Source: Ptychodera flava
Lineage: Eukaryota > Hemichordata > Enteropneusta > Ptychoderidae
Reading direction: 5' to 3'
Assembly: GCF_041260155.1 (NCBI RefSeq)
Contig: NC_091929.1
Location: 47,941,389 to 48,005,388, forward strand
Length of the DNA: 64,000 nucleotides
The notes beneath the pieces were generated by a model, which saw only the letters and a list, made by a program, of their open reading frames with translations, made no database searches and had not been told where the DNA came from. Shown here piece by piece: positions 1 to 64,000 of this stretch; the first letter of the stretch is position 1, and every line of letters starts with the position of its first letter. Position numbers and translations under genes: made by a program.

Positions 1-198
1 CAAGAAAGATACCATCGGGGTCATTCCAGACCATGGTTACATCCATCGAAGAAATCAATCTGTCATTGCATTGCAGTGGTTAGAATGGATCACATTCAAG
101 AATGATGTCAGCATCCAACACGTCCACAATGGAGGTGAGAAGAAATTGGCTGTTATTGGGTAGATGGCTATGACGAAGAAAGCAACACAGTATATGAG

Positions 199-1725
199 AT
201 GCACGGTTGCTACTACCATGGCTGTCCTCGATGTTATGAAGACCATGACATTGTCAACACTAAAGTCGAGAAGACGATGGCAGACCTTTACCAAAGTACC
301 CAAGATAAGATGCGATTTCTACGTTGCCATGGCTTTAGAGTGATCGAAAAGTGGGAGTGTGACTTCAAGAAAGAAATTCATGAAAACCAAGAACTGCAAG
401 AATTCATCAAGTCACTTGATCTACAGGAGCCCCTTCATCCACGAGATGCATTCTTTGGTGGTAGAACCAATGCCACTACACTATACCACGAATGTGTTGA
501 TGATGAAGAAATTCATTACGTGGATTTCACAAGCCTCTACCCGTATGTCAACAAGTACTGTAAGTACCCTATCAAACATCCGAAAGTCCGCACCAAGAAC
601 ATTGTACTCCCCGTTCAGTTGTACTTTGGTCTAGCTAAATGTAGAATACTACACCCCCGACAACTCTACTTTCCTGTTCGCGTGCCTCTTAGAGTGGATA
701 AGAAGCTAATGTTTCCTCTTTGCAGAAGTTGTGCAGAAGCCAAACAGCAGTCACCATGTGAGCATAATGACGAACAGCGGTCCTTTGTAGGAACTTGGAC
801 AACGCCTGAATTAGCCAAAGCTGTCAAGAAGGGGTACAAAGTCATCAAAGTGTTTGAGGTATGGCACTACAGAGAAAGAGAAGTGTACAACACAGAATCG
901 CACACAGGTGGGCTCTTTACTGATTACATCAACACTTTCTTAAAGTTGAAACAAGAGAGTAGTGGTTGGCCTTCATGGTGTCAGACAGAAGATGACCAAG
1001 ATCGGTACATCCGTGAGTACTTTGACAGAGAGGGAATCCTTCTTGACAAGACGAAGATCCAACGAAATCCAGGCCAACGAGCATTGGCAAAACTAATGCT
1101 GAATTCTATGTGGGGCAAGTTTGCACAACGCAACAACTTTCCACGGCTGCAGTACATCAAAGAACCTGCAGAACTCTTCCGCCTGCTTACAAGTGAACAA
1201 CACATTGTCAACAACTTGTCTTTCGTCAATGACGACATGGTTGCTGTTCAACATACGCTTCGGGATGAATTTGTCGAGGGGGCTGTCAACACCAATGTTG
1301 TCATCGCTGCATTCACCACTGCCTATGCTCGTCTGAAGTTGTACGATCTCCTTGAAGCCATTGGTGAACGGGTCTTGTACTTCGACACTGATTCAGTCAT
1401 CTTTGTCAGCAAACCAGACCAGTATGAACCACCTCTTGGTGATTACTTGGGAGATCTCACCAGCGAACTGGATCCTCCCGGCAATTTCATCACCAAGTTT
1501 GTGTGCGGGGGAGCCAAAAATTATGCCTACCGCCTAGCACAGCCTGACAGGAAAGGAAACACCACTCTTTGTAAAGTCAGGGGGATCACTTTAAATTACC
1601 GCAACAGCTTAGACATCAACTTTGATGCCATCACCCGTCTCGTGACCACCTGCCCAACGTCAACCATCACCGTAAACAACCCCGCAAAAATCCGGCGTGT
1701 TGGATGTGAGAGAGAGTTCAAATAA
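199..1725 (+). pseudogene. Family B DNA polymerase, Polinton/adintovirus type, C-terminal part
   Basis: The polymerase domain of a protein-primed, viral-type family B DNA polymerase, which would copy the element's own linear DNA. Seen: motif A around residue 109 (VDFTSLYPYV), motif B around 298-309 (KLMLNSMWGKFA) and motif C at 395-399 (FDTDS), so the catalytic aspartates are present. The start has HGCYYHGCPRCY, a Cys/His patch like the nuclease-like insert of polymerases encoded by mobile elements in invertebrate genomes. Coding continues upstream: bases 2-160 are open in another frame, with a stop at 161-163, so there is a frameshift near 155-162 and the N-terminal exonuclease half lies outside the window. 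The protein stops after NNPAKIRR plus a few unrelated residues, earlier than I expect for the family. Family call is firm; assignment to a particular element is not. Confidence 0.88.
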
Positions 1726-1802
1726 TCTGTAGATCTCAACTTTCATCTTTAAAAACTTTTATATGTGAACCAAACAAAAGTTTCTGGTTAATCTTTTTGT
1801 AA

Positions 1803-1909
1803 AGTAATAAACTGACATCAATTTAGTTTATTTGAAATGATTAAGAGGCTGGTTTGAATTTATTTGTGGGTGTTTATGTGTAAACATTTGTTGAGTGAGG
1901 AAGCATGTT

Positions 1910-1955
<46 letters not shown>

Positions 1956-2985
1956 TGTGTGTTTGTGTGTGTTTGTGTGTGAATCTGCTTGGCCCTTGTG
2001 CCCTAAAGGCCAAAAAGTAGGCCTCTCTGCCCCGAGGGCCAAATTAAAAGAGTTCTCCTTGCCATTGAATTGGATTACACTTGTTTTGGTATAGGCCCTG
2101 CAGGACTTTATGAAGGCCCCGTTGCCCCGAGGGCCTTTTTTCTTTGATGTTCCCCCTCAGCCAAGAAATTATAGGTTCATTTGAATGAATCATTTGCCTC
2201 TATTAGAAATTTTGAAAATGTTTCAAACAGACACTTATTTAAATGATGGAATGGGTCCCATTCTACCAACACAAGTAAAGAAAAAAGTTAATCCTTTTTA
2301 CGCTCCTGATAATTATAGATTTTACCTGAAATGGTCCAAGATTTGGGGAGTGTTTTTTTTTTCAATTTATCGAAGCAATTGCTACAGGGAAAAAAAGATG
2401 AATGGTGATACATTAACCGATCAAGTTAAAAGAGGAAGAAAAAAGCTGCGAAAACTACTGTTCATGTTTTGACACTTTTGATTCAGTTGTCTAATAAATA
2501 GATATATTTGTCTTGCAGAGCATGTCTTTGATTTAATTTGAAAAAACTGCACCCACGTTAACAGAGGAAGTCTAAAACGATTCATTGCTGTTTCACTATT
2601 TGGAATGTCAGGGAGGCATACAACAACGTTATACCAAAAAAAAAAAAAGATGTTCTCATTTCCAGACAGAGGGAAGGCAAAATAAGGCCCTAGGGGCTGA
2701 GGGGCATTCAAAGGGTAAAGAGGGGTGGAGGGAATCCATAAACAGGGAAAGTGTGATCTCATTCATCGACCAATCTTCCTAAATGGCCCTCGGGGCAGCA
2801 GGGCCCACTTTTTGGCCTTCGGGACAAGAGGACACACATGCACACACACACAAGCACACAAACAAACGAACATTCTTACTCATTCAACAAATGTTTACAC
2901 ACAAACATCAACAAATAAATTCAAACCAACCACTGAATCAGTTCAAATGAATTAAATTGACTTTGGTTTATTGCATTTCAAAGAT
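1803..2985. repeat. Large imperfect inverted repeat downstream of the polymerase
   Basis: Sequence from about 1803 to 2135 recurs in reverse complement from about 2680 to 2985. Outer parts match over TTTGAATTTATTTGT and AAACATTTGTTGA; both arms then run through a GT/CA-rich tract into a GC-rich section with several GGCCC/GGGCC blocks (for example CCCCGAGGGCC). The roughly 500-bp centre holds an A/T-rich reading frame at 2185-2472 (+, 95 codons, followed by an AATAAA) that I do not recognise. The repeat starts about 80 bp after the polymerase stop codon, so it may be the terminal repeat of the polymerase element, or two such ends joined head to head. Confidence 0.65.
1914..1980. repeat. (GT)n microsatellite
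   Basis: An almost pure GT dinucleotide run with a few interruptions, inside the left arm of the inverted repeat. The matching right arm has a shorter CA tract near 2837-2862. Reading frames across it are repeat artefacts. Confidence 0.95.
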
Positions 2986-3758
2986 AAACAAGAAACTGCT
3001 TTTTTGTTGCAGCGTTACCATGTAAAAAGACATGAAAGGTGCAATTTAAAAAACAAAACAAACTGTTGATCTGTCATGTTCAATTTCAAATTCAATATTT
3101 GAAGTTTAAAGGGGGGGGGGTGTAGCCTCTTCTTTCTTTGTTTTCATTTGCAAATATGAATCACATACATTTAAAGACTATATAAGGTGTCTGAAATATA
3201 CAACTACAAGTCTTACAAACAGAATGATTAGAATACATTTGCAAAAATAGTGATCAGGAGATTTTTTCAAATTGTCAAACTACCTATAAGCAAGATCAAT
3301 TTTAAATCTACTGAATTTGATGTTTTGAAAAAGTATTCTTTTAAAATATTATACAGTGAATTGCTGGAACATACATGAAAATTGTGAAAACATTTCACTA
3401 CACTTCATTACATCAACCTCGAATAACTTGAAAGAATAGCACTTTACATAGATGTCATGGCTATAAAATAACATTTACAATAATTCTTTTGAGTGCAATC
3501 TACAAACCCTCATGCATGATGGTTGTATCTGTGCCATAATCTACAAGTGTTGCAACTTATCCATTTAACTTATGGATAAATTTTGGTTAAGGGAGGGGGA
3601 CTCAATCTATAGTATGAATGCAATAATGTGATATATTCTCCTTAAGGTATGAATCTGAAGAGAGAATCATCTGCTCTTAATTCTTAGGGATGAATTCTAT
3701 GTTAGTTTGTTTTTGAATTCTGAGAAAGACTCCTTGTATAGGATGAAAAAGGGGATAC
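2986..3758. other. AT-rich non-coding stretch
   Basis: Holds a poly-G run near 3111-3120. I see no coding signal or recognisable repeat. Confidence 0.5.
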
Positions 3759-3762
3759 TTAA

Positions 3763-4734
3763 GGTGGTTGGAAAGGCTAGAGCGTCAGTTATAAATTTCA
3801 ACAAAACTATTAAAATATAAAAGTAGTCAACATTCTCTGTGGAATAAAAAAAACTAGACATTTGGGCACAAAGGCATTGCAGAGTTATAGCCTGTTAAAA
3901 CTTCTGAAAAACTGACCAAATAAGAAGAAGCTGGGGAGTCCTTAGTGTATTAACTATGGTAGAGGTCCCCTAGCTTTTAATAAAATGTTTGAAAAGGGAA
4001 AGTCATTATTTGCTGTTTTTCAGGAAAGTTTGACAAGGCGGTGCTGGCATTCAGAGTGAGTGACTGCTATTGTAAATGCATTTTTAGATTCTTTGAGTGT
4101 CAAAGAGGTGTCAAAAGTGAGATTAACCGAAAAAACTGCTCTATGACTTCAAAAGAGGGGTGCAAATATGGCTTGTTTTCAACATTTTTGACAGAATAAC
4201 AATTTTCCTACATAATTGTATACCAATTTAATCCAACTTTGAAATGAGATATGGACATGGAATTTTTACAGCCTATTAACAAGGTTACAGATAAGATTTG
4301 TACGGCACAATTTTCCTGTATTTGAAGTACTTTTTGAAAAATCACATTTTGAAATTTGAAAGAATTTTTAATAATTTTTTGATATATAAACCCATGTAAA
4401 ATCATAAAAACAAATTTTATTTACAAATCCTGCCGTACAAATCTTACAATAAAAATTGTCAACATATTTATTACTAATTTGGTAATATTAATACTATCCA
4501 ATTATTATTAAATTCAAATATGTAAAAAAAAATATGAAAAATTAAATTTTAATATTTACTGGTGTCATATTTCAAAATCATGGCTGCAAATATACAATTT
4601 TTATATTCTTTGGAGATAATATGAACTAAGGGAGTTATCCTGAAAATTTGAACTAAATATCTTGATTCTAACACTTGAAACTTGACATTAACTCTGAGAA
4701 AAGAATTGGTGCAAAAATAGCCTTTCCAACCACC
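3763..4734. mobile_element. Non-autonomous DNA transposon with TTAA target duplication
   Basis: The ends are inverted: GGTGGTTGGAAAGGCTA at 3763 and its complement ending at 4734. TTAA lies immediately outside both ends (3759-3762 and 4735-4738). TTAA duplications are typical of the piggyBac and Kolobok superfamilies. The 972-bp body is very AT-rich and has no transposase frame, so it would depend on an enzyme supplied elsewhere. Superfamily between those two is not resolved. Confidence 0.75.
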
Positions 4735-4904
4735 TTAAAGCAGTGGGATATCATTGAATTAAATCCAGGGAGTGAATAGAAACGTTGAATTGTACTAGGT
4801 TTGTACATTACCACAAATTTCTTGTCAGTAAAAGGTATTATTCAGTGAAAACGGAACAAGTGATAGTCTGGTCCTCTAATTTTTCACTTGAACCACTCTT
4901 TTTT

Positions 4905-5000
4905 TGGGAGTGGAGATTTAGCCGACTGGTTCTGTCTCTGGCCTTTCAGCTAGGCGACTGATGCCGTATGTTGTGGGTTCGAATCCGATTGAAAAATATC
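4905..5000 (+). mobile_element. tRNA-derived SINE head
   Basis: TTTAGCCGACTGG resembles a polymerase III A box, and GGGTTCGAATCC about 55 bases later is a near-perfect B box. The sequence does not fold into a convincing tRNA, so I read it as a tRNA-derived short interspersed element. Its 3' limit is not visible. Confidence 0.6.
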
Positions 5001-6903
5001 CGTATTTAGTTTAGCCAGTATTATGATATTGTGCTCTTTTTTCATAATTAAGCTATTAAGTAGCAGAAGCTGTACTTGCAGACCTTTTCTAAACATGTGG
5101 ACATCAAACCAAATCATATCAATGAAGAAGAAAGCCATGGGTAAAAAACAATTTCTTAGGATTAGCAGTGTATTTATTTTTCTTTATTTAAAAGATCTTG
5201 TGTGGGGTTGGGGGTGGGGGCTTCAATCCAAAGAAAAAAAAACAGTAATAGAAATACAGTTGTCCAAGTGCATGGTGAGATACCACATACTTCACAAGTT
5301 GACATGACTTCCCCATACAGTTGACTTTATTTCTTCATGATGACAGAAATAAAACATAACCTGAAAGGTACCTTCTAAGTAATGAACCATAGTTCTGCTT
5401 TCAACTGATCTTCAAATAATATTCCATGCTCTTTTCCTACTCTGTGACCCAAACATTGTTTCTCAGTGACAATTAACTACTGTATCTTTCAGGTATTTAA
5501 CCTAAATTTCCATTATGAATACTTCGATGACTGCGTTGGAACATACAGATATTACTATAGATCCACTATTCAGGTGGCTTAGCAACAAAAAATAGCAAGA
5601 TCGTTACACGGATGACAAAAGTGCCAAATTTGCTACAGATGTTTGCATATATGTGTAGATCAAAATTGGCTATTGCTCCAAAAATTTGGGCCTCGGAAAG
5701 GCTCGATGACGTCATAAATTCAAAATGGCCGCCATTATATTGCTTAAAAATGGTAAAATACGGTTTATTTGGCCAGTTTTCAATATTTTTTTAAATAATC
5801 AGACATAAACATTCTCAATTATAAATCAAACATTAAAGTGACGTAAATCAATTATTATGATGATGACATCATAAAGCCAAAATGGCCGCCAAAATTCAAA
5901 ATGTCCGCCGTAACATTTTCTAAAATGTTAAAGCATTGTTAATTTAGCTTGTTTCAGCATTTCATTGCCTGAACTGAAATTAACTCCCCAAATTACAGAC
6001 AAAACATATAATTGATGCAAATTTATTATTGTGATGACGTCATAAAAACAAAATGGCAACCGAAAGTTACAAAATGGCCTATTATGAAGTTAACTGTGCT
6101 TGGCACAATAGCCCATTAACGTGACAAAATTATAGTTTAACGGTAATGTACAGTTTGTATTAATATTCCACAACTCAAAATAAAAGATAAATGTAACAAA
6201 ACTTAGCCAATAAGTTCAACACAAGTAAGAGACTCTTATGAGATTATTTATTATGAAACGATGATCTATGTTTGAAAAATCGAATCCATATAAAAGGAAA
6301 TGAAGGCAACTTCACACACCTTGTTTATGATACGGTATAGTGAGTAGATCAATGTGGTTTAGTGATAGGGAAACATTGTGAGAAACCAGGAAATCGATAG
6401 TGCTTTGACCCTCCTAATGTGACATTGGTCCCAGAAAAAAGGTTTTATGTTGGTGATTCCTCCCAGCGGCGTTTCGGGCCAACTTGAAAGTTGGGTTCCG
6501 AAAAATGTTCTGAATATTACTTGCTTATGTTCTGTTCCTGAGTAAATTATAAAAATGTCACTTTTTAAACGTTCCCATACGAATATTTGACCGGATTTGG
6601 GATTTTATATAACTTTCTCCGTTTCATGGTATGTGATATCAGCTATTTCTGGTGAGCCCAAGCTGCATCTATAGATTTCTTGGTATTTTTCTCAGTTGAA
6701 TTAAAATATGCTGCGTTTCAGAATAATCGACAGTAAGGCTTTCATGTACTTTGTGTGTGGGTTTTTGTTTGTATCAGTTGGCTGGCACTGTTTCAGAGTC
6801 CAACGCTAGGATTGCAGAATTTATGGCTTCATTTTTGGCATTTTTTTCTACATTGATACCACTAATGTTACCAGAATGGAGTTTTCTTGTATTTTTATTG
6901 ATT

Positions 6904-7560
6904 CTAACTAGTTAATTGAATTTTTGTGTCCCTGACATATGTAAGTCGTCTTTGCACGATTGGTTTTCTGACAAAGTCTAGAAATTCCGAGATTTGGTAT
7001 ATTGGGCTCGAGCAGCCATTTCTATTGAGACGTTGGATGATGATTGTTCCTTCCGCTTGGGTTTTGTGTATTTTTGGTGGGAGATACCATCGTGGTGTAC
7101 AAATTATTCTACTCATCGAAATGGGGAAACTCTAAATCACCTTGTTAATGATCGTCTTGTCGCAGATAAATTATTTAATATACAATTTCCACTGTATAGT
7201 TAATGTCGCCAAGTGTTGCCTTAATATACAGTAATAGTGTACATTTCGCAGCGGTCTATAACTTTCTTTAGTGTCATTTGTCGTATTCACAATTGCCATG
7301 CCTTTAACTTTATTGATGGGTTTTATTGTGATTTGTTTGTTTCTAGAGAGCTTGTTCAGAGCAGTCTTTTCTGTTAGAGTTATATTCTGTCTGATGTGGG
7401 TTGCGAATGCAATTTCCTCTATCGATCTAAGTTGCTTCGAGACAGTTTATAATTTTGGGTTTTCCGCTGTTAGTAGTGTCGACATTAGACTTATCTTAGA
7501 ACAGATGTCTGATTGATTGATTGATCGTTTGTTTCTCATGATATTGCACAATCTTATGAT
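6904..7560 (-). pseudogene. Penelope-like reverse transcriptase remnant
   Basis: Read on the minus strand, the segment shows a degraded block equivalent to the conserved KPADKGG region (seen as TIKPINKVKG), then WYLPPKIHKT and, further on, ISEFLD..RKPIVQ and YVRDT. These are hallmarks of the N-terminal part of Penelope-like RTs (fingers before motif A). In-frame stops and frame changes interrupt it. It lies inside the long-TIR element, presumably a nested insertion. Confidence 0.65.
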
Positions 7561-8274
7561 GCGAATAAATTTGTTGATATCTGATAGGACAATTTTTCTG
7601 TGCAGGCACTTCGGCACGGGAATAAATTTCAGGCCTTTGCTTAATGCTTTGCTTTCAACATTTGATTTGCAAGATTTTTTAATGAATCTGAGAATCTTTC
7701 TGAGTTCTTGGGGTTTTTTTAATCTTCGTATTTCTGTTTATATTCTTCCCGGCGTTTTTTTTATGTTTTTGGTTTCCAAACAGCAAAACGAGACCAAAAA
7801 CGAAAGGCAGAAAGACGCTTTTCATAAAATTCACGAAAGCTGCAAAAAAGCAAGATAAGCTAGCTTCAAATTAAAAGACAAAAAGTCTTCTCTTTGTTCA
7901 TAAAACCATTGCCAATCGGTCATTTGTAGGCCAGCACATCCTCCAAAATGAGAACTACTGTAGCACAAAACTATGTGTCTGTCACCACACATCGAGACAT
8001 AAAAACAGAAAATTCAACAAACGAAACAGCTAGGCTTCTCAAACAAAGGAAGCAAAAGACCAAAATCATGCACCAACATAAAACCTTTTTTCAGGGATAA
8101 AGGTTACATGACCAGGGTCAAAGCATGATTTATGCACAGGTTTCTCGCCATGTTTTTCATTATCATGTCACATAAGTGAGAGTGGTTAGAAAATATGCAA
8201 CATAAACCTAAATTACGTACTTATATGAAAATTAAATCATTTTATAAAGTTGAAAAATAGGTAAATTTTAACTT

Positions 8275-8760
8275 AAGTCATAGTCAACGGTCTCTGTTAG
8301 CTCAACTTCGTGTGAGTATTTTACCCGTTCGTATTGAGACAGGGAGATGTACAAATGAACCACTGCAAGATTGTATCTGTAAATTTTGTGATGAGATTGT
8401 TGTGGAGGATGAATGCCACTTTGTATTGAATGTCATCAATATCATCAGTTAAGACGTATGTACATTGGAACAATTCTTGACGCAATAGGGATAAACCTAT
8501 CTTAGATAAACTAAAATACCTGTTTTCTTAGGATGTTTGGCAGTTTGTAAAATTAATTGAAAAAGCATTTTATAGACGAAAAGAAGTTTTGTATATGTAA
8601 TGCCCTTACGTTCATCTCGTGCTCACTCTCACTCGTTTGTATATTTTTGTGCTTCTTTGACACCTTCAACTCTTTGTACTGTATAAAAGTTTATTGAATG
8701 GTGACTTATAAGCCAATTGGGCTAGGCAACTCATAGAGTTGCAAGTCACAATAATAAACA
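8275..8760 (+). pseudogene. 3' end of a non-LTR retrotransposon (LINE)
   Basis: The plus strand encodes LLAQLRVSILPVRIETGR followed by CICKFCD and EDECHFVL, the cysteine-rich tail found after the RT domain in CR1/Jockey-like LINEs. A stop follows quickly. Downstream, GCCAATTGGGCTAGG and an ACT/TAC-rich tail at about 8760-8782 look like the LINE 3' end. It is truncated at its 5' side and lies within the long-TIR element, in the opposite orientation to the Penelope-like fragment. Confidence 0.6.
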
Positions 8761-9537
8761 ATTACTACTACCACTACTACATGAAATCACACTACTATTG
8801 ATCTACTCACTATATCGTAAAACTTTCAAAGGTAGAACCGATGCCTCATTTCCTTTACACTGATTCAGTTTTTCAGACAGAGGCCATTGTTAAATAATCA
8901 ATAATTTCATAATAGTTTTTAACTTGTGTTGAACTTATTGGCTAAGTAGTGGTAAATTTATCATTTATTTTGAGTGTATGGATCAAGACAAACTGTACAT
9001 TACCTTAACACTATAATTTTGTCACGTAAATGGGCTAATATACTACGCATAGTGAATTTCATAATAGCTAGGCCATTTTGTAGTTTTCGGTTGCCATTTT
9101 GGTTTTGTGACGTCATAACAATAATTAATTTCTATGAATTATATGTGTTGTCAGTTCAGGCACTAAAACTGGACACAGGCTTAATTAACAGTATTTGAAC
9201 ATTATCACAAGATATTATGGGGGATATTTCTTCATTTTGGCGGCCATTTTGGCTATATGACATCATCGCAGTAATTGATTTGCATCAATTTAATGTTTCA
9301 TTTATAATTGAAAATGTTTATGTCAGTTTATGCAAAAAAATATTGAAAACTGGCCGAATACACCGTGTTTTACCATTTTTAAGCAATATAATGGCGGCCA
9401 TTTTGAATTTATGATGTCATCGAGCCTTTCCGGTGGCTCAAATTTTTGGAGCAATACCTAATTTTGATCTACACATATATGCAAACATCTGTAGCAAATT
9501 TGTTATCCGTGTAACGATATTTTTGTTAAGCCACCTG

Positions 9538-11661
9538 ACTACACATTACTTTCCTGATGTATCATATTTTAGTTCTGAAGCAAGAAATGTTGTGTCACAA
9601 TGACTGATTGTATCTTCTCACGAACAAAACGGTTATTCTCCCAAGCTTTGAAAATGTCCTTCAAATATGTCCAAATATGAGTCAAGTATTTTGGCAGAAA
9701 TGATAGTCCATGACGAAAACCTTTGATGTTGAATGTTTCACAGATACAGTATTCTGAAAGGAGGACGCGTTGGGGTGGGGTGGACTGGAGTAGACGGTCA
9801 CCTGTACGTTCCTTGAGACACGATTATTTCACTGGCATCAACCTAGGGATGAGTTTCTAATGACGAAAGTCTCACGCATACAACCTAGTCATCCACTTTC
9901 TTTCTCTTGGCGATCAGCAGATTAGAATCAACAGCCACCTGAAAAGAAGATAAATTATCAGAAGAGTGTAATGAAATTCATGGGGAGTTAAACAGCTGAA
10001 TGCATGGAAAATAAATCTCAATCTGCACCAGATTATGTGATTAACCCCCCCACCCCCATGGTTTTGTATAAGTATAGTGGAGAAGGCATAGATGAAAAAT
10101 TTGAAAACAAATAATACAATGAGGTGATTTTCTCTTTAAAAAGCCATCGACATTCAAAACAAAAATATGGCACTGCATAACAAAAATTATTTCAAATGTA
10201 GTTAAAAGGTGACTATAACCTTAAAGCAAGCAAATAATAGAATAGCACAAAATAAAAGTAAAGTATTGTATACATACTGTGGCTGTGTGTGTTTTATTTT
10301 TAATTTGCTTGCAATTTACATCAGTGGGTGTGATTTGTTTGAAGCTCTTGTTGATCGACGGGAAAGAAATATTGTGAAAGGATCAACTCTTAGATTTTTT
10401 TGTTTGATTAGTCACTTTATTTTAACTTTCACAGTTATCATCATTTTCATAGGTTTATTTTTTTTAACCTTAGGAACACAGGTCTGAAACAGAATTTAAA
10501 ACAAGTATAAACAAGGTGATATAGTAGTAATTGCTTGTTAACTATGCAAGCTCTCATTCCAAACACCGTGGCATACAATCAGATCGCATGATTCTCATTA
10601 CAATATGTTAATGAGGGAAAGTAATTCAAACCCAGTGTCAGTTACAGTGGGTCCCACTGACGGTTGTCGAACGGGGCCGCTTTTTCACACAAAATTACAG
10701 AGCTGTTTTCCAGCGGTTTCGACTATTTTAAGGCAAACCTGTGGATTCATGTGAAGGTAGGTATATTAAATTATTACTGAATGATTTTTTGGCAACTTCT
10801 GTGGTGTAGTTTCTTTAAAATCGCGAAATTTCTGACGACTGTGAAAAAACACATAGCGTTGACATCCTCTCGATTATTTTTGCGCGGACTGTTACACATG
10901 GATTTTACCACAAAATGTCAAACTCTAATCAAAATATAGACATCAACCCTCCTTTCTGTGAGTTTTCATTTACTTCCAAGCTTTTATAGTGATATTATGG
11001 CCAGTTCGATTTTGTTTAACTCGTGAGCGCCATTTGCCACTGCAAAATGGCGGGAGAAGATAGCATGATCGCGGGCGTCAACTGATTACATTCCACTCTT
11101 GTGCAAAGATATTTTGTAGTTTTGTCATAATTTCTGTGATTTGAATGTACACCAAGTAGTTTCGGACTGATTCATTCGTGATAGTCTCGGAAAAGCGGAC
11201 GATCGATGTGTTTTTCCTGTGATTACACGGGAAATGCGGAAGTCCTCCATTGCGGAAGTAAATCAATGCTGACATCGGGCGCGAAATACTTCTGGCCGTT
11301 GGGAACGAATGAGAAATTGCTATCATCGAGTCTTTGGCGCCAAATTTATGGTTTTTAGCCGCAATACTGTCGTATTACACTAAGCGATTGTGGTACATAG
11401 TTAAACTTGAGTGTACATTTGGTGTAGGACCGCGAAGTTAACCGTGCCCGGCCGCCACACTTACTTTTTCTCAATAAATTTCACTTTTAGACCCCACACA
11501 TTATATATTTTCTGTTAGCCCTATATCTCAACATTATGAAAAATATGTTTATTTTCCGAAATCACAGTGTTTGTACCCATTTCTCTCAAAAATATGCGTT
11601 TTTGAGTTTTTTTACCTCAAAAAAATTAGATGTTACAGGACTATGGCGACTTGAGATCTTT
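9538..11661. other. Non-coding stretch without recognised genes
   Basis: A reading frame at 10209-10487 (+) has two hydrophobic stretches but lies in AT-rich DNA with no support. Around 10650-11450 the GC content rises, with motifs such as GCAAAATGGCGGGAG, which could be a promoter or first-exon region. I cannot support a gene. Confidence 0.4.
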
Positions 11662-11885
11662 TAACAGAAATCATCAATTGAGTAGTCTGGGGAAAAAACT
11701 GTGTCCCAGATTTTCGGTAAAATTGATAGAACAAGAGAAATTCTTGCTGAAGTGAACGAAACCCGGTAATTTATTCAAAAAACCAGAGTTGTTACTTTCA
11801 CACCTTATTGTGCTGAAACAAAAGGGAATAGAAAAAATCTGGGACACGGTTTTTCCCCAGACTACTCAATTGATGATTTCTGTTA
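11662..11885. mobile_element. Small foldback element (MITE)
   Basis: About 52-bp inverted repeats, TAACAGAAATCATCAATTG at the left and its complement at the right, with about one mismatch and a one-base A-run difference. They enclose about 115 bp. A TA dinucleotide at each boundary fits a Tc1/mariner-like TA duplication, but this is too short to be proof. Confidence 0.7.
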
Positions 11886-12122
11886 TTTTGTACGTGCAAT
11901 TTACTCTGTATTTTGTACTATAAGCAGTTTACTCTGTATTTTTTGTAGTAGTTGGTACTGTAGTAGTTTACTCTGTATTTATTGTACCTTTCTGAGTTCG
12001 AGTGACTATTTATTCTGTATTTTGCAGTAGTGGTTTAACATTGTAGCCCCTTTTACCAAACATTTAAAAATTGAAATAAAGATTGATCTTTATATAGTAG
12101 ATATTTTGTGTATATTATCTAA

Positions 12123-12269
12123 GTATATTCGAGTACCGATTCTGACTTTGACGAACTGACTGACGAATATAAATGGACGGAAGAGAAACAACCAGACAAT
12201 TCCAATGATAGTGACTATGATTCCAATGATGGTGACTTTGATGACGACTGTGATCCATACGTGAAGTAA
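12123..12269 (+). CDS. Possible terminal exon, acidic peptide
   Basis: An open stretch following TATTATCTAAG encodes about 48 residues rich in Asp, Ser and Asn (blocks such as NSNDSDYDSNDGDFDDD), then ends at TAA. The upstream AG could be a splice acceptor. Nearby sequence contains repeated 'tactctgtatttt' motifs and is otherwise non-coding. It may be the acidic end of a host or transposon protein, or a low-complexity accident. Confidence 0.22.
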   Translation, partial: VYSSTDSDFDELTDEYKWTEEKQPDNSNDSDYDSNDGDFDDDCDPYVK

Positions 12270-12762
12270 ATCATAGACCCTACTAACATACATCGACCCA
12301 ATGACAACAAAACAAATGTTTGCCCGTATGATACACAATTTTTTTATTGCATACTTTATTAGTGAATGGTTTTGAAGTTACAGTTTGCATTTTGTATTTT
12401 CGAAAAGTCTCCTGTCCTATGATGTACGTTATACGTGGCATAAACAAATAATTTCGCCAGCCGAACTCGCTCCACATGCGGGGTCACGTAAACTTACTTA
12501 CGCGTCCACTGTGCACGGCACGTGAGCGATCGGTCGATGTAATGTCAAAATTAGCCAAATATTAAAGTATGTCAAAACTTGGCTCATACACGGTGCTATA
12601 CATTATTCAACAACTGTTTTACTTCAAAAGCTTCTGTTATACAGCTATATTCCACGGTATACTTAGCATTTCACGAGCGATGCAACACTTCCGTATTTAC
12701 AAGTCGGAGGCCAACATGTCAAGGTCAATGTATACTTTCGGGTCATTTCGTCGAAATACATC

Positions 12763-13642
12763 TGTAACCATAGACAATTTCTATTTTTTATTTTATTTTC
12801 TGATTGTTTATATATATACTGGATACAGGTACTATACGTACCTACCTAATACGAATGAGTAACCTGTTAGCGAGAGTGGGTACAGCGCCACCAGTGTCAG
12901 ACTTTCACTGCTGAGAATCTCGCGATATCTGACGAGATTCATTAAAGAGTTTGACTTGCAGACAACTGCACATTTTCTGTGTCTGCCTCATTGATATTTC
13001 TTTTCAAGCTTTTGACAGCAGTGAACGTTGTGGTCGAGTAAACTGTAGGTGTATACTCTCCTTTATTTTAACAGGTATGTTTGGTATAATATTTCAGTGA
13101 TTTTGCCGACTTTTGCTCAGTTGAAAGTTTTGGATGAGATTGCCGCCCATGAGGAGACGCGCCATGTGTTTCATGAGCTATTTTTAGCGACTGTGCAAGT
13201 GAACTTCTGATGTGTCAATCGATGCGTCTAAAAGACTTATACATAGTTCTCAGTCATTGAAACGGGACAAGTGGCTCCGGCGATAGATGTAAACAAATCG
13301 TTTCCAGTGTTGTTAAAGTATCATAGCTCATTTCTATTTGTTATTGAGAAAAGGCCTTGTAGTTTAGTGTAGTAGAGAACGTCAATTCAGAGCAGCTGTG
13401 CAGTTTTTCATGCATGTGTTGAAACAGTACGCCAAAGCTTTCATAGCGTTGCCTTGTTGTAAGAGATCGTTTATTTTCGAGATTCATTAAAGAGTTTGAC
13501 TTGCAGACAACTGCACATTTTCTGTGTCTGCCTCATTGATATTTCTTTTCAAGCTTTTGACAGCAGTGAACGTTGTGGTCGAGTAAACTGTAGATGTATA
13601 CTCTCCTTTATTTAAACAGGGTTTCCCCTTACACTGGCTACA
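12763..13642 (+). repeat. 5' LTR of the gypsy element
   Basis: Begins TGTAACC and ends GGCTACA, an imperfect inverted pair, just before the primer site. It is nearly identical to 21579-22452. A block of about 130 bp (ATTCATTAAAGAGTTTGAC to CTCTCCTTTATTT) occurs twice inside it, at about 12940-13070 and 13480-13612; both LTRs share the duplication, so it predates this insertion. Confidence 0.9.
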
Positions 13643-13647
13643 TAATT

Positions 13648-13665
13648 TGGCGCCCAACGTGGGGC
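13648..13665 (+). promoter_or_regulatory. Primer binding site, tRNA-Lys1,2 type
   Basis: TGGCGCCCAACGTGGGGC, five bases after the LTR end. This is the sequence complementary to the 3' end of tRNA-Lys1,2, as known from several retroviruses. It would prime minus-strand DNA synthesis. The same site recurs after the 3' LTR at 22458-22475. Confidence 0.85.
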
Positions 13666-13952
13666 CCCGTTGCAAAAGTGTTGCAGTACACAAGCATATG
13701 GTGCCCTATGAAGTTTATGTCACAGTGTTTGACAGGTGATGTAGCGATCATTATCTCCATGGTAACTCCAGTCAACTATTAAAGTGAACCACAAGTTACA
13801 CGCCGCTGAAGAGAAATAAAGAGGTTTGAACTGAACTGTTGCTGTGCTAGTTGAAAGTACAAGAGAGACTCTGTAAACTGTATATATTTTGTTTTCTTCT
13901 ACGATAAATACCTGCTCAATATCTGATTGACATACTTGTGTTTTTACAAGCA

Positions 13953-14640
13953 ATGATGGATACCCCTCCACATACCTGTACACCCAGCGAATTTAGAGCC
14001 CTGTTGGACCATACGGTTTATATTAAGGGCATTGCAGGGAGTGCTACATGTGAGGAGTTGAGTGAATTCCTGTCATCTGTCGGTACAGTCAGCCATATTG
14101 TCTGGCCGGTCGACCCAGAGTCAGTTAGTCGTAGTGACCATGCTTTCTGCCAGTTTGCTGACAAGGCCACAGCTCAAGAAGCAATTGTGAAACTTAATGG
14201 CCGACTGTTCCTGGATAGCAAGTTGACAATTATTAGGGTGCCGGTCAGTTTGTACGATAGACTCCGATATGAGGCCACACCATCAGCATCTAACACCATA
14301 CCCAAGACAATGAGCAGCAGTATGACATCAAGACCAGTTGTCACGCCAACCAGGTACACACCCTGTCAAAAGTTGCAGTACGAGAGTGAAGTAACCAATG
14401 CCGGTGAAGTCGACCAGGCTAAATTGAACCGCATGATTGAAGTTCTGCGTAAAGCTGGACATGAAGTAACCCCTGTCAGTCAGCAACCTGGTATAGGAGT
14501 CAAACCAAAGTACGGTAGCCCAGCGGTGTCATGTCCAGTTACAACTGACAAGTCTACGATCATACTACCAGCTGCATTGTTTCAACCACCAAGAATTTCA
14601 ACTTCTGGTGACCAAAGAATAAAGGTGACTCAGACTTTGA
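13953..14640 (+). pseudogene. Gag N-terminal part with RRM-like domain
   Basis: Start chosen at the ATG at 13953, about 290 bp after the primer site. Early residues form an RNA-recognition-motif pattern: a first strand HTVYIKGI (RNP2-like), helix CEELSEFLSSVG, strand VSHIVW, HAFCQFAD (RNP1-like), helix TAQEAIV and a final strand SKLTIIRVPV. A linker rich in Ser, Thr and Pro follows. The frame drifts out of register near 14620 (around AATAAAGG); capsid coding continues in another frame, so Gag is split here. Role by family: RNA binding and particle assembly. The RRM assignment is by eye. Confidence 0.7.
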
Positions 14641-15547
14641 GTCATGGAAATACGAAATTGAGTGTTTGCAGAGAGATGGAACACATAGCAGGGAGACGCT
14701 GGCCACAGCAGTTAGGAAGTCACTGTGCGGAGATGCAGGTAGAGTTGTGATGCACATGGGTTTAGATGTTACCATTGAGGCTATCCTGGAAAAGTTGAGT
14801 GGGATATATGATGTGGTTGAAACTGGTGCTACTCTACTACAGCAGTTTTATAAAAGCAAACAGGACGAGAAGGAAACAGTGGCTGGATATGGCCATGGAT
14901 GTCACCTTGAGTTGGCAATTAACAAGGCCAAGGAGAGAGGTGGTATAGCAGCAGTGGCGGTGGATGAAGCTCTCAGAATTGTATTTTGGAAGGGTTTGCG
15001 TGATGAACGAGTGAAGAATATTGCCAGATATTGCTATGATAAGGCAACATCGTTTCATGAGTTGCTCCGCATCGCCCGCCTAGCAGAACAAGAAGTTAAG
15101 GAAACATTTGCGTATGCCAAACCTGCACGTGCTGGTATCTCCAATCAGACAATTGTCCCTGAAAAGGCAAATGCTGTGAAGGAGGACTCAGTAGTAAAGG
15201 AAATTCAGCAACACATGCAGTCTTTGGCAGCCAGACTTGACAGGATGGAGGGTAATGGTACGAGTTCAGACGCTAACCCTCAAGACATGCCCTCACAGCA
15301 GGGTCGTGGTAGAGGTAGGCAAAGAGAAAGAAATCTGCCTGAACAAAATGCTGGCACAAGAAGGAGAGGTAGAAGTCCAGAAGGTACTGGCCGCATCCGG
15401 GGACCTGTAATTTGTTACAGATGTGGTCAGGAGGGACACATAGCCAGAGGTTGCCGAAATCCCAAGATGGTGGACAACGCCCCTTCTGTTCCGGAGCAAT
15501 CTGGTCAGTTAAACTCCCAGCTGCCTCCACCGGCGGGCAGGTGGTAG
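14625..15547 (+). pseudogene. Gag capsid and nucleocapsid part
   Basis: Continues Gag in a second frame. The first section (DFESWKYEIECL, then VRKSLCGDAGRVVMHMG and AILEKLSGIYDVV) resembles the capsid of gypsy-type retrotransposon Gags and their Arc/PNMA relatives. The C-terminal part is rich in Arg and Gly and ends in a CCHC zinc knuckle, CYRCGQEGHIARGC, which would bind genomic RNA. The open frame starts without an ATG, as expected for the far side of a frameshift. It overlaps the protease frame by about 130 bp. Confidence 0.85.
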
Positions 15548-16230
15548 GCAGAACCAATGAGCAAGCCCAAGCAAACGTCATTGTTCACCGTCAATCAGTA
15601 CTCAACCGCATTGTGGGTGATCCTAATGAAGAAAATATATTCATTAATGGGGTGTGCTGCCGCAGTTTAATTGACACTGGTTCTCAGGTAACGACGGTCG
15701 GTGAATCATTCTACAAGAACAATTTGTCGTCATGCGAGATACATCCCATTGAAGAGCTGTTAACCATAACTGGAGCACAAGGTCAGGTGGTGGAATTCCT
15801 GGGATACATAGAGGCTGAGATCTCTTTTCCAAGAGATGTCTTTGGTACTGATGAGACTTACAGTGTGCTGGTGCTGGTTGTATTGGATACAGCTTACAAC
15901 CAAGAAGTACCATTGTGTGTTGGCACCAACCTCATTAACTTGTACCAGAAGAGTTCCAGGTTGTGCAAACAAAAGCCTTCATCTGTCCAAAGTTTGAGGA
16001 TATCAGCTGCTGTCCAGGACGCTTACAATCACCTTGATGCCAGGGACCATTTCTGTGGTGAAGATGGTAATCTTGGTGTGGTGAGAGCCCAGCTGCGGCG
16101 CCCAGTTAGAGTTGAACCTAACAGCGTTATCAACATTATGGGTAAAACTAAATCGGGCCCTCAGGGAGACGAACACCCAGAGGGACGAGACAGTTTCCAG
16201 GTGGTCTTGTTGTCAACCCATCAGCCCTAA
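15548..16230 (+). pseudogene. Retrotransposon aspartic protease region
   Basis: In a third frame, LIDTGSQVTTVGESF is the aspartic protease active site (DTG) of retroelements, which matures the Gag-Pol polyprotein. A second conserved section, VLVVLDTAYNQEVPLCVGTNLI, matches the part after the flap, where the family usually has an I/L-G-x-N motif. The frame ends at 16230; a short stop-containing stretch (16231-16300) separates it from RT, so the polyprotein is interrupted. Confidence 0.82.
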
Positions 16231-16300
16231 CTATGAAGTGTACCAGAAAGAAATGTAGGGTACCTGTGCAATTGCAGAACTTTCTAACAAGACAGTAACT

Positions 16301-17651
16301 GTGAGGCCAGGGGAGGTGATTGGTGAAGTTCATGCTGTTACGTGGGCCGGATCACCTTCACAATACCAGCTTGGGATTCGGCAACCGATGACGGCCGCCA
16401 GACAGTATAGTAATTGTAGTGATCACCTGGGTGCTAATGTATCACTTGGCAGCAATATAGACTTACACCACTTGAGTGCTACTCAATATCAGCTGGCCCA
16501 AGAGCTACTAGCGAGGAAGTCTGATGTATTCTCAAAACATGACAATGATCTTGGTTATTGTACGGCTGTACAACATGAGATACCACTCACTGATACCCAC
16601 CCTATTCGTGAAAGACATCGCCGCATACCCCCTGCCATGTATGATGAAGTGAGGTCCCTCCTCCAGGGTATGTTGGCAAGTGGGGCCATACGCGAGTCAA
16701 GTAGTCCATGGGCAGCCCCGATTGTGCTTGTCAAGAAGAAAGGTGGGTCAATTCGCCTAAGTGTTGATTACAGAAGGTTGAACGCCAGGACCGTCAAAGA
16801 CTCGTATGCCATGCCAAGAATAGAGGAGAGTATGGATGCCTTGAAAGGAGCCAAGTGGTTTTCAACAATTGATTTGAAGAGCGGCTATTGGCAGATTGGA
16901 ATGGCGGACAAAGATAGACCAAAGACGGCCTTTACCACACCCTTTGGATTCTACGAGTGCAATCGTATGCCATTCGGGTTGACCAATGCTCCAAGCACAT
17001 TTCAGAGGCTCATGGAAAAGTGTATGGGAGACTATAATCTAAAGATATGCCTTGTGTATCTGGACAATATAATCATATTCTCATCCACTTTTGAAGAACA
17101 CCTTCAGCGGCTTGAGGCAGTCTTTGATCGTCTCCAAGAGTATGGGCTGAAGGTAAAAGCATCCAAATGCCAACTTTTCAAGAGTCAAGTCAAGTTCCTT
17201 GGGCACGTGGTTTCAGGAGATGGCGTAGAGACTGATCCGGACAAGGTTAAAGCCCTGAAAACATGGCCTGTTCCGAGGAGTGTCCATGAGGTCAAGTCTT
17301 TCTTAGGTTTTGCTGGTTACCATCGTAGGTTCGTCCCAGGTTTTTCAAAGATAGTGAAGCCATTGAATGATTTGACAGCTGGACTCCCAAGCAAGCGCAA
17401 GGACCGAAGAAGAACCAAACACCCATCACTGCTGAGTTTGTGTGGACAGACCAATGCCAGACTGCTTTCAATGACATCATTCACAGGTTATCAAACCCAC
17501 CTGTACTTGCTTATGCTGACTGTGGCATCCCATTTGAACTCCACACAGATGCGAGCCTTAATGGTCTAGGTGCTGATCTATATCAAGAACAAGATGGCAG
17601 GAAGAGAGTTGTTGCATATGCGAGTAGGGGTTTGTCTCCGAGTGAAAGAAA
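16301..17651 (+). pseudogene. Gypsy reverse transcriptase and start of RNase H
   Basis: RT blocks are all visible: PIRERHRRIPP, SSSPWAAPIVLVKKK, RLSVDYRRLN, FSTIDLKSGYWQI, MPFGLTNAPSTFQRLM and FLGHVVSGDGV. The catalytic YxDD box reads YLDN (Asn codon 17066-17068), which removes one metal-binding aspartate and should abolish activity. A frameshift near 17390-17430 moves coding to another frame for the connection and RNase H start (HTDASLNGLGADLYQ, first catalytic Asp region). RNase H stops at about 17651, where a Penelope-like fragment is inserted. Confidence 0.92.
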
Positions 17652-19112
17652 AATAATCGCAATCATACCAATCCATAATCCAATAACACTAGGTCAAAAT
17701 TTGTGAGACAATAGATGTAAACATAGACACAAAACAGCACAGAACAGACAGTAAATAGACGGTACAAACAAAGTCAAATTCATGAAAGAAAGATATATGG
17801 ACCTCTGGCCAAAAGACCAAGAAGTGATGTCAGGTGTTTCGAAAATAGTAAGCGCATCCTGCCCCACATGTGGCACCCGCCATATATCAATCTGTAAGTC
17901 AGATAGGTAGTGGTCACTAACTAAGGCCCAATGTCACCGATGCCATCAGTGATCATTTGTCGAAGAGAGATATTGTATTTATCTACCAGCTTGCGATACT
18001 GCCAAAAAAGCGTTTGAATGTAGAGACAAGTCTTGCTCTGGTGTAACCTTGATTTAACAGTTTGAAAGAGAGATGGCCATGTCTCTCTACAAAATCACCA
18101 TATGAACTGCATGCTCTTGCATATCGTATAAGCTGGGAAATGTATACCCCATAAGCAGGTGAGAGTGGAATATTACTGATGAGGTGTGGAAAATTAATTA
18201 TACTAAAGTTGAAATCATCTCTCTGTCATATAGCCTAGTAGAAAGGTGACCATTGGAGTCAAATTCAAGTAAAATGTCCAGATATGAAGCAGAAGAGGCC
18301 GTTTCTGTAGTTTCTTTAATCTCCAATTCTGGAGGATAAATCATAGCGAGATATTAACTGAATTCAGAGTTATTCAATGAAATAACATCGTCTATGTATC
18401 TAAATGTTAGGTGAAAGTACGAGCTACAGAGACCTTTTTCTGCTTGATAAGGTTCTGGATAAATTCTGCCTCGTATGAGAACAGAAATAAGTCGGCAAGT
18501 AAGGGAGCACAGTTAGTGCCCATGGGAATTCCTATACACTGTTGGAAAATGTGTCCTCCAAATTCAACAAATATGTTGTCAATGAGGAAATCAAGCATAC
18601 TGATAATGTCTTTCTCGGTATAAAACACTTTAGCATTAGTTGTATTTTTAACAAAATATGTAGAATTATACCCTAATACCACATATTTGTAACGGCGTGA
18701 ACCGTTTTTGTAGAAAAATGCTTGGTTGATGATGTTTTCAAGCGTTCTTTCAATTTATCATGTGGTATTGTGGTATACAATGTGGAAAAATCGAAAGTTT
18801 TAATAGATGTTATTTTTGAAACAGATCTTGATTTCAAATTTTCCAAGAGTTCCTTCGAATTTTTTATATCCACATTTGATTTATACCACTCCGAGAAAAG
18901 ACAACATCACAGTATGATTGAAGTCCCCGTTTAACAGTACAAAGAACAGAAGTCAGTATCTTCGATAACTCTGTTGTTGAACATTTGAAGATCCTGCGAT
19001 AAACCTAGCTTTGTAAGGTGTTTTGTGGAGCTTTGGTATCCAGTATAAGCTAGGCAACTTATTATGGTCATCCTTTGTTGTAATATTAAAATTATCCATG
19101 AATGACTTATGG
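17652..19112 (-). mobile_element. Penelope-like element fragment inserted in gypsy RNase H
   Basis: Gypsy RNase H breaks off at about 17651 and resumes at about 19113. The intervening 1.46 kb reads on the minus strand as a broken RT: KTFDFSTLYTTIPHDKL (motif A region), IGIPMGTNCAPLLADLF (motif B region), a YIDD box near 18395 and then DDFNFSIINFP and AYGVYISQLIRYARAC. The last ~260 bp (17652-17913) reappear in opposite orientation at 27134-27398, which defines the element's 3' end. The 5' end is truncated. Frameshifts and stops make it inactive. Subfamily is not resolved and I see no GIY-YIG endonuclease. Confidence 0.78.
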
Positions 19113-19770
19113 GACTACCCAGCTCATAAGCTTGAGTTTCTAGCCTTAAAGTGGGCAGTAACTGACAAGTTCCACGATTACCTGTATGGGAACTCATTCA
19201 AGGTAGTTACTGACAACAACCCTTTAACCTATGTAACAACGAGTGCAAAGTTAGATGCCACTGGCCATCGATGGCTTGCTGCACTTTCAATGTATAACTT
19301 CAGTCTTGCTTACCGACCAGGTACAAGGAATGCCGATGCTGATGGCCTATCTCCCCGGCCTCACACTCCTAGCCCAGAGACCGACTCTGACTCACTTCAG
19401 GATACCCTCAGTCGCTATGAGACAGGAGGGAGTGAAGTGCCATGTGAATCGGTAGAGGCTGTGTGTCAGTCTTATATGACTGCAAGGATTCCCTTGGTAG
19501 AGATGGTTGGTTGTTCAAATACAGCAGTACCAGAGACCATGGATTGTCCCCCAACACTGCCAGGGAGTGAATCTTTACCCACACTGACTAGGGATGAGTG
19601 GGTGGCTGCACAGCAAAGGGACCCCGCCATTCAACGCATTGTCATCCTCAAGGAGAGTGGAAAACTTCCAACCAGAACAAAAAGGAAGACTGAGAGTCAG
19701 AGGTTCAGCGGTATATCAATGAATGGCAGAGACTCAGTTTCAAGAGCGGTGTTTTGTACAGGAGTCGTAT
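19113..19770 (+). pseudogene. Gypsy RNase H C-terminal part and linker
   Basis: Resumes exactly where RNase H was interrupted: YPAHKLEFLALKWAV, then VVTDNNPLTYV and a region including LAYRPGTRNADADGLSR-like sequence (here ADGLSPRP), all conserved in Ty3/gypsy RNase H. A Ser/Thr/Pro-rich linker and DEWVAAQQRDPAIQRI lead to integrase. A frameshift near 19690-19750 moves coding to the integrase frame. Confidence 0.85.
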
Positions 19771-20638
19771 TACAGGTGATGGCAACAAGGTGCATCAACT
19801 AGTACTCCCTAGACAGTACAGAGCCATGGTCCTCAGAGGTCTGCATGATGATGTTGGACACCTTGGTAAGGACAGAACACTAGACTTGGTGAGATCTTGC
19901 TTCTTCTGGCCTTACACGGCACATGACGTTGAGACTAAGATCAAGTCATGTGAGAGATGTGTGAGAAGGAAGATGCCCCCAGGCGCAAGATCAGTTGCTC
20001 CATTGGTGAACATCCAGACCAGTCAGCCAATGGAATTAGTATGCATGGACTATCTGAAACTAGAAGAATCCAAGGGAGGTATATCTAACATTCTGGTGAT
20101 CACTGATCACTTCACACGCTATGCAGTTGCAATCCCGACTCAGAACCAGACCGCACAGACTACAGCTCGGCATCTTTTCAACAGCTTCATGGTGCATTAT
20201 GGGTTTCCAGCCCGGTTACATTCAGACCAGGGAAGAAACTTTGAATCTGAGGTCATTCGACAACTTTGCCAAATAACAGGAGTCCAGAAGTCAAGAACAA
20301 CCCCATACCACCCTATGGGTAATGGACAGACAGAGCGTTTTAACCGTACATTGCTTGACATGCTTGGCACCTTGGAGGAGCATCAGAAGAAAGACTGGAA
20401 ATCATATGTCGGTCCACTTTTACATGCATACAACTGTACTACCAACGATTCCACTGGTTATGCCCCCTACTATCTCATGTTCGGACGCCATCCCAGATTA
20501 CCTATCGACGTGTACCTTGGATTGGAACCTGAGGGCGGTTCGCAAAATACATATGGTGAATATGCTCAAGACCTCAGAGACCGACTAGATTGTGCATATT
20601 CGATTGCATCAAAGGCAGCTGCTAAGAAGTCCTCATAA
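19754..20638 (+). pseudogene. Gypsy integrase, zinc finger and catalytic core
   Basis: Contains the HHCC zinc-binding domain (H31, H36, C66, C69 of the open frame) and a complete DDE core: D99 (MDY), D158 (HSDQG) and E194 (NGQTERFN), with 35 residues between the second Asp and Glu as expected. It would insert retrotransposon DNA into the host genome. Conserved C-terminal core sequence AYNCTTNDSTGYAPYYLMFGR is also seen. The frame ends at 20638 and the C-terminal domain continues in another frame. The start is not a true initiation codon; it is the resumption of Pol. Confidence 0.9.
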
Positions 20639-21521
20639 CAAGAAGAGGTATGACAGTAGGGCAAGGGGAGCTGTGTTGGAGCATGGTGACCGAGTTTTGG
20701 TGAAGAATGTTAGCATACAAGGGAAACACAAGATTGCTAACCAATGGGAGAGAAATGTGTATGTAGTGGTTTGCAAGACCAATCCTGACCTCCCTGTGTA
20801 TACAGTCCGGCCGGAGTCTGGGGTTGGAAGAGAGAGAACTCTCCACCGCAACCTACTGTTACCATGCTTCTCATTGCCCTGCCCATCTGAGAATCAAAGA
20901 GCAAAACCCAAGGAGACTGTTGATTATACGAGATCAACAAGCAAGGCAGAAGAATCACAGGATCATTGTACAGTTTCGTCAGACTCGGATGGTGATCAGG
21001 ATGTTCATTTCGTCCCAGTCTATCATGCACCACAGGAGAGGGTACTCGAACCTGAAGAGGCATCAGGCCCAGATACTGTGCCCCAAGAGGAGAAACAGGC
21101 CATGGTTGGGAAAAAGCCCACATCAGTGGTTAGTGGTGTCAGTCCACCAGGGACTACTTCAGATACACTTCCGATTGAGAATTCCTCACTACCAGATGTA
21201 CAATGTGTTGTTGAGAACGAAGTGAGCGGAAGTTTGGAGCCATCAAATGACCCGAGTCTACAGGAGGATGCTGAGCCACACAAGGAGTTTGAAATTCAGG
21301 AGGAAGTACACTTCGAACCCATGCAAGAAGTAGAAGGGGAACCCTTAAGGAGATCAAAGCGGACAATACGACCACCAGATCGCCTGAATCTTACTCAGGT
21401 CTGCAGTAAGCCAGAGTGGATGGTCAAAGCAGATTACCTCACATCTGTGAAGTTTAATGCCCAAGGTGACTCTGCAGAACGTCTTTGTGCCGCGTTGATT
21501 GACATTGTATCAAACGGTTAA
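20630..21521 (+). pseudogene. Gypsy integrase C-terminal domain and Pol tail
   Basis: Continues integrase after a frameshift near 20630: KKRYDSRARG, GDRVLVKNVSIQGKHKIANQW and TLHRNLLLP match the small DNA-binding C-terminal domain of gypsy integrases. A long acidic, Ser/Pro/Glu-rich tail follows, with a basic stretch RRSKRTIRPPDRLN near the end, as in related elements. Stop at 21519-21521. No envelope gene lies between here and the 3' LTR. Confidence 0.85.
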
Positions 21522-21560
21522 TCCCTGACTGAATTTTCTTGTGAATATCGGGACGATATT

Positions 21561-21578
21561 CCAGAAAGCAGGGGAGTG
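21561..21578 (+). promoter_or_regulatory. Polypurine tract
   Basis: CCAGAAAGCAGGGGAGTG directly before the 3' LTR. Purine-rich sequence at this place primes plus-strand DNA synthesis in retroelements. Confidence 0.7.
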
Positions 21579-22452
21579 TGTAACCATAGACAATTTTTAT
21601 TTTTATTTTATTTTCTGATTGTATATATATACTGTATACAGGTACTATACGTACCTACCTAATACGAATGAGTAGCCTGTTAGTGAGAGTGGGTACAGCG
21701 CCACCAGTGTCAGACTTTCACTGCTGAGAATCTCGCGATATCTGACGAGATTCATTAAAGAGTTTGACTTGCAGACAACTGCACATTTTCTGTGTCTGCC
21801 TCATTGATATTTTTTCAAGCTTTTGACAGCAGTGAACGTTGTGGTCGAGTAAACTGTAGATGTATACTCTCCTTTATTTTAACAGGTATGTTTGGTATAA
21901 TATTTCAGTGATTTTGCCGAGTTTTGCTCAGTTGAAAGTTTGGATGAGATCGCCGCCCATGAGGAGACGCGCCATGTGTTTCATGAGCTATTTTTAGCGA
22001 CTGTGCAAGTGAACTTCTGATGTGTCGATCGATGCGTCTAAAAGACTTATATATAGTTCTCAGTCATTGAAACGGGACAAGTGGCTCAGGCGATAGATGT
22101 AAACAAATCGTCTCCAGTGTTGTTAAAGTATCATAGCTCATTTCTGTTTGTTATTGAGAAAAGGCCTTGTAGTTTAGTGTAGTAGAGAACGTCAATTCTG
22201 ATCAGCTGTTCAGTTTTTCATGCATGTGTTGAAACAGTACGCCAAAGTTTTCACAGCGTTGCCTTGTTGTAAGAGATCGTTTATTTTCAAGATTCCATAA
22301 AGAGTTTGACTTGCAGACAACTGCACATTTTCTGTGTCTGCCTCATTGATATTTCTTTTCAAGCTTTTGACAGCAGTGAACGTTGTGGTCGAGTAAACTG
22401 TAGATGTATACTCTCCTTTATTTTAACAGGGTTTCCCCTTACACTGGCTACA
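21579..22452 (+). repeat. 3' LTR of the gypsy element
   Basis: Same TGTAACC start and GGCTACA end as the 5' copy, with scattered base changes and small indels. It carries the same internal 130-bp duplication. It is followed not by flanking DNA but by another primer site and leader. Confidence 0.9.
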
Positions 22453-23066
22453 TAATTTGGCGCCCAACGTGGGGCCCCGTTGCAAAAGTGTTGCAGTACA
22501 CAAGCATATGGTGCCCTATGAAGTTTATGTCACAGTGTTTGACAGGTGATGTATCGAGCATTATCTCCATGGTAACTCCAGTCAACTATTAAAGTGAACC
22601 ACAAGTTACACGCTGAAGAGACATAAAGAGGTTTGAACTGAACTGTTGCTGTGCTAGTTGAAAGTACAAGAGAGACTCTGTAAACTGTATATATTTGTTT
22701 TCTTCTACGAAAAATACCTGCTCAATATCTGATTGACATACTTGTGTTTTTACAAGCAATGATGGATACCCCTCCACATACCTGTACACCCTGTTGGACC
22801 ATACGGTTTATATTAAGGGCATTGCAGGGAGTGCTACATGTGAGGAGTTGAGTGAATTCCTGTCATCTGTCGGTACAGTCAGCCATATTGTCTGGCCGGT
22901 CGACCCAGAGTCAGTTAGTCGTAGTGACCATGCTTTCTGCCAGTTTGCTGACAAGGCCACAGCTCAAGAAGCAATTGTGAAACTTAATGGCCGACTGTTC
23001 CTGGGTAGCAAGTTGACAATTACTAGGGTGCCGGTCAGTTTGTACGATAGACTCCGATATGAGGCC
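22453..23066 (+). pseudogene. Second partial gypsy internal region with truncated RRM-like gag
   Basis: Bases 22453-23066 repeat 13643-14276 (primer site, leader and gag start). A 16-bp deletion just after the gag ATG (CACCCTGTTGG instead of the longer first-copy sequence) breaks the frame. The RRM-like domain is open from 22794 and ends in TAG at 23067-23069, where homology stops; a shared CCCAAGA near the break may be microhomology. The arrangement suggests recombination between two tandem or overlapping copies. Confidence 0.85.
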
Positions 23067-23799
23067 TAGCCCAAGATCATACAGGTTTGCTGCGCGCGGT
23101 GCACGTGCAGTGCCGTGCCGCATGTTTATCAAAGGAAATTATTGTAAAGTTTCAACATCGCCGTTATAACTTAACATCCCGAATCGATACAGGACCTAAT
23201 TTTCAAAATAGGTCAGACTTTCTCATATATGCACCATCAAAGGTATAGAAAACAGAACATTGACCCAGCCTGCTGCATGCATATCGATTAGACCCGTAGC
23301 GTAGCCCCATCGGCGCAGCGTGTTATGTAGTACACGGCATGACCTATATAGAATCACATCACGGGAGTGGTTATACACGCCAACAGTTTAACCACCGAAA
23401 TAAACATTTTAAGCGTCACCGGTGCTGCTTCTGTGATATTTCGTTAATTTTGTTTTCCTGTCATTATAGTAAATGCAGTTTTATAAGCCTAAGGGTAGTT
23501 AAGAGGCATTGATAGACAAGTAACCACACGATCGGTCCCTCTAGAGCGGGACCGTGGTGTACGTGTAACCAAGATGGTCTGTGTTTGCGCTGCCCATTCG
23601 CCACGTTCGCAAATGCGAATTGAAATCAGCAGTGGCAAAGAAAAATCGATCCTAGTTCGCAACAGTGGCGAAAGTGATTTTTGTTGAAAAAATTCCGCAA
23701 AATAAGCAAAAACGTGGGGTTTTTTAGTCTTTTGTTGATCTGCGCTTCTCTTTCGGCGATTCGCGAAAAAAACTATATCTATTTCCGTATTGTTCTCTC

Positions 23800-23990
23800 C
23801 GACGTACGCAATTGCAGTCGAGCCAAGTCTCGCGAGAGATTTGACGTCAATTTGTATAGTGTACAGCATGCACATAAATGACTATCGCGAGAATTGAAAA
23901 TGCAGGCAGACGCAATCGAGCCCTAGTCTCGCGATAAATTTGACATCATTTTGTCTAGTGTACAGCAAGCAAAGCGAACACTCGTGAGAA
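23800..23990. repeat. Tandem duplication of about 85-110 bp
   Basis: Blocks such as GCAGTCGAGCCAAGTCTCGCG...TTTGACGTCAATTTGTATAGTGTACAGCA and the following CGCAATCGAGCC...TTTGACATCATTTTGTCTAGTGTACAGCA are diverged copies. No coding function is evident. Confidence 0.6.
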
Positions 23991-24365
23991 TTGAAACTTT
24001 TGCTACAGCGAGGACTTTTCAAGCTCGTTGTATCCTCGCATTAAATTTACCGATTTTCTGTAATACAGTTATTTATGAGGTTTACGGAAATTTTTGTGAC
24101 AGCTTCAGGTAAAAAGTTGAATTGGACAACATTTCATTATGTCAGGAAATCATAGCAGGTGAACTCTACGGAATTTTCTGATATCAAAGATGTTTGCTAA
24201 TTTACAATGATACTCATACTATTATTAACGAGATTTCCTGTCTTAATTCCCGCAATCACCAAGAAAATCTAAAAATTACTACACGTAATTAAGACTACAT
24301 GTGGAAGTGTCGTTTGATGACGTTCCGAACGTCTGTGCCACATTTGTGTAACCAAACTTCTATTT

Positions 24366-24610
24366 AATCGCAGTCCAAACGTTCAGTGTTGCTGTCATGC
24401 TGTTGATTTGCATCGCGGTCCCAACCTTCCGTGTTGCAGTTCATTTTAATCGTGGTCTCAACGTTGCGTGCTGCTGTCGATTTGCATCGGGGTCTAGCCC
24501 TGCGTAAGATGCTGTGTGTTCCGCTACAGCTAATCGCCCCGCTCACTCGCTTTGTGGTGAGCGGGGCGATTAGCTGTAGCGGAACACACAGCATCGTCAC
24601 AGGGCTACAT
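24366..24610. repeat. Degenerate tandem repeat with a perfect hairpin
   Basis: Units around GATTTGCATCGSGGTC and AACGTTSMGTG repeat about every 60 bp from 24366. Inside, 24508-24546 and 24557-24595 are perfect 39-bp inverted repeats (arm ends GATGCTGTGTGTTCC and GGAACACACAGCATC) around a 10-base loop. Confidence 0.8.
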
Positions 24611-25068
24611 CGGGGTCCAGAATCAAGCAATTTCCACTGTTAAAATGAAGACAATTGGATACAAGGTTGATGTGTTGATAGTTTATTCTTGTGCATGCAA
24701 CCGACATTGGAGATTATAGCATTATAGAAAGCTTTAATTGTTTTCGTAAAGTGTGTGGCTAATAAAATTTGTCTGTGGCTAATAAAATTTGAAACTATTC
24801 GCCACAGTGGCTAACAGCTTTCCAAACCAAGCGCTAACACAGACGGTATACGTGTGGTGTTGAATACAAACTATCACTGTTTCACGGGTTGAACAGATAC
24901 TGCAGATTGTGAGTGTCTTCTAACTTTCAATCCGACTGAAATGGTTATACAATTTCTAAGGACACAGAATTGCAGAAGTGGAAAGATAGCCCGACGGAGG
25001 TCTTCTAGTTAGTTGTAAACAACTTCGGCATAAGCCCGATCTTGATGTCAGCTGGGGGTGATGTCCAC

Positions 25069-25256
25069 TGGCGCTCTTTAGCTTGGTAGTCTGCTAAGTA
25101 GATCGATTTTCGGATCGATCTATTGATCCCGTAGTCGATATGCCCGCCACTGCAACCTAAGTATTTAGGTTGCAGTGGCGGGCATATCGACTACGGGATC
25201 AATAGATCGATCCGAAAATCGATCTACTTAGCAGACTACCCAGCTAAGGAGCGCCT
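25069..25256. repeat. Near-perfect 188-bp palindrome
   Basis: Bases 25085-25160 and 25165-25240 are perfect complements over 76 bp with a 4-base loop (GTAT); with two mismatches the arms extend to about 92 bp. It could be a recent foldback element or an amplification or assembly artefact. No TSD is evident. Confidence 0.85.
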
Positions 25257-26149
25257 GTGGTGATGTCGAATGAAACATTGTAACAATTTGACAGGGGCCC
25301 TGGATGATTGACAGGTTACCTTTTGTTCTATGCTGGGTTATTTTCTGATTTTGGCAGCGGGGCGATCGACCGCATTGCATGCAATGCAAATAGACAAATT
25401 TCACCATTTTCTTTCCATGAAAATCGGCGGTTAAAACACTCTTGCTTACAACAATTTTCATTCTAAATCATCGCCGATGAAAGGGATTCACTGCTATTCT
25501 TTTGAGAAGGTGAGGAGATGATAAAAATTAGTACTGTACTTGTGAAATCGTCACATTTTTTCACTCCATGATTCACGTGAGTACTGGACAATCGAACGCA
25601 AACAGTATCATGTATTATCTCGCGGGTCAAGTACGCACGGACAGTTATCACTCGCATTACTCCTAGCGCTTGCAAAACGATGTTATTTTATCGACTACCG
25701 TAATTGATATGTCAGTACTCTTTAAAAATTGATAGATTTGATTCATTGAACTTGAAACATTATAAATTAAACACAGTTTTTCAACCTCTTCCTTCAAACT
25801 CGTATTCGTCGCTAAGGGACTGGACATAAATTACAGAGGGGGGCGGTGTTTTTCGAAAAACCGCTGCGTAAAAAATAGTGACCCTTCAAAAGTTCATGCA
25901 CAAAAAATTAGTGACCCTCCCCCTTATCCGTGCATGAAAATAAGTGACCCTCCCCTGTTACTCAATACCCCCCCAAAAAACCCGCAATGTGTTAAAGACC
26001 CCCTTCTGACTTGCTATACTTTTTAAGTCGCCCTCCTGAAAGGAAGGCAAAATGTGGCCGATATAACGCGTTGTCCAAAAAATATCAAATCATATGTGTG
26101 TTATTCATGTACTTTGCTTGAAGTGGCAGGTAAAAAGTGCATGCCTGTA

Positions 26150-27775
26150 CAAAAAATGTAATTTTTAGATTTTATCGATAATGTTGATTCACTATACATG
26201 TAGTCGACTATAAGAAAACTAGGAACGTGTATTTTCCAGTATAAAACTAGCTATATCTGTTCATATACAGATGTTTAATAACTGATATAGATATACTTGA
26301 TTAGCATGGGTTGTTTACAAGTGCTCATGTGAACAAGATATTTGATTTTGGAATTTCTGTCAAAATGTTGATGATCCACTATACATGGGAGTCTATGACA
26401 AAACTATACATGGGAGTCTATGACAAAACTGTCAAAAAATTTTCAGAATTAAAAATTTGCACTATTTGTGCATATAGGGACCCTGAATAATTGACATAAT
26501 TGTGCTTGATTAGAAGAGGGTGGTAAAATGTGCATCTGTGTACAATAACTTTGTTTTTGGAATTTCGCATAAAATGTTGATCCACTATACATGGGAGAGT
26601 CTATGACAAAACTGTAAAAAAAATTTTTCAGAATTAAAAATATGCACTATTTGTGTATATATGACCCTGAATAATTGACATAATTGTGTTTGATTAGAAG
26701 AGGGTGGTAACACGTGCATCTGTGTACAATAACTTTGTTTTTGGAATTTCACATGAAATGTGGATCCATTATACATTGTAGTCTATGAAGAAACTATGAA
26801 TAATTTTTTTTAAATACAAAACTTGGCAAATCTGTGTATTTATGTATGCTTGATTATTGATATTTATGTTCTTGATTAGACTAGAGTGGTTACAAGCCCA
26901 TGTGTGTGCAAGAAATTTGATTTTGGAATTTCACCGAAATGTTGATTCACTATGCATGGCAGTCTATGGTGAAACCCTATGAATAATTTTTTTCCAATAC
27001 AAAAATAGGTTAATCTGTGCATTTATGTACACTCAATTATTGGTACTAATGTTCATGATTAGACTAGAGTGGTTTTAAGTCAATGGTTGTGCAAGAAATT
27101 TGATTTTGGCATATCACTTAAATGTCGATTTTGTGACCACTACCTATCTGACTTACAGATTGATATATGGCGGGTGCCACATGTGGGGCAGGATGCGCTT
27201 ACTATTTTCGAAACACCTGACATCACTTCTTGGTCTTTTGGCCAGAGGTCCATATATCTTTCTTTCATGAATTTGACTTTGTTTGTACCGTCTATTTACT
27301 GTCTGTTCTGTGCTGTTTTGTGTCTATGTTTACAACTATTGTCTTACAAATTTTGACCTAGTGTTATTGGATTATGGATTGGTATGATTGCGATTATTTT
27401 ACCATACATGGCAGTCTATGATGAAACTATGAATAATTTTTTTCCAATACAAAAATAGGAAAAATCTGTGCATTTATGTACACTTGATTATTGGTATTAA
27501 TGTTCATGATTAGACTAGAGTAGTTTCAAGTCAATGGTGTGCAAGAAATTTGATTTTGGAATTTCACTGAAATGTCCATTCACTATACATGGCAGTCTAT
27601 GATGAAACTATGAATAATTTTTTTCCAATACAAAACTTGGTAAACCTGTGCATTTATGTACACCTAATTATTAGTATTAATATTCATGATTAGACTAGAG
27701 TGGTTTCAAGTCCATGGTTGTGCAAGAAATTTGATTTTGGAATTTCACCAAAATGTTGATTCACTATACATTATA
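26150..27775. repeat. ~185-bp tandem repeat (satellite-like)
   Basis: The phrase TTTGATTTTGGAATTTCAC recurs near 26340, 26549, 26737, 26918, 27098, 27549 and 27735, a spacing of about 180-210 bp once the inserted Penelope piece is removed. Each unit also has ATACATGGCAGTCTATGA and GATTAGACTAGAGTGG. Three units of the same family lie reversed at about 37090-37450 in another Harbinger-like element. Confidence 0.85.
27134..27398 (+). mobile_element. Penelope-like 3'-end fragment
   Basis: The same ~260 bp as 17652-17913, in opposite orientation, inserted within one unit of the 185-bp repeat, which resumes at CATACATGGCAGTCTATG. Being confined to the same 3' limit in both places, it marks the element's 3' end and a 5'-truncated insertion, as expected for target-primed retrotransposition. 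Confidence 0.8.
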
Positions 27776-28660
27776 GACAATAGACATCAAATCAGGTCCA
27801 ATAATCGTTATCATTCAAGGTAACTAAGAAATTTACCAGGTCCAAGGAACATATTGAAAATGACAAAGGCAATGGGGTCATCTTGAACCACAAAATAGTG
27901 GTGGTACCAGGTGTCTGGAATGGGTAAGCGTACCCTGCCAGCTAGCCGCACCCGTCAAGATTGACTCAAAGCGACAAATCCATTGTTATTTGGTGACTTC
28001 ACCAAATTACTTTTGTGAGTCAAAATTTGGTATGCTGTCACTCATCATTTGAGTAACAGACAGGTCATATTTTGATACAACATCTCCGTATCTACCGTAG
28101 AACTTCTTAAATGATTTTACTAATCTACTTTCTGAGAATCCTTGCCTCACTAACCTTTGAGCTAATAGGCTGTGTCTAACTCGAAAGTCTTCATATGAAT
28201 TGCACGCTCTACTGTATCTAAGGAGTTGTGAAATATACACGCCATAAGCTGGAGATGATGGTATATTGCTCGACAAAAAGGGAAAGTTTATGATTTCAAA
28301 ATTGAAATCGTCTCTTTTGTCATACAGCTTAGTGTATAGTGTATTTTGTCTAATTTCAAACAATACGTCTAGGTATGAAGCAGAGGAAACTACAAACTAC
28401 TACTATGAGGAAACTACAAATAACTAATAGGTTATCTGATCCTAAATTGTTATTCAAAAGTTGTTCGACCTGAAGCTTCCAGTTGTTATTGATGACACTA
28501 TGTACTATTCTGAACAGTTTGTATTCTGTCAATGTCCTCAAAAAATTAAAAATGTACATACAGCGACATGAACGTTTGACACCGACCTACCGGTATACCC
28601 AATGTATTGTCCATGGGAGAATGATGTCAAATAAGTAATCTCCCAAATTGTTATTGAAAG
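27775..28660 (-). pseudogene. Penelope-like reverse transcriptase, C-terminal fragment
   Basis: The minus strand is open at 28007-28363 and encodes KLYDKRDDFNFEIINFPFLS, SPAYGVYISQLLRYSRAC and FKKFYGRYGDVVSKY. These match the region after the catalytic box in the Penelope-like copy at 17.9-18.3 kb. An adjacent minus-strand open stretch (28356-28559) may not belong. RT motifs A-C are absent, so only the 3' part remains. It lies within the Harbinger-like element beside the tandem repeat. Confidence 0.7.
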
Positions 28661-29798
28661 AGTCATTATAGGGGACAGTTATGCACAATAGTGTTGAATA
28701 AGTAGAAATCATGACAACTTAAATCAATGTGGCTGCTTGGATCATCAATACATTGTTTATTATACCTGAAATTTGCGCCCGAAGGGTGCGCCGAAAATGG
28801 TAATGGCAGAAAATGAAAGTGCCAGGAGGTATTTTTTCTTTCTTCAGTATTCCATAACGTGCACATGCAATTTCAGCTTTGATGCATGAAAAAAGGTGAC
28901 CCTCCCCCATAGGCTTGCACAAATTTTATGATCCTTCAAAATGCTTGCGCGAAAAATGGCGACCCACCCCCAAAAAACACCGGCCCACCCCCCCTGTAAT
29001 TTGTGTCCAGTCCCTAAGTGTAACGCGTTCCACGGACAACATGCATTGTGCATGCCTCGTGGCGCTAGCGCCGCATATGTTGGACGGCGTGGTACAGTGC
29101 ACCATCGCTCCTTTAGTTTACATTTTAAAGGCAAAATTTCACATTTCTCATACTACCTACTCCTTTATCGAATGTTGCAGAATGATATATATCAATACAA
29201 CTGTTGAAATCGTACATGTACATGCCCCGGCACCCCTCCCCCGCTTGTTTGATAGACGAAGCCAGGTCGGGTCGATACTGTATATTAACATAGAACAAAA
29301 ATACATGATGTATTAGATCGAAGAAAATGAAAAGTAATGAAAAATATAGCAAATGAACTTACCAGATTATCCCTTGACATCTTATCGTCCATGCTGACTG
29401 CAAAGAATGTCAATTGTTCCCTGTTAGTATTTGCAGCAAAGTCGGGAAGACTCACTCGTATCCAATGTGACTGCCGTACGTACGGTGAACATCACTACCC
29501 TGCTGTGAATAAGCTCCAAAATCAGCCGTATAGGATTTATCTTCATCAAGCCAGGGGCAGGTAGTGTTTGCTACCGACCCAAGTTTTTTCAACTTCTGAA
29601 GCAAATAATCTATGTGCCACATTTCTACATTTCTAAATAACCTATGTGCCACACTCCTACATTTCTTGTTCGGCTCGAAGTTGTAATGCTCCGCGACCCT
29701 AACTTACCCAAGTGTTCTATATCTTTTCCCCAAAAAGACCCCTAACTTACCAAAGTGTTCTATATCTTTCCCAAAAAAAGACCCCCTAACTTCCAAAG

Positions 29799-30050
29799 TG
29801 GTCTATACAAGCCCCTGCACAGGTGGTCTATACAAGCCCCTGCACAAGTGGTCTATACAAGCCCCTGCACAGGTGGTCTATACAAGCCCCTGCACAGGTG
29901 GTCTATACAAGCCCCTGCACAGGTGGTCTATACAAGCCCCTGCGCAGGTGGTCTGTACAAGCCCCTTTACATGTGGTCTATACAAGCCCCTGCACAGAAA
30001 GTGGTCTATACAAGCCCCTGCACAGAAAGTGGTCTATACTGCCCCATTAA
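29799..30050. repeat. 25-bp minisatellite, about ten units
   Basis: Units of GTGGTCTATACAAGCCCCTG followed by CACAG; the last full units gain an extra AAA. All three forward frames are open across it, because a 25-base unit shifts frame every copy and none of the frames contains a stop. The predicted repetitive peptides are therefore artefacts. Confidence 0.95.
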
Positions 30051-33000
30051 CTACTTCCTGCATTTGTATCACAGACAAATGACTTTACTCTGGAATCTAT
30101 AATTCAATTACCACCAAATATTCACATATGCAGGCTTTTGATGACAAACTGAATATTGTGTGTTTCAGCATGCTGTAGGGAGACAGCAAGAACTGTATTT
30201 GATATATTGCATAGAAATATTGAAAACATTATCAACAGGTGCTAACAGGTGCAGCAGTGCTCCCGATACTAATTGGCATACTTGTTTGTTTTTTATGAAA
30301 ATATATACATGTACAGTGTACAACTTTTCAAGACAAAAATAGTGACAAAATGCTTCTAGATCTTGTTTAATTATTGTTAACATTAGAACAATTGGATGAC
30401 ATTAAAATGTTATTCAATTTCATTGAATTACCCACCAAACCTTGGAATTGTAAAAAAAAGGGAAGCAAAATATTTCATATCCCCCTTCAGGCAGAGCAAA
30501 ATTTTCAAGTCCCCCTCTACTACCCCAAAAGTTTTCGACTCCCCCTCATTTTTGTGAACGCAGCCATACACTGCAATGGAAAATGTGCAAATACCATCTT
30601 TCTATGCAACTGATTTACTTGTAATAACGAAAGCAGTCTAGATGTTTGTCAGTGATGTCACCATAGTTTGCTTAACTCACATGGATAACTAAGCTGTATA
30701 TATGGTGTATTTGCAGACATCTCTCATTAGCAAACAATCATCAAGCAAACTATTTTTAAACAACAAAAAATAAAAACATTAATTTGCACCTACAGGGTAT
30801 AATTTCAATGAAAAGTATTTCATTATTGAAATAAGAATGTGACATGTGACATAAGAAGATTTACAGGAAGATTTATAATAGTAGAGGTATAATTGCTCAC
30901 TCATGATAATTTTGATATTTATAGTGTGGTGAGTGTCAACTGCACCTGCTTGCCACTAATTATGCTGAAGTGCTTTCAGCTTTCTAAACAGTCTGGATAT
31001 CTTATCTATGAATAGCCTGAACTGAAATTCACTATTTCACAGTAACAATGTTGACAATTACAGGCTGTGTTAAATAGATGAATACAGACATTTTGACATA
31101 CTTTAGCCAACAGAGTAGGTGATAAACAGAACAAAATTTCCAGAAAAATTGAAATCTTGGAGCTGCATACTCTGAATATCATTTGGCTTGAAACAGGTTT
31201 CTAATATTTTGTCACTCAAAAAATCTCTTTGGCTCAAAGTTGGTAGTCAGCAAAGATTTTTTGACCAAAAACAGGAAAAACTGACCCAAAATACAAATAT
31301 GCAAAATCACTGCAATTTGACAAACCTGAAATGTAACCCCTTGCAACCTGCACATCAAATTTCAAACTTGTGCAACAAACTCTTTTTAGAGATTTTTTGA
31401 CCAAAAATGGGAATTGTCCCTGACTTTCCGCAATTGTTCGAACAAAGTCTGGTTACCTCAAACCACATACCAAATTTCAGACCAATAGGACAAACGATTT
31501 CAGAGTCGAAGATTTTTTGACAAAAAACCAACAAAATTGCTGGAAAGTACAAATATGCAAAATTTGAACTTCAGTTATCCCTAAGAGCCTGCAACTGAAC
31601 TAGCAGTTCCTGAAAAGAAGATGAATGTTGATGGAACACAGAGGATGGAGGACTGAGGACAATCCACTTATCTGAATAAAGCTCTGTGTCATTGACAGCA
31701 GGCTAAAATCTCACTAACGAAGCAGTCTGTAAGAAGTGTTGTGCTTTAGGAGCAAAATTAGTGTGAAAGGAAGATATTGTATAGTACTGATAATCACTAC
31801 ATGAAAGATGAAACACACATGCAAAGAAAATATTTGTAAAGGCATTTTTCCATCAAAAGTCACAATACTCAACATCGTCAAACTCTAAGGTGATGTTGAA
31901 CTTGTTCACCCATAATGCAACTAACATTATGTAACTTGACACCCCCTGAAAAAGAACTCACGAAAGATGATACAGTTCAAACTGAAATATATAGAGATCT
32001 CTTGCATGTGATAAAAAGAAATATGTTTGAATGAAATCTTATTTGAAATTCACAATGTTTGTGCTTGCAATTCAGTGAGAAGACTCAAAATCACCAACAA
32101 AGTATTGCTGTTTTTCTGTATTGCCCTTTGCATGATAAAAAATTAAACAGATAGCAGGCCATCACATTGACATTTCAGATCTTATCACATTTGAAGAAAA
32201 TTACTGGACATACGTGGGTCATGGTGCACTTTCCTCAGTTCACACCTGCCAAAGTAATAGCTCCAGACATGAAAATAATAATGGCTGGCAAATTTTGATA
32301 ATATCAGAAAGAAAGTAACATTGCATATATGTATGCTCCAATACATTGTCCTTGTGTCTAGGGATTAAAAAGCTATTTAAGTTTGTCAGAATTACATCAT
32401 CCTATCAATTTTACTCCTTTGTACATGTATGTATCATTTATATGAAGATGCAATCCACATGGGGGTTGGACTAATCATACCAGTGTGATAATTAATATGA
32501 TCCTGCATTTGCATTGCCTAGGAGTAGTCTATAGTGATAGTGAAACTGTAGTCTCCTGTAAATGTTTGCTTTCCTAATGCTATGGCTCAGCTTTTAACAT
32601 GGCATTTCAGTTATTTCCAGTCCCTGTTGTACAAAACTTTTCCCTGCACTAGGTATTTTTCAGCTTCAGACTTTGTTACTGTGACAAAAAGTGCTTGTTA
32701 TGGCTTCTTCCTCAGCCTCAGTCGGTGGTACTTTTCATCCATGAATGTAGCATGCTTCCTTCCTATGGAAAGGTAAGAAATGAGAAATTGAACAATTTAA
32801 AAATTAGAGACATGAGGACAATGTACTTTGATCATTGTTTGAAACTCTTTTCATGCTCAGGATGTCAGTTTGTTTAATCCCCTTTTCCAAGGTGGTATTT
32901 TTTTCTATGGTTTGTCTATGGAGCCTGTTAGAAAGAGGATTATATGGAGTCAAGATACTGCCAGGCATCAAAATTGGTGTTGTTTAATGATAGCTTACAC

Positions 33001-33399
33001 TTGAATATAGCCCCTCACATTGTCTAATCTTCACCCCATGATAATTCCTTCCAAAGCCCTCCCAAAAAGTAAAATCCGTGGCATAAGTCTTCCAAAGGAA
33101 CCGATTTTAAAGATCCCATTCAAAGCAAACAATCACACAGATATACCTTGTTAAAGCGAAGCAGTCTGTGGTACTGTCTCAGATTTTGAAGCAGGGTTGA
33201 ATGGAGGGACATCACTTGCTTAACTGACATAGTTTCTATGGAATTTAACTTGAATAATGCAATACAGTAGAGATAAAAGCTACATTTAGCATCCACTACA
33301 TCCTAACGAAAAGGCCACTTTGAGACTGGTTTGATTAGCTGTAATACATAAACTACACATTTTTATAGACATCACAAAAACACACATCATTAGACAGTC
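30051..33399. other. Long AT-rich stretch without recognised genes
   Basis: Intron-like or intergenic DNA. A motif GATTTTTTGACCAAAAA occurs near 31253, 31391 and 31511, hinting at an old tandem repeat. No reading frame shows a known domain. Confidence 0.45.
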
Positions 33400-33403
33400 T
33401 TAA

Positions 33404-34081
33404 GGTTCCAAGACAAGAAATTGACCATTTTAAACTAACAATTCTCTAGTGTTTAATGAGCTCAGAACCCCCGTAAATTGTATATTTTCGGAAAGCCTAG
33501 ATATAGGGGAACATTTTGGTTACCATAGTGTCACCATTGTTTACATAACTATCACGTGACAGGTAATTTGCATAACCTTTCAAAAATCGGTTTTCCTATG
33601 TTTTGTTTCAATGCTTTGAGATATGTGGCTGAAATTCATGTGAGTGCAAGCTATCCTACAGGTCTTCAAAAGTGTGTCTCAGAATTTTTTTAAACCTTCT
33701 TAAACAGTTTTATGCCACAAAAACTTCCAGAGCAGTGAATTTTACCATAGTTGATTTCTTTAAACTTGTGCTCCAAAAAACTAAGCAAGATATAAAAAAT
33801 CTGAGACACACTTTGGAAGAGCATTGTGACAGCTTGCATTCCAGAAAGTTTGAGTCAGATATTTTGAAGTATTGAGACAAAACATAGGGAAAACCGACTT
33901 TTGAAAGGTTATGCAAATTATCTTGTCACGTGATAGTTATGTAAACAATGCTGACACTGTGGTTACCAAATGTTCCCATATATGTAGGCTTTCAGAAAAT
34001 GTATACTTTACAGGGGTTCTGAGTTTATTAACTGTTAGAGAATTGTTAGATTAAAAAGGTCACATTTCTTGTCTTGGAACC
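33404..34081. mobile_element. Foldback transposon with TTAA duplication
   Basis: Almost wholly palindromic: arms of about 300 bp (33404-33705 and 33775-34081), with outer ends GGTTCCAAGACAAGAAA and its complement, both flanked by TTAA (33400-33403 and 34082-34085). Internal sequences such as ATAACTATCACGTGACA are mirrored. A TTAA target points to the piggyBac/Kolobok groups. No transposase is encoded. Confidence 0.8.
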
Positions 34082-34085
34082 TTAA

Positions 34086-34920
34086 TTTAAGTTTAATTAA
34101 AGGGACAGTACACCTGTCGCTTTTCTGATTTAAAAAATATTTTGTTTTTGTACCAACTGAACTGTTCTCCCTTGAAATGTCAAGTTTTCACCTAATCAAA
34201 GTGCACTGTAATTTTGGTGTGGACTAAAATTAATATGCTAACAATCACAATTTCATATATGATATATGCTGTCTTCACAAGTTAAACACTGGACATGCAA
34301 CATGTTTTCTCAATAGAAAAAGACAGTGCAGTTGGTACAATTGAGAACAGAATTATTAACAAAATCATCAAAACTTACAGCTACTGTTTTGAGGGAGCAA
34401 ACAGAGTGTCTGACATTTGTTCTGAACAGATAGGTTGCAGTCAACTCAGATTGTATGGTTGTGTTTGAAAAATTGTCAATATAAAAAATGTTTCACTGAA
34501 TTTGCCTGGATACCACAGAATCTGGTTTTGATGATATGAATATGCAACTATTTATACACATATCTAATGGAACCTGGATGTGACAGGATCAGACTCAGAC
34601 ATGGTGGAGATCTTTTCACAAAAGCAGTATACCTCACTTAAAAGGGAAGAAAGGACAGGATACAGGTCAAGAAGAGGTATTACTGCAGAAAACGTGGGAA
34701 GGAGAATAAAATTCCACAGTTTAAAGTGGCACTCCCTCTTGGTAACATTTTAAAAACACATTTTCTTTAATGCCAACGGTCGATATTTGACGTGACGACT
34801 GCGCGCGGATCACAAGATATCGATAAAAGCGTGTCCTCAAAAAAGTAAAAATTTGAATTCCGGTGGCCCACCTAATTCAGCTTCCGAACATCGAACGTTC
34901 GCACTGGGGCCATTGTCAAC
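34086..34920. other. Non-coding stretch
   Basis: No recognised gene or repeat. GC content rises from about 34770 toward the candidate exon downstream. Confidence 0.4.
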
Positions 34921-34982
34921 TAAGCTATGGAGTACGAGTCTACGCTAACGCTGCTGTACGCCACTCGCGTCGGTGATCGGTC

Positions 34983-35224
34983 ATGCCAGTGGGGGAAAGC
35001 CTAGTCTTACTGACTCTGAGAAAAAAACGGATGGTGGGGGAATCGCAAGTGAAACACCAAAGGCGCAAGCCACGAGCGCCGCACAAGGTGTGTTTATGCA
35101 AGCTTTCGGAATGTCCAGCTCGCACTTTTGACGCTACGCTTGAGATTCCCTCCACCATCGTATGTGCGAGAGATAACACCAATGAGATTCAGAAAAGATA
35201 CAAGGGACTTTCGACAGTCTACAG
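34983..35224 (+). CDS. Possible host exon
   Basis: A GC-richer open frame with a Cys-containing basic segment (RRKPRAPHKVCLCKL) ends at CTACAG|GTGGGC, which would make a good splice donor. It lies just upstream of two blocks (35.3-36.4 kb and 40.6-44.1 kb) that appear to be duplicated introns with a shared micro-exon, so a host gene here is plausible. The reading frame at the donor does not obviously match the phase of the micro-exon, and I recognise no domain. Confidence 0.3.
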
Positions 35225-35329
35225 GTGGGCATGAATGATGTCTAGCCTTAAATGCGCTTCAACTACATGAAATTAGTTGCGTCCATACAAAAGTTTCCTT
35301 TGTTATAATGACAATGCTAGTCTCAAAAT

Positions 35330-36440
35330 ATGAAAACAAATGTAAAAATGGTAAAAGTCTAAGCCTCAGTAACTATTGGTCAGATTCCTATGATATAAGC
35401 TTGTAGTAGCCAGAGGTACATTTGTGTATATTTATAATTCCATGGAAATATCATTAACTTTTTGTATTGAGCAATTTTTATTGTTTATTCTGCCCATTTT
35501 ATTGAAAAGAGCCAGTTTTGCACCTGTCAAAATTATCCCATTCTTGCAGCGCAACAAAGCTTTACTCAGAATGAAAACTCCGTACGTATGTTTGACATTT
35601 CCTGTTGTATTGGCGTGATTTCTCTTTGAGTAAACGTGGCTTAGCCTAATAGAGAGTTATCATTATTTAGGTACACAGTGTTGCAATGCCATTCGTTCCA
35701 AAACAACATATTTCCTAGTGGATGATCATTTTTAAAAAAACACTATAATTTTAAGTACTTCGTCTTGTCCTTTGGAAGCAAATTGTTCATTAGACACTAG
35801 GCTAATGATTTCATCAGAATTTTAAAAAATGCAACATTATTTGCCAGCGAATATTTTGATATTTCGACCATTTTGTGTAATTTATTTAGAAACCACGTAC
35901 ACATATGTATAACATGCTAATCATATGTGCCACTTTCAAAGGATGTTTTAATCTTTGATAAAACTGTGTCCTGGTGTATATCAACACCTAACATCTTTGA
36001 ATAATCTGAGTTCTGTTTAAAATACTGACTTGCTTAATATTGATACAGATCATAGCTACACAAAATGAATATAGAAGCACAGTATCATTGAAACCATTTT
36101 GTAAGTCAATGATGTCAAAATCAAGACAGCACTGGAAATCCAAATATTTGTTTTATATTTGGGTTACACTTCAGCTTAATATTATTCATTTTACAATTGA
36201 CAGGTTCACCTCCAAGTAAACGCCGTAAGCTTAAATGTTTTTCAGAATCACCTCGTCCTGCCGAATCTAAATATCCCGGTACGCACAACATACAGCATTG
36301 ACAGCTTTCAGTATTGTCGACCACAATAAAAAAATGTACATCAGTGGACCACATTACATGTTGAATAAAATACATTTGCATAGCATGCTGCGATAATTTC
36401 CTATTCATTTTAGATGCCATTAGCCCGGCTGTAGCGTAAA
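35330..36440. repeat. Segmental duplication, copy 1
   Basis: Matches 40640-41694 plus 43850-44110 over several blocks, for example TTCCATGGAAATATCATTAACTT (35440 and 40812 regions), CACCTGTCAAAATTATCCCATTC (35521 and 41198 regions) and CACAAAATGAATATAGAAGCACAG (36059 and 43880 regions). Copy 1 lacks the 2.15-kb insertion present in copy 2. Confidence 0.85.
36204..36278 (+). CDS. Micro-exon, copy 1 (Ser/Pro-rich)
   Basis: TTTACAATTGACAG precedes it and GTACGC follows it, giving acceptor and donor. The 75-bp exon is phase 1 on both sides and encodes SPPSKRRKLKC..., ending PAESKYP. The copy at 44029-44097 keeps the same phase, splice sites and much of the peptide (SAPSK..., PPESKYP), while third-position bases and the exon length differ by multiples of three. 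That pattern suggests protein-coding selection. Basic plus Ser/Pro content suggests a linker or nuclear localisation segment; no domain is recognised. Confidence 0.55.
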
Positions 36441-36649
36441 TTCGTTAAATGAGACTGTCAAAAACTCCAAGGAATGTCACCATTTATCCCTTCTAAAATC
36501 CACCTTGGATAATATGCAGCTCAAATTTGCCACATATTTGCACACGCCAACGACTACGGCGAGACGAAAGAAGACGTTGAAGTAGACGACATTTTAAAAA
36601 AAAGAGCTCGGCAGCCAATGGGCGCGAAAGGGCTCATGGGAAGAGCGTG

Positions 36650-36658
36650 CGTGACGTC
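36650..36658. promoter_or_regulatory. CRE-like site upstream of THAP exon
   Basis: GTGACGTCAT contains the palindrome TGACGTCA, the consensus for CREB/ATF factors, about 120 bp upstream of the THAP-type exon in GC-richer DNA. Short sites occur by chance, so support is positional only. Confidence 0.3.
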
Positions 36659-36769
36659 ATCGGCTATACACAATTGTGTGTGACAGCTTACCGTAGTATT
36701 GGAGTCTATTATTGTCTAGTAGTGTAGTTCTGCACGTTAAAACTTTGTAATGCTCAGTAACATGGAAAA

Positions 36770-36892
36770 TGAATTAACTATTGTGCAGTTGGGTGCAAAA
36801 ATGACTCAAGGAATAACAAAAATGGTGTTAGTTTTACCGTTTTCCAACAGAACAGCTTTTTCGAAGGCAGTGGCTAAAGAAAGTCGGGCGAG
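36770..36892 (+). pseudogene. THAP-type zinc finger, first exon
   Basis: From 36782 one frame reads CAVGCKNDSRNNKNGVSFTVF; after a one-base slip in the T run at 36839-36844 the next frame reads PTEQLFRRQWLKKVGR. Together these are the first half of a THAP domain: the C-x-C pair, the hydrophobic strand, the FP position and the invariant Trp. Such domains bind DNA in host regulators and P-element-derived transposases. A donor, G|GTAAGG, follows, with the exon in phase 1, compatible with the micro-exons. An ATG at 36762 is out of frame, implying a second indel. Decay or assembly error could explain both. Confidence 0.6.
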
Positions 36893-36896
36893 GTAA

Positions 36897-37992
36897 GGGA
36901 GCCTTCAGTAATTACAGGGTGGGTGGGCCGGGGGAATTGGGGTAGGTCACTTTTTAGAAAACAGTTCAAGGGGGAGGGTCACTTTTTATAACCTATCTTG
37001 GGGGGAGGGTCACTTTTGACAGAAGATGATATTATGGCCAAAACTTTGATTGTCCGTGTGATATTTCCTGAACAGGAATCACCAACATGCATAGTGAATT
37101 GATATTTTGGTGAAATTCCAAAATCAAATTTCTTACACAACCATAGACTTGTAACCACTCTAGTCTAATCAAGAACAATAATCTAAATAATCAAGCATAC
37201 ATAAATGCACAGATTTATCTAATTTTGTTCTGAAAAAAAAATATTCATAGTTTCATCATAGACTCCAATGCATAGTGAATCGACAGTTTGGTGAAATTCC
37301 AAAATCGAAAATTGAAAATTAATATCAATAATCAAGAGTACACAAATGCAAAGATTTACCTATTTTGTATAGGAAAAAACTATTCATAAATTCATCATAG
37401 ACACCATGGATAGTGAACCAACTCTTTAGATGAAATTCAGAAATCAATTTCTTGTACACATATGTTCATTTTACTTCCCTATTCAAGCAAAGTACATTTA
37501 AATACATTATCAAACATATATAAAATACAGATATAGCATGTTTTGTGGGGGTAAATTGTCAATATTTTGCCTGATAGATTATAATTTGATATTTTTGGAT
37601 GAAGAACTAAATCAGCCACATCTTGCCTTCTTATAGTTGCGACGAAATATGGTGACCCTGCCTAAAATGTATGAAATACCATATCTCTTCAAAAATTCTT
37701 CAGTGATAAATTGCGACTGTCCCTCCAAAAACACCAGCCCTCCCCTCTGTAATTTGTCCCTAACATAACAATTGAACCAATTGCTATGTAAATTAGCTGA
37801 TACCGTTTCATTTATTCCTGGGGAGAATATATACCGCAGTGGTGGGGGGGGGGGAGGTCAAGTTTTAGAATGTCGGACAAGGGGGAGGGCCACATTTTAG
37901 ACAGGAGGATAGGGAGAGGGTCACATTTTACGGTACAGGTGTTCGCGAAATTTCCTCCGGCCCTACCTCCTCTGTAATTACTGAAAGCTCCC
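36897..37992. mobile_element. PIF/Harbinger-like element 2 with TAA duplication
   Basis: Inverted ends GGGAGCCTTCAGTAATTACAG and its near complement ending GAAAGCTCCC, with TAA just outside (36894-36896 and 37993-37995). Subterminal GGTCACTTTT/AGGGTCACATTTTA runs resemble those of the element at 25.8 kb. Three reversed units of the 185-bp tandem repeat lie inside. CTGTAATTTGTCCCTAA near 37747 resembles the end of the first element, so this copy may be composite. No transposase. Confidence 0.78.
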
Positions 37993-38155
37993 TAATAAGG
38001 CCTAAAAGTTAAAAACTGTCAAAGATACAAAGTTGTGCTCCACACTTTTCATAGATGATCGTTTTATGAGGAATTTCGGGACTGTAATATCCATATAAGA
38101 CAATACTACGCAATGTGGTTCGTACCTTGACATGCTGAGACAGCCCACAATGACC

Positions 38156-38310
38156 GGTTGTAGGGAGCCGTCATTATTTACGGCGGGAGGGGGGGGTCGG
38201 AGGCATTGCTTTAGAAAATCCAAAATTTCGAGTACCCCTCCCGCCAACCATGACGTGTTTGAGTAACCCCCCTCTCTGCTACAGAAATTTTGAGTGACCC
38301 TCCCCAAAAA
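38156..38310. repeat. Partial Harbinger-like end
   Basis: TAGGGAGCCGTCATTATTTACGG followed by a G-run and by GTGACCCTCC-like sequence resembles the end and subterminal region of the preceding element. Only one end is recognisable. Confidence 0.5.
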
Positions 38311-39610
38311 ATTGGGAAAGTTAAATATCTATACAGTAAAATGGATTGCTGCTGCGACAGACCCTGTACAGACCCTGATTAAACCCTGTGGTACAGGTCT
38401 GTGTCGGAAAGAGGTTCCATTGCTGTGACAGGGGCTGATGTACAGGTCTGTATCCAGTGCTCTGATGACATGCAGTGTTCTCCGTAGGATTTTTTTACAA
38501 GAGGGCGAAGATGTGGTGCGAAAGCACCACAAGCGGCCACGCAAGCGGGGGGGGGTCAGGAGCGGGGTGTCCCCCTTCTGCCGTTGGAGCTTTAGAAAAA
38601 TAGAGAAATGGTGTCATTTGATGGCACTTGGGGAGTATTTTTTCAGATTTTTTTCTTATAAAAAAACTCAAAGGAACAGAAATCTGAGACAGTATTCCAA
38701 AACTTATATTCCAGTTCACTGATTTCAATGAAGATTACATTTTTTGAAAACGAAAAAATAGTGACAGACATACATTTATTCACATTTATTATTTATTATT
38801 ATTTTCCTGCAATAAAAGATGGGTTTGTTGTCAAGGCATTCCACTGGTTTATAGAATCAGAATTAGCTTGCTTCACACATTTTCCCCTATCGATAACCTA
38901 TACAATGTAGAATATAGAAAGCAGACGTTTCTCGTGAATGACCAGGCAAGCATATCAATCTTTAATCAGGAAATACATATCTCAAGCATACATATGAACT
39001 CTGAGTGGTATCAAAAGCAGCATGGAGCATGAGGGGATTGGCCGGCACAAACCATGTATCTAGGCTAATCCCCTGAACGCGGAAAATTTCCGCGTTACCG
39101 AATTAATGGCTTATGACTCCCCAGAGAGTAAATGCACTACCGATCAAGTAGAACAAAAGATCACAATGTTTATATGCCATCACCCCTGATATTTGTAGAG
39201 CAATCACCGATTGACAGTCAGTTCACACCTCTAGTAAGTTATCTTTTCAAATCGGGCAAGTTAATGTGATAATTTAGACATTTAACCGTGTTGTTTCATT
39301 AGATTACCTTTTTAAAAGACACTAGCTACGGTCTTTGGAATGCGTTCAGATGAAATCGTTGCCTAAAGGCGATATAAATGTGATTTAATGAAACAACGCG
39401 GCTAAATTGCCTATCTCCCGGGTTCTTTAAATTTCTTTCCCAAAAAGGGGTGATAAAGTTATTTACTTTCGGTCACGATTTGAAAACAAGAAGTTTACTT
39501 GCGAGTCAGTTTTCCCAAGACATCCAAGAGCGAAGCTAGACAAAGTTACAGCTTCTTAATCTGCAATCGGTGTGATTGCTAAATTCCTACCCTATCAGCC
39601 TGATATTTAT
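38311..39610. other. Non-coding stretch with a dispersed-repeat look
   Basis: At about 38484-38640 a G-rich, structured segment (GGTGCGAAAGCACCACAAGCGG) has the style of a dispersed repeat common in marine invertebrate DNA, from memory only. The rest shows no gene. Confidence 0.4.
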
Positions 39611-39617
39611 CGTCATG

Positions 39618-39618
<1 letters not shown>

Positions 39619-39684
<66 letters not shown>
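39619..39684. repeat. (TA)n microsatellite
   Basis: An almost pure TA run of about 65 bp, with a shorter TA run after the neighbouring hairpin at 39879-39903. Confidence 0.95.
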
Positions 39685-39685
<1 letters not shown>

Positions 39686-39749
39686 CGAAAATGGTTTGCT
39701 TGTCAATGCAGGCAAAGTATAGTGCTCAATGCATTTCTGCAGGGCGGTA

Positions 39750-39881
39750 ATACTGAGAATCTAGGAACTTGTAGTTGTCACTCTACAGTCTGTTTCATGC
39801 GCTAAGCAATCATCAGGATGATTGCTTAGCGCATGAAACAGACTGTAGAGTGACAACTACAAGTTCCTAGATTCTCAGTAT
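39750..39881. mobile_element. Perfect hairpin element next to (TA)n
   Basis: Arms 39750-39814 and 39817-39881 are perfect 65-bp complements with a 2-base loop. Outer sequence TACTGAGAATCTAGG; loop-side sequence GCTTAGCGCATGAAACAG. TA flanks fit a Tc1/mariner-type target, but the loop-side wording also resembles the end regions of Penelope-like elements, so origin is open. Confidence 0.7.
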
Positions 39882-40179
39882 ATATATATATAATATAATA
39901 TATTCCATTATATTTCATATTTGATGAGCAAGTCCGTTTTCTGATTAGCAAGTATTTTTGTTTTGTTTAGTGACACTAGGTACTCAAGGATGTTTATTCT
40001 TCTTTTCCTTTCCAAAAGTTATGAAATTGACAAAATACCGTGTAACTTTAGAATAATTTTTACCAGGAATGTCACTCTGTTTTGTTCTTGTTACGATATG
40101 AATATACCTTGGAGTACAGTCGTACCATCTGGGCGATATCTGTAGGATGAAACAATAAGGAGACATAACACTTTAACGG

Positions 40180-40519
40180 CTCAACGAAACATTGATACGC
40201 ATAGAATTAGAGGATATACAGTTAGAAGTTCGACGAATATCAACATCTATTGCATCATTTACTTCTGTAATATTTTGACCTTTAGCAAGAAGAGTTTGAT
40301 CGTCTTTATACATGCGTACACTTGAACAATTGACAGATAACGGCAGATCATCGTAAAAATAATGAACAAGAGAAGTCCCAAAATTAAACCTTGCGGTACA
40401 CCAGTATTAACATTAAATCTCTTTGAGTTACAGCCCACATAATTTACAAACTGCTCTCTATATGAGAGGTAGGATTTAAACCATTCAATAACACTACGTA
40501 ATAAACCATACATTAACAA
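40180..40519 (-). pseudogene. CR1/Jockey-like LINE fragment
   Basis: Minus strand shows VIEWFKSYLSYREQFV, NVNTGVPQGLILGLLLFI (RT motif GVPQGxxLGPLLF, degraded) and, after a frame change, DDQTLLAKG (second half of the YADD block). Both ends are truncated. It sits between the hairpin and the second copy of the segmental duplication. Confidence 0.7.
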
Positions 40520-40639
40520 GTATAGCCATGTGTGTATGTAGGTAGCTAGCTAGCTAGCTAGGCAGGCATACATGAATGATACCTGTCCCTTAGTATACTT
40601 TAACTATTTGAAATCAGATGCTCCCTTATTACGGAGATG

Positions 40640-41694
40640 TATCGTGGGTTAAGAACCTTCCATTGTTTCAATGAAAATGCTAGTCTATAAAATATGCAAA
40701 CAAATGCTAATGAAATGTAAAAATAGTAAAAGTCTTGTCCTCAGTAACTATCAGTCGGATTCCTATGACATAAGCTTGTAGTAACCCGATGTTGATTTAT
40801 GCATATTGATAATTCCATGGAAATATCATTAACTTTTTTATTTAGCAATTTTTTATTTATTTTTTGTCTAAAGTCCAAAGTTATTTATTTAGATTTCGTT
40901 AAAAAATCCGGCTCATTCGTATTTGATTGAAGTCATCATTGAAGGAGTTATGCAATCACGTTGGAAATAATTTGTAATATTTTGCAAAATTTCTCAATCC
41001 AGAAATCACTTGCCGGAGTGTTTTGGAACGTGGTATAGTTGTGTCACAATAAGTTACAGTGCACACTTTTTAACAATTCATTAACGTTGGAAACATAATA
41101 CGAGCTTTAAGAAAAATTTGGTATGATTGGTTTCAAACTTCTGAACGATATTTAGAAAGCAATGCTATTATATGGATGTTAATAAAGTACGTCACCTGTC
41201 AAAATTATCCCATTCTTGTAGCGCCACCAAGCTTTACTAAGAATTAAAACTCCACATGTGTCACATTTCATATTGTCTTGTCGTGATTTCTATTTACGTA
41301 AACGTGGCTAAGCCTAATAGAGAATTCTCCTTTTATTTATGAAGGTACACAGTGTTGCACGGTCCTTGATTCCAAAGCATAAATGATTTTCCTAATGGAT
41401 AATCAATGTCAAAATTCGCTGCAATTTTAGCTTTGTCTAGTATTTTGGAAGCGAATTGTTCAATAGACCAGAATTTAAAATGCAACATTATTTGTAAGGG
41501 AATATTATGATATTTTGACATTTTCACTAATTTATTTAGAAATCATGTATACACAACGTTCCAATCAGATGTGCCAGTTTCAAAGGATGTCTCGATGTTT
41601 GTATTTCTGAATTATGATAACTGTGCCCTGGTGTACATTAAGAGCTAACGTCGTATCTTCAGTCTAGAATAATCTGAGTTCTGTTTAAAATACT
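40640..41694. repeat. Segmental duplication, copy 2, left part
   Basis: Homologous to 35330-36030. Interrupted at 41694 by the 2.15-kb element; homology continues at 43850. Confidence 0.85.
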
Positions 41695-43849
41695 CAGTCT
41701 GAAAGGAGGGTACTTCATTTGCATGCATAATTAGGGATTTAGTTCAAATTCGAACAGCGCCCTCTAGCCAGTGAGTGACGGTTATGGCATTTTTCGCCAG
41801 AATTTTATCCGCAGATATCTCAGCCTTCGTTTAGCATCCGTCCTGTTTCCAGTTAGCGGCTGAATTGTACTCTTAGTTAGTGTTCGCCGTTGATTTTTTA
41901 TGGGGTTTTATCGATTCGTTTTGCGTTAGCCTTATTTTCATGGTTTTCGAGCGACCGAAAATGCCGTTCACTAAACACTGCCGCAAAAGCATATCCAAAG
42001 TCAAATTTCCATGAGAAGTAGGGAGGGGACGTATCTTGAGTAGGTCCATACGATCTGAAAAAATCTCAGTGGCTTAAGCTTCCGTTTTGAAATAAGTCTC
42101 GTTGAAGTTGACTATGCAGCGACGTTCATGTGTTAAATCTAACATGGCGACCTACAGCGCAGCGTGAGTGTACACGTAAACTCTTTCAGCTCTTTCTCGG
42201 TCCTCACCGGCTAACTTGGCAGATTTTTTCGGTTCTGTGTATGTTTTCAATGATTGTGACGAGGAAGCAAGACTGCAAGCTTGTGTTACCTCACTGGCCA
42301 ACACAATCTGCCTGGCTGGCTTCTCGGTAAAGTCGTGGACAGTGCAAATGGAAAAAAAAAAACACTATGGTGACAGAAGGGCTACGTTATCACTGTCTGC
42401 GGCCGTACACGTAGTATAGTGGTAGACACCCGTCGTACTGACTAGCAGTGCTGTTTCGTTTATGAGCGATTTTTTCCGTTTTCGCATTCTAGTAGCTAGC
42501 AAGCATACAAAAACTGAAGGAACTAACATCGACTGCAAAAATCTCCGTGGATAAATACGGCTACTCTGTATCCCGCACACGAGTACGTGAATATAGATGC
42601 GGCTAGAATGATAGCCGGTAAACAGCTGCGCGTTGCGGCCACCCTAGACTCTCCACAGTCGCTGTGCCTTGTTTTGTGCGCGCCCACGATGGGCCTGCAT
42701 TCGAAGGCAACGCTATGCAGCTGTGAGCACGCGCTGCCAGACACAGCGACTGTCCGTTTTTGCAAGGGTATGAATATTCATAAGGGTAGTGACGTCGAAA
42801 GAAAAACCTATCTAACTGGGCGGAGAGAATATATACAAGTAGCCGGTAGACCTATATACGTGGTATGTTTTTATTTTTCATTTTTCAATTTATTTGGCTG
42901 TGCTACTTGTCATTTTTGTTTTGATTAACGGATGTGTGAAGTTCTATAAAGTACCCGGATCAGGCAGAAATCCGACCGGTCGCTTGCAAGAACGTCCAGA
43001 CCCTGGGATTCGCGTCGCGTCTCTGAAGGGCGCGCGTGTTCCAACAGGGGAGAACGCGAATCGCAGGGTCTCAGCCAGACTACGGCCACCCCTGCTAGCA
43101 TTACCGCGCGTGCTCGAACTAGACTGGCACATTTTATAACTCATGTAACTAGCAAAAAATTTTTTTAAGTATTGATGGTCATAATGTGACATTAATTAAA
43201 TACTTTATTTATATATAACATCAGTGACCCGAGATTATAGGAATAAACTTTGAAAAAAATGAAGATTAATCGTGTAACACCCGCGCCGTGTGAACTACAA
43301 GTGGTTTGGTCGCGGTAAACAGCGTGGAGTGTACGTAGCGTAACGGGTGTTCGTATACTCATAGACCCTCGAGATCTACGTATACAGCGATATGGTAACT
43401 GCATGCCAACATTCAACACTGCCGCAAATACATGTCCATGGTCGCACGGTCATGAAAATTTCACCAAATGTTGATAATAGTTAAATGAATATTTTCTGAA
43501 ATTTTCGGCTTGGCTTAAGACCTCTAAGGTCATTATCGAGCTGTTTTACGAAAAAGGTGAAGTTACTTCCGCATTTGGCGGGTCGACCTCGTCACCCACT
43601 TTGTAGCGATTTAAATAAAATCTTCCCAACTTTTGTGAGTTTACCCAAGGAAAACAGATCATTAGTATGTATGCTACAACTGAAAGCAAAAATTATAGTT
43701 CTAGCTATTGTACGTTTTGCTGCACGTCGATATTTAAAGACCACCCTTTCGCCGTATTTTATCCCTCACTGCAGTGGCGGTCAGCGTAACGAAAACGAGG
43801 CTCTCTAACACGAACTTTTATGCAAATTTCATAGGCTCCTTTCAGACTG
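41695..43849. mobile_element. 2.15-kb DNA transposon with TACT duplication
   Basis: Inverted ends CAGTCTGAAAGGAG and CTCCTTTCAGACTG, flanked by TACT on both sides (41691-41694 and 43850-43853). The paralogous site at about 36020-36030 reads AAAATACTGACTTG with a single TACT and no insertion, so the boundaries are proven within the window. The body is unusually GC-rich for the window, with CpG-containing runs, and holds no convincing transposase. Four-base targets occur in Chapaev, Sola and TTAA groups; none is established here. Confidence 0.88.
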
Positions 43850-44110
43850 TACTGACTTGCCTAATACAGGTACATGTCATAGCTACACAAAATGAATATA
43901 GAAGCACAGTGTCATTTAAAATATATTCATAAGTCCCTGATGGCAAAATCAAGATGGTGTTGAAAATTCTAATCTATATGTATATGAGTTACATTTTACT
44001 TTATTATTGTTTATTTTACAATTGAGAGATTCAGCGCCAAGTAAACACCTCAAAGGTTCTGCAGAGTCGCCTTTCCCTCCTGAATCTAAATATCCAGGTA
44101 TGCAAAATAT
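43850..44110. repeat. Segmental duplication, copy 2, right part
   Basis: Homologous to 36027-36285; contains the second micro-exon. Confidence 0.85.
44029..44097 (+). CDS. Micro-exon, copy 2 (Ser/Pro-rich)
   Basis: Acceptor TTTTACAATTGAGAG and donor CAG|GTATGC enclose 69 bp in phase 1, encoding SAPSKHLKGSAESPFPPESK and the final YP. See the copy at 36204-36278. With the THAP-type exon upstream (also ending in phase 1), this may be part of one host gene whose other exons are outside the recognisable sequence. Confidence 0.55.
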
Positions 44111-44614
44111 ACAGTATTGGCAACTTTTTTGTATTTATAATGTTTTTATTAGAGTCGTTTCAAGAAGGAAAAAATACATTACTGTCAGAAAGGTGGAATT
44201 ACATGAAGCTGTTAACATGTTACCTCTGTCCTAAATAAATCTTTCTGCTGGCCAACTATTTGCAGGTATTTTCCGAGTTCTTTATGTGTACGCCAATTTT
44301 ATTTTTCTGTTTGCAATATACAATTCAATTTTCGTATGTTTTGCACAAAGTCTGTAAAGTTTGTGAAGTACAATTCCTTGGAGTAACATATAGCTAACTA
44401 TGTAGATATACCTCTTGGCAACCAAAATTAATTGAGTGCTGTGAGTTTCCTGTAACATTGTGATTGTTGCCTCCTGCTGACTAGTCTAATGAATAACCTT
44501 TTTAAGTTGGCCCATGCCTCTAACATTTAAAGATAACAGACTGATTTCAGAAGTAACCATTGAAAACACTTATTGAGTATATACGGTAGAATAGTGGGTT
44601 GGTAGATAAGAGAA

Positions 44615-45714
44615 ATGGGTCTGGTATATGATAGCGGATGGCGAGACATGTAATCTGCGGGATTGAATTTACCAGGGTGGTATATCACCTTGAAGTTGTA
44701 CTGTTGCAACTTGAGAATCCAACGCTCTATTCTGGCTGGTGCCTTTGCAGTTGGGGTATTAAATAGTACCAGCGGCATGTGATCTGATATAACATTGAAG
44801 CTATGCCCATACAGTTATAGGTGGAAATGAAGAATTCCCCATGTTATTGCAAGAGCTTCACATTCTATTTGTGAGTAGGGCTGTTCTACTTCTGTCAGTG
44901 ATCGGCTAGCAAGTGCGATTACCAAAACATCACCCTTACCATCCCGTTGAGTCAGGATTACACCAAGTCCGACAGGACTGGCATCTACCAGTAGCTCTGT
45001 GCATTCTGTGGATCAAAATATGCCATCTCACAGTTGCTTGTGATCTCTTCTTTGATCTGTTTGAGTGCTTGTCGTTGGTGTTTGCCCCATTGCCAAGGCG
45101 TATCTTTCTTTGTCAGTTCACGCAATGGCTCTGATATAGTTGCCAAATTCGGAATGAATCTCCCACAGTAGTTGGCCATGCCAAGTAGGCTCTTTACTTC
45201 TGCTGGTTCTGATGCTGGTTCTGATGCTTCTTTCAGTGCTTCAGCCTTCTTTGGATCTGGAGACACTCCTCCACCTCCGAATACATGGCCATAGAACACT
45301 ACAGTGCTCTTGCGGAACTTACATTTCTGCCGATTCAGTGTTAGGTTTCTCTCACGTATTTGCTTCATACATGCTTCAAGGTTGGTATCATGGTTTCTTG
45401 ACCTTGACCATAGACCAGGATGTCATCACTTATGTTGAGCACACCATTCAGGCCCTGAAGTGTCGAGCTTATAATATTCTGGAATTTCTCCGCTGCTGAG
45501 CATACCCCAAATTCAATCTCTTGTATCTGTAAAGTCCTTTGTGTGTTGAAAATACAGTCAAGTGACGAGACTCTGGTGCTAACTCAATCTGGTGATAGCC
45601 TGTGTTCAAATCAAGCTTGGAAAATACAGTAGCCCCATTCAGGTCAGCAATTACATCATCTAAGGTAGGTGTGATGTGACGTTCCCTCTGTATGGCCTTA
45701 TTCGGTGCGCGCAT
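44615..45714 (-). pseudogene. Gypsy RT and partial RNase H
   Basis: Open pieces on the minus strand: VFSKLDLNTGYHQIELAPES (RT motif A region), NISDDILVYGQG near 45400-45425 (the catalytic box, SDD rather than YxDD as in one gypsy lineage), LNRQKCKFRKSTVVFYGHVF, LLGMANYCGRFIPNLA and WQWGKHQRQALKQIK, then RNase H tail ARIERWILKLQQYNFKVIYH and PGKFNPADYMSRH. Several frameshifts and a duplicated SEPASEP segment interrupt it. RNase H ends where the element is truncated. Confidence 0.85.
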
Positions 45715-45819
45715 ATCGACGCATATTCTGATCTCTTCTGGTTGTTTGGTTTCTCAACCACGTTATGGGGTTGGTTTGTCCCCAACACGCTCAATGATGT
45801 CCAGTTTCAGTATTTTTTC

Positions 45820-46300
45820 CTATTCTTGTTCAGTCTTTTTACGAACATGGAATGGGACTCTCTGGTGTGGTTGTACTACAGGTTGCACAGTTTTGTCTTC
45901 ATGTAGTTTGCATTGTATATCTTTCAGCTTACCAATGCCACGAAACCTATCTTCGTACTCAGCTACAATTCGATCACAGCGTGAAGTGCCCGGTGATATT
46001 TGGTTTGCAATGTAAACCAAGCCTAGTTTTGATGCTGTATCGTAATCTAGTAGCGTATCTGCTGGCTTGTCAGTAACGAGAAACTTAGCCTCAGTGTCAT
46101 GAAGTTTGTACTTTATTTTAGCTTGGAAAGAACCATTTATGTTCAATGGTTTGCTGCTGCAGTAGGCATAGACATTGCTGCTGTTGTCTCTCTGTAACTT
46201 GGGCTTATTGTTCAGGGTATTGTATGTATCCATACTCATAATGTTTACGGTAGACCCTGTATCAATCAGAGAAGCTACTTCTGTTTCTCCTATGTGTTTG
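45820..46300 (-). pseudogene. Gypsy aspartic protease region
   Basis: Minus-strand reading gives ASLIDTGSTVNIMS near 46235-46275, an aspartic protease active site, followed by TKPADTLLDYDTASKLGLV-like sequence (here DKPADTLLDYDTASKLGLV), where the family has its conserved post-flap region. It would mature this element's polyprotein. Continues toward RT with frame changes. Confidence 0.75.
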
Positions 46301-46623
46301 ATTACTCTAGGTCTATTGCCATTTGTCTGTTGTACAGTAAAGCAGTATCATCTTCTGAACTCTCCACTTGTGTGTTTAACATTTTCCCCTTTGTCTGACT
46401 TCTTTGTTTTACCCTTTGAACGGCAGCATCTGGAAAAATGGTTTAGTTTGCTAAATTTCCTGCATGACTTGCCTTTTGCCGGGCAGACCGATTCATGTGG
46501 ATAGCTGCCTCCAGTTATAGCAAGTTGACGACTTCATTGGTGGCGTTGGCACTGGCTTTTGTTTATTCGGTTTCCACCGTTGATGGCGCTGTTTTCTCAC
46601 TGCGTTTACCGTGGCTGTGTCTG

Positions 46624-47735
46624 TTACAGTATTTTTGTTGATTTCTCTTCCATCCCACTAGCTTGAACTTCTGACACTTCAAATGAACGAGCTATACTAA
46701 GTAAATTTTCAAGGGTCGTCTCCTCCCTTAGGGCACGACGTCTTAGGCGAGCTGAAGTACACCCTCGTATTATTTGCGACTTGACCTCTTGGTCCTTATT
46801 TGTGAAGTCACATGTGTTTGCAAGACGTTGCAGACGAGTATGATACGCATCGATCGATTCGCCACTGTTTTGCATCGTGTCTCTGAAGACAATTCTATGT
46901 TCTTTTTCAGCGAAAAATATGATGTGAGCTTTGATTTTGCTGTTTCGAAATCAGTTCCAGTTTCTGGTAACGTATCAAAGATTTCGGAAACTTCCTCACC
47001 TGCCCAGTGCAGTAGCAATGCACTTTGTCGCTTGTCATCAGTAATATAGCTGCAGTACAGTAGCTCGAGTTTTGCCTGGGTATTTGGGTCGGACGGCAAA
47101 ACCAGAGCTACAGTCCAACCGTCCAGAGAGAGTGCAGGTGCCGAACGTCTGGCCGTTCGGCGCGCCTTGCAAAGTTATTCGGCGAATCCGGCGTTCTTCT
47201 CCTTACCGGTTTACCTTCTAATACTATTTTGCACCTACCCGCTCAAGGATGTCTCGCTCTTTATCCAAAGTACTGCCGTTCGGCAGGTTTTTGTGTGCCG
47301 ATCGCGGGTTACTCACTGAATGGGACGCCATGTTTGAAAGGGATGACGTCACAGTCTCGCACATCCACGTTCCTATCTATTAGCATAACAATGCACACAT
47401 TTACGTTGTACGTGTACGCTGGTTCTTTCAGTTCTCATAACTACTGACCGGCCGAAGTCCGAAATGAAGACGATTGATGTAATATGATAATTTTTATTAA
47501 CAAAATTACAGAGAAATGTTATAATGTGTAAATATGTACGTGCATGATATTTTGCCGTCCGACCCAAATACCCAGGCAAAACCTCGAGCTACTGTACTGC
47601 AGCTACAGTAATATTGAATGCGATGAACGCGTTTTCCACCCGACTCAGATATTTCTTCCATCTGGTGCCTGTGGTCGTTGGGTCTGAATGAACAGGGAAA
47701 CCTGGTATTGATGGTAGACTTTCCATGTCATCCCA
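46624..47735 (-). pseudogene. Gypsy gag, interrupted by a hAT-like element
   Basis: Upstream part (47614-47735) encodes HSDPTTTGTRWKKYLSRVEN; downstream part (46624-47038) encodes SALLLHWAGEEVSEIFDTLP, ESIDAYHTRLQRLANTCDF and IIRGCTSARLRRRALREE. These are capsid blocks of gypsy Gags that feed into small CCHC proteins. A 559-bp insertion at 47047-47605 splits them, and frameshifts occur further on. A zinc knuckle would lie near 46440-46500 but I do not see a clean one. Confidence 0.8.
47047..47605. mobile_element. hAT-like non-autonomous element with 8-bp duplication
   Basis: About 54-bp inverted ends (TAGCTGCAGTACAGTAGCTC outward) flank 450 bp of unrelated sequence. CAGTAATA lies at 47039-47046 and again at 47606-47613, an exact 8-bp target duplication. 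Eight bases fit hAT (also P and Merlin). Removing the element and one duplication would rejoin the gypsy gag blocks, which supports the boundaries. Confidence 0.85.
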
Positions 47736-47780
47736 TCCTCGTCGCCAATATAGAATAGTGGGTTGGTAGATAAGAGAAAT

Positions 47781-48500
47781 AACTAACTACTCAGACAGTA
47801 AGTACGGCATGTCTTATGGCCTCGTGGTAAAACCTCAGCCTCGATATCACACTTTATTCTAATGACCCGTATGTAGCATCACGTCATACATATAACAATC
47901 ACATAAAGTATAAGGCTGAATCATACTTGAACACTACAGAGTTGTTGCTGAAAATTCTGACAGCATAAATATACCTGACATTGTGGACTCGTTTTTTTTG
48001 AAAAACAAAAAGCAGAACAAAAACAAGAAACCCCCCCCCCCTCCCTGGAGACCAAAACAAGGGTCTCAACGAAGTTGACAGTGGCAACTCTAATACCCGA
48101 TATGGAACGTGGAATGACATGTGGAATGACATGTTTGCCCCACGGTCTGATGTGAAAAGTAGAACAAGCTCATATATTATGACAACACGGCACAGCCAGA
48201 GCCGGCAAATTCCCCACCCCGCCCCCACCCAAGCCCCACTATAAATGTGTTAGGGGACGAAACACAAAAACGTTCCCCCAGTAAAATTGATGATTTACTG
48301 CTGTCGCTATGTTTAGGGGGTTGGGGCGACTGTGGCGATGACCCCAATAACCCGAGCGCATTCGATACACGCCACAAGTGCCGCTACCATATCACAGCTA
48401 GGGGCGACGCGATACGGGTGCACTATTTTGCGTGCTGCGGGTACGCGGGTTCGGGCATGAAAAAAAAAGTAGGTGGTTTGGTATCATTTTCGCTAGTAAT
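47781..48500. other. LTR remnant and non-coding sequence
   Basis: The first part is likely the rest of the minus-strand gypsy 5' LTR, but its outer edge cannot be placed. A reading frame at 48247-48546 (+) has several Cys and His residues but no recognised domain. Confidence 0.35.
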
Positions 48501-48504
48501 TAGA

Positions 48505-48697
48505 ATGACCGCTAAAATAGTATCTATGTATTTATTTATGAAATAAAAGCCGTGAACTTCTTGAATAATGCCGTTATTTGAGTTTACATCTGGTAATTGA
48601 GTTTACATCTGGTAATCTGGTAAAAAGCGCCACCAACGTCAGAATAGTCCATTTTCCATCCAACATTCGCCGTTGCACAGCTCACTGCCGATCGAAG
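48505..48697. repeat. ~190-bp dispersed repeat, copy A
   Basis: Runs from GACCGCTAAAATAGTATCTA to CTGCCGATCGAAGCT. Copies occur at 55157-55320 (same orientation) and 53905-54030 (inverted, partial). Copy A has an extra internal duplication of TTGAGTTTACATCTGGTAA. It ends where the LINE ORF2 tail begins. Confidence 0.8.
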
Positions 48698-49984
48698 CTA
48701 TCTTTCTTGTACCCATATTGTAAATTGTTGACTCTTTGGTATTCTGTGCAATCTTCTGCAATCATATATGTATTTCTTACCTAAAATTACTAAAACATTA
48801 ACAGTGAATGTATCATATTTCGTTATAATTCCCAAGATAACATTCTCTGGAATCAGTGTTATCGAAACATTACAATTTTTCAGCAAAAGCGATTCTATAT
48901 CACTCCAAAATTGAAGAATATATTTGCACTCAAAAAAAAGATGGACTATGTCTTCCACCTATTTATTACAAAAAGTACATTTGTCATTTGTGATTACATT
49001 TGTTATTTTTAAAAATGTATTGGTAGCTATTGTACGTGTAAGAGTCTTGAACTGAAAGCTTTGCAGGGCAGTATCGTCTGTAATTTTGAAGGTCAATGGA
49101 AAGAATTTTTTAGGTCACGGACATGAAATCTTTCTATCCACTTGGTCGTACTGACTTGTGTTTTAACTTCATTCATTACCGTACTTTGAAAAGACTTAAA
49201 TATACTTTCCTACATATTTTTTCTGAAAAACGCTGGTTTATTAATCGATTGTGTTTTATTTTTTATTTTTTATTTCAATTGCTTAGGAATAGCATCAATA
49301 ATACTTATGAACTTCAACCTTTCTGATTGTGGTATATTGTATTTATGACTAAATTGATTAAATGTCATGACACAGCGATTTTCATCTAGTAAATCTTCCA
49401 AATTGCAGATACCATGTCTATGCCACTTAACATAATGCACTGATTAATTATTGATTTGAATGTTTGGATTGGACCAAAAGCACTGTGTGACTGGATCGCT
49501 ATCCTCGTCATCTTGATTCAATTGTTTCAGTTGGTCAGACCATGTCATCAAAGTATCTTTCCAGAACTTATTTTGACTAAAATATATTGATGCTACATTC
49601 CTTGCAATTGGTGGAGTAAAATAGTGGAGACACTGACCACTAAATCCACTAACAGCCTTAAACCATTCCTTCCATTGACTTTCTTTATCACAAATTAATC
49701 TATGAATCCAAGTAATATGTGAAGAACTAGCTAATGTTGACAAGTCTAACATGTTCAGACCGCCATTTTGTACATCACAGCATAATCTTAGTCCGTTTTT
49801 TTTGGCTGTCTGTTACTCCATATAAAGTTAAAGAGAACGTCATTCACTTTTTTCACTAGAGTTGTGGACATAATTGGTAAGACTGACATAATATGTATAA
49901 GCTTCGGTATTGCCAATGTTTTAATCACACATATTTCCCACACAGAGTCAGAGACCTTGTCGCCCATATACTTATCAAGCGTTC
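48698..49984 (-). pseudogene. LINE ORF2 C-terminal region
   Basis: Resumes after the nested LINE with KYMGDKVSDSVWEI, KVNDVLFNFIWSNRQ and KEWFKAVSGFSGQ, then ends with MEDIVHLFFECKYILQFWSD, the Cys/His tail typical of Tx1/L1-type LINEs. Multiple stops. The 3' UTR is not distinguishable from the adjoining 190-bp repeat. Confidence 0.75.
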
Positions 49985-51175
49985 AATTGAACTGACAATT
50001 ATTTATTATTATTTATTTCTTAAAAGCGCACTCCACTTCGTCTCAGTGCTCTGTACATTATACAATAAAAGGAGGTAATTAAAATCACAGATCACAAAAC
50101 ATACTATAACAATCTCTAAAAAGACAAGTTTTCAAGTATCGTTTAAATGTGTCAATTGAAAACTCTAGGACAGAAACATCTAAAGACAGATCATTCCATA
50201 AAATCGGGGCAGCCACTGAAAAGCCCTAAGACCATAATTTGTAGTAGTGTACCTTGTATCATGCCTAGTTAAAAGAACTTTATTCGACGAGCGAAGATTG
50301 CGATGAGGTACTTGGATATCTATCAATGACGTAAGGTAATCTGGACAGTTGCCAATGAGTATTTGAAAGTAAGGAGGTTAATATTGAACTTAATCCTTTC
50401 CCTTACTGGCAACCAATGAAGTCTAAATAATACAGGTGTAACATGTTCAAATTTTTTTGTACGAGTAACCAGTCGTGCTGCAGCATTTTGCACAGACAGA
50501 ATTTTGTCGAGGTGATAATTTTGAATACCATAAAGAAGACCGTTACAATAGTCTAATTTCGATGTGACAAAAGCATGGACCAATTTCTCTGTCGTATTTG
50601 CATCAATCAAGGAACGAATTTTACCTAATTTATACAAGGCAAAAAAGGCCGATTTACATAAGTTATTTACATGACTAGACATAAAACCGTCAGAGTCAAG
50701 TAACACTCCTAGGTTTCTAACTGATGTTGATGGAATGATATCACATGAGCCGACGCTCAAAGATTCAAGTTTTGTACTATCCTTGCGAAAACGTGATGAA
50801 AATTGTATGACTTCGGTCTTATTATCATTTAAAAACAACATATTTGACGTCATCCATTGACGAATATTCGCTACACACTGTTCAAGATCTAACCTAACGT
50901 CCTCAGGACTCTTACAAACAACATAAATCTGGGAATCGTCTGCGTAAAACATGTAATCTAAACCCTGAGCGGAAATAATGTCATCTAAAGGACTAGTGTA
51001 CAAAGTGAAAAGGATGGGCCCAGTACAGAACCTTGGGGAACACCATACCTTAAAACAGCACATTCTGAAATAGTTGAATTAACAGAAATACGCTGAACCC
51101 GGTCTGTCAAATATGATCTCAGCCACTGAATCACTAGACCGGATATTCTAAACTGACAACCGGCAAGTAGTTTAA
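49985..51175 (-). mobile_element. CR1/Jockey-like LINE nested in the L1-type LINE
   Basis: Open minus-strand frame 50323-51063 (246 residues): GPILFTLYTSPLDDII, DYMFYADDSQIYV (catalytic YADD intact), FLNDNKTEVIQFSS, SVRNLGVLLDSDGFM, LDYCNGLLYG and VQNAAARLVTRTKKFEHVTP with LHWLPVRERI. All are standard CR1/Jockey RT and tail blocks. It is 5'-truncated (no endonuclease). It splits the host LINE's ORF2 between conserved blocks. A TTATT-rich 3' tail is seen near 50000-50030. Confidence 0.88.
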
Positions 51176-51195
51176 TTCTTCAATTATTTCAAGCT

Positions 51196-53565
51196 TTACA
51201 TCAAAGGTGATTCCAAGTAGAGTGAGAGGTTCGTCAGACCATTGAATATTTTGTTTTGTTTCCAGCTGTTCCCCACAGCAGGCTTTTGAACCAAACCAAA
51301 TCGCTTTAGTTTATCAAAGTTTGGACAGAGACCAGAGATTAAAGAAAACTTTTCGAATATGTTAAGGGCCTCCTGCAATGACCTTTGTGAACCATCTAAG
51401 AGTAAACACGAATCATCAGCATACTGACCTAGCAGGAATTCTTTCTGACTTATGTAAAAACCTTTAACGTGGGAGACCTTCTTATTGAGGCTGCCAAAAG
51501 CTCGACTGCTGTAATGAACAGGTAAGGCGACAATGGGTCACCCTGTCGAACTCCTCTATGAAGATCGAAAAATTGTGGAAAGTTCCCATTATTTATTACA
51601 CAACTGTTTATATTTCTATAACACATTTCTACCCATTTACAGAAACTTTCACCCAACTTTAAATATTTCAGTACTTTTAACATTCAGTCCCATTCTATTG
51701 AGTCGAAAGCTTTTCGAAGTCGATCAACAACATTAAACCCGGCAAATTCTTTTCTTTGGCCGTGCATAAAACATCATAGACGAGTCTGGTTTTCTCCCAA
51801 TAAATCGCCCTTTCAAAACCCCTTTTGATTTTCATGGATAATATCGGGTAACACACTTTCATTCTATTGGCTAACACTGTTGATGCAATCTTATAATCTG
51901 TGTTTAATATAGTTATTGGTCGCCAGTTCTTTAAAAGTTGCCTGTCTTTTTTTTTTGTTTGGCAAACATGTAATTATACCTTGTTTTTGTGTTATTTAGA
52001 ATTCACCTGAATGGAGAACTTGATTTAATGACCTCGTGACGAATTTCCAATTGTCACCCAGAACATTTTATAAAACTCTGGTAGAAAGCCGTCTGAACCT
52101 GGACTTTTATTATTTGACATACCTTTCAATGCTTTTGTACATTCTTCAATTGCCAATGCACCCTCTAATTTTGACTCTGCTCTACATTAAGTTTAGGGAT
52201 ATCTTCATGTTCTGTCAGAAACACACTGTCGATTATGTTCTCACGACCTCGTTTACTAGTATACAGTGCTTCATAATATGATTTTTGTGTCTTTAAAATT
52301 TGTTGTTGTTCTGTTACAACTTTATCTTTTTCGATCAGTTTATATATGATTTATTAACATACTGTCTTTTCTTCAAGCGAATAAAAATATTTTGATGGTT
52401 TTGACCACCGTGCTTTTGAGCGCAAAATTGCTCCTTCTACTTTAATTTGCCTTAATTTCTCGACTGATAGCTTTTTTGATTCTAGTTTTTCTAGATTTTG
52501 TGCAGTGGGGGAATCTGTAAACTCTCGCTCAAGATCTTCTATTTCTCTTTCTAATTCTCTTTCTCTTGCTTCTCTTTCTCGTTTTTTCCTACTGGCATAT
52601 GATATGGAGGCACCTCTAATTTTCAACTGTATCATTTCCCATAACACCTGGTCAGGTATTGTGTATTTTTAATCTTCCTTGGTCGATTCATCGACCCAGG
52701 AAGATGAAAAATACACAATAATTGTGATCACGGTAATCGTTGAGAACTTCCCTAATAGTTTCATTGACTAAATTGATGTAATTGTGATCATTTAAAAGGG
52801 AGGTGTTCAGGTTCCAGAAACCTTTCCCTCTGCTATGATTGATAATAGAAACACTAAGCAGTATAGGTGCATGATCTGTTCTATACCCTGGGGAAATTTG
52901 ACATTTCTCTGTCATTGAGGCGAAATCTGGAGAGGTTAAGAAATAATCTAATCGACTTTGTATTAGAGTAATTTGGATTTTTCCTTCGCCATGTGTATTT
53001 TCGCTTGTTTTCATTCCGTGCACGCCAAACATCTATTAAATTAAAATCTGAACACATCAAATCCACTGCTCCTCTTGCACCAGGATTTACGTAAGTTCTA
53101 TAGCCAAATGTATCTAGTTCATGATTTCTAACAACATTCCAGTCACCTACTGCAATGATGAAATTATTTTCAAACATTTCTATATCTGCATGTAATGTTG
53201 AAAAGAAAACTGGTTCGTCGCTGTTTGGGCCATAAAGACTTGATAACGTGAAACGTTTCTCCATGATTGTAATATCCAATACAATATATCTCCCCCAGGG
53301 TCACATTTAATTTTGTTCATTTTAAACTCAACATTTCTTGCAAACAAGATAGCAACTCCTCTACTTGTACTCAACGCTGAACTGAAATAACATGGTGCAC
53401 CCCATTCATTACGCCATCTATTACATCATCATCCACAGAATGTGTTTCTTGTAAACAACAAATAGAAAACCGTTTTTTTTTCAGCCAAAGAAAGAGGTCT
53501 TTACGCTTCTTATAATCTTTTAAATCACGGACATCCATAGAAATGATCTCTAACTTAACAGACAT
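51196..53565 (-). pseudogene. LINE ORF2, endonuclease and most of RT
   Basis: Endonuclease (53565-52881): SVKLEIISMDVRDL, CCLQETHSVDD, FIIAVGDWNVV, YRTDHAPILLSV are the blocks of apurinic-type LINE endonucleases that nick target DNA; the final SDH-like element is seen as TDHAP. Then a Lys/Arg/Glu-rich connecting coil near 52380-52620 and RT blocks SIEW-like (51700), GLMLLIDFEKL (motif A region) and RGVRQGDPLSPYLFI (motif B region). The catalytic FADD block lies in a degraded section near 51400. Several frameshifts. Confidence 0.82.
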
Positions 53566-53904
53566 GAGGGTCAGGAAAACGGACGAAACAAAGCACTAGC
53601 CCTCGGGAAGAGCGGGAGAAAAGGAGAAAAAAATACGAAAACAGAGGGAAAAAAACAAAAAAAAACACAGAAAAGGAAAACAAAAAAGCGAAAAGGCATC
53701 GCAACAAAGACGCTAACGACAGAGCCGTACTCATTTTGTCAAAAAAACCACAAAAATTGACATAAAAAAGGCTCCGCCATGAAACTTGGTTTGCTTGTAT
53801 TGTCTACTAAAAATTTAACGCACTTCAAAGTTTTGTTGCCAAGTATTTCTGCCAAAAATAGACTCACTTCAAAATTATGTAACCACTCCAAGTTGAAAAT
53901 TAGC

Positions 53905-54030
53905 ATTTCAATACTGGCGTTGGTGGCGCATTACCAGATGTAAACTCAAATAACGCATTATTCAAGAAGTTCACGGCTTTTATTAAATAAATAAATACAT
54001 AGATACTATTTTAGCAGTCATATATTAGCA
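53905..54030. repeat. 190-bp dispersed repeat, inverted copy B
   Basis: Reverse complement of the repeat at 48505 and 55157, from the CCAACGCCAGTATT side to the ACTGCTAAAATAG side. It lies between ORF2 and ORF1 of the LINE. Confidence 0.8.
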
Positions 54031-54249
54031 CATTTACATTTTTGAATTTTCAAATGCTTTGAGAGGCACAAAAACATTAGCGGACAAAGACTTCAAGAAA
54101 CGTTTTGGGATTTAGACAATATAAAGATATAAACATGGAGGGGAAAAATGAAAAGACCGCTTACATGGCTTAAATAATCTAGGAGATGTTTTGACGGGGC
54201 CGGTACTGGCACCCATCAATATAAAGCTTGCCATTTCTAAAGGAAATCT

Positions 54250-55016
54250 TCTTTTTCTCTTTTCTGGCAGCATCCATGACGGGCTTCAGTTGTTTTCTTC
54301 TTTCTAAGTCTTCTCCATAGGAAGGTCATTGGTTACAAAAATTCTGTCCCTTCCAAAACGATTCTTGCTCTTCTGAGAATATCAAACTTCTGCGGCCTAT
54401 TGTGTAGTCTTACAATGATCTGTCTTGGCCTTGTATTTCCTTTAAAACCAGTTCTGTGAGCGTTCTCGATTTCACTCATCGAAAGATCAAAATGTAAAGA
54501 CAGGATTTCTCGTGTAATGGTCATGGTATCTTCTTTTGTTTCTCTTCTACTCCGCCAATGTGCACGTTGAAACTCCTTGAATGTCTCTCATGTCGAGTAC
54601 TATCTTCTTTCAGATCTTTCAACTCATGTTGTGCATTCTCAACGTCAACTTTCTAGTTTACCAGCTGCTTTCTCAGGCCTTCAATTTCATTTTTCAAATC
54701 GGCAACTTCGTCTCCCGTTTATTCGAGTGCTTTCTCAAAGTCCTTTTGCGTTGATTCAACGACTTCAAGTCTTTTTAAAGTTTGGACTATGATTTCGTTA
54801 TTTTCTTTCATGTCGCTTTGTATCTTTGTGACGGTCGACCGCCGAGGACACAAATTTACGGAATTCAGAGTCATCATCGACTATACGCTTATCTTCTGGT
54901 GCAGCACAGAAGCCTTCAAAATCAATTATGCGTTTCGGTGAACCAGGTGTGGCCTGTTCGTTCATTGACGTACCGGTTTTTGCTGAGTTTTTCGTTTTCC
55001 TACCTCCTGACTGCAT
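54250..55016 (-). pseudogene. LINE ORF1 protein
   Basis: The N-terminal part is Lys/Ser-rich and disordered; the middle (about 54570-54790 on the minus strand) is rich in Lys, Glu and Leu in a heptad-like pattern, suggesting a coiled coil; the C-terminal part has SEIENAHRTGFKGNTRPRQI and HNRPQKFDILRRAR, the RNA-binding domain of L1-type ORF1 proteins. It would form trimers and coat LINE RNA. Frameshifts divide it. Confidence 0.75.
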
Positions 55017-55156
55017 TCTTCTGTACTCTTTAGCCTTCTTCGTGGTTAATTGAAGTCGTTTTGTTGGTATTGTCTTTGTTTTCGGGCAGAAAAGCGAAGA
55101 TTTTGACGGCGATCACGGAGCCTCCCAAAAAACACGTCACCATGTTATTTCAAGAT

Positions 55157-55320
55157 TAAAATGACTGCTAAAATAGTATCTATGTATTTATTCATTTTAA
55201 TAAAAGCCGTGAACTTCTTGAATAATGCGTTATTTGAGTTTACATCTGGTAAGGCGCCACCAACGCCAGTATAGTCCGTTCCCATCCAACATTCGCCGTT
55301 GCACAGCAAACTGCCGATCG
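55157..55320. repeat. 190-bp dispersed repeat, copy C
   Basis: Same orientation as copy A, beginning right after the LINE 5' end (AAAATGACTGCTAAAATAG) and ending CTGCCGATCGAAGCT. Confidence 0.8.
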
Positions 55321-55629
55321 AAGCTTTCGAAATGACTGAACACGGCTGAGTAATAATATGAACAGATTTCAGAACAACTCGCTATTTTAACTTTTTATGT
55401 TATGATTAGGATGAATAGTTTAAAAGTAAATTTCGGATTGTTGACAGCACAGATGAACTGGGAGATGAACTTCAGTTCGTTGAAACTCAACATGTCTAAT
55501 AATTTGTTACATTTTCATAGAATGCCATGCCCTTCTCACACTTCAGATTAGTTCAAGATTGGATTCAAGAATTTCTACCATGGTTTTACAGCACGTGATC
55601 AACAGGATAACTACTTGTATGGTCTGTGA

Positions 55630-55920
55630 TTAGAAAAAGCTTTCGTCCATTTCAGCGAGAAGAAAAAGAAAAAGGAGAATTTTATTGATTGGGTTGAAGA
55701 GAACTGTGACATAAAACATGTTTGTGCGAGACAGTTCAGAAAATTTTATAATGATTTCAAACATTATCCACAAATATTACATTGTAAATTAAGCTTTGAA
55801 TGGTTTAACAAGAATGGTAAAAATTTGTTGTTATATTTTGATGACCAGAAATTTTTCAGTGGACCCATCCTCTACAGTGCACATGTAATTTATGCGCAGC
55901 GACCTTTAACTTACCTGTGA
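55630..55920 (+). CDS. Unrecognised open stretch before the viral-like cluster
   Basis: About 96 open codons without an ATG, following a stop at 55627-55629. It encodes a Lys-rich start, then FIDWVEENCDIKHVCARQFR and KLSFEWFNKNGKNLLLYFDD. The composition is protein-like, with aromatic and charged residues, in contrast to nearby sequence. It may be an exon or a broken gene at the edge of the viral-like element. I do not recognise a family. Confidence 0.35.
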   Translation, partial: LEKAFVHFSEKKKKKENFIDWVEENCDIKHVCARQFRKFYNDFKHYPQILHCKLSFEWFNKNGKNLLLYFDDQKFFSGPILYSAHVIYAQRPLTYL

Positions 55921-56127
55921 TGTCATAACACAGGTCTGAAATTCTACAGTTTTCATGAAAAATTTCTGCAGAGTTTTTTCTGAACTATCCGTCAACTTGT
56001 CCACCCGATAGATAAAATTTTAGAAATTTCCTCTGAACTTAAAATATGCTGGAAGACCATTACTTCAAATAAAATGAGCCGTTTTAAATAAATAACACTG
56101 ATATCCAAAGTGTTCACACTTTTATCT

Positions 56128-56534
56128 TTATGTAAAAAATGTGGTTCCGGAGTTGTTCTCTACTCTATTCCCACCAACAAAACATTCAATATTCATTTCA
56201 TTACGATCTTTATCGATACTTATAATAATATCACAAGTTGTTCTGTTGTCTGTTTTCATAGCGTAATATCCAACCAAATCATCAAACTCGTCTCCTGTAG
56301 CTAACTTTACACATCTAATGAGAACTGTACCATGTTGAAGTATTTTCATATTATCAATCATCTGTTGATTTGTTGTCTGTAAAGTTAATTCAACTGTCCC
56401 TCCCCCACACTCTTCAGACCCAGTTTCTTTAGAGTGGTGTCCCAAAATAATCTAACTGGAACCCCGCTAGCATTGTATGAGCAATAATTCTCCCCCTCGT
56501 TTATCCACCTTCGCAGTGTATTATCTGATGACAT
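56128..56534 (-). pseudogene. Viral-like protein of unknown role, frameshifted
   Basis: A start codon at 56534 lies inside the end of the preceding fibre-like gene (14-bp overlap, ATGTCATCAGATAA). The first frame is open to about 56400, then coding appears to pass to another frame near a C-run at 56397-56407 and continues to a stop at 56128-56130. The second part looks beta-rich (GTVELTLQ, TVLIRCVKLATGDEFDDLV, CDIIISIDKD). Position after a fibre-like gene suggests a structural or attachment role, which is inference only. Confidence 0.5.
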
Positions 56535-57057
56535 TATTGTTGAAAGAGGTTTGATCTTGAGGTGAATCGGTTATACCGAGTAGTGTAATGTATGGCTTAG
56601 GAGTAAGCCAACAATGAAAATCTAGCAACTTATATTTGTTAACATTGCTATCAAAATAAATCACATTTGGAGTTCCTGGCAGTTCAGCAACTCCACCTGC
56701 AATTTCACTATCCAATATATCTAAGATGTTACGTGGTACATTATAAGGCATGAATTTCTGACTATCCGAATCCCATGTCAGGGCAAAAGGAGTAGGATCA
56801 TTTGAAGCCTTTGTAGCGTCTATTGTGATTTCATCGACGTCTTTCAGTTCAGAAAATTCTACAGCATGTATGTGTTTCTGCGCTGTTGCGGGCGATAAAA
56901 CAAAAAGTTTTTCACGGTCCTTGTATCGAAGGACGTAATCCTTATTATGATTACCTGCTATCTTAGTATTATTGTTAACTTTAACATCACTCAGATCTTC
57001 GAGCTCGAGATTTTGTACGTGAATTGCACCTAGACCGAAGTTACTTGGGCCAGACAT
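56521..57057 (-). CDS. Fibre-like candidate protein
   Basis: Start chosen at the ATG at 57057, 7-18 bases after a TATA motif (CCTATATACAGT on the plus strand at 57064-57075). About 178 residues. Two related segments, LELEDLSDVKV...YVLRYKDREKLFV and ELKDVDEITI...FALTWDSDSQKF, match a repeat style common in trimeric viral and phage fibres (L-x-D-V then L-x-W/Y-x-D). The middle part ends with a hydrophobic strand-rich C-terminus (KPYITLLGI). It is divergently transcribed from the 141-residue membrane protein and overlaps the next gene. Function is inferred from pattern only. Confidence 0.55.
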   Translation of the reverse strand: MSGPSNFGLGAIHVQNLELEDLSDVKVNNNTKIAGNHNKDYVLRYKDREKLFVLSPATAQKHIHAVEFSELKDVDEITIDATKASNDPTPFALTWDSDSQKFMPYNVPRNILDILDSEIAGGVAELPGTPNVIYFDSNVNKYKLLDFHCWLTPKPYITLLGITDSPQDQTSFNNNVIR

Positions 57058-57115
57058 AATTATCCTATATACAGTGAAAATTAAAATAATACCTTGTAAT
57101 ATACAATACACAATC

Positions 57116-57541
57116 ATGGCTTCAGCTATAGGAATGACAGTTCTCGGTGCTGTATTAAATGCAACGGCATTCACAGGAGGAAATATTATCGGTCAAAAGC
57201 TTTCTGGGAATGGTGAGGCTCTTATTGAAGAGAAAATTAGACATGATAAGGCATTAGAAAAATTTGAACATGATCGCAACGTCTGGTCAGAAAAAAGATT
57301 ACTCCAGGCTGATTGGGAAAGAGAAAATCAAGCAAAGGACGCGCATGCTGCAGCTGAATTAAGAGATACAGATGCAGAAATCCTGGAAGAAGCAGAAGCG
57401 GTGGCCAACTCTACGTCAGGCCATTCCGAAGGCGAAGCAGTTCAATTCTCAGATTATTATCAGCCCAGTCCTGAGCAAAAGAAATATGAAATGATTTATA
57501 TTGCTGGAGGATTGGTTGTGGGATGGTTTATGCTGCGTTAG
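57116..57541 (+). CDS. Small membrane/coiled protein of the viral-like element
   Basis: 141 residues from the ATG at 57116; an upstream in-frame ATG at 57074 would extend into the opposing gene's promoter. N-terminus is hydrophobic and Gly/Ala-rich (MASAIGMTVLGAVLNATAF), the middle is strongly charged and probably helical (EEKIRHDKALEKFEHDRNVW), and the C-terminus has a membrane helix (MIYIAGGLVVGWFML). I recall similar charged-helix proteins beside viral-type polymerases in invertebrate genomes, but cannot name the family. Its stop codon abuts that of the penton-like gene with no spacer. Confidence 0.65.
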   Translation: MASAIGMTVLGAVLNATAFTGGNIIGQKLSGNGEALIEEKIRHDKALEKFEHDRNVWSEKRLLQADWERENQAKDAHAAAELRDTDAEILEEAEAVANSTSGHSEGEAVQFSDYYQPSPEQKKYEMIYIAGGLVVGWFMLR

Positions 57542-58246
57542 CTACAATAATTCAATACAAAAGCTAATTGGCCAGTTATTGAAATTGACCATGTTTCCAT
57601 CCTGATCTGTTATCCAAATACGCATTGAACTCATATGGTCTGAACCCTTTCTCAATGGTATGGAAATTGAGCCGTTTTTTTCACTTATTTCTTTTATATC
57701 CTGGACGATAAGTATTTGTAAACAGTCCGATACTTTCCCCTGTATGTATTCACCCGAGCCAAATGAAACATAATTTCCAGTAACATCAATGACATCTGAA
57801 TGAACTATGTATTTAGTGACTGTTAAGAAATCTGCTCGACCTGGACTCATAGTACTTTTTATCACGGGGTTGTCCTCAGGTTTATCTGAAAAACCGACGA
57901 GGTTAGCGAAGTTACCTGTAGCATTAAAAAATACTTTAACATCTTTAGCCAAAGTTAGATAAACGCGGTTTGTCGGCAGATGTTTTTCAAAATTAATTTT
58001 TTGCTTCAACCCGATTGCTTTGTTTAACATATCTATATTGTAGTTACCTGGACGTATTGATTTAGTCTTCTTCGGTTGGTCACCTTCTTGGTATTTTAGT
58101 ACATTATTCGTCGATGTTATGTTATGCCATGAATTATATAGTCCACACTCTAGCAGTCTTATTTTAGTAAACTGTGTCATGTCAATGCTAGGGTTAAAAT
58201 TAACAGTAACCGGTTTGCCTGTTTTGCTTACAATCCAAATGATCAT
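57542..58246 (-). CDS. Penton-like / minor capsid candidate
   Basis: 234 residues, complete, starting at 58246 about 8-20 bases after TTGTATATACATT (plus strand 58254-58266). Beta-rich throughout, with alternating hydrophobic pattern (KPVTVNFNPSI, TKIRLLECGLYNSW, HLPTNRVYLTLAKDVKVFF, CLQILIVQDIKEI). The C-terminus MRIWITDQDGNMVNFN followed by WPISFCIELL is a signature I associate with a conserved protein of Polinton-like and related elements, probably a single jelly-roll penton that would sit at capsid vertices. That identity rests on size, strand content, C-terminal motif and company, not on a search. Confidence 0.55.
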   Translation of the reverse strand: MIIWIVSKTGKPVTVNFNPSIDMTQFTKIRLLECGLYNSWHNITSTNNVLKYQEGDQPKKTKSIRPGNYNIDMLNKAIGLKQKINFEKHLPTNRVYLTLAKDVKVFFNATGNFANLVGFSDKPEDNPVIKSTMSPGRADFLTVTKYIVHSDVIDVTGNYVSFGSGEYIQGKVSDCLQILIVQDIKEISEKNGSISIPLRKGSDHMSSMRIWITDQDGNMVNFNNWPISFCIELL

Positions 58247-58264
58247 CTCCGCGTTGTATATACA

Positions 58265-58495
58265 TTACAAAGTATAAGGTTCTGCAGGAATAATATTTTT
58301 CTGTTCAAGGAGATCTTTTGTCACAACCGCAGCAGCAGTCGCACCGCCTAATTTTATCCACCGAGTCAAATTTGGTCGACTTGGATCGCCCATATCAATT
58401 TTCAGAAATTTGCTGGAGATCATTAGATATCCCATCGTAAGACCAGCGATTACAATACCATCGTACATTGTGTTTACAACTGTTTTAGTATCCAT
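58265..58495 (-). CDS. Small membrane protein
   Basis: About 76 residues from the ATG at 58495, preceded by AAGTATATAAAAT on the plus strand (58506-58518). An upstream ATG (58567) would add a hydrophobic N-terminus but lies inside the neighbouring gene. A membrane segment YDGIVIAGLTMGYLMI is followed by a polar stretch (DMGDPSRPNLTRWIKLGG) and a second hydrophobic Ala-rich section. Between two structural candidates in the same direction; function unknown, perhaps a capsid-associated or membrane-modifying peptide. Confidence 0.55.
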   Translation of the reverse strand: MDTKTVVNTMYDGIVIAGLTMGYLMISSKFLKIDMGDPSRPNLTRWIKLGGATAAAVVTKDLLEQKNIIPAEPYTL

Positions 58496-58553
58496 GATTG
58501 CTGACAAGTATATAAAATAGAAAAATAAAATAATTACGGAATTCCTTACGGAG

Positions 58554-59051
58554 TTAATCCATCTCATACAATGTAGAGGAGCCGGGACTTGGTTCCGTTC
58601 TGGAGGGAGAAAACTTACTTTCCGCTACGGGCTCTGTTTTTGTCGCTTTCTGATTTTGCTCATCTTTCCAGAGGGGACAATTATGCCGAGCACGTCCAAA
58701 ATATAGCCCTAATGCAGTCAATGAAACTCCTATAATTCCTAAAACAAGATAACATTTATTATACCAGCTATCACACTGTTCTTTCGTCGTAGGCGGTAGG
58801 CTTATACAGTTTGTCGCTACCGCATCGCTATCATTAATCATTGCTTTTCGTTTCTTCTCCTTGTTTTGCCTGTTCCATTCTGCTAATCTCTTGCCGGCTT
58901 CCACTCTCCCTGGATGCTTCGTCGGTAATGTAATTTTCTCTATATTGCGCTCGTTCCAGAGGGTAGTCGTCGGAGTCGGCAGAGCCGTTTCCGTTTGCTG
59001 AGTCGGTGTTGGAACCGTTTGCTGAGTCGGTGCTTGCGAAGTTGAATCCAT
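58554..59051 (-). CDS. Membrane protein with Pro/Thr-rich start
   Basis: 165 residues from the ATG at 59051; GTATTATATTAAG lies just upstream (59061-59073). Residues 5-35 are repeats rich in Pro, Thr and Gln (PTPTQQT twice). Next is PGRVEAGKRLAEWNRQNKEK with a basic KKRK, which could bind nucleic acid or act as a nuclear signal. A membrane helix follows (CYLVLGIIGVSLTALGLYFG), then a Ser/Glu-rich tail. I recall the RVEAGKRLAE phrase from proteins of similar elements. Role unknown. Confidence 0.6.
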   Translation of the reverse strand: MDSTSQAPTQQTVPTPTQQTETALPTPTTTLWNERNIEKITLPTKHPGRVEAGKRLAEWNRQNKEKKRKAMINDSDAVATNCISLPPTTKEQCDSWYNKCYLVLGIIGVSLTALGLYFGRARHNCPLWKDEQNQKATKTEPVAESKFSPSRTEPSPGSSTLYEMD

Positions 59052-59122
59052 TTATTTCGGGTATTATATTAAGCCCGATTTTTTAAAATTTAAATGTTTA
59101 CCTGTAATTAAACCGGTGAAAA

Positions 59123-59665
59123 CTAGAGCAAGTAGGGGCCCCATGTGTAGGCTATCCGTCCTGATAATCGTTTTATATCAATGTTAAGAATAAAATCCTT
59201 TTTAAGATCAGTGGCATAGTTATCTCGGTCATCGATTGGAACTACCTGACTTATTGCTCTTGCTCCTAGATCTATGAAACTTTGAGTGATATTATCACTT
59301 ATAAGAGAACTGTATTTCGCTTCATAGACTTTAAAGGCTCGTGTTATGAATTCATCTTTCCACGTTTCCACTTCTCTAACTGGAATCTCCTTACCAAAAA
59401 ATAACTTACTTTGACCACTTGCGATGACACAGAGTAGTTTTTCACGTTTCGTCTCTATTATGGATCGAGCGTCCGACGCTGCGGTTGGTAGTGCCGCTGT
59501 CGTATTTGCCGCTGCCGATGTCTTTATTAAATTCTCCATTGTTTGCAGTATGTTATCTATTCTTAGTAAAAAATAAAAAATTCGTTTAAACCTGAATCCG
59601 AAATATAGTATTAACATAGTCTGGAATGTTAGTACGATTCTGAAGTATGGAAAATTCTCCTCCAT
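59123..59665 (-). CDS. Conserved-looking protein of unknown role with N-terminal membrane helix
   Basis: 180 residues from the ATG at 59665, sharing a bidirectional TATA motif (CTGTATATAG at 59675-59684) with the 456-residue protein; an internal ATG at 59539 would give a 138-residue soluble form. Residues about 9-34 are hydrophobic and aromatic (VLTFQTMLILYFGF and following). The rest is helical and charged, and ends RLSGRIAYTWGPYLL. No catalytic motif is recognised; in particular I see no adenain-type protease pattern. Confidence 0.55.
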   Translation of the reverse strand: MEENFPYFRIVLTFQTMLILYFGFRFKRIFYFLLRIDNILQTMENLIKTSAAANTTAALPTAASDARSIIETKREKLLCVIASGQSKLFFGKEIPVREVETWKDEFITRAFKVYEAKYSSLISDNITQSFIDLGARAISQVVPIDDRDNYATDLKKDFILNIDIKRLSGRIAYTWGPYLL

Positions 59666-59674
59666 TAAAATCTA

Positions 59675-59684
59675 TCTGTATATA
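59675..59684. promoter_or_regulatory. Bidirectional TATA-like motif of the viral-like cluster
   Basis: CTGTATATAG lies in the 31-bp gap between two divergent start codons (59665 minus, 59697 plus). Close variants precede other starts of the cluster: 57064-57075, 58254-58266, 58506-58518, 59061-59073, 61057-61067 and 61652-61663. It is near-palindromic, so it could serve both strands. Confidence 0.55.
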
Positions 59685-59696
59685 GAAACATGAATC

Positions 59697-61067
59697 ATGA
59701 GTACAGACTTATTCCCAGTTGCTTTTCAATTGAATAAAACCGCTGGCGGACCGACAGTACAGCATGCTGATATTCCTTCCAAACCGAATGACATAAAACC
59801 TATTCTCATGGACTTAGAAATATATGTAACGCCGACAGAAAAATTTACTTTTCATCCAAGGGATATATTTAAAGATAATGTAATCACTCATCGAACAGCA
59901 AAAGAAAGTAATGTCTGGCTGGGCAGCCCGCACATGAAATATTGGGACCACCAATTAAATTTCGCCGTATGGTGCAGCACGACTGGTTGTGGTATATCAT
60001 TCGCCCATCTCTTCGATAAGAAATTTCCGCCGCAAATACAATCATTCTGTCGTTTTCATGTATACTTTACAATACGTTGTATCCTTCATGAAATGGGCGT
60101 TGCACTTCCAGACGATACTGTCTTCAAAGCCGGCGACAATCCATACAATCTCGTCCAATATGAACTTCTATGTACAGAATTTGGAAATATAAGCCCAACG
60201 AAGTCTGACTTTCGTTATCGTTTCGGTCAAAACTCAGGTCTTGGATATGGTTATATATATTACACTAATCGTGGCCCCGTTCGACAGCCAAAAGCAATAT
60301 ACAATGGTCATGACTTTTTCCTCTCCGCCGACGGAGGCGTTTATTACACACATACAATTTTTGGAAAGAAAAAACATGTACTGCCCGACAAAGACCGACC
60401 ACACTATTATTTCTTCACAAATGACGGATCGGAGGGACAATACAATAGTTTCGTCCCTATAAAGGGAGACAGGGGACTAACAAAGGCCGGTCTCGCCCGC
60501 CTCAATGAAAGCCTTGAAGCCTACGTATATTGCATACTCGGCGCACAAGCAAATATTCGCAGTACCATTGTGGGCGATACTGGCAGTGCAGAGCAAGTAA
60601 GAAAAGAATTCGGCGTTCTCCTCGAAGATGAAATTCGTAATACAGACAAAGTAATCAGTTATAGGCGATACCAAGACACAATAACAAATACTGGTGTCAA
60701 ACTTGATATGGCCGTTTCGCCCAATTTACTTCTCTTGCCGTCTGAAATGGTTATTCTTTCAGGCCCGGCAATCGCAGGTTATAATAATGAATTGCAATAC
60801 GCAACTGAATCTATGGTCTTCGGGGTGAATGGTGATATAAACACGGAAGTTCGAGAAAGTGCTATACATGAGATGGAAGGGGAAGAGGATCCCATGAAGT
60901 GGCAGGACGCTGTGCAGCCTCACAATGACACGAGTCGGATTACCCTATTGCCTTCGGAACGGAAGGCAGCATCCGTGACAGTCGCCGGCGCGGATCTTAT
61001 TCACGAATATAGCAAAATTGGTTTGTTATCTTTAGCCATATTCATTACATTTATGTACAGTATATAG
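59697..61067 (+). CDS. 456-residue candidate major structural protein
   Basis: Largest intact frame of the cluster. Start at 59697, 13-22 bases after CTGTATATAG. Distinct blocks: ESNVWLGSPHMKYWDHQLNF and WCSTTGCGISFAHLF, then FCRFHVYFTIR, RFGQNSGLGYGYIYYTNRGP, LNESLEAYVYCILGAQANIR and LLLLPSEMVILSGPA. It ends with a short hydrophobic tail (IGLLSLAIFITFMYSI). Size and position beside the ATPase fit a major capsid protein, but it does not resemble the F54H12.2-type capsid protein of common Polintons, and a C-terminal membrane tail is unusual for one. I have a weak recollection of similar uncharacterised proteins in cnidarian genomes. Function unproven. Confidence 0.6.
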   Translation: MSTDLFPVAFQLNKTAGGPTVQHADIPSKPNDIKPILMDLEIYVTPTEKFTFHPRDIFKDNVITHRTAKESNVWLGSPHMKYWDHQLNFAVWCSTTGCGISFAHLFDKKFPPQIQSFCRFHVYFTIRCILHEMGVALPDDTVFKAGDNPYNLVQYELLCTEFGNISPTKSDFRYRFGQNSGLGYGYIYYTNRGPVRQPKAIYNGHDFFLSADGGVYYTHTIFGKKKHVLPDKDRPHYYFFTNDGSEGQYNSFVPIKGDRGLTKAGLARLNESLEAYVYCILGAQANIRSTIVGDTGSAEQVRKEFGVLLEDEIRNTDKVISYRRYQDTITNTGVKLDMAVSPNLLLLPSEMVILSGPAIAGYNNELQYATESMVFGVNGDINTEVRESAIHEMEGEEDPMKWQDAVQPHNDTSRITLLPSERKAASVTVAGADLIHEYSKIGLLSLAIFITFMYSI

Positions 61068-61072
61068 ATCAG

Positions 61073-61658
61073 ATGTATGCAACCGTGCCATTCAACATGA
61101 TTGTAACTGGACCAACAAATTCTGGCAAAACAGAATATGTGATGGATCTCCTCACCGGTCCGTACTTAAGGAAATTTGAATATATAGTTTTCATTTGTCC
61201 AACATTCATGAACAATAAAACGTATGATAAAAGATTCATTTTCACAGATGACAACGTATTTGTGTTTCCGGTCGGACTCGATGCTGTGGATGATACACTA
61301 GCCTTCGTACATAAAGAATGGGCCGGCACGAACACTTTAATAATCCTTGATGACTGCGCCTCGTCCAAAGATATGAAGAAGCGCAGTGACTTTTTAGTCA
61401 AACTTGGTTTCAGCGCAAGACACGATGGATTATCTGTCTGGGTTCTGACTCAATAATATACCATTCAGGGAAAACATACAGATGTTAGTACTTTTTTACA
61501 CACCGAGCAAGACAGACAACAAAACTATTATTAAAGAATATGGAATGGAGGTGTCAGAACGGGAAGCCACTTCCCTAATCAGGCAATTGAAAAATACACC
61601 ATTCAGTAAACTAGTATTTCATTTACGGCATCCGTATGACATTCAATTTTTCGTATAA
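61073..61658 (+). pseudogene. A32/FtsK-type DNA packaging ATPase, frameshifted
   Basis: Starts at the ATG at 61073, five bases after the stop of the previous gene, whose stop codon overlaps the TATA motif ACAGTATATAG (61057-61067). Walker A is GPTNSGKT at residues 13-20; Walker B is NTLIILDDC near residue 90; a sensor-like segment LGFSARHDGLSVWVLTQ follows, as in A32-like ATPases that pump viral DNA into capsids. The first frame stops at 61456. The expected C-terminal sequence is open in a different frame from about 61457 to the stop at 61656-61658, so the gene carries an indel there. Confidence 0.85.
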
Positions 61659-61669
61659 TATAGCTAATC

Positions 61670-61812
61670 ATGGAACCTGAAGACAACACTGAAGGTACTC
61701 TTAGAGAATTATATTACAACCTGAAAACTGGTTTTGAGGTGTACAAAAATTATATGACGCCAGCGGACTAAAAGTTACTAAGAAAGAGGTGCAGGAGTGG
61801 TTACAAGCCAAT
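61670..61812 (+). pseudogene. Retrovirus-like integrase, N-terminal fragment
   Basis: ATG at 61670, just after CGTATAATATAG. The first frame gives LRELYYNLKTGFE and stops at 61771; another frame, open from about 61744, gives QKLYDASGLKVTKKEVQEWL. Both pieces match the N-terminal helical region of integrases from Polinton/Maverick-type elements, where YY..PKTGF leads to a helix with VT..EV..WL. An indel near 61740 separates them. Similarity ends at about 61812, where a dispersed repeat begins (ATGGCCGCCAGGTGGCAAT). The catalytic DDE domain is missing. Confidence 0.7.
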
Positions 61813-62160
61813 ATGGCCGCCAGGTGGCAATTTTATTACGATTTTTTGGCCATAGAAAATATTACACTAGCAGCTGCATCATGACTACTTCATCTTGGGA
61901 TGTCATATGGCAATAACATGTATATCAGTTGATAATGAAAGCACTGTGCTAGATGTAATACTTTTTGCAATTTGCTCTTACCATAATATGAAGTTCGGCT
62001 AATGACATCCGGCTCCACCATAATCTGCCGAGAGGTACTCTGGCAACTTAGCGTAAGCAGGTCATCTTGACGGGCACCCAGTATTTAGTGCTTGACAAAG
62101 TGAATGACAAAATCAATACATAGGTCACGGGAATCATGATTAGTCATAGATTACCAGCAA
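61803..62160. repeat. Dispersed repeat that truncates the integrase
   Basis: AATATGGCCGCCAGGTGGCAATTTTATTACGATTTTTT closely matches 63925-63960 near the window end. Its boundary coincides with loss of integrase coding. Confidence 0.65.
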
Positions 62161-62173
62161 ACGTAAATGAAAT

Positions 62174-63260
62174 GGCTATTGACAAAGGTTGAGACGACCC
62201 AAACAAGCCAAAATTAGCCAAACCACCATAAACCACCATAAACGACCCATATCATCAAGTAAACGACCTAAAATAAGCACAGGGATGAAATATGTCTCAG
62301 ATTTCTGGAGAAACCGCCCCAAAAACGGCGAAAACCAGCCGGCATTTTCGATCATTGCAAATTCCTATACATGCCATCAACGAGTTAAGGGGTTCGGTTT
62401 GTTTCTTCAATAGAGGGCGCTGTGCAAGATTGTTAATGCTTTTACAACGTAAAGTGTAGCACAGGGAATTTCCCCGTTGTCGTGTTTAGTGGCTTACCAA
62501 GGAATGAGATCAAAGTTTTTAGTTTATTACATTTTTACAGCTCATTCACATTTTTTTTGGTACCAACATTAATTTACTTGAATAAATTCTACAAACCAAT
62601 TATTAAGATAACATGTGCCGTGGCCCTGGTTCCATACATGTACATACACATACCTGCATATATGTGCATGCATGCATGCATGCATGCATGCACACAAACA
62701 TATATATGCGTGCATGCAGGTTACCATGGAAAGTTGAAGATCTAGCAAATAAATAGCAAATAGATGGCATTGATGGAAAATCATTAAAGAGTCTCTCTTG
62801 GAGCAAAAAAAAGCGCAAAATCTTCCAAAACATAGTTAAACACTAAAAATCGTAGAACTTAACCTTTTTTTCACTCACCTGCACATTATTGGCCGGTGAA
62901 TGAGAGTCTGGAGACCACACGTTTTCGAAAATTCGTCAATTATGCCCCACTAGCACTGCACTGCACAAAGTTTGAAAAAGCGCCCTCCTTCGGTGAGCCC
63001 AGTTACGATGCTGAAGTTATTTTCGTTTTCAGTTGTGTCATCGAAATGAGCCCCACAACTTGGTAATTGATAGTACAAACAACATGGCTGCCCGCAATTC
63101 TGTCGACGGTTTCTCCAGAAGGTGGAGTTTTATTGTATCCCTGAATACCTAGAATGTTTGTTTTAGGTCGTTTACTTGATGATATGGGTCGTTTTTGGTG
63201 GTTTATGCTGGTTTGGCTAATTTTGGCTAGTTTGGGTCGTCTCAACCTTTGTCAATAGCC
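62174..63260. mobile_element. Mutator-like non-autonomous element with 10-bp duplication
   Basis: Inverted ends of about 100 bp, GGCTATTGACAAAGGTTGAG at the left and the complement at the right, about 95 percent alike by eye. The 10-bp sequence TAAATGAAAT directly flanks both ends (62164-62173 and 63261-63270). Long inverted ends with 9-10 bp duplications fit Mutator-like elements. The body has a (GCAT)n run at about 62665-62692 and no transposase. Short ORFs at both ends are mirror images of the repeat. Confidence 0.88.
62665..62692. repeat. (GCAT)n microsatellite
   Basis: Seven or so units of GCAT, self-complementary, inside the Mutator-like element. Confidence 0.9.
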
Positions 63261-63345
63261 TAAATGAAATGTAAAAAGAAATTTTTTTTCTCAATTTGCT
63301 GCGGTCTCAATCAACGATGTATTTTTTTCCTTTCACTGACAACAG

Positions 63346-63512
63346 ATATGCAATACTCGGTTGGTGGTGATGTTACAGCCAGCAGTGAAATAAGTTCAGC
63401 TGCAGTACACACAGAGATGGTTAGAACAATGGAAGACCCTGAAGGTGAAACTACAAGTTTACAACACCACATAGATATAGATATACCAAGTGAAAATTTT
63501 AAAATCACTTAA
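63346..63512 (+). CDS. Possible terminal host exon
   Basis: A pyrimidine-rich stretch TTTTTTTCCTTTCACTGACAACAG precedes an open frame that encodes QYSVGGDVTASSEISSAAVH and more acidic Ser/Thr/Glu residues to TAA at 63510-63512. The balance of residues and the strong acceptor suggest a last exon. It overlaps no recognised repeat. No domain is recognised. Confidence 0.4.
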
Positions 63513-63529
63513 TTGCTTTTTAATGCATT

Positions 63530-64000
63530 TTTAGTCCCCACAGACACCGTCCGGGGGGATATGTTTGACATGTCCTTGCGTCCGTCCGTCCGTCTGTCTG
63601 TCCGTGCGTCAGTCCGTTCACTCAGATATCTCAGAGACGCCTGGAGCGATTTCATCCAAACTTGGTACAAGGATTACCTCATATGTCATACAGATGCACG
63701 TCGATTTGTCTTCTGATATGATCCAACATTCAAAGTTATTACAAGGACATTGACCAATGTCATAGATATGCACGTCAATTTGTTTTGTGATACGATTTAT
63801 TATGATTTTTTCAAGTACAGAGCCATAACTCAGGCATATCTCAACGATTTTATTCAAATTTGGTACAAGGACATTGACCTATGTCATATGTATGCATGTT
63901 GATTTGTTTTGTGATACAATCCAATATGGCCACCAGGCGGCCATTTTATTACGATTTTTTCATGTACAGCACCATAACTCAGACATATTTCAACCGATTT
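63530..64000. repeat. Dispersed repeat with GTCC microsatellite
   Basis: Begins near CCGTCCGGGGGGATATG, runs through (GTCC)n/(GTCT)n and then semi-repeated blocks such as ATCCAAACTTGGTACAAGGA and ACTCAGGCATATCTCAACGATTT, spaced about 160-190 bp. Related to 61803-61860. Continues beyond the window. Confidence 0.65.

What the first reader, a model, noticed from the sequence alone, without database searches (positions are those of the whole stretch)
56128..61812. Compact viral-like gene cluster with unfamiliar structural proteins
The ATPase and the integrase N-terminus place the cluster among Polinton/Maverick- or adintovirus-like elements. The large structural gene does not look like the usual F54H12.2-type Polinton capsid protein, and the cluster includes at least four small membrane proteins. 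This may be a separate or poorly described lineage.
Basis: partly seen in the sequence, partly recalled or inferred. Interest (0 to 1): 0.85.

Follow-up and report, generated by a model that had tools for sequence, protein, structure and literature searches.

The report
Broken endogenous virus with unexplained protein
A stretch of probably eukaryotic DNA carries a broken piece of an integrated Polinton-like virus, and its biggest gene, which looked like a shell protein, belongs instead to a large family of helix-rich proteins whose job is unknown.

Summary
The gene cluster is real: its ORF content far exceeds shuffled sequence. It is a truncated, partly decayed ~5.7-kb fragment of a Polinton/Maverick-like endogenous DNA virus. 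The 234-residue protein has a penton-type fold. The packaging ATPase matches Pfam Pox_A32 but is broken by a frame change. The leftmost gene is also broken. The "integrase start" is too short to test and is cut by a repeat. Polymerase, protease and terminal repeats were not found beside it.

The 456-residue protein is very probably not a double-jelly-roll capsid protein. Its model (pLDDT 79.9, pTM 0.77) is helix-rich with a C-terminal helix. It has no significant match in the viral or PDB structure libraries, Pfam or PHROGs, yet 878 relatives score E<=0.01. The window's copy sits in a small divergent clade.

A TATATA-like motif recurs just before the gene starts. The family's usual C-terminal tail resembles that of a neighbouring gene, though the window's own copy does not fit it.

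Verdict: a known kind of element carrying a conserved, structurally unassigned protein. Its role in assembly is inferred, not shown.

The parts
56131..57057 (-). One broken gene (fibre-like as a low-confidence label), seen as ORF 56521-57174, a stretch in another frame (56570-56400) and probably ORF 56128-56445
   Evidence: tblastn of P0131: residues 4-148 (57%) and 160-216 (65%) in two frames; the product of ORF 56128-56445 itself has no significant match, E 0.30. Only 2 homologues, P0131 and P0132. No Pfam match in P0131 or P0132; no significant PDB match for P0131 (best E 0.22). Internal-repeat test not significant (44 of 500 shuffles).
57116..57541 (+). Small, possibly membrane-associated protein (ORF 57074-57541; first ATG at 57116) with an N-terminal hydrophobic segment and a glycine-rich C-terminal tail ending in Arg
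   Evidence: ORF; hydrophobic segment at residues 10-32 of the ORF, straddling the first ATG at residue 15; tail resembles the tail profile of the 456-aa family, permutation P 0.0013, or 0.013 with the terminal Arg fixed.
57542..58246 (-). Penton-type (minor capsid, vertex) protein, 234 aa, intact ORF
58265..58495 (-). Small ORF (76 aa from an inner ATG at 58495; 100 aa if started at 58567)
   Evidence: ORF; the hydrophobic segment scored in the 100-aa form lies upstream of the inner ATG.
58554..59051 (-). 165-aa ORF with one central hydrophobic segment (residues 100-118)
59123..59665 (-). 180-aa ORF, no significant family match
   Evidence: ORF; no Pfam match, one PHROG at E 0.18; one viral-contig scan found no relative
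59697..61067 (+). 456-aa intact, helix-rich protein with a C-terminal helix (residues 434-455); large uncharacterised family
61073..61655 (+). Packaging ATPase (A32/FtsK type), broken by a frame change: first part 61073-61456, second part within 61449-61655
   Evidence: Pox_A32 E 1.8e-10; second part read on its own, no significant Pfam match (best E 0.15).
61670..61812 (+). Possible start of an integrase gene in two short pieces and two frames, cut by a repeat copy that begins at 61802
Evidence: translations; no Pfam match to an integrase; repeat 61802-61847 / 63915-63960, 91%.
57064..57073 (.). TATATA-like motif between the divergent genes starting at 57057 (-) and 57116 (+)
58255..58264 (-). 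TATATA-like motif before the penton gene
59676..59686 (.). TATATA-like motif between the divergent genes starting at 59665 (-) and 59697 (+)
61059..61067 (+). TATATA-like motif before the ATPase gene; it overlaps the last codons of the 456-aa gene

Best explanation
The cluster is a truncated, decaying fragment of an endogenous Polinton/Maverick-like virus (in the broad sense: a preplasmiviricot relative) inserted among retroelements in a probably eukaryotic genome. It carries part of the virion-making half. SHOWN: a penton-type fold, an A32-type packaging ATPase, several short ORFs, and a 456-aa helix-rich protein of a large uncharacterised family whose model is not a double jelly roll. INFERRED: in the living ancestor the genes were switched on from short TATATA-like promoters just before the start codons. 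The ATPase pumped the genome into a capsid whose facets were built by a major capsid protein lying outside this fragment, and the penton closed the five-fold vertices. The 456-aa protein, encoded directly before the ATPase and probably held in a membrane by its C-terminal helix, most likely acted at the capsid-membrane or packaging-vertex interface during assembly. I give about 0.3 to that last step.
Against: No integrase, polymerase, protease, major capsid protein or terminal repeats were shown in the fragment, so assignment to Polintons proper is not proved. The penton model is only moderately confident: four of five models have mean pLDDT 50.7-61.1. The window protein's own tail does not fit the family tail profile (permutation P 0.34), and its 19-residue hydropathy peaks at 1.51. 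Of 120 relatives, 51 fail the tail threshold (20 of the 25 failures printed still carry an HE-type tail), and 23 have another hydrophobic stretch elsewhere. The motif model forces one site per gene, I saw the motif before testing it, and for two genes I chose an inner ATG; three of nine genes lack the exact core. Its significance is therefore overstated. No relative's DNA was available to check gene order or motif: viral contigs and genome contigs gave none for the 456-aa protein.
Confidence: 0.72

Rival explanations
1. The 456-aa protein is itself the facet-building capsid protein: this lineage replaced its double-jelly-roll capsid protein by a helix-rich, membrane-anchored one.
For: It is the only ORF in the fragment long enough for a major capsid protein, lies directly before the packaging ATPase, and has far more relatives (878) than the penton or the left gene (2). 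No jelly-roll major capsid gene is in the fragment. A 2024 preprint (PMC11071296, passages read) says that some adomaviruses appear to have replaced the hexon with an expanded helical protein.
Against: The fragment is truncated, so the usual capsid gene may simply be lost. A penton is present, and in characterised relatives (recalled) pentons fit into double-jelly-roll shells.
Confidence: 0.1
2. The 456-aa protein is a membrane-anchored enzyme (for example a hydrolase or cysteine protease) that acts in maturation or entry.
For: Many polar residues are invariant in 49 aligned members, among them C98, H121, R127, C159, E161, R173, R268, E310 and Q326, with D171, R288 and R324 nearly so. No protease gene was seen in the fragment.
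Against: No Pfam or PDB sequence relation and no structural match above background.
Confidence: 0.2
3. The 456-aa protein is an entry or fusion factor displayed on a membrane.
For: Single C-terminal helix in the model and a conserved tail in relatives.
Against: No hydrophobic segment reaches the threshold anywhere in the window protein, its N-terminus included (no signal-peptide program was run); no significant match in PDB or BFVD.
Confidence: 0.12
4. The cluster is a chance or composite array: unrelated repeats and a few captured genes rather than one element.
For: Breaks, an adjoining repeat copy and retroelement pieces in the window.
Against: 92% coding density with closely packed genes; a recurring motif before the starts; penton and packaging ATPase are functional partners in known relatives (recalled).
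Confidence: 0.05

Closest known systems
Polintons/Mavericks (class Polintoviricetes), vertebrate Mavericks of PMC8097293
   Same: A32-type ATPase and penton-type minor capsid protein; genes on two strands; uncharacterised conserved genes are described there (pm and pz in the ATPase module, pw beside the capsid genes; section 7 and part 1 of section 14 read).
   Different: No pPolB, protease, terminal repeats or double-jelly-roll capsid gene was found in this fragment; integrase not shown. Whether the 456-aa family equals pz could not be tested: no pz sequence was at hand.
Adintoviruses (PMC11071296, passages and section 16 read)
   Same: Penton-type fold (a Drosophila-associated adintovirus 2 protein and a MELD penton entry are among the BFVD matches).
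   Different: The definition there needs a BLASTP-recognisable hexon and an OTU-bearing PolB; neither was seen in this fragment.
Virophages (mavirus, Sputnik) and Polinton-like viruses
   Different: No relative of the 456-aa protein was found in viral contigs. Mavirus-type elements use a TCTA promoter motif (PMC8547959, passages read), not the TATATA-like motif seen here.

Membership tests
Polinton/Maverick | A32/FtsK-type packaging ATPase | tested here: met
   Pox_A32 E 1.8e-10; gene broken here
Polinton/Maverick | Penton-type (single jelly-roll) minor capsid protein | tested here: met
Polinton/Maverick | Double-jelly-roll major capsid protein | tested here: inconclusive
   The only ORF of that size is helix-rich in the model; the fragment is truncated, so absence is not proof
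Polinton/Maverick | Retrovirus-like (rve) integrase | tested here: inconclusive
   Two short pieces without a Pfam match to an integrase
Polinton/Maverick | Protein-primed PolB | tested here: inconclusive
   None among the 9 cluster ORFs scanned; a DNA_pol_B_2 ORF lies at 199-1725, 54 kb away
Polinton/Maverick | Adenain/Ulp1-type protease | tested here: inconclusive
   No Pfam protease among the 9 cluster ORFs scanned; fragment truncated
Polinton/Maverick | Terminal inverted repeats | tested here: inconclusive
   Within 50000-64000 the one reported pair with arms outside both edges of the cluster is 21 nt at 81% (52487/62959), likely chance; the edges may be lost
Adintovirus (definition in PMC11071296) | Hexon recognisable by BLASTP | tested here: inconclusive
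   No hexon-like ORF seen in the fragment; no adintovirus hexon sequence was available to compare
Adintovirus (definition in PMC11071296) | PolB with OTU-like domain and rve integrase with chromodomain | tested here: inconclusive
   Neither seen in the fragment
F54H12.2-type Polinton capsid protein | Double-jelly-roll fold | tested here: not met
   The model of the 456-aa protein is helix-rich. That the F54H12.2 family has the jelly-roll fold is recalled; a search of the paper library for the name gave 0 papers

The most novel reading that the evidence does not exclude
The 456-aa family is a core, membrane-anchored virion-assembly protein with a fold not yet in the structure libraries. It defines a group of animal-associated Polinton-like viruses that transcribe each late gene from its own short TATATA promoter, and it shares a C-terminal membrane address tag with a second viral protein.
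Probability: 0.2. Interest if true: 0.75.

Novelty: new variant of a known kind. Interest (0 to 1): 0.48.

Why it matters
[quoted passage not shown] A protein with 878 detectable relatives, a fairly confident predicted structure and no significant match in the structure libraries searched is a concrete target. If it is an assembly or membrane protein, it bears on whether such virions hold an internal membrane. A per-gene promoter motif, if conserved, would help to predict genes in decayed copies.

Tried and rejected
Tried without result. No whole genome is held for this window. Scans of viral contigs for the 456-aa protein, the first ATPase part, ORF 57074-57541 and ORF 59123-59665, and of genome contigs for the 456-aa protein and the penton, gave no relatives; only the penton gave 2 distant loci in viral contigs. 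PDB sequence searches gave nothing significant for the 456-aa protein (E 0.75; profile), the penton profile (E 0.39) or P0131 (E 0.22). Padloc and ncbifam were not used.

Rejected: (1) the 456-aa protein as a jelly-roll capsid protein. (2) ORF 56521-57174 as an intact gene, and probably ORF 56128-56445 as a separate one. (3) A second penton at 55681-55866: weak tblastn match to P0130 (E 0.001 in the window; E 1.7e-5 in a 1.2-kb slice), 62 columns at 32%, no ORF of 60 aa or more there; taken as chance, not excluded. (4) A three-repeat fibre shaft: the internal-repeat score is reached by 44 of 500 shuffles, so 'fibre-like' is only a label. (5) A PDB match of the first ATPase part to 7uek (E 0.00053, 37 residues) and a PHROG terminase match (E 0.00023) add little to Pfam.

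Not in print: searches for F54H12.2, polinton/capsid/invertebrate, adintovirus, Maverick/bivalve, polinton/transmembrane, polinton/promoter, Maverick/fusogen, polinton/TATA box, polinton/cnidaria and polinton/AlphaFold/penton showed no title or abstract start that describes the 456-aa family or the motif. Most papers were seen as listings only, listings were cut at 10-25 rows, two papers asked for by id were not held, and subscription papers are missing, so this is weak evidence of absence.

Full report
OBSERVATION. The ORFs at 56128-61812 exist as described. Eight ATG ORFs of 90 aa or more stand against a mean of 0.71 and a maximum of 3 in 200 Markov shuffles of the same stretch; the longest, 456 aa, stands against a shuffled maximum of 168; the intervals I took as genes cover 92% of the span. 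The surroundings hold retroelement pieces: reverse-transcriptase, integrase-core and related ORFs at about 14-21.5 kb and a reverse-transcriptase piece at 50.3-51.1 kb. No whole genome is held for this window, so the host is unknown; a eukaryote, probably an animal, is inferred from the retroelements and the element type.

ATPASE AND RIGHT EDGE. The 127-aa ORF at 61073 matches Pox_A32 (E 1.8e-10). The gene goes on in another frame after a stop, so it is broken here. At 61802 a copy of a repeat begins that recurs at 63915-63960 with 91% identity, which probably marks the cut of the element.

LEFT EDGE. The gene in ORF 56521-57174 is broken: P0131 matches residues 4-148 in that frame and 160-216 in another, from 56570 to 56400. 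ORF 56128-56445 follows on, but its own product has no significant match to P0131 (E 0.30); it is probably the remainder. Only two homologues were found. 'Fibre-like' is a label from gene context; a repeat test failed (44 of 500 shuffles) and no significant family or PDB match was found for P0131. Stretch 55250-56127 was compared only with the fetched proteins and the cluster ORFs; a weak match there is listed as rejected.

TAIL. Among the 120 listed relatives, 111 have H followed by E or D within the last 45 residues, 93 end in Arg, 69 pass a C-terminal hydropathy threshold, and 23 have a further hydrophobic stretch elsewhere; 20 of the 25 failures printed still carry an HE-type tail. A tail profile was built from 85 distinct tails of the 97 relatives that end in Arg or Lys and carry the H motif; the other 23 were left out, so the final Arg is partly chosen. 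The tail of the neighbouring ORF 57074-57541 scores 10.8 against a permutation mean of -22.8 (P 0.0013; P 0.013 with the final Arg fixed). The window's own 456-aa protein does not fit that profile (P 0.34). A shared membrane address is thus a lead, not a result.

PROMOTER-LIKE MOTIF. Nine assumed starts were tested with a model that places one 9-base site per gene. The best sites are TATATA-like and all begin 14-21 bp upstream (score 88.1; 60 dinucleotide shuffles: mean 73.1, sd 3.5, maximum 85.0, none reaching it). The exact core [CG]TATATA[CG] occurs at 7 places in the 64-kb window, 4 of them in the cluster. All 4 lie before gene starts, at 13-20 bp for five genes and 51 bp for the sixth; three of nine genes lack it within 60 bp. 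Two sites lie between divergent pairs. Caveats: I saw the motif before testing it; for two genes (58495 and 57057) I chose an inner ATG, the second of which agrees with where P0131 and P0132 begin; one 'gene' is the untested integrase start. A position this close to the start codon differs from an ordinary Pol II TATA box about 30 bp before the transcript start (recalled) unless transcripts begin at or after the assumed start codons. Promoter motifs shared with giant viruses are described for mavirus-like elements (PMC8547959, passages).

COMPARISON. In vertebrate Mavericks the ATPase gene lies with pPolB, pm and pz in one module, and the roles of pz, pw and pm are not known (PMC8097293, section 7 and part 1 of section 14). 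The 456-aa gene, beside the ATPase gene, could correspond to one of these; this is untested. Cnidarian capsid genes fall outside the main Maverick-Polinton cluster (PMC10120064, passages), which shows that animal elements are more diverse than the standard type.

VERDICT. A decayed fragment of a known kind of element. What deserves attention is the conserved helix-rich protein family and, less firmly, the promoter motif and the tail.

Noticed in passing
window 199-1725 (+): A 508-aa ORF matches DNA_pol_B_2 (Pfam E 4.1e-23): a viral-type PolB piece near the window's left end, 54 kb from the cluster and not shown to belong to it.
   Followed up: partly
window 53911-54021 and 55161-55272: Inverted repeats of about 110 nt (77 and 44 nt blocks, 99% and 91%) enclose about 1.1-1.2 kb just left of the cluster.
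   Followed up: no
window 62174-62279 and 63155-63260: A 106-nt inverted repeat, 95% complementary, lies to the right of the cluster with 875 nt between the arms.
   Followed up: no
window 61802-61847 and 63915-63960: Direct repeat, 91% identical; its first copy begins inside the possible integrase start.
   Followed up: partly
window 13.9-21.5 kb and 50.3-51.1 kb: Reverse-transcriptase, integrase-core and RNA-recognition-motif ORFs, probably of retroelements.
   Followed up: partly
window 29755-30102 (+): An ORF made largely of a short repeated peptide unit.
   Followed up: no
L002 6568-7314 (+): A PLV-like metagenomic contig with a distant penton relative (29% over residues 39-120).
   Followed up: partly
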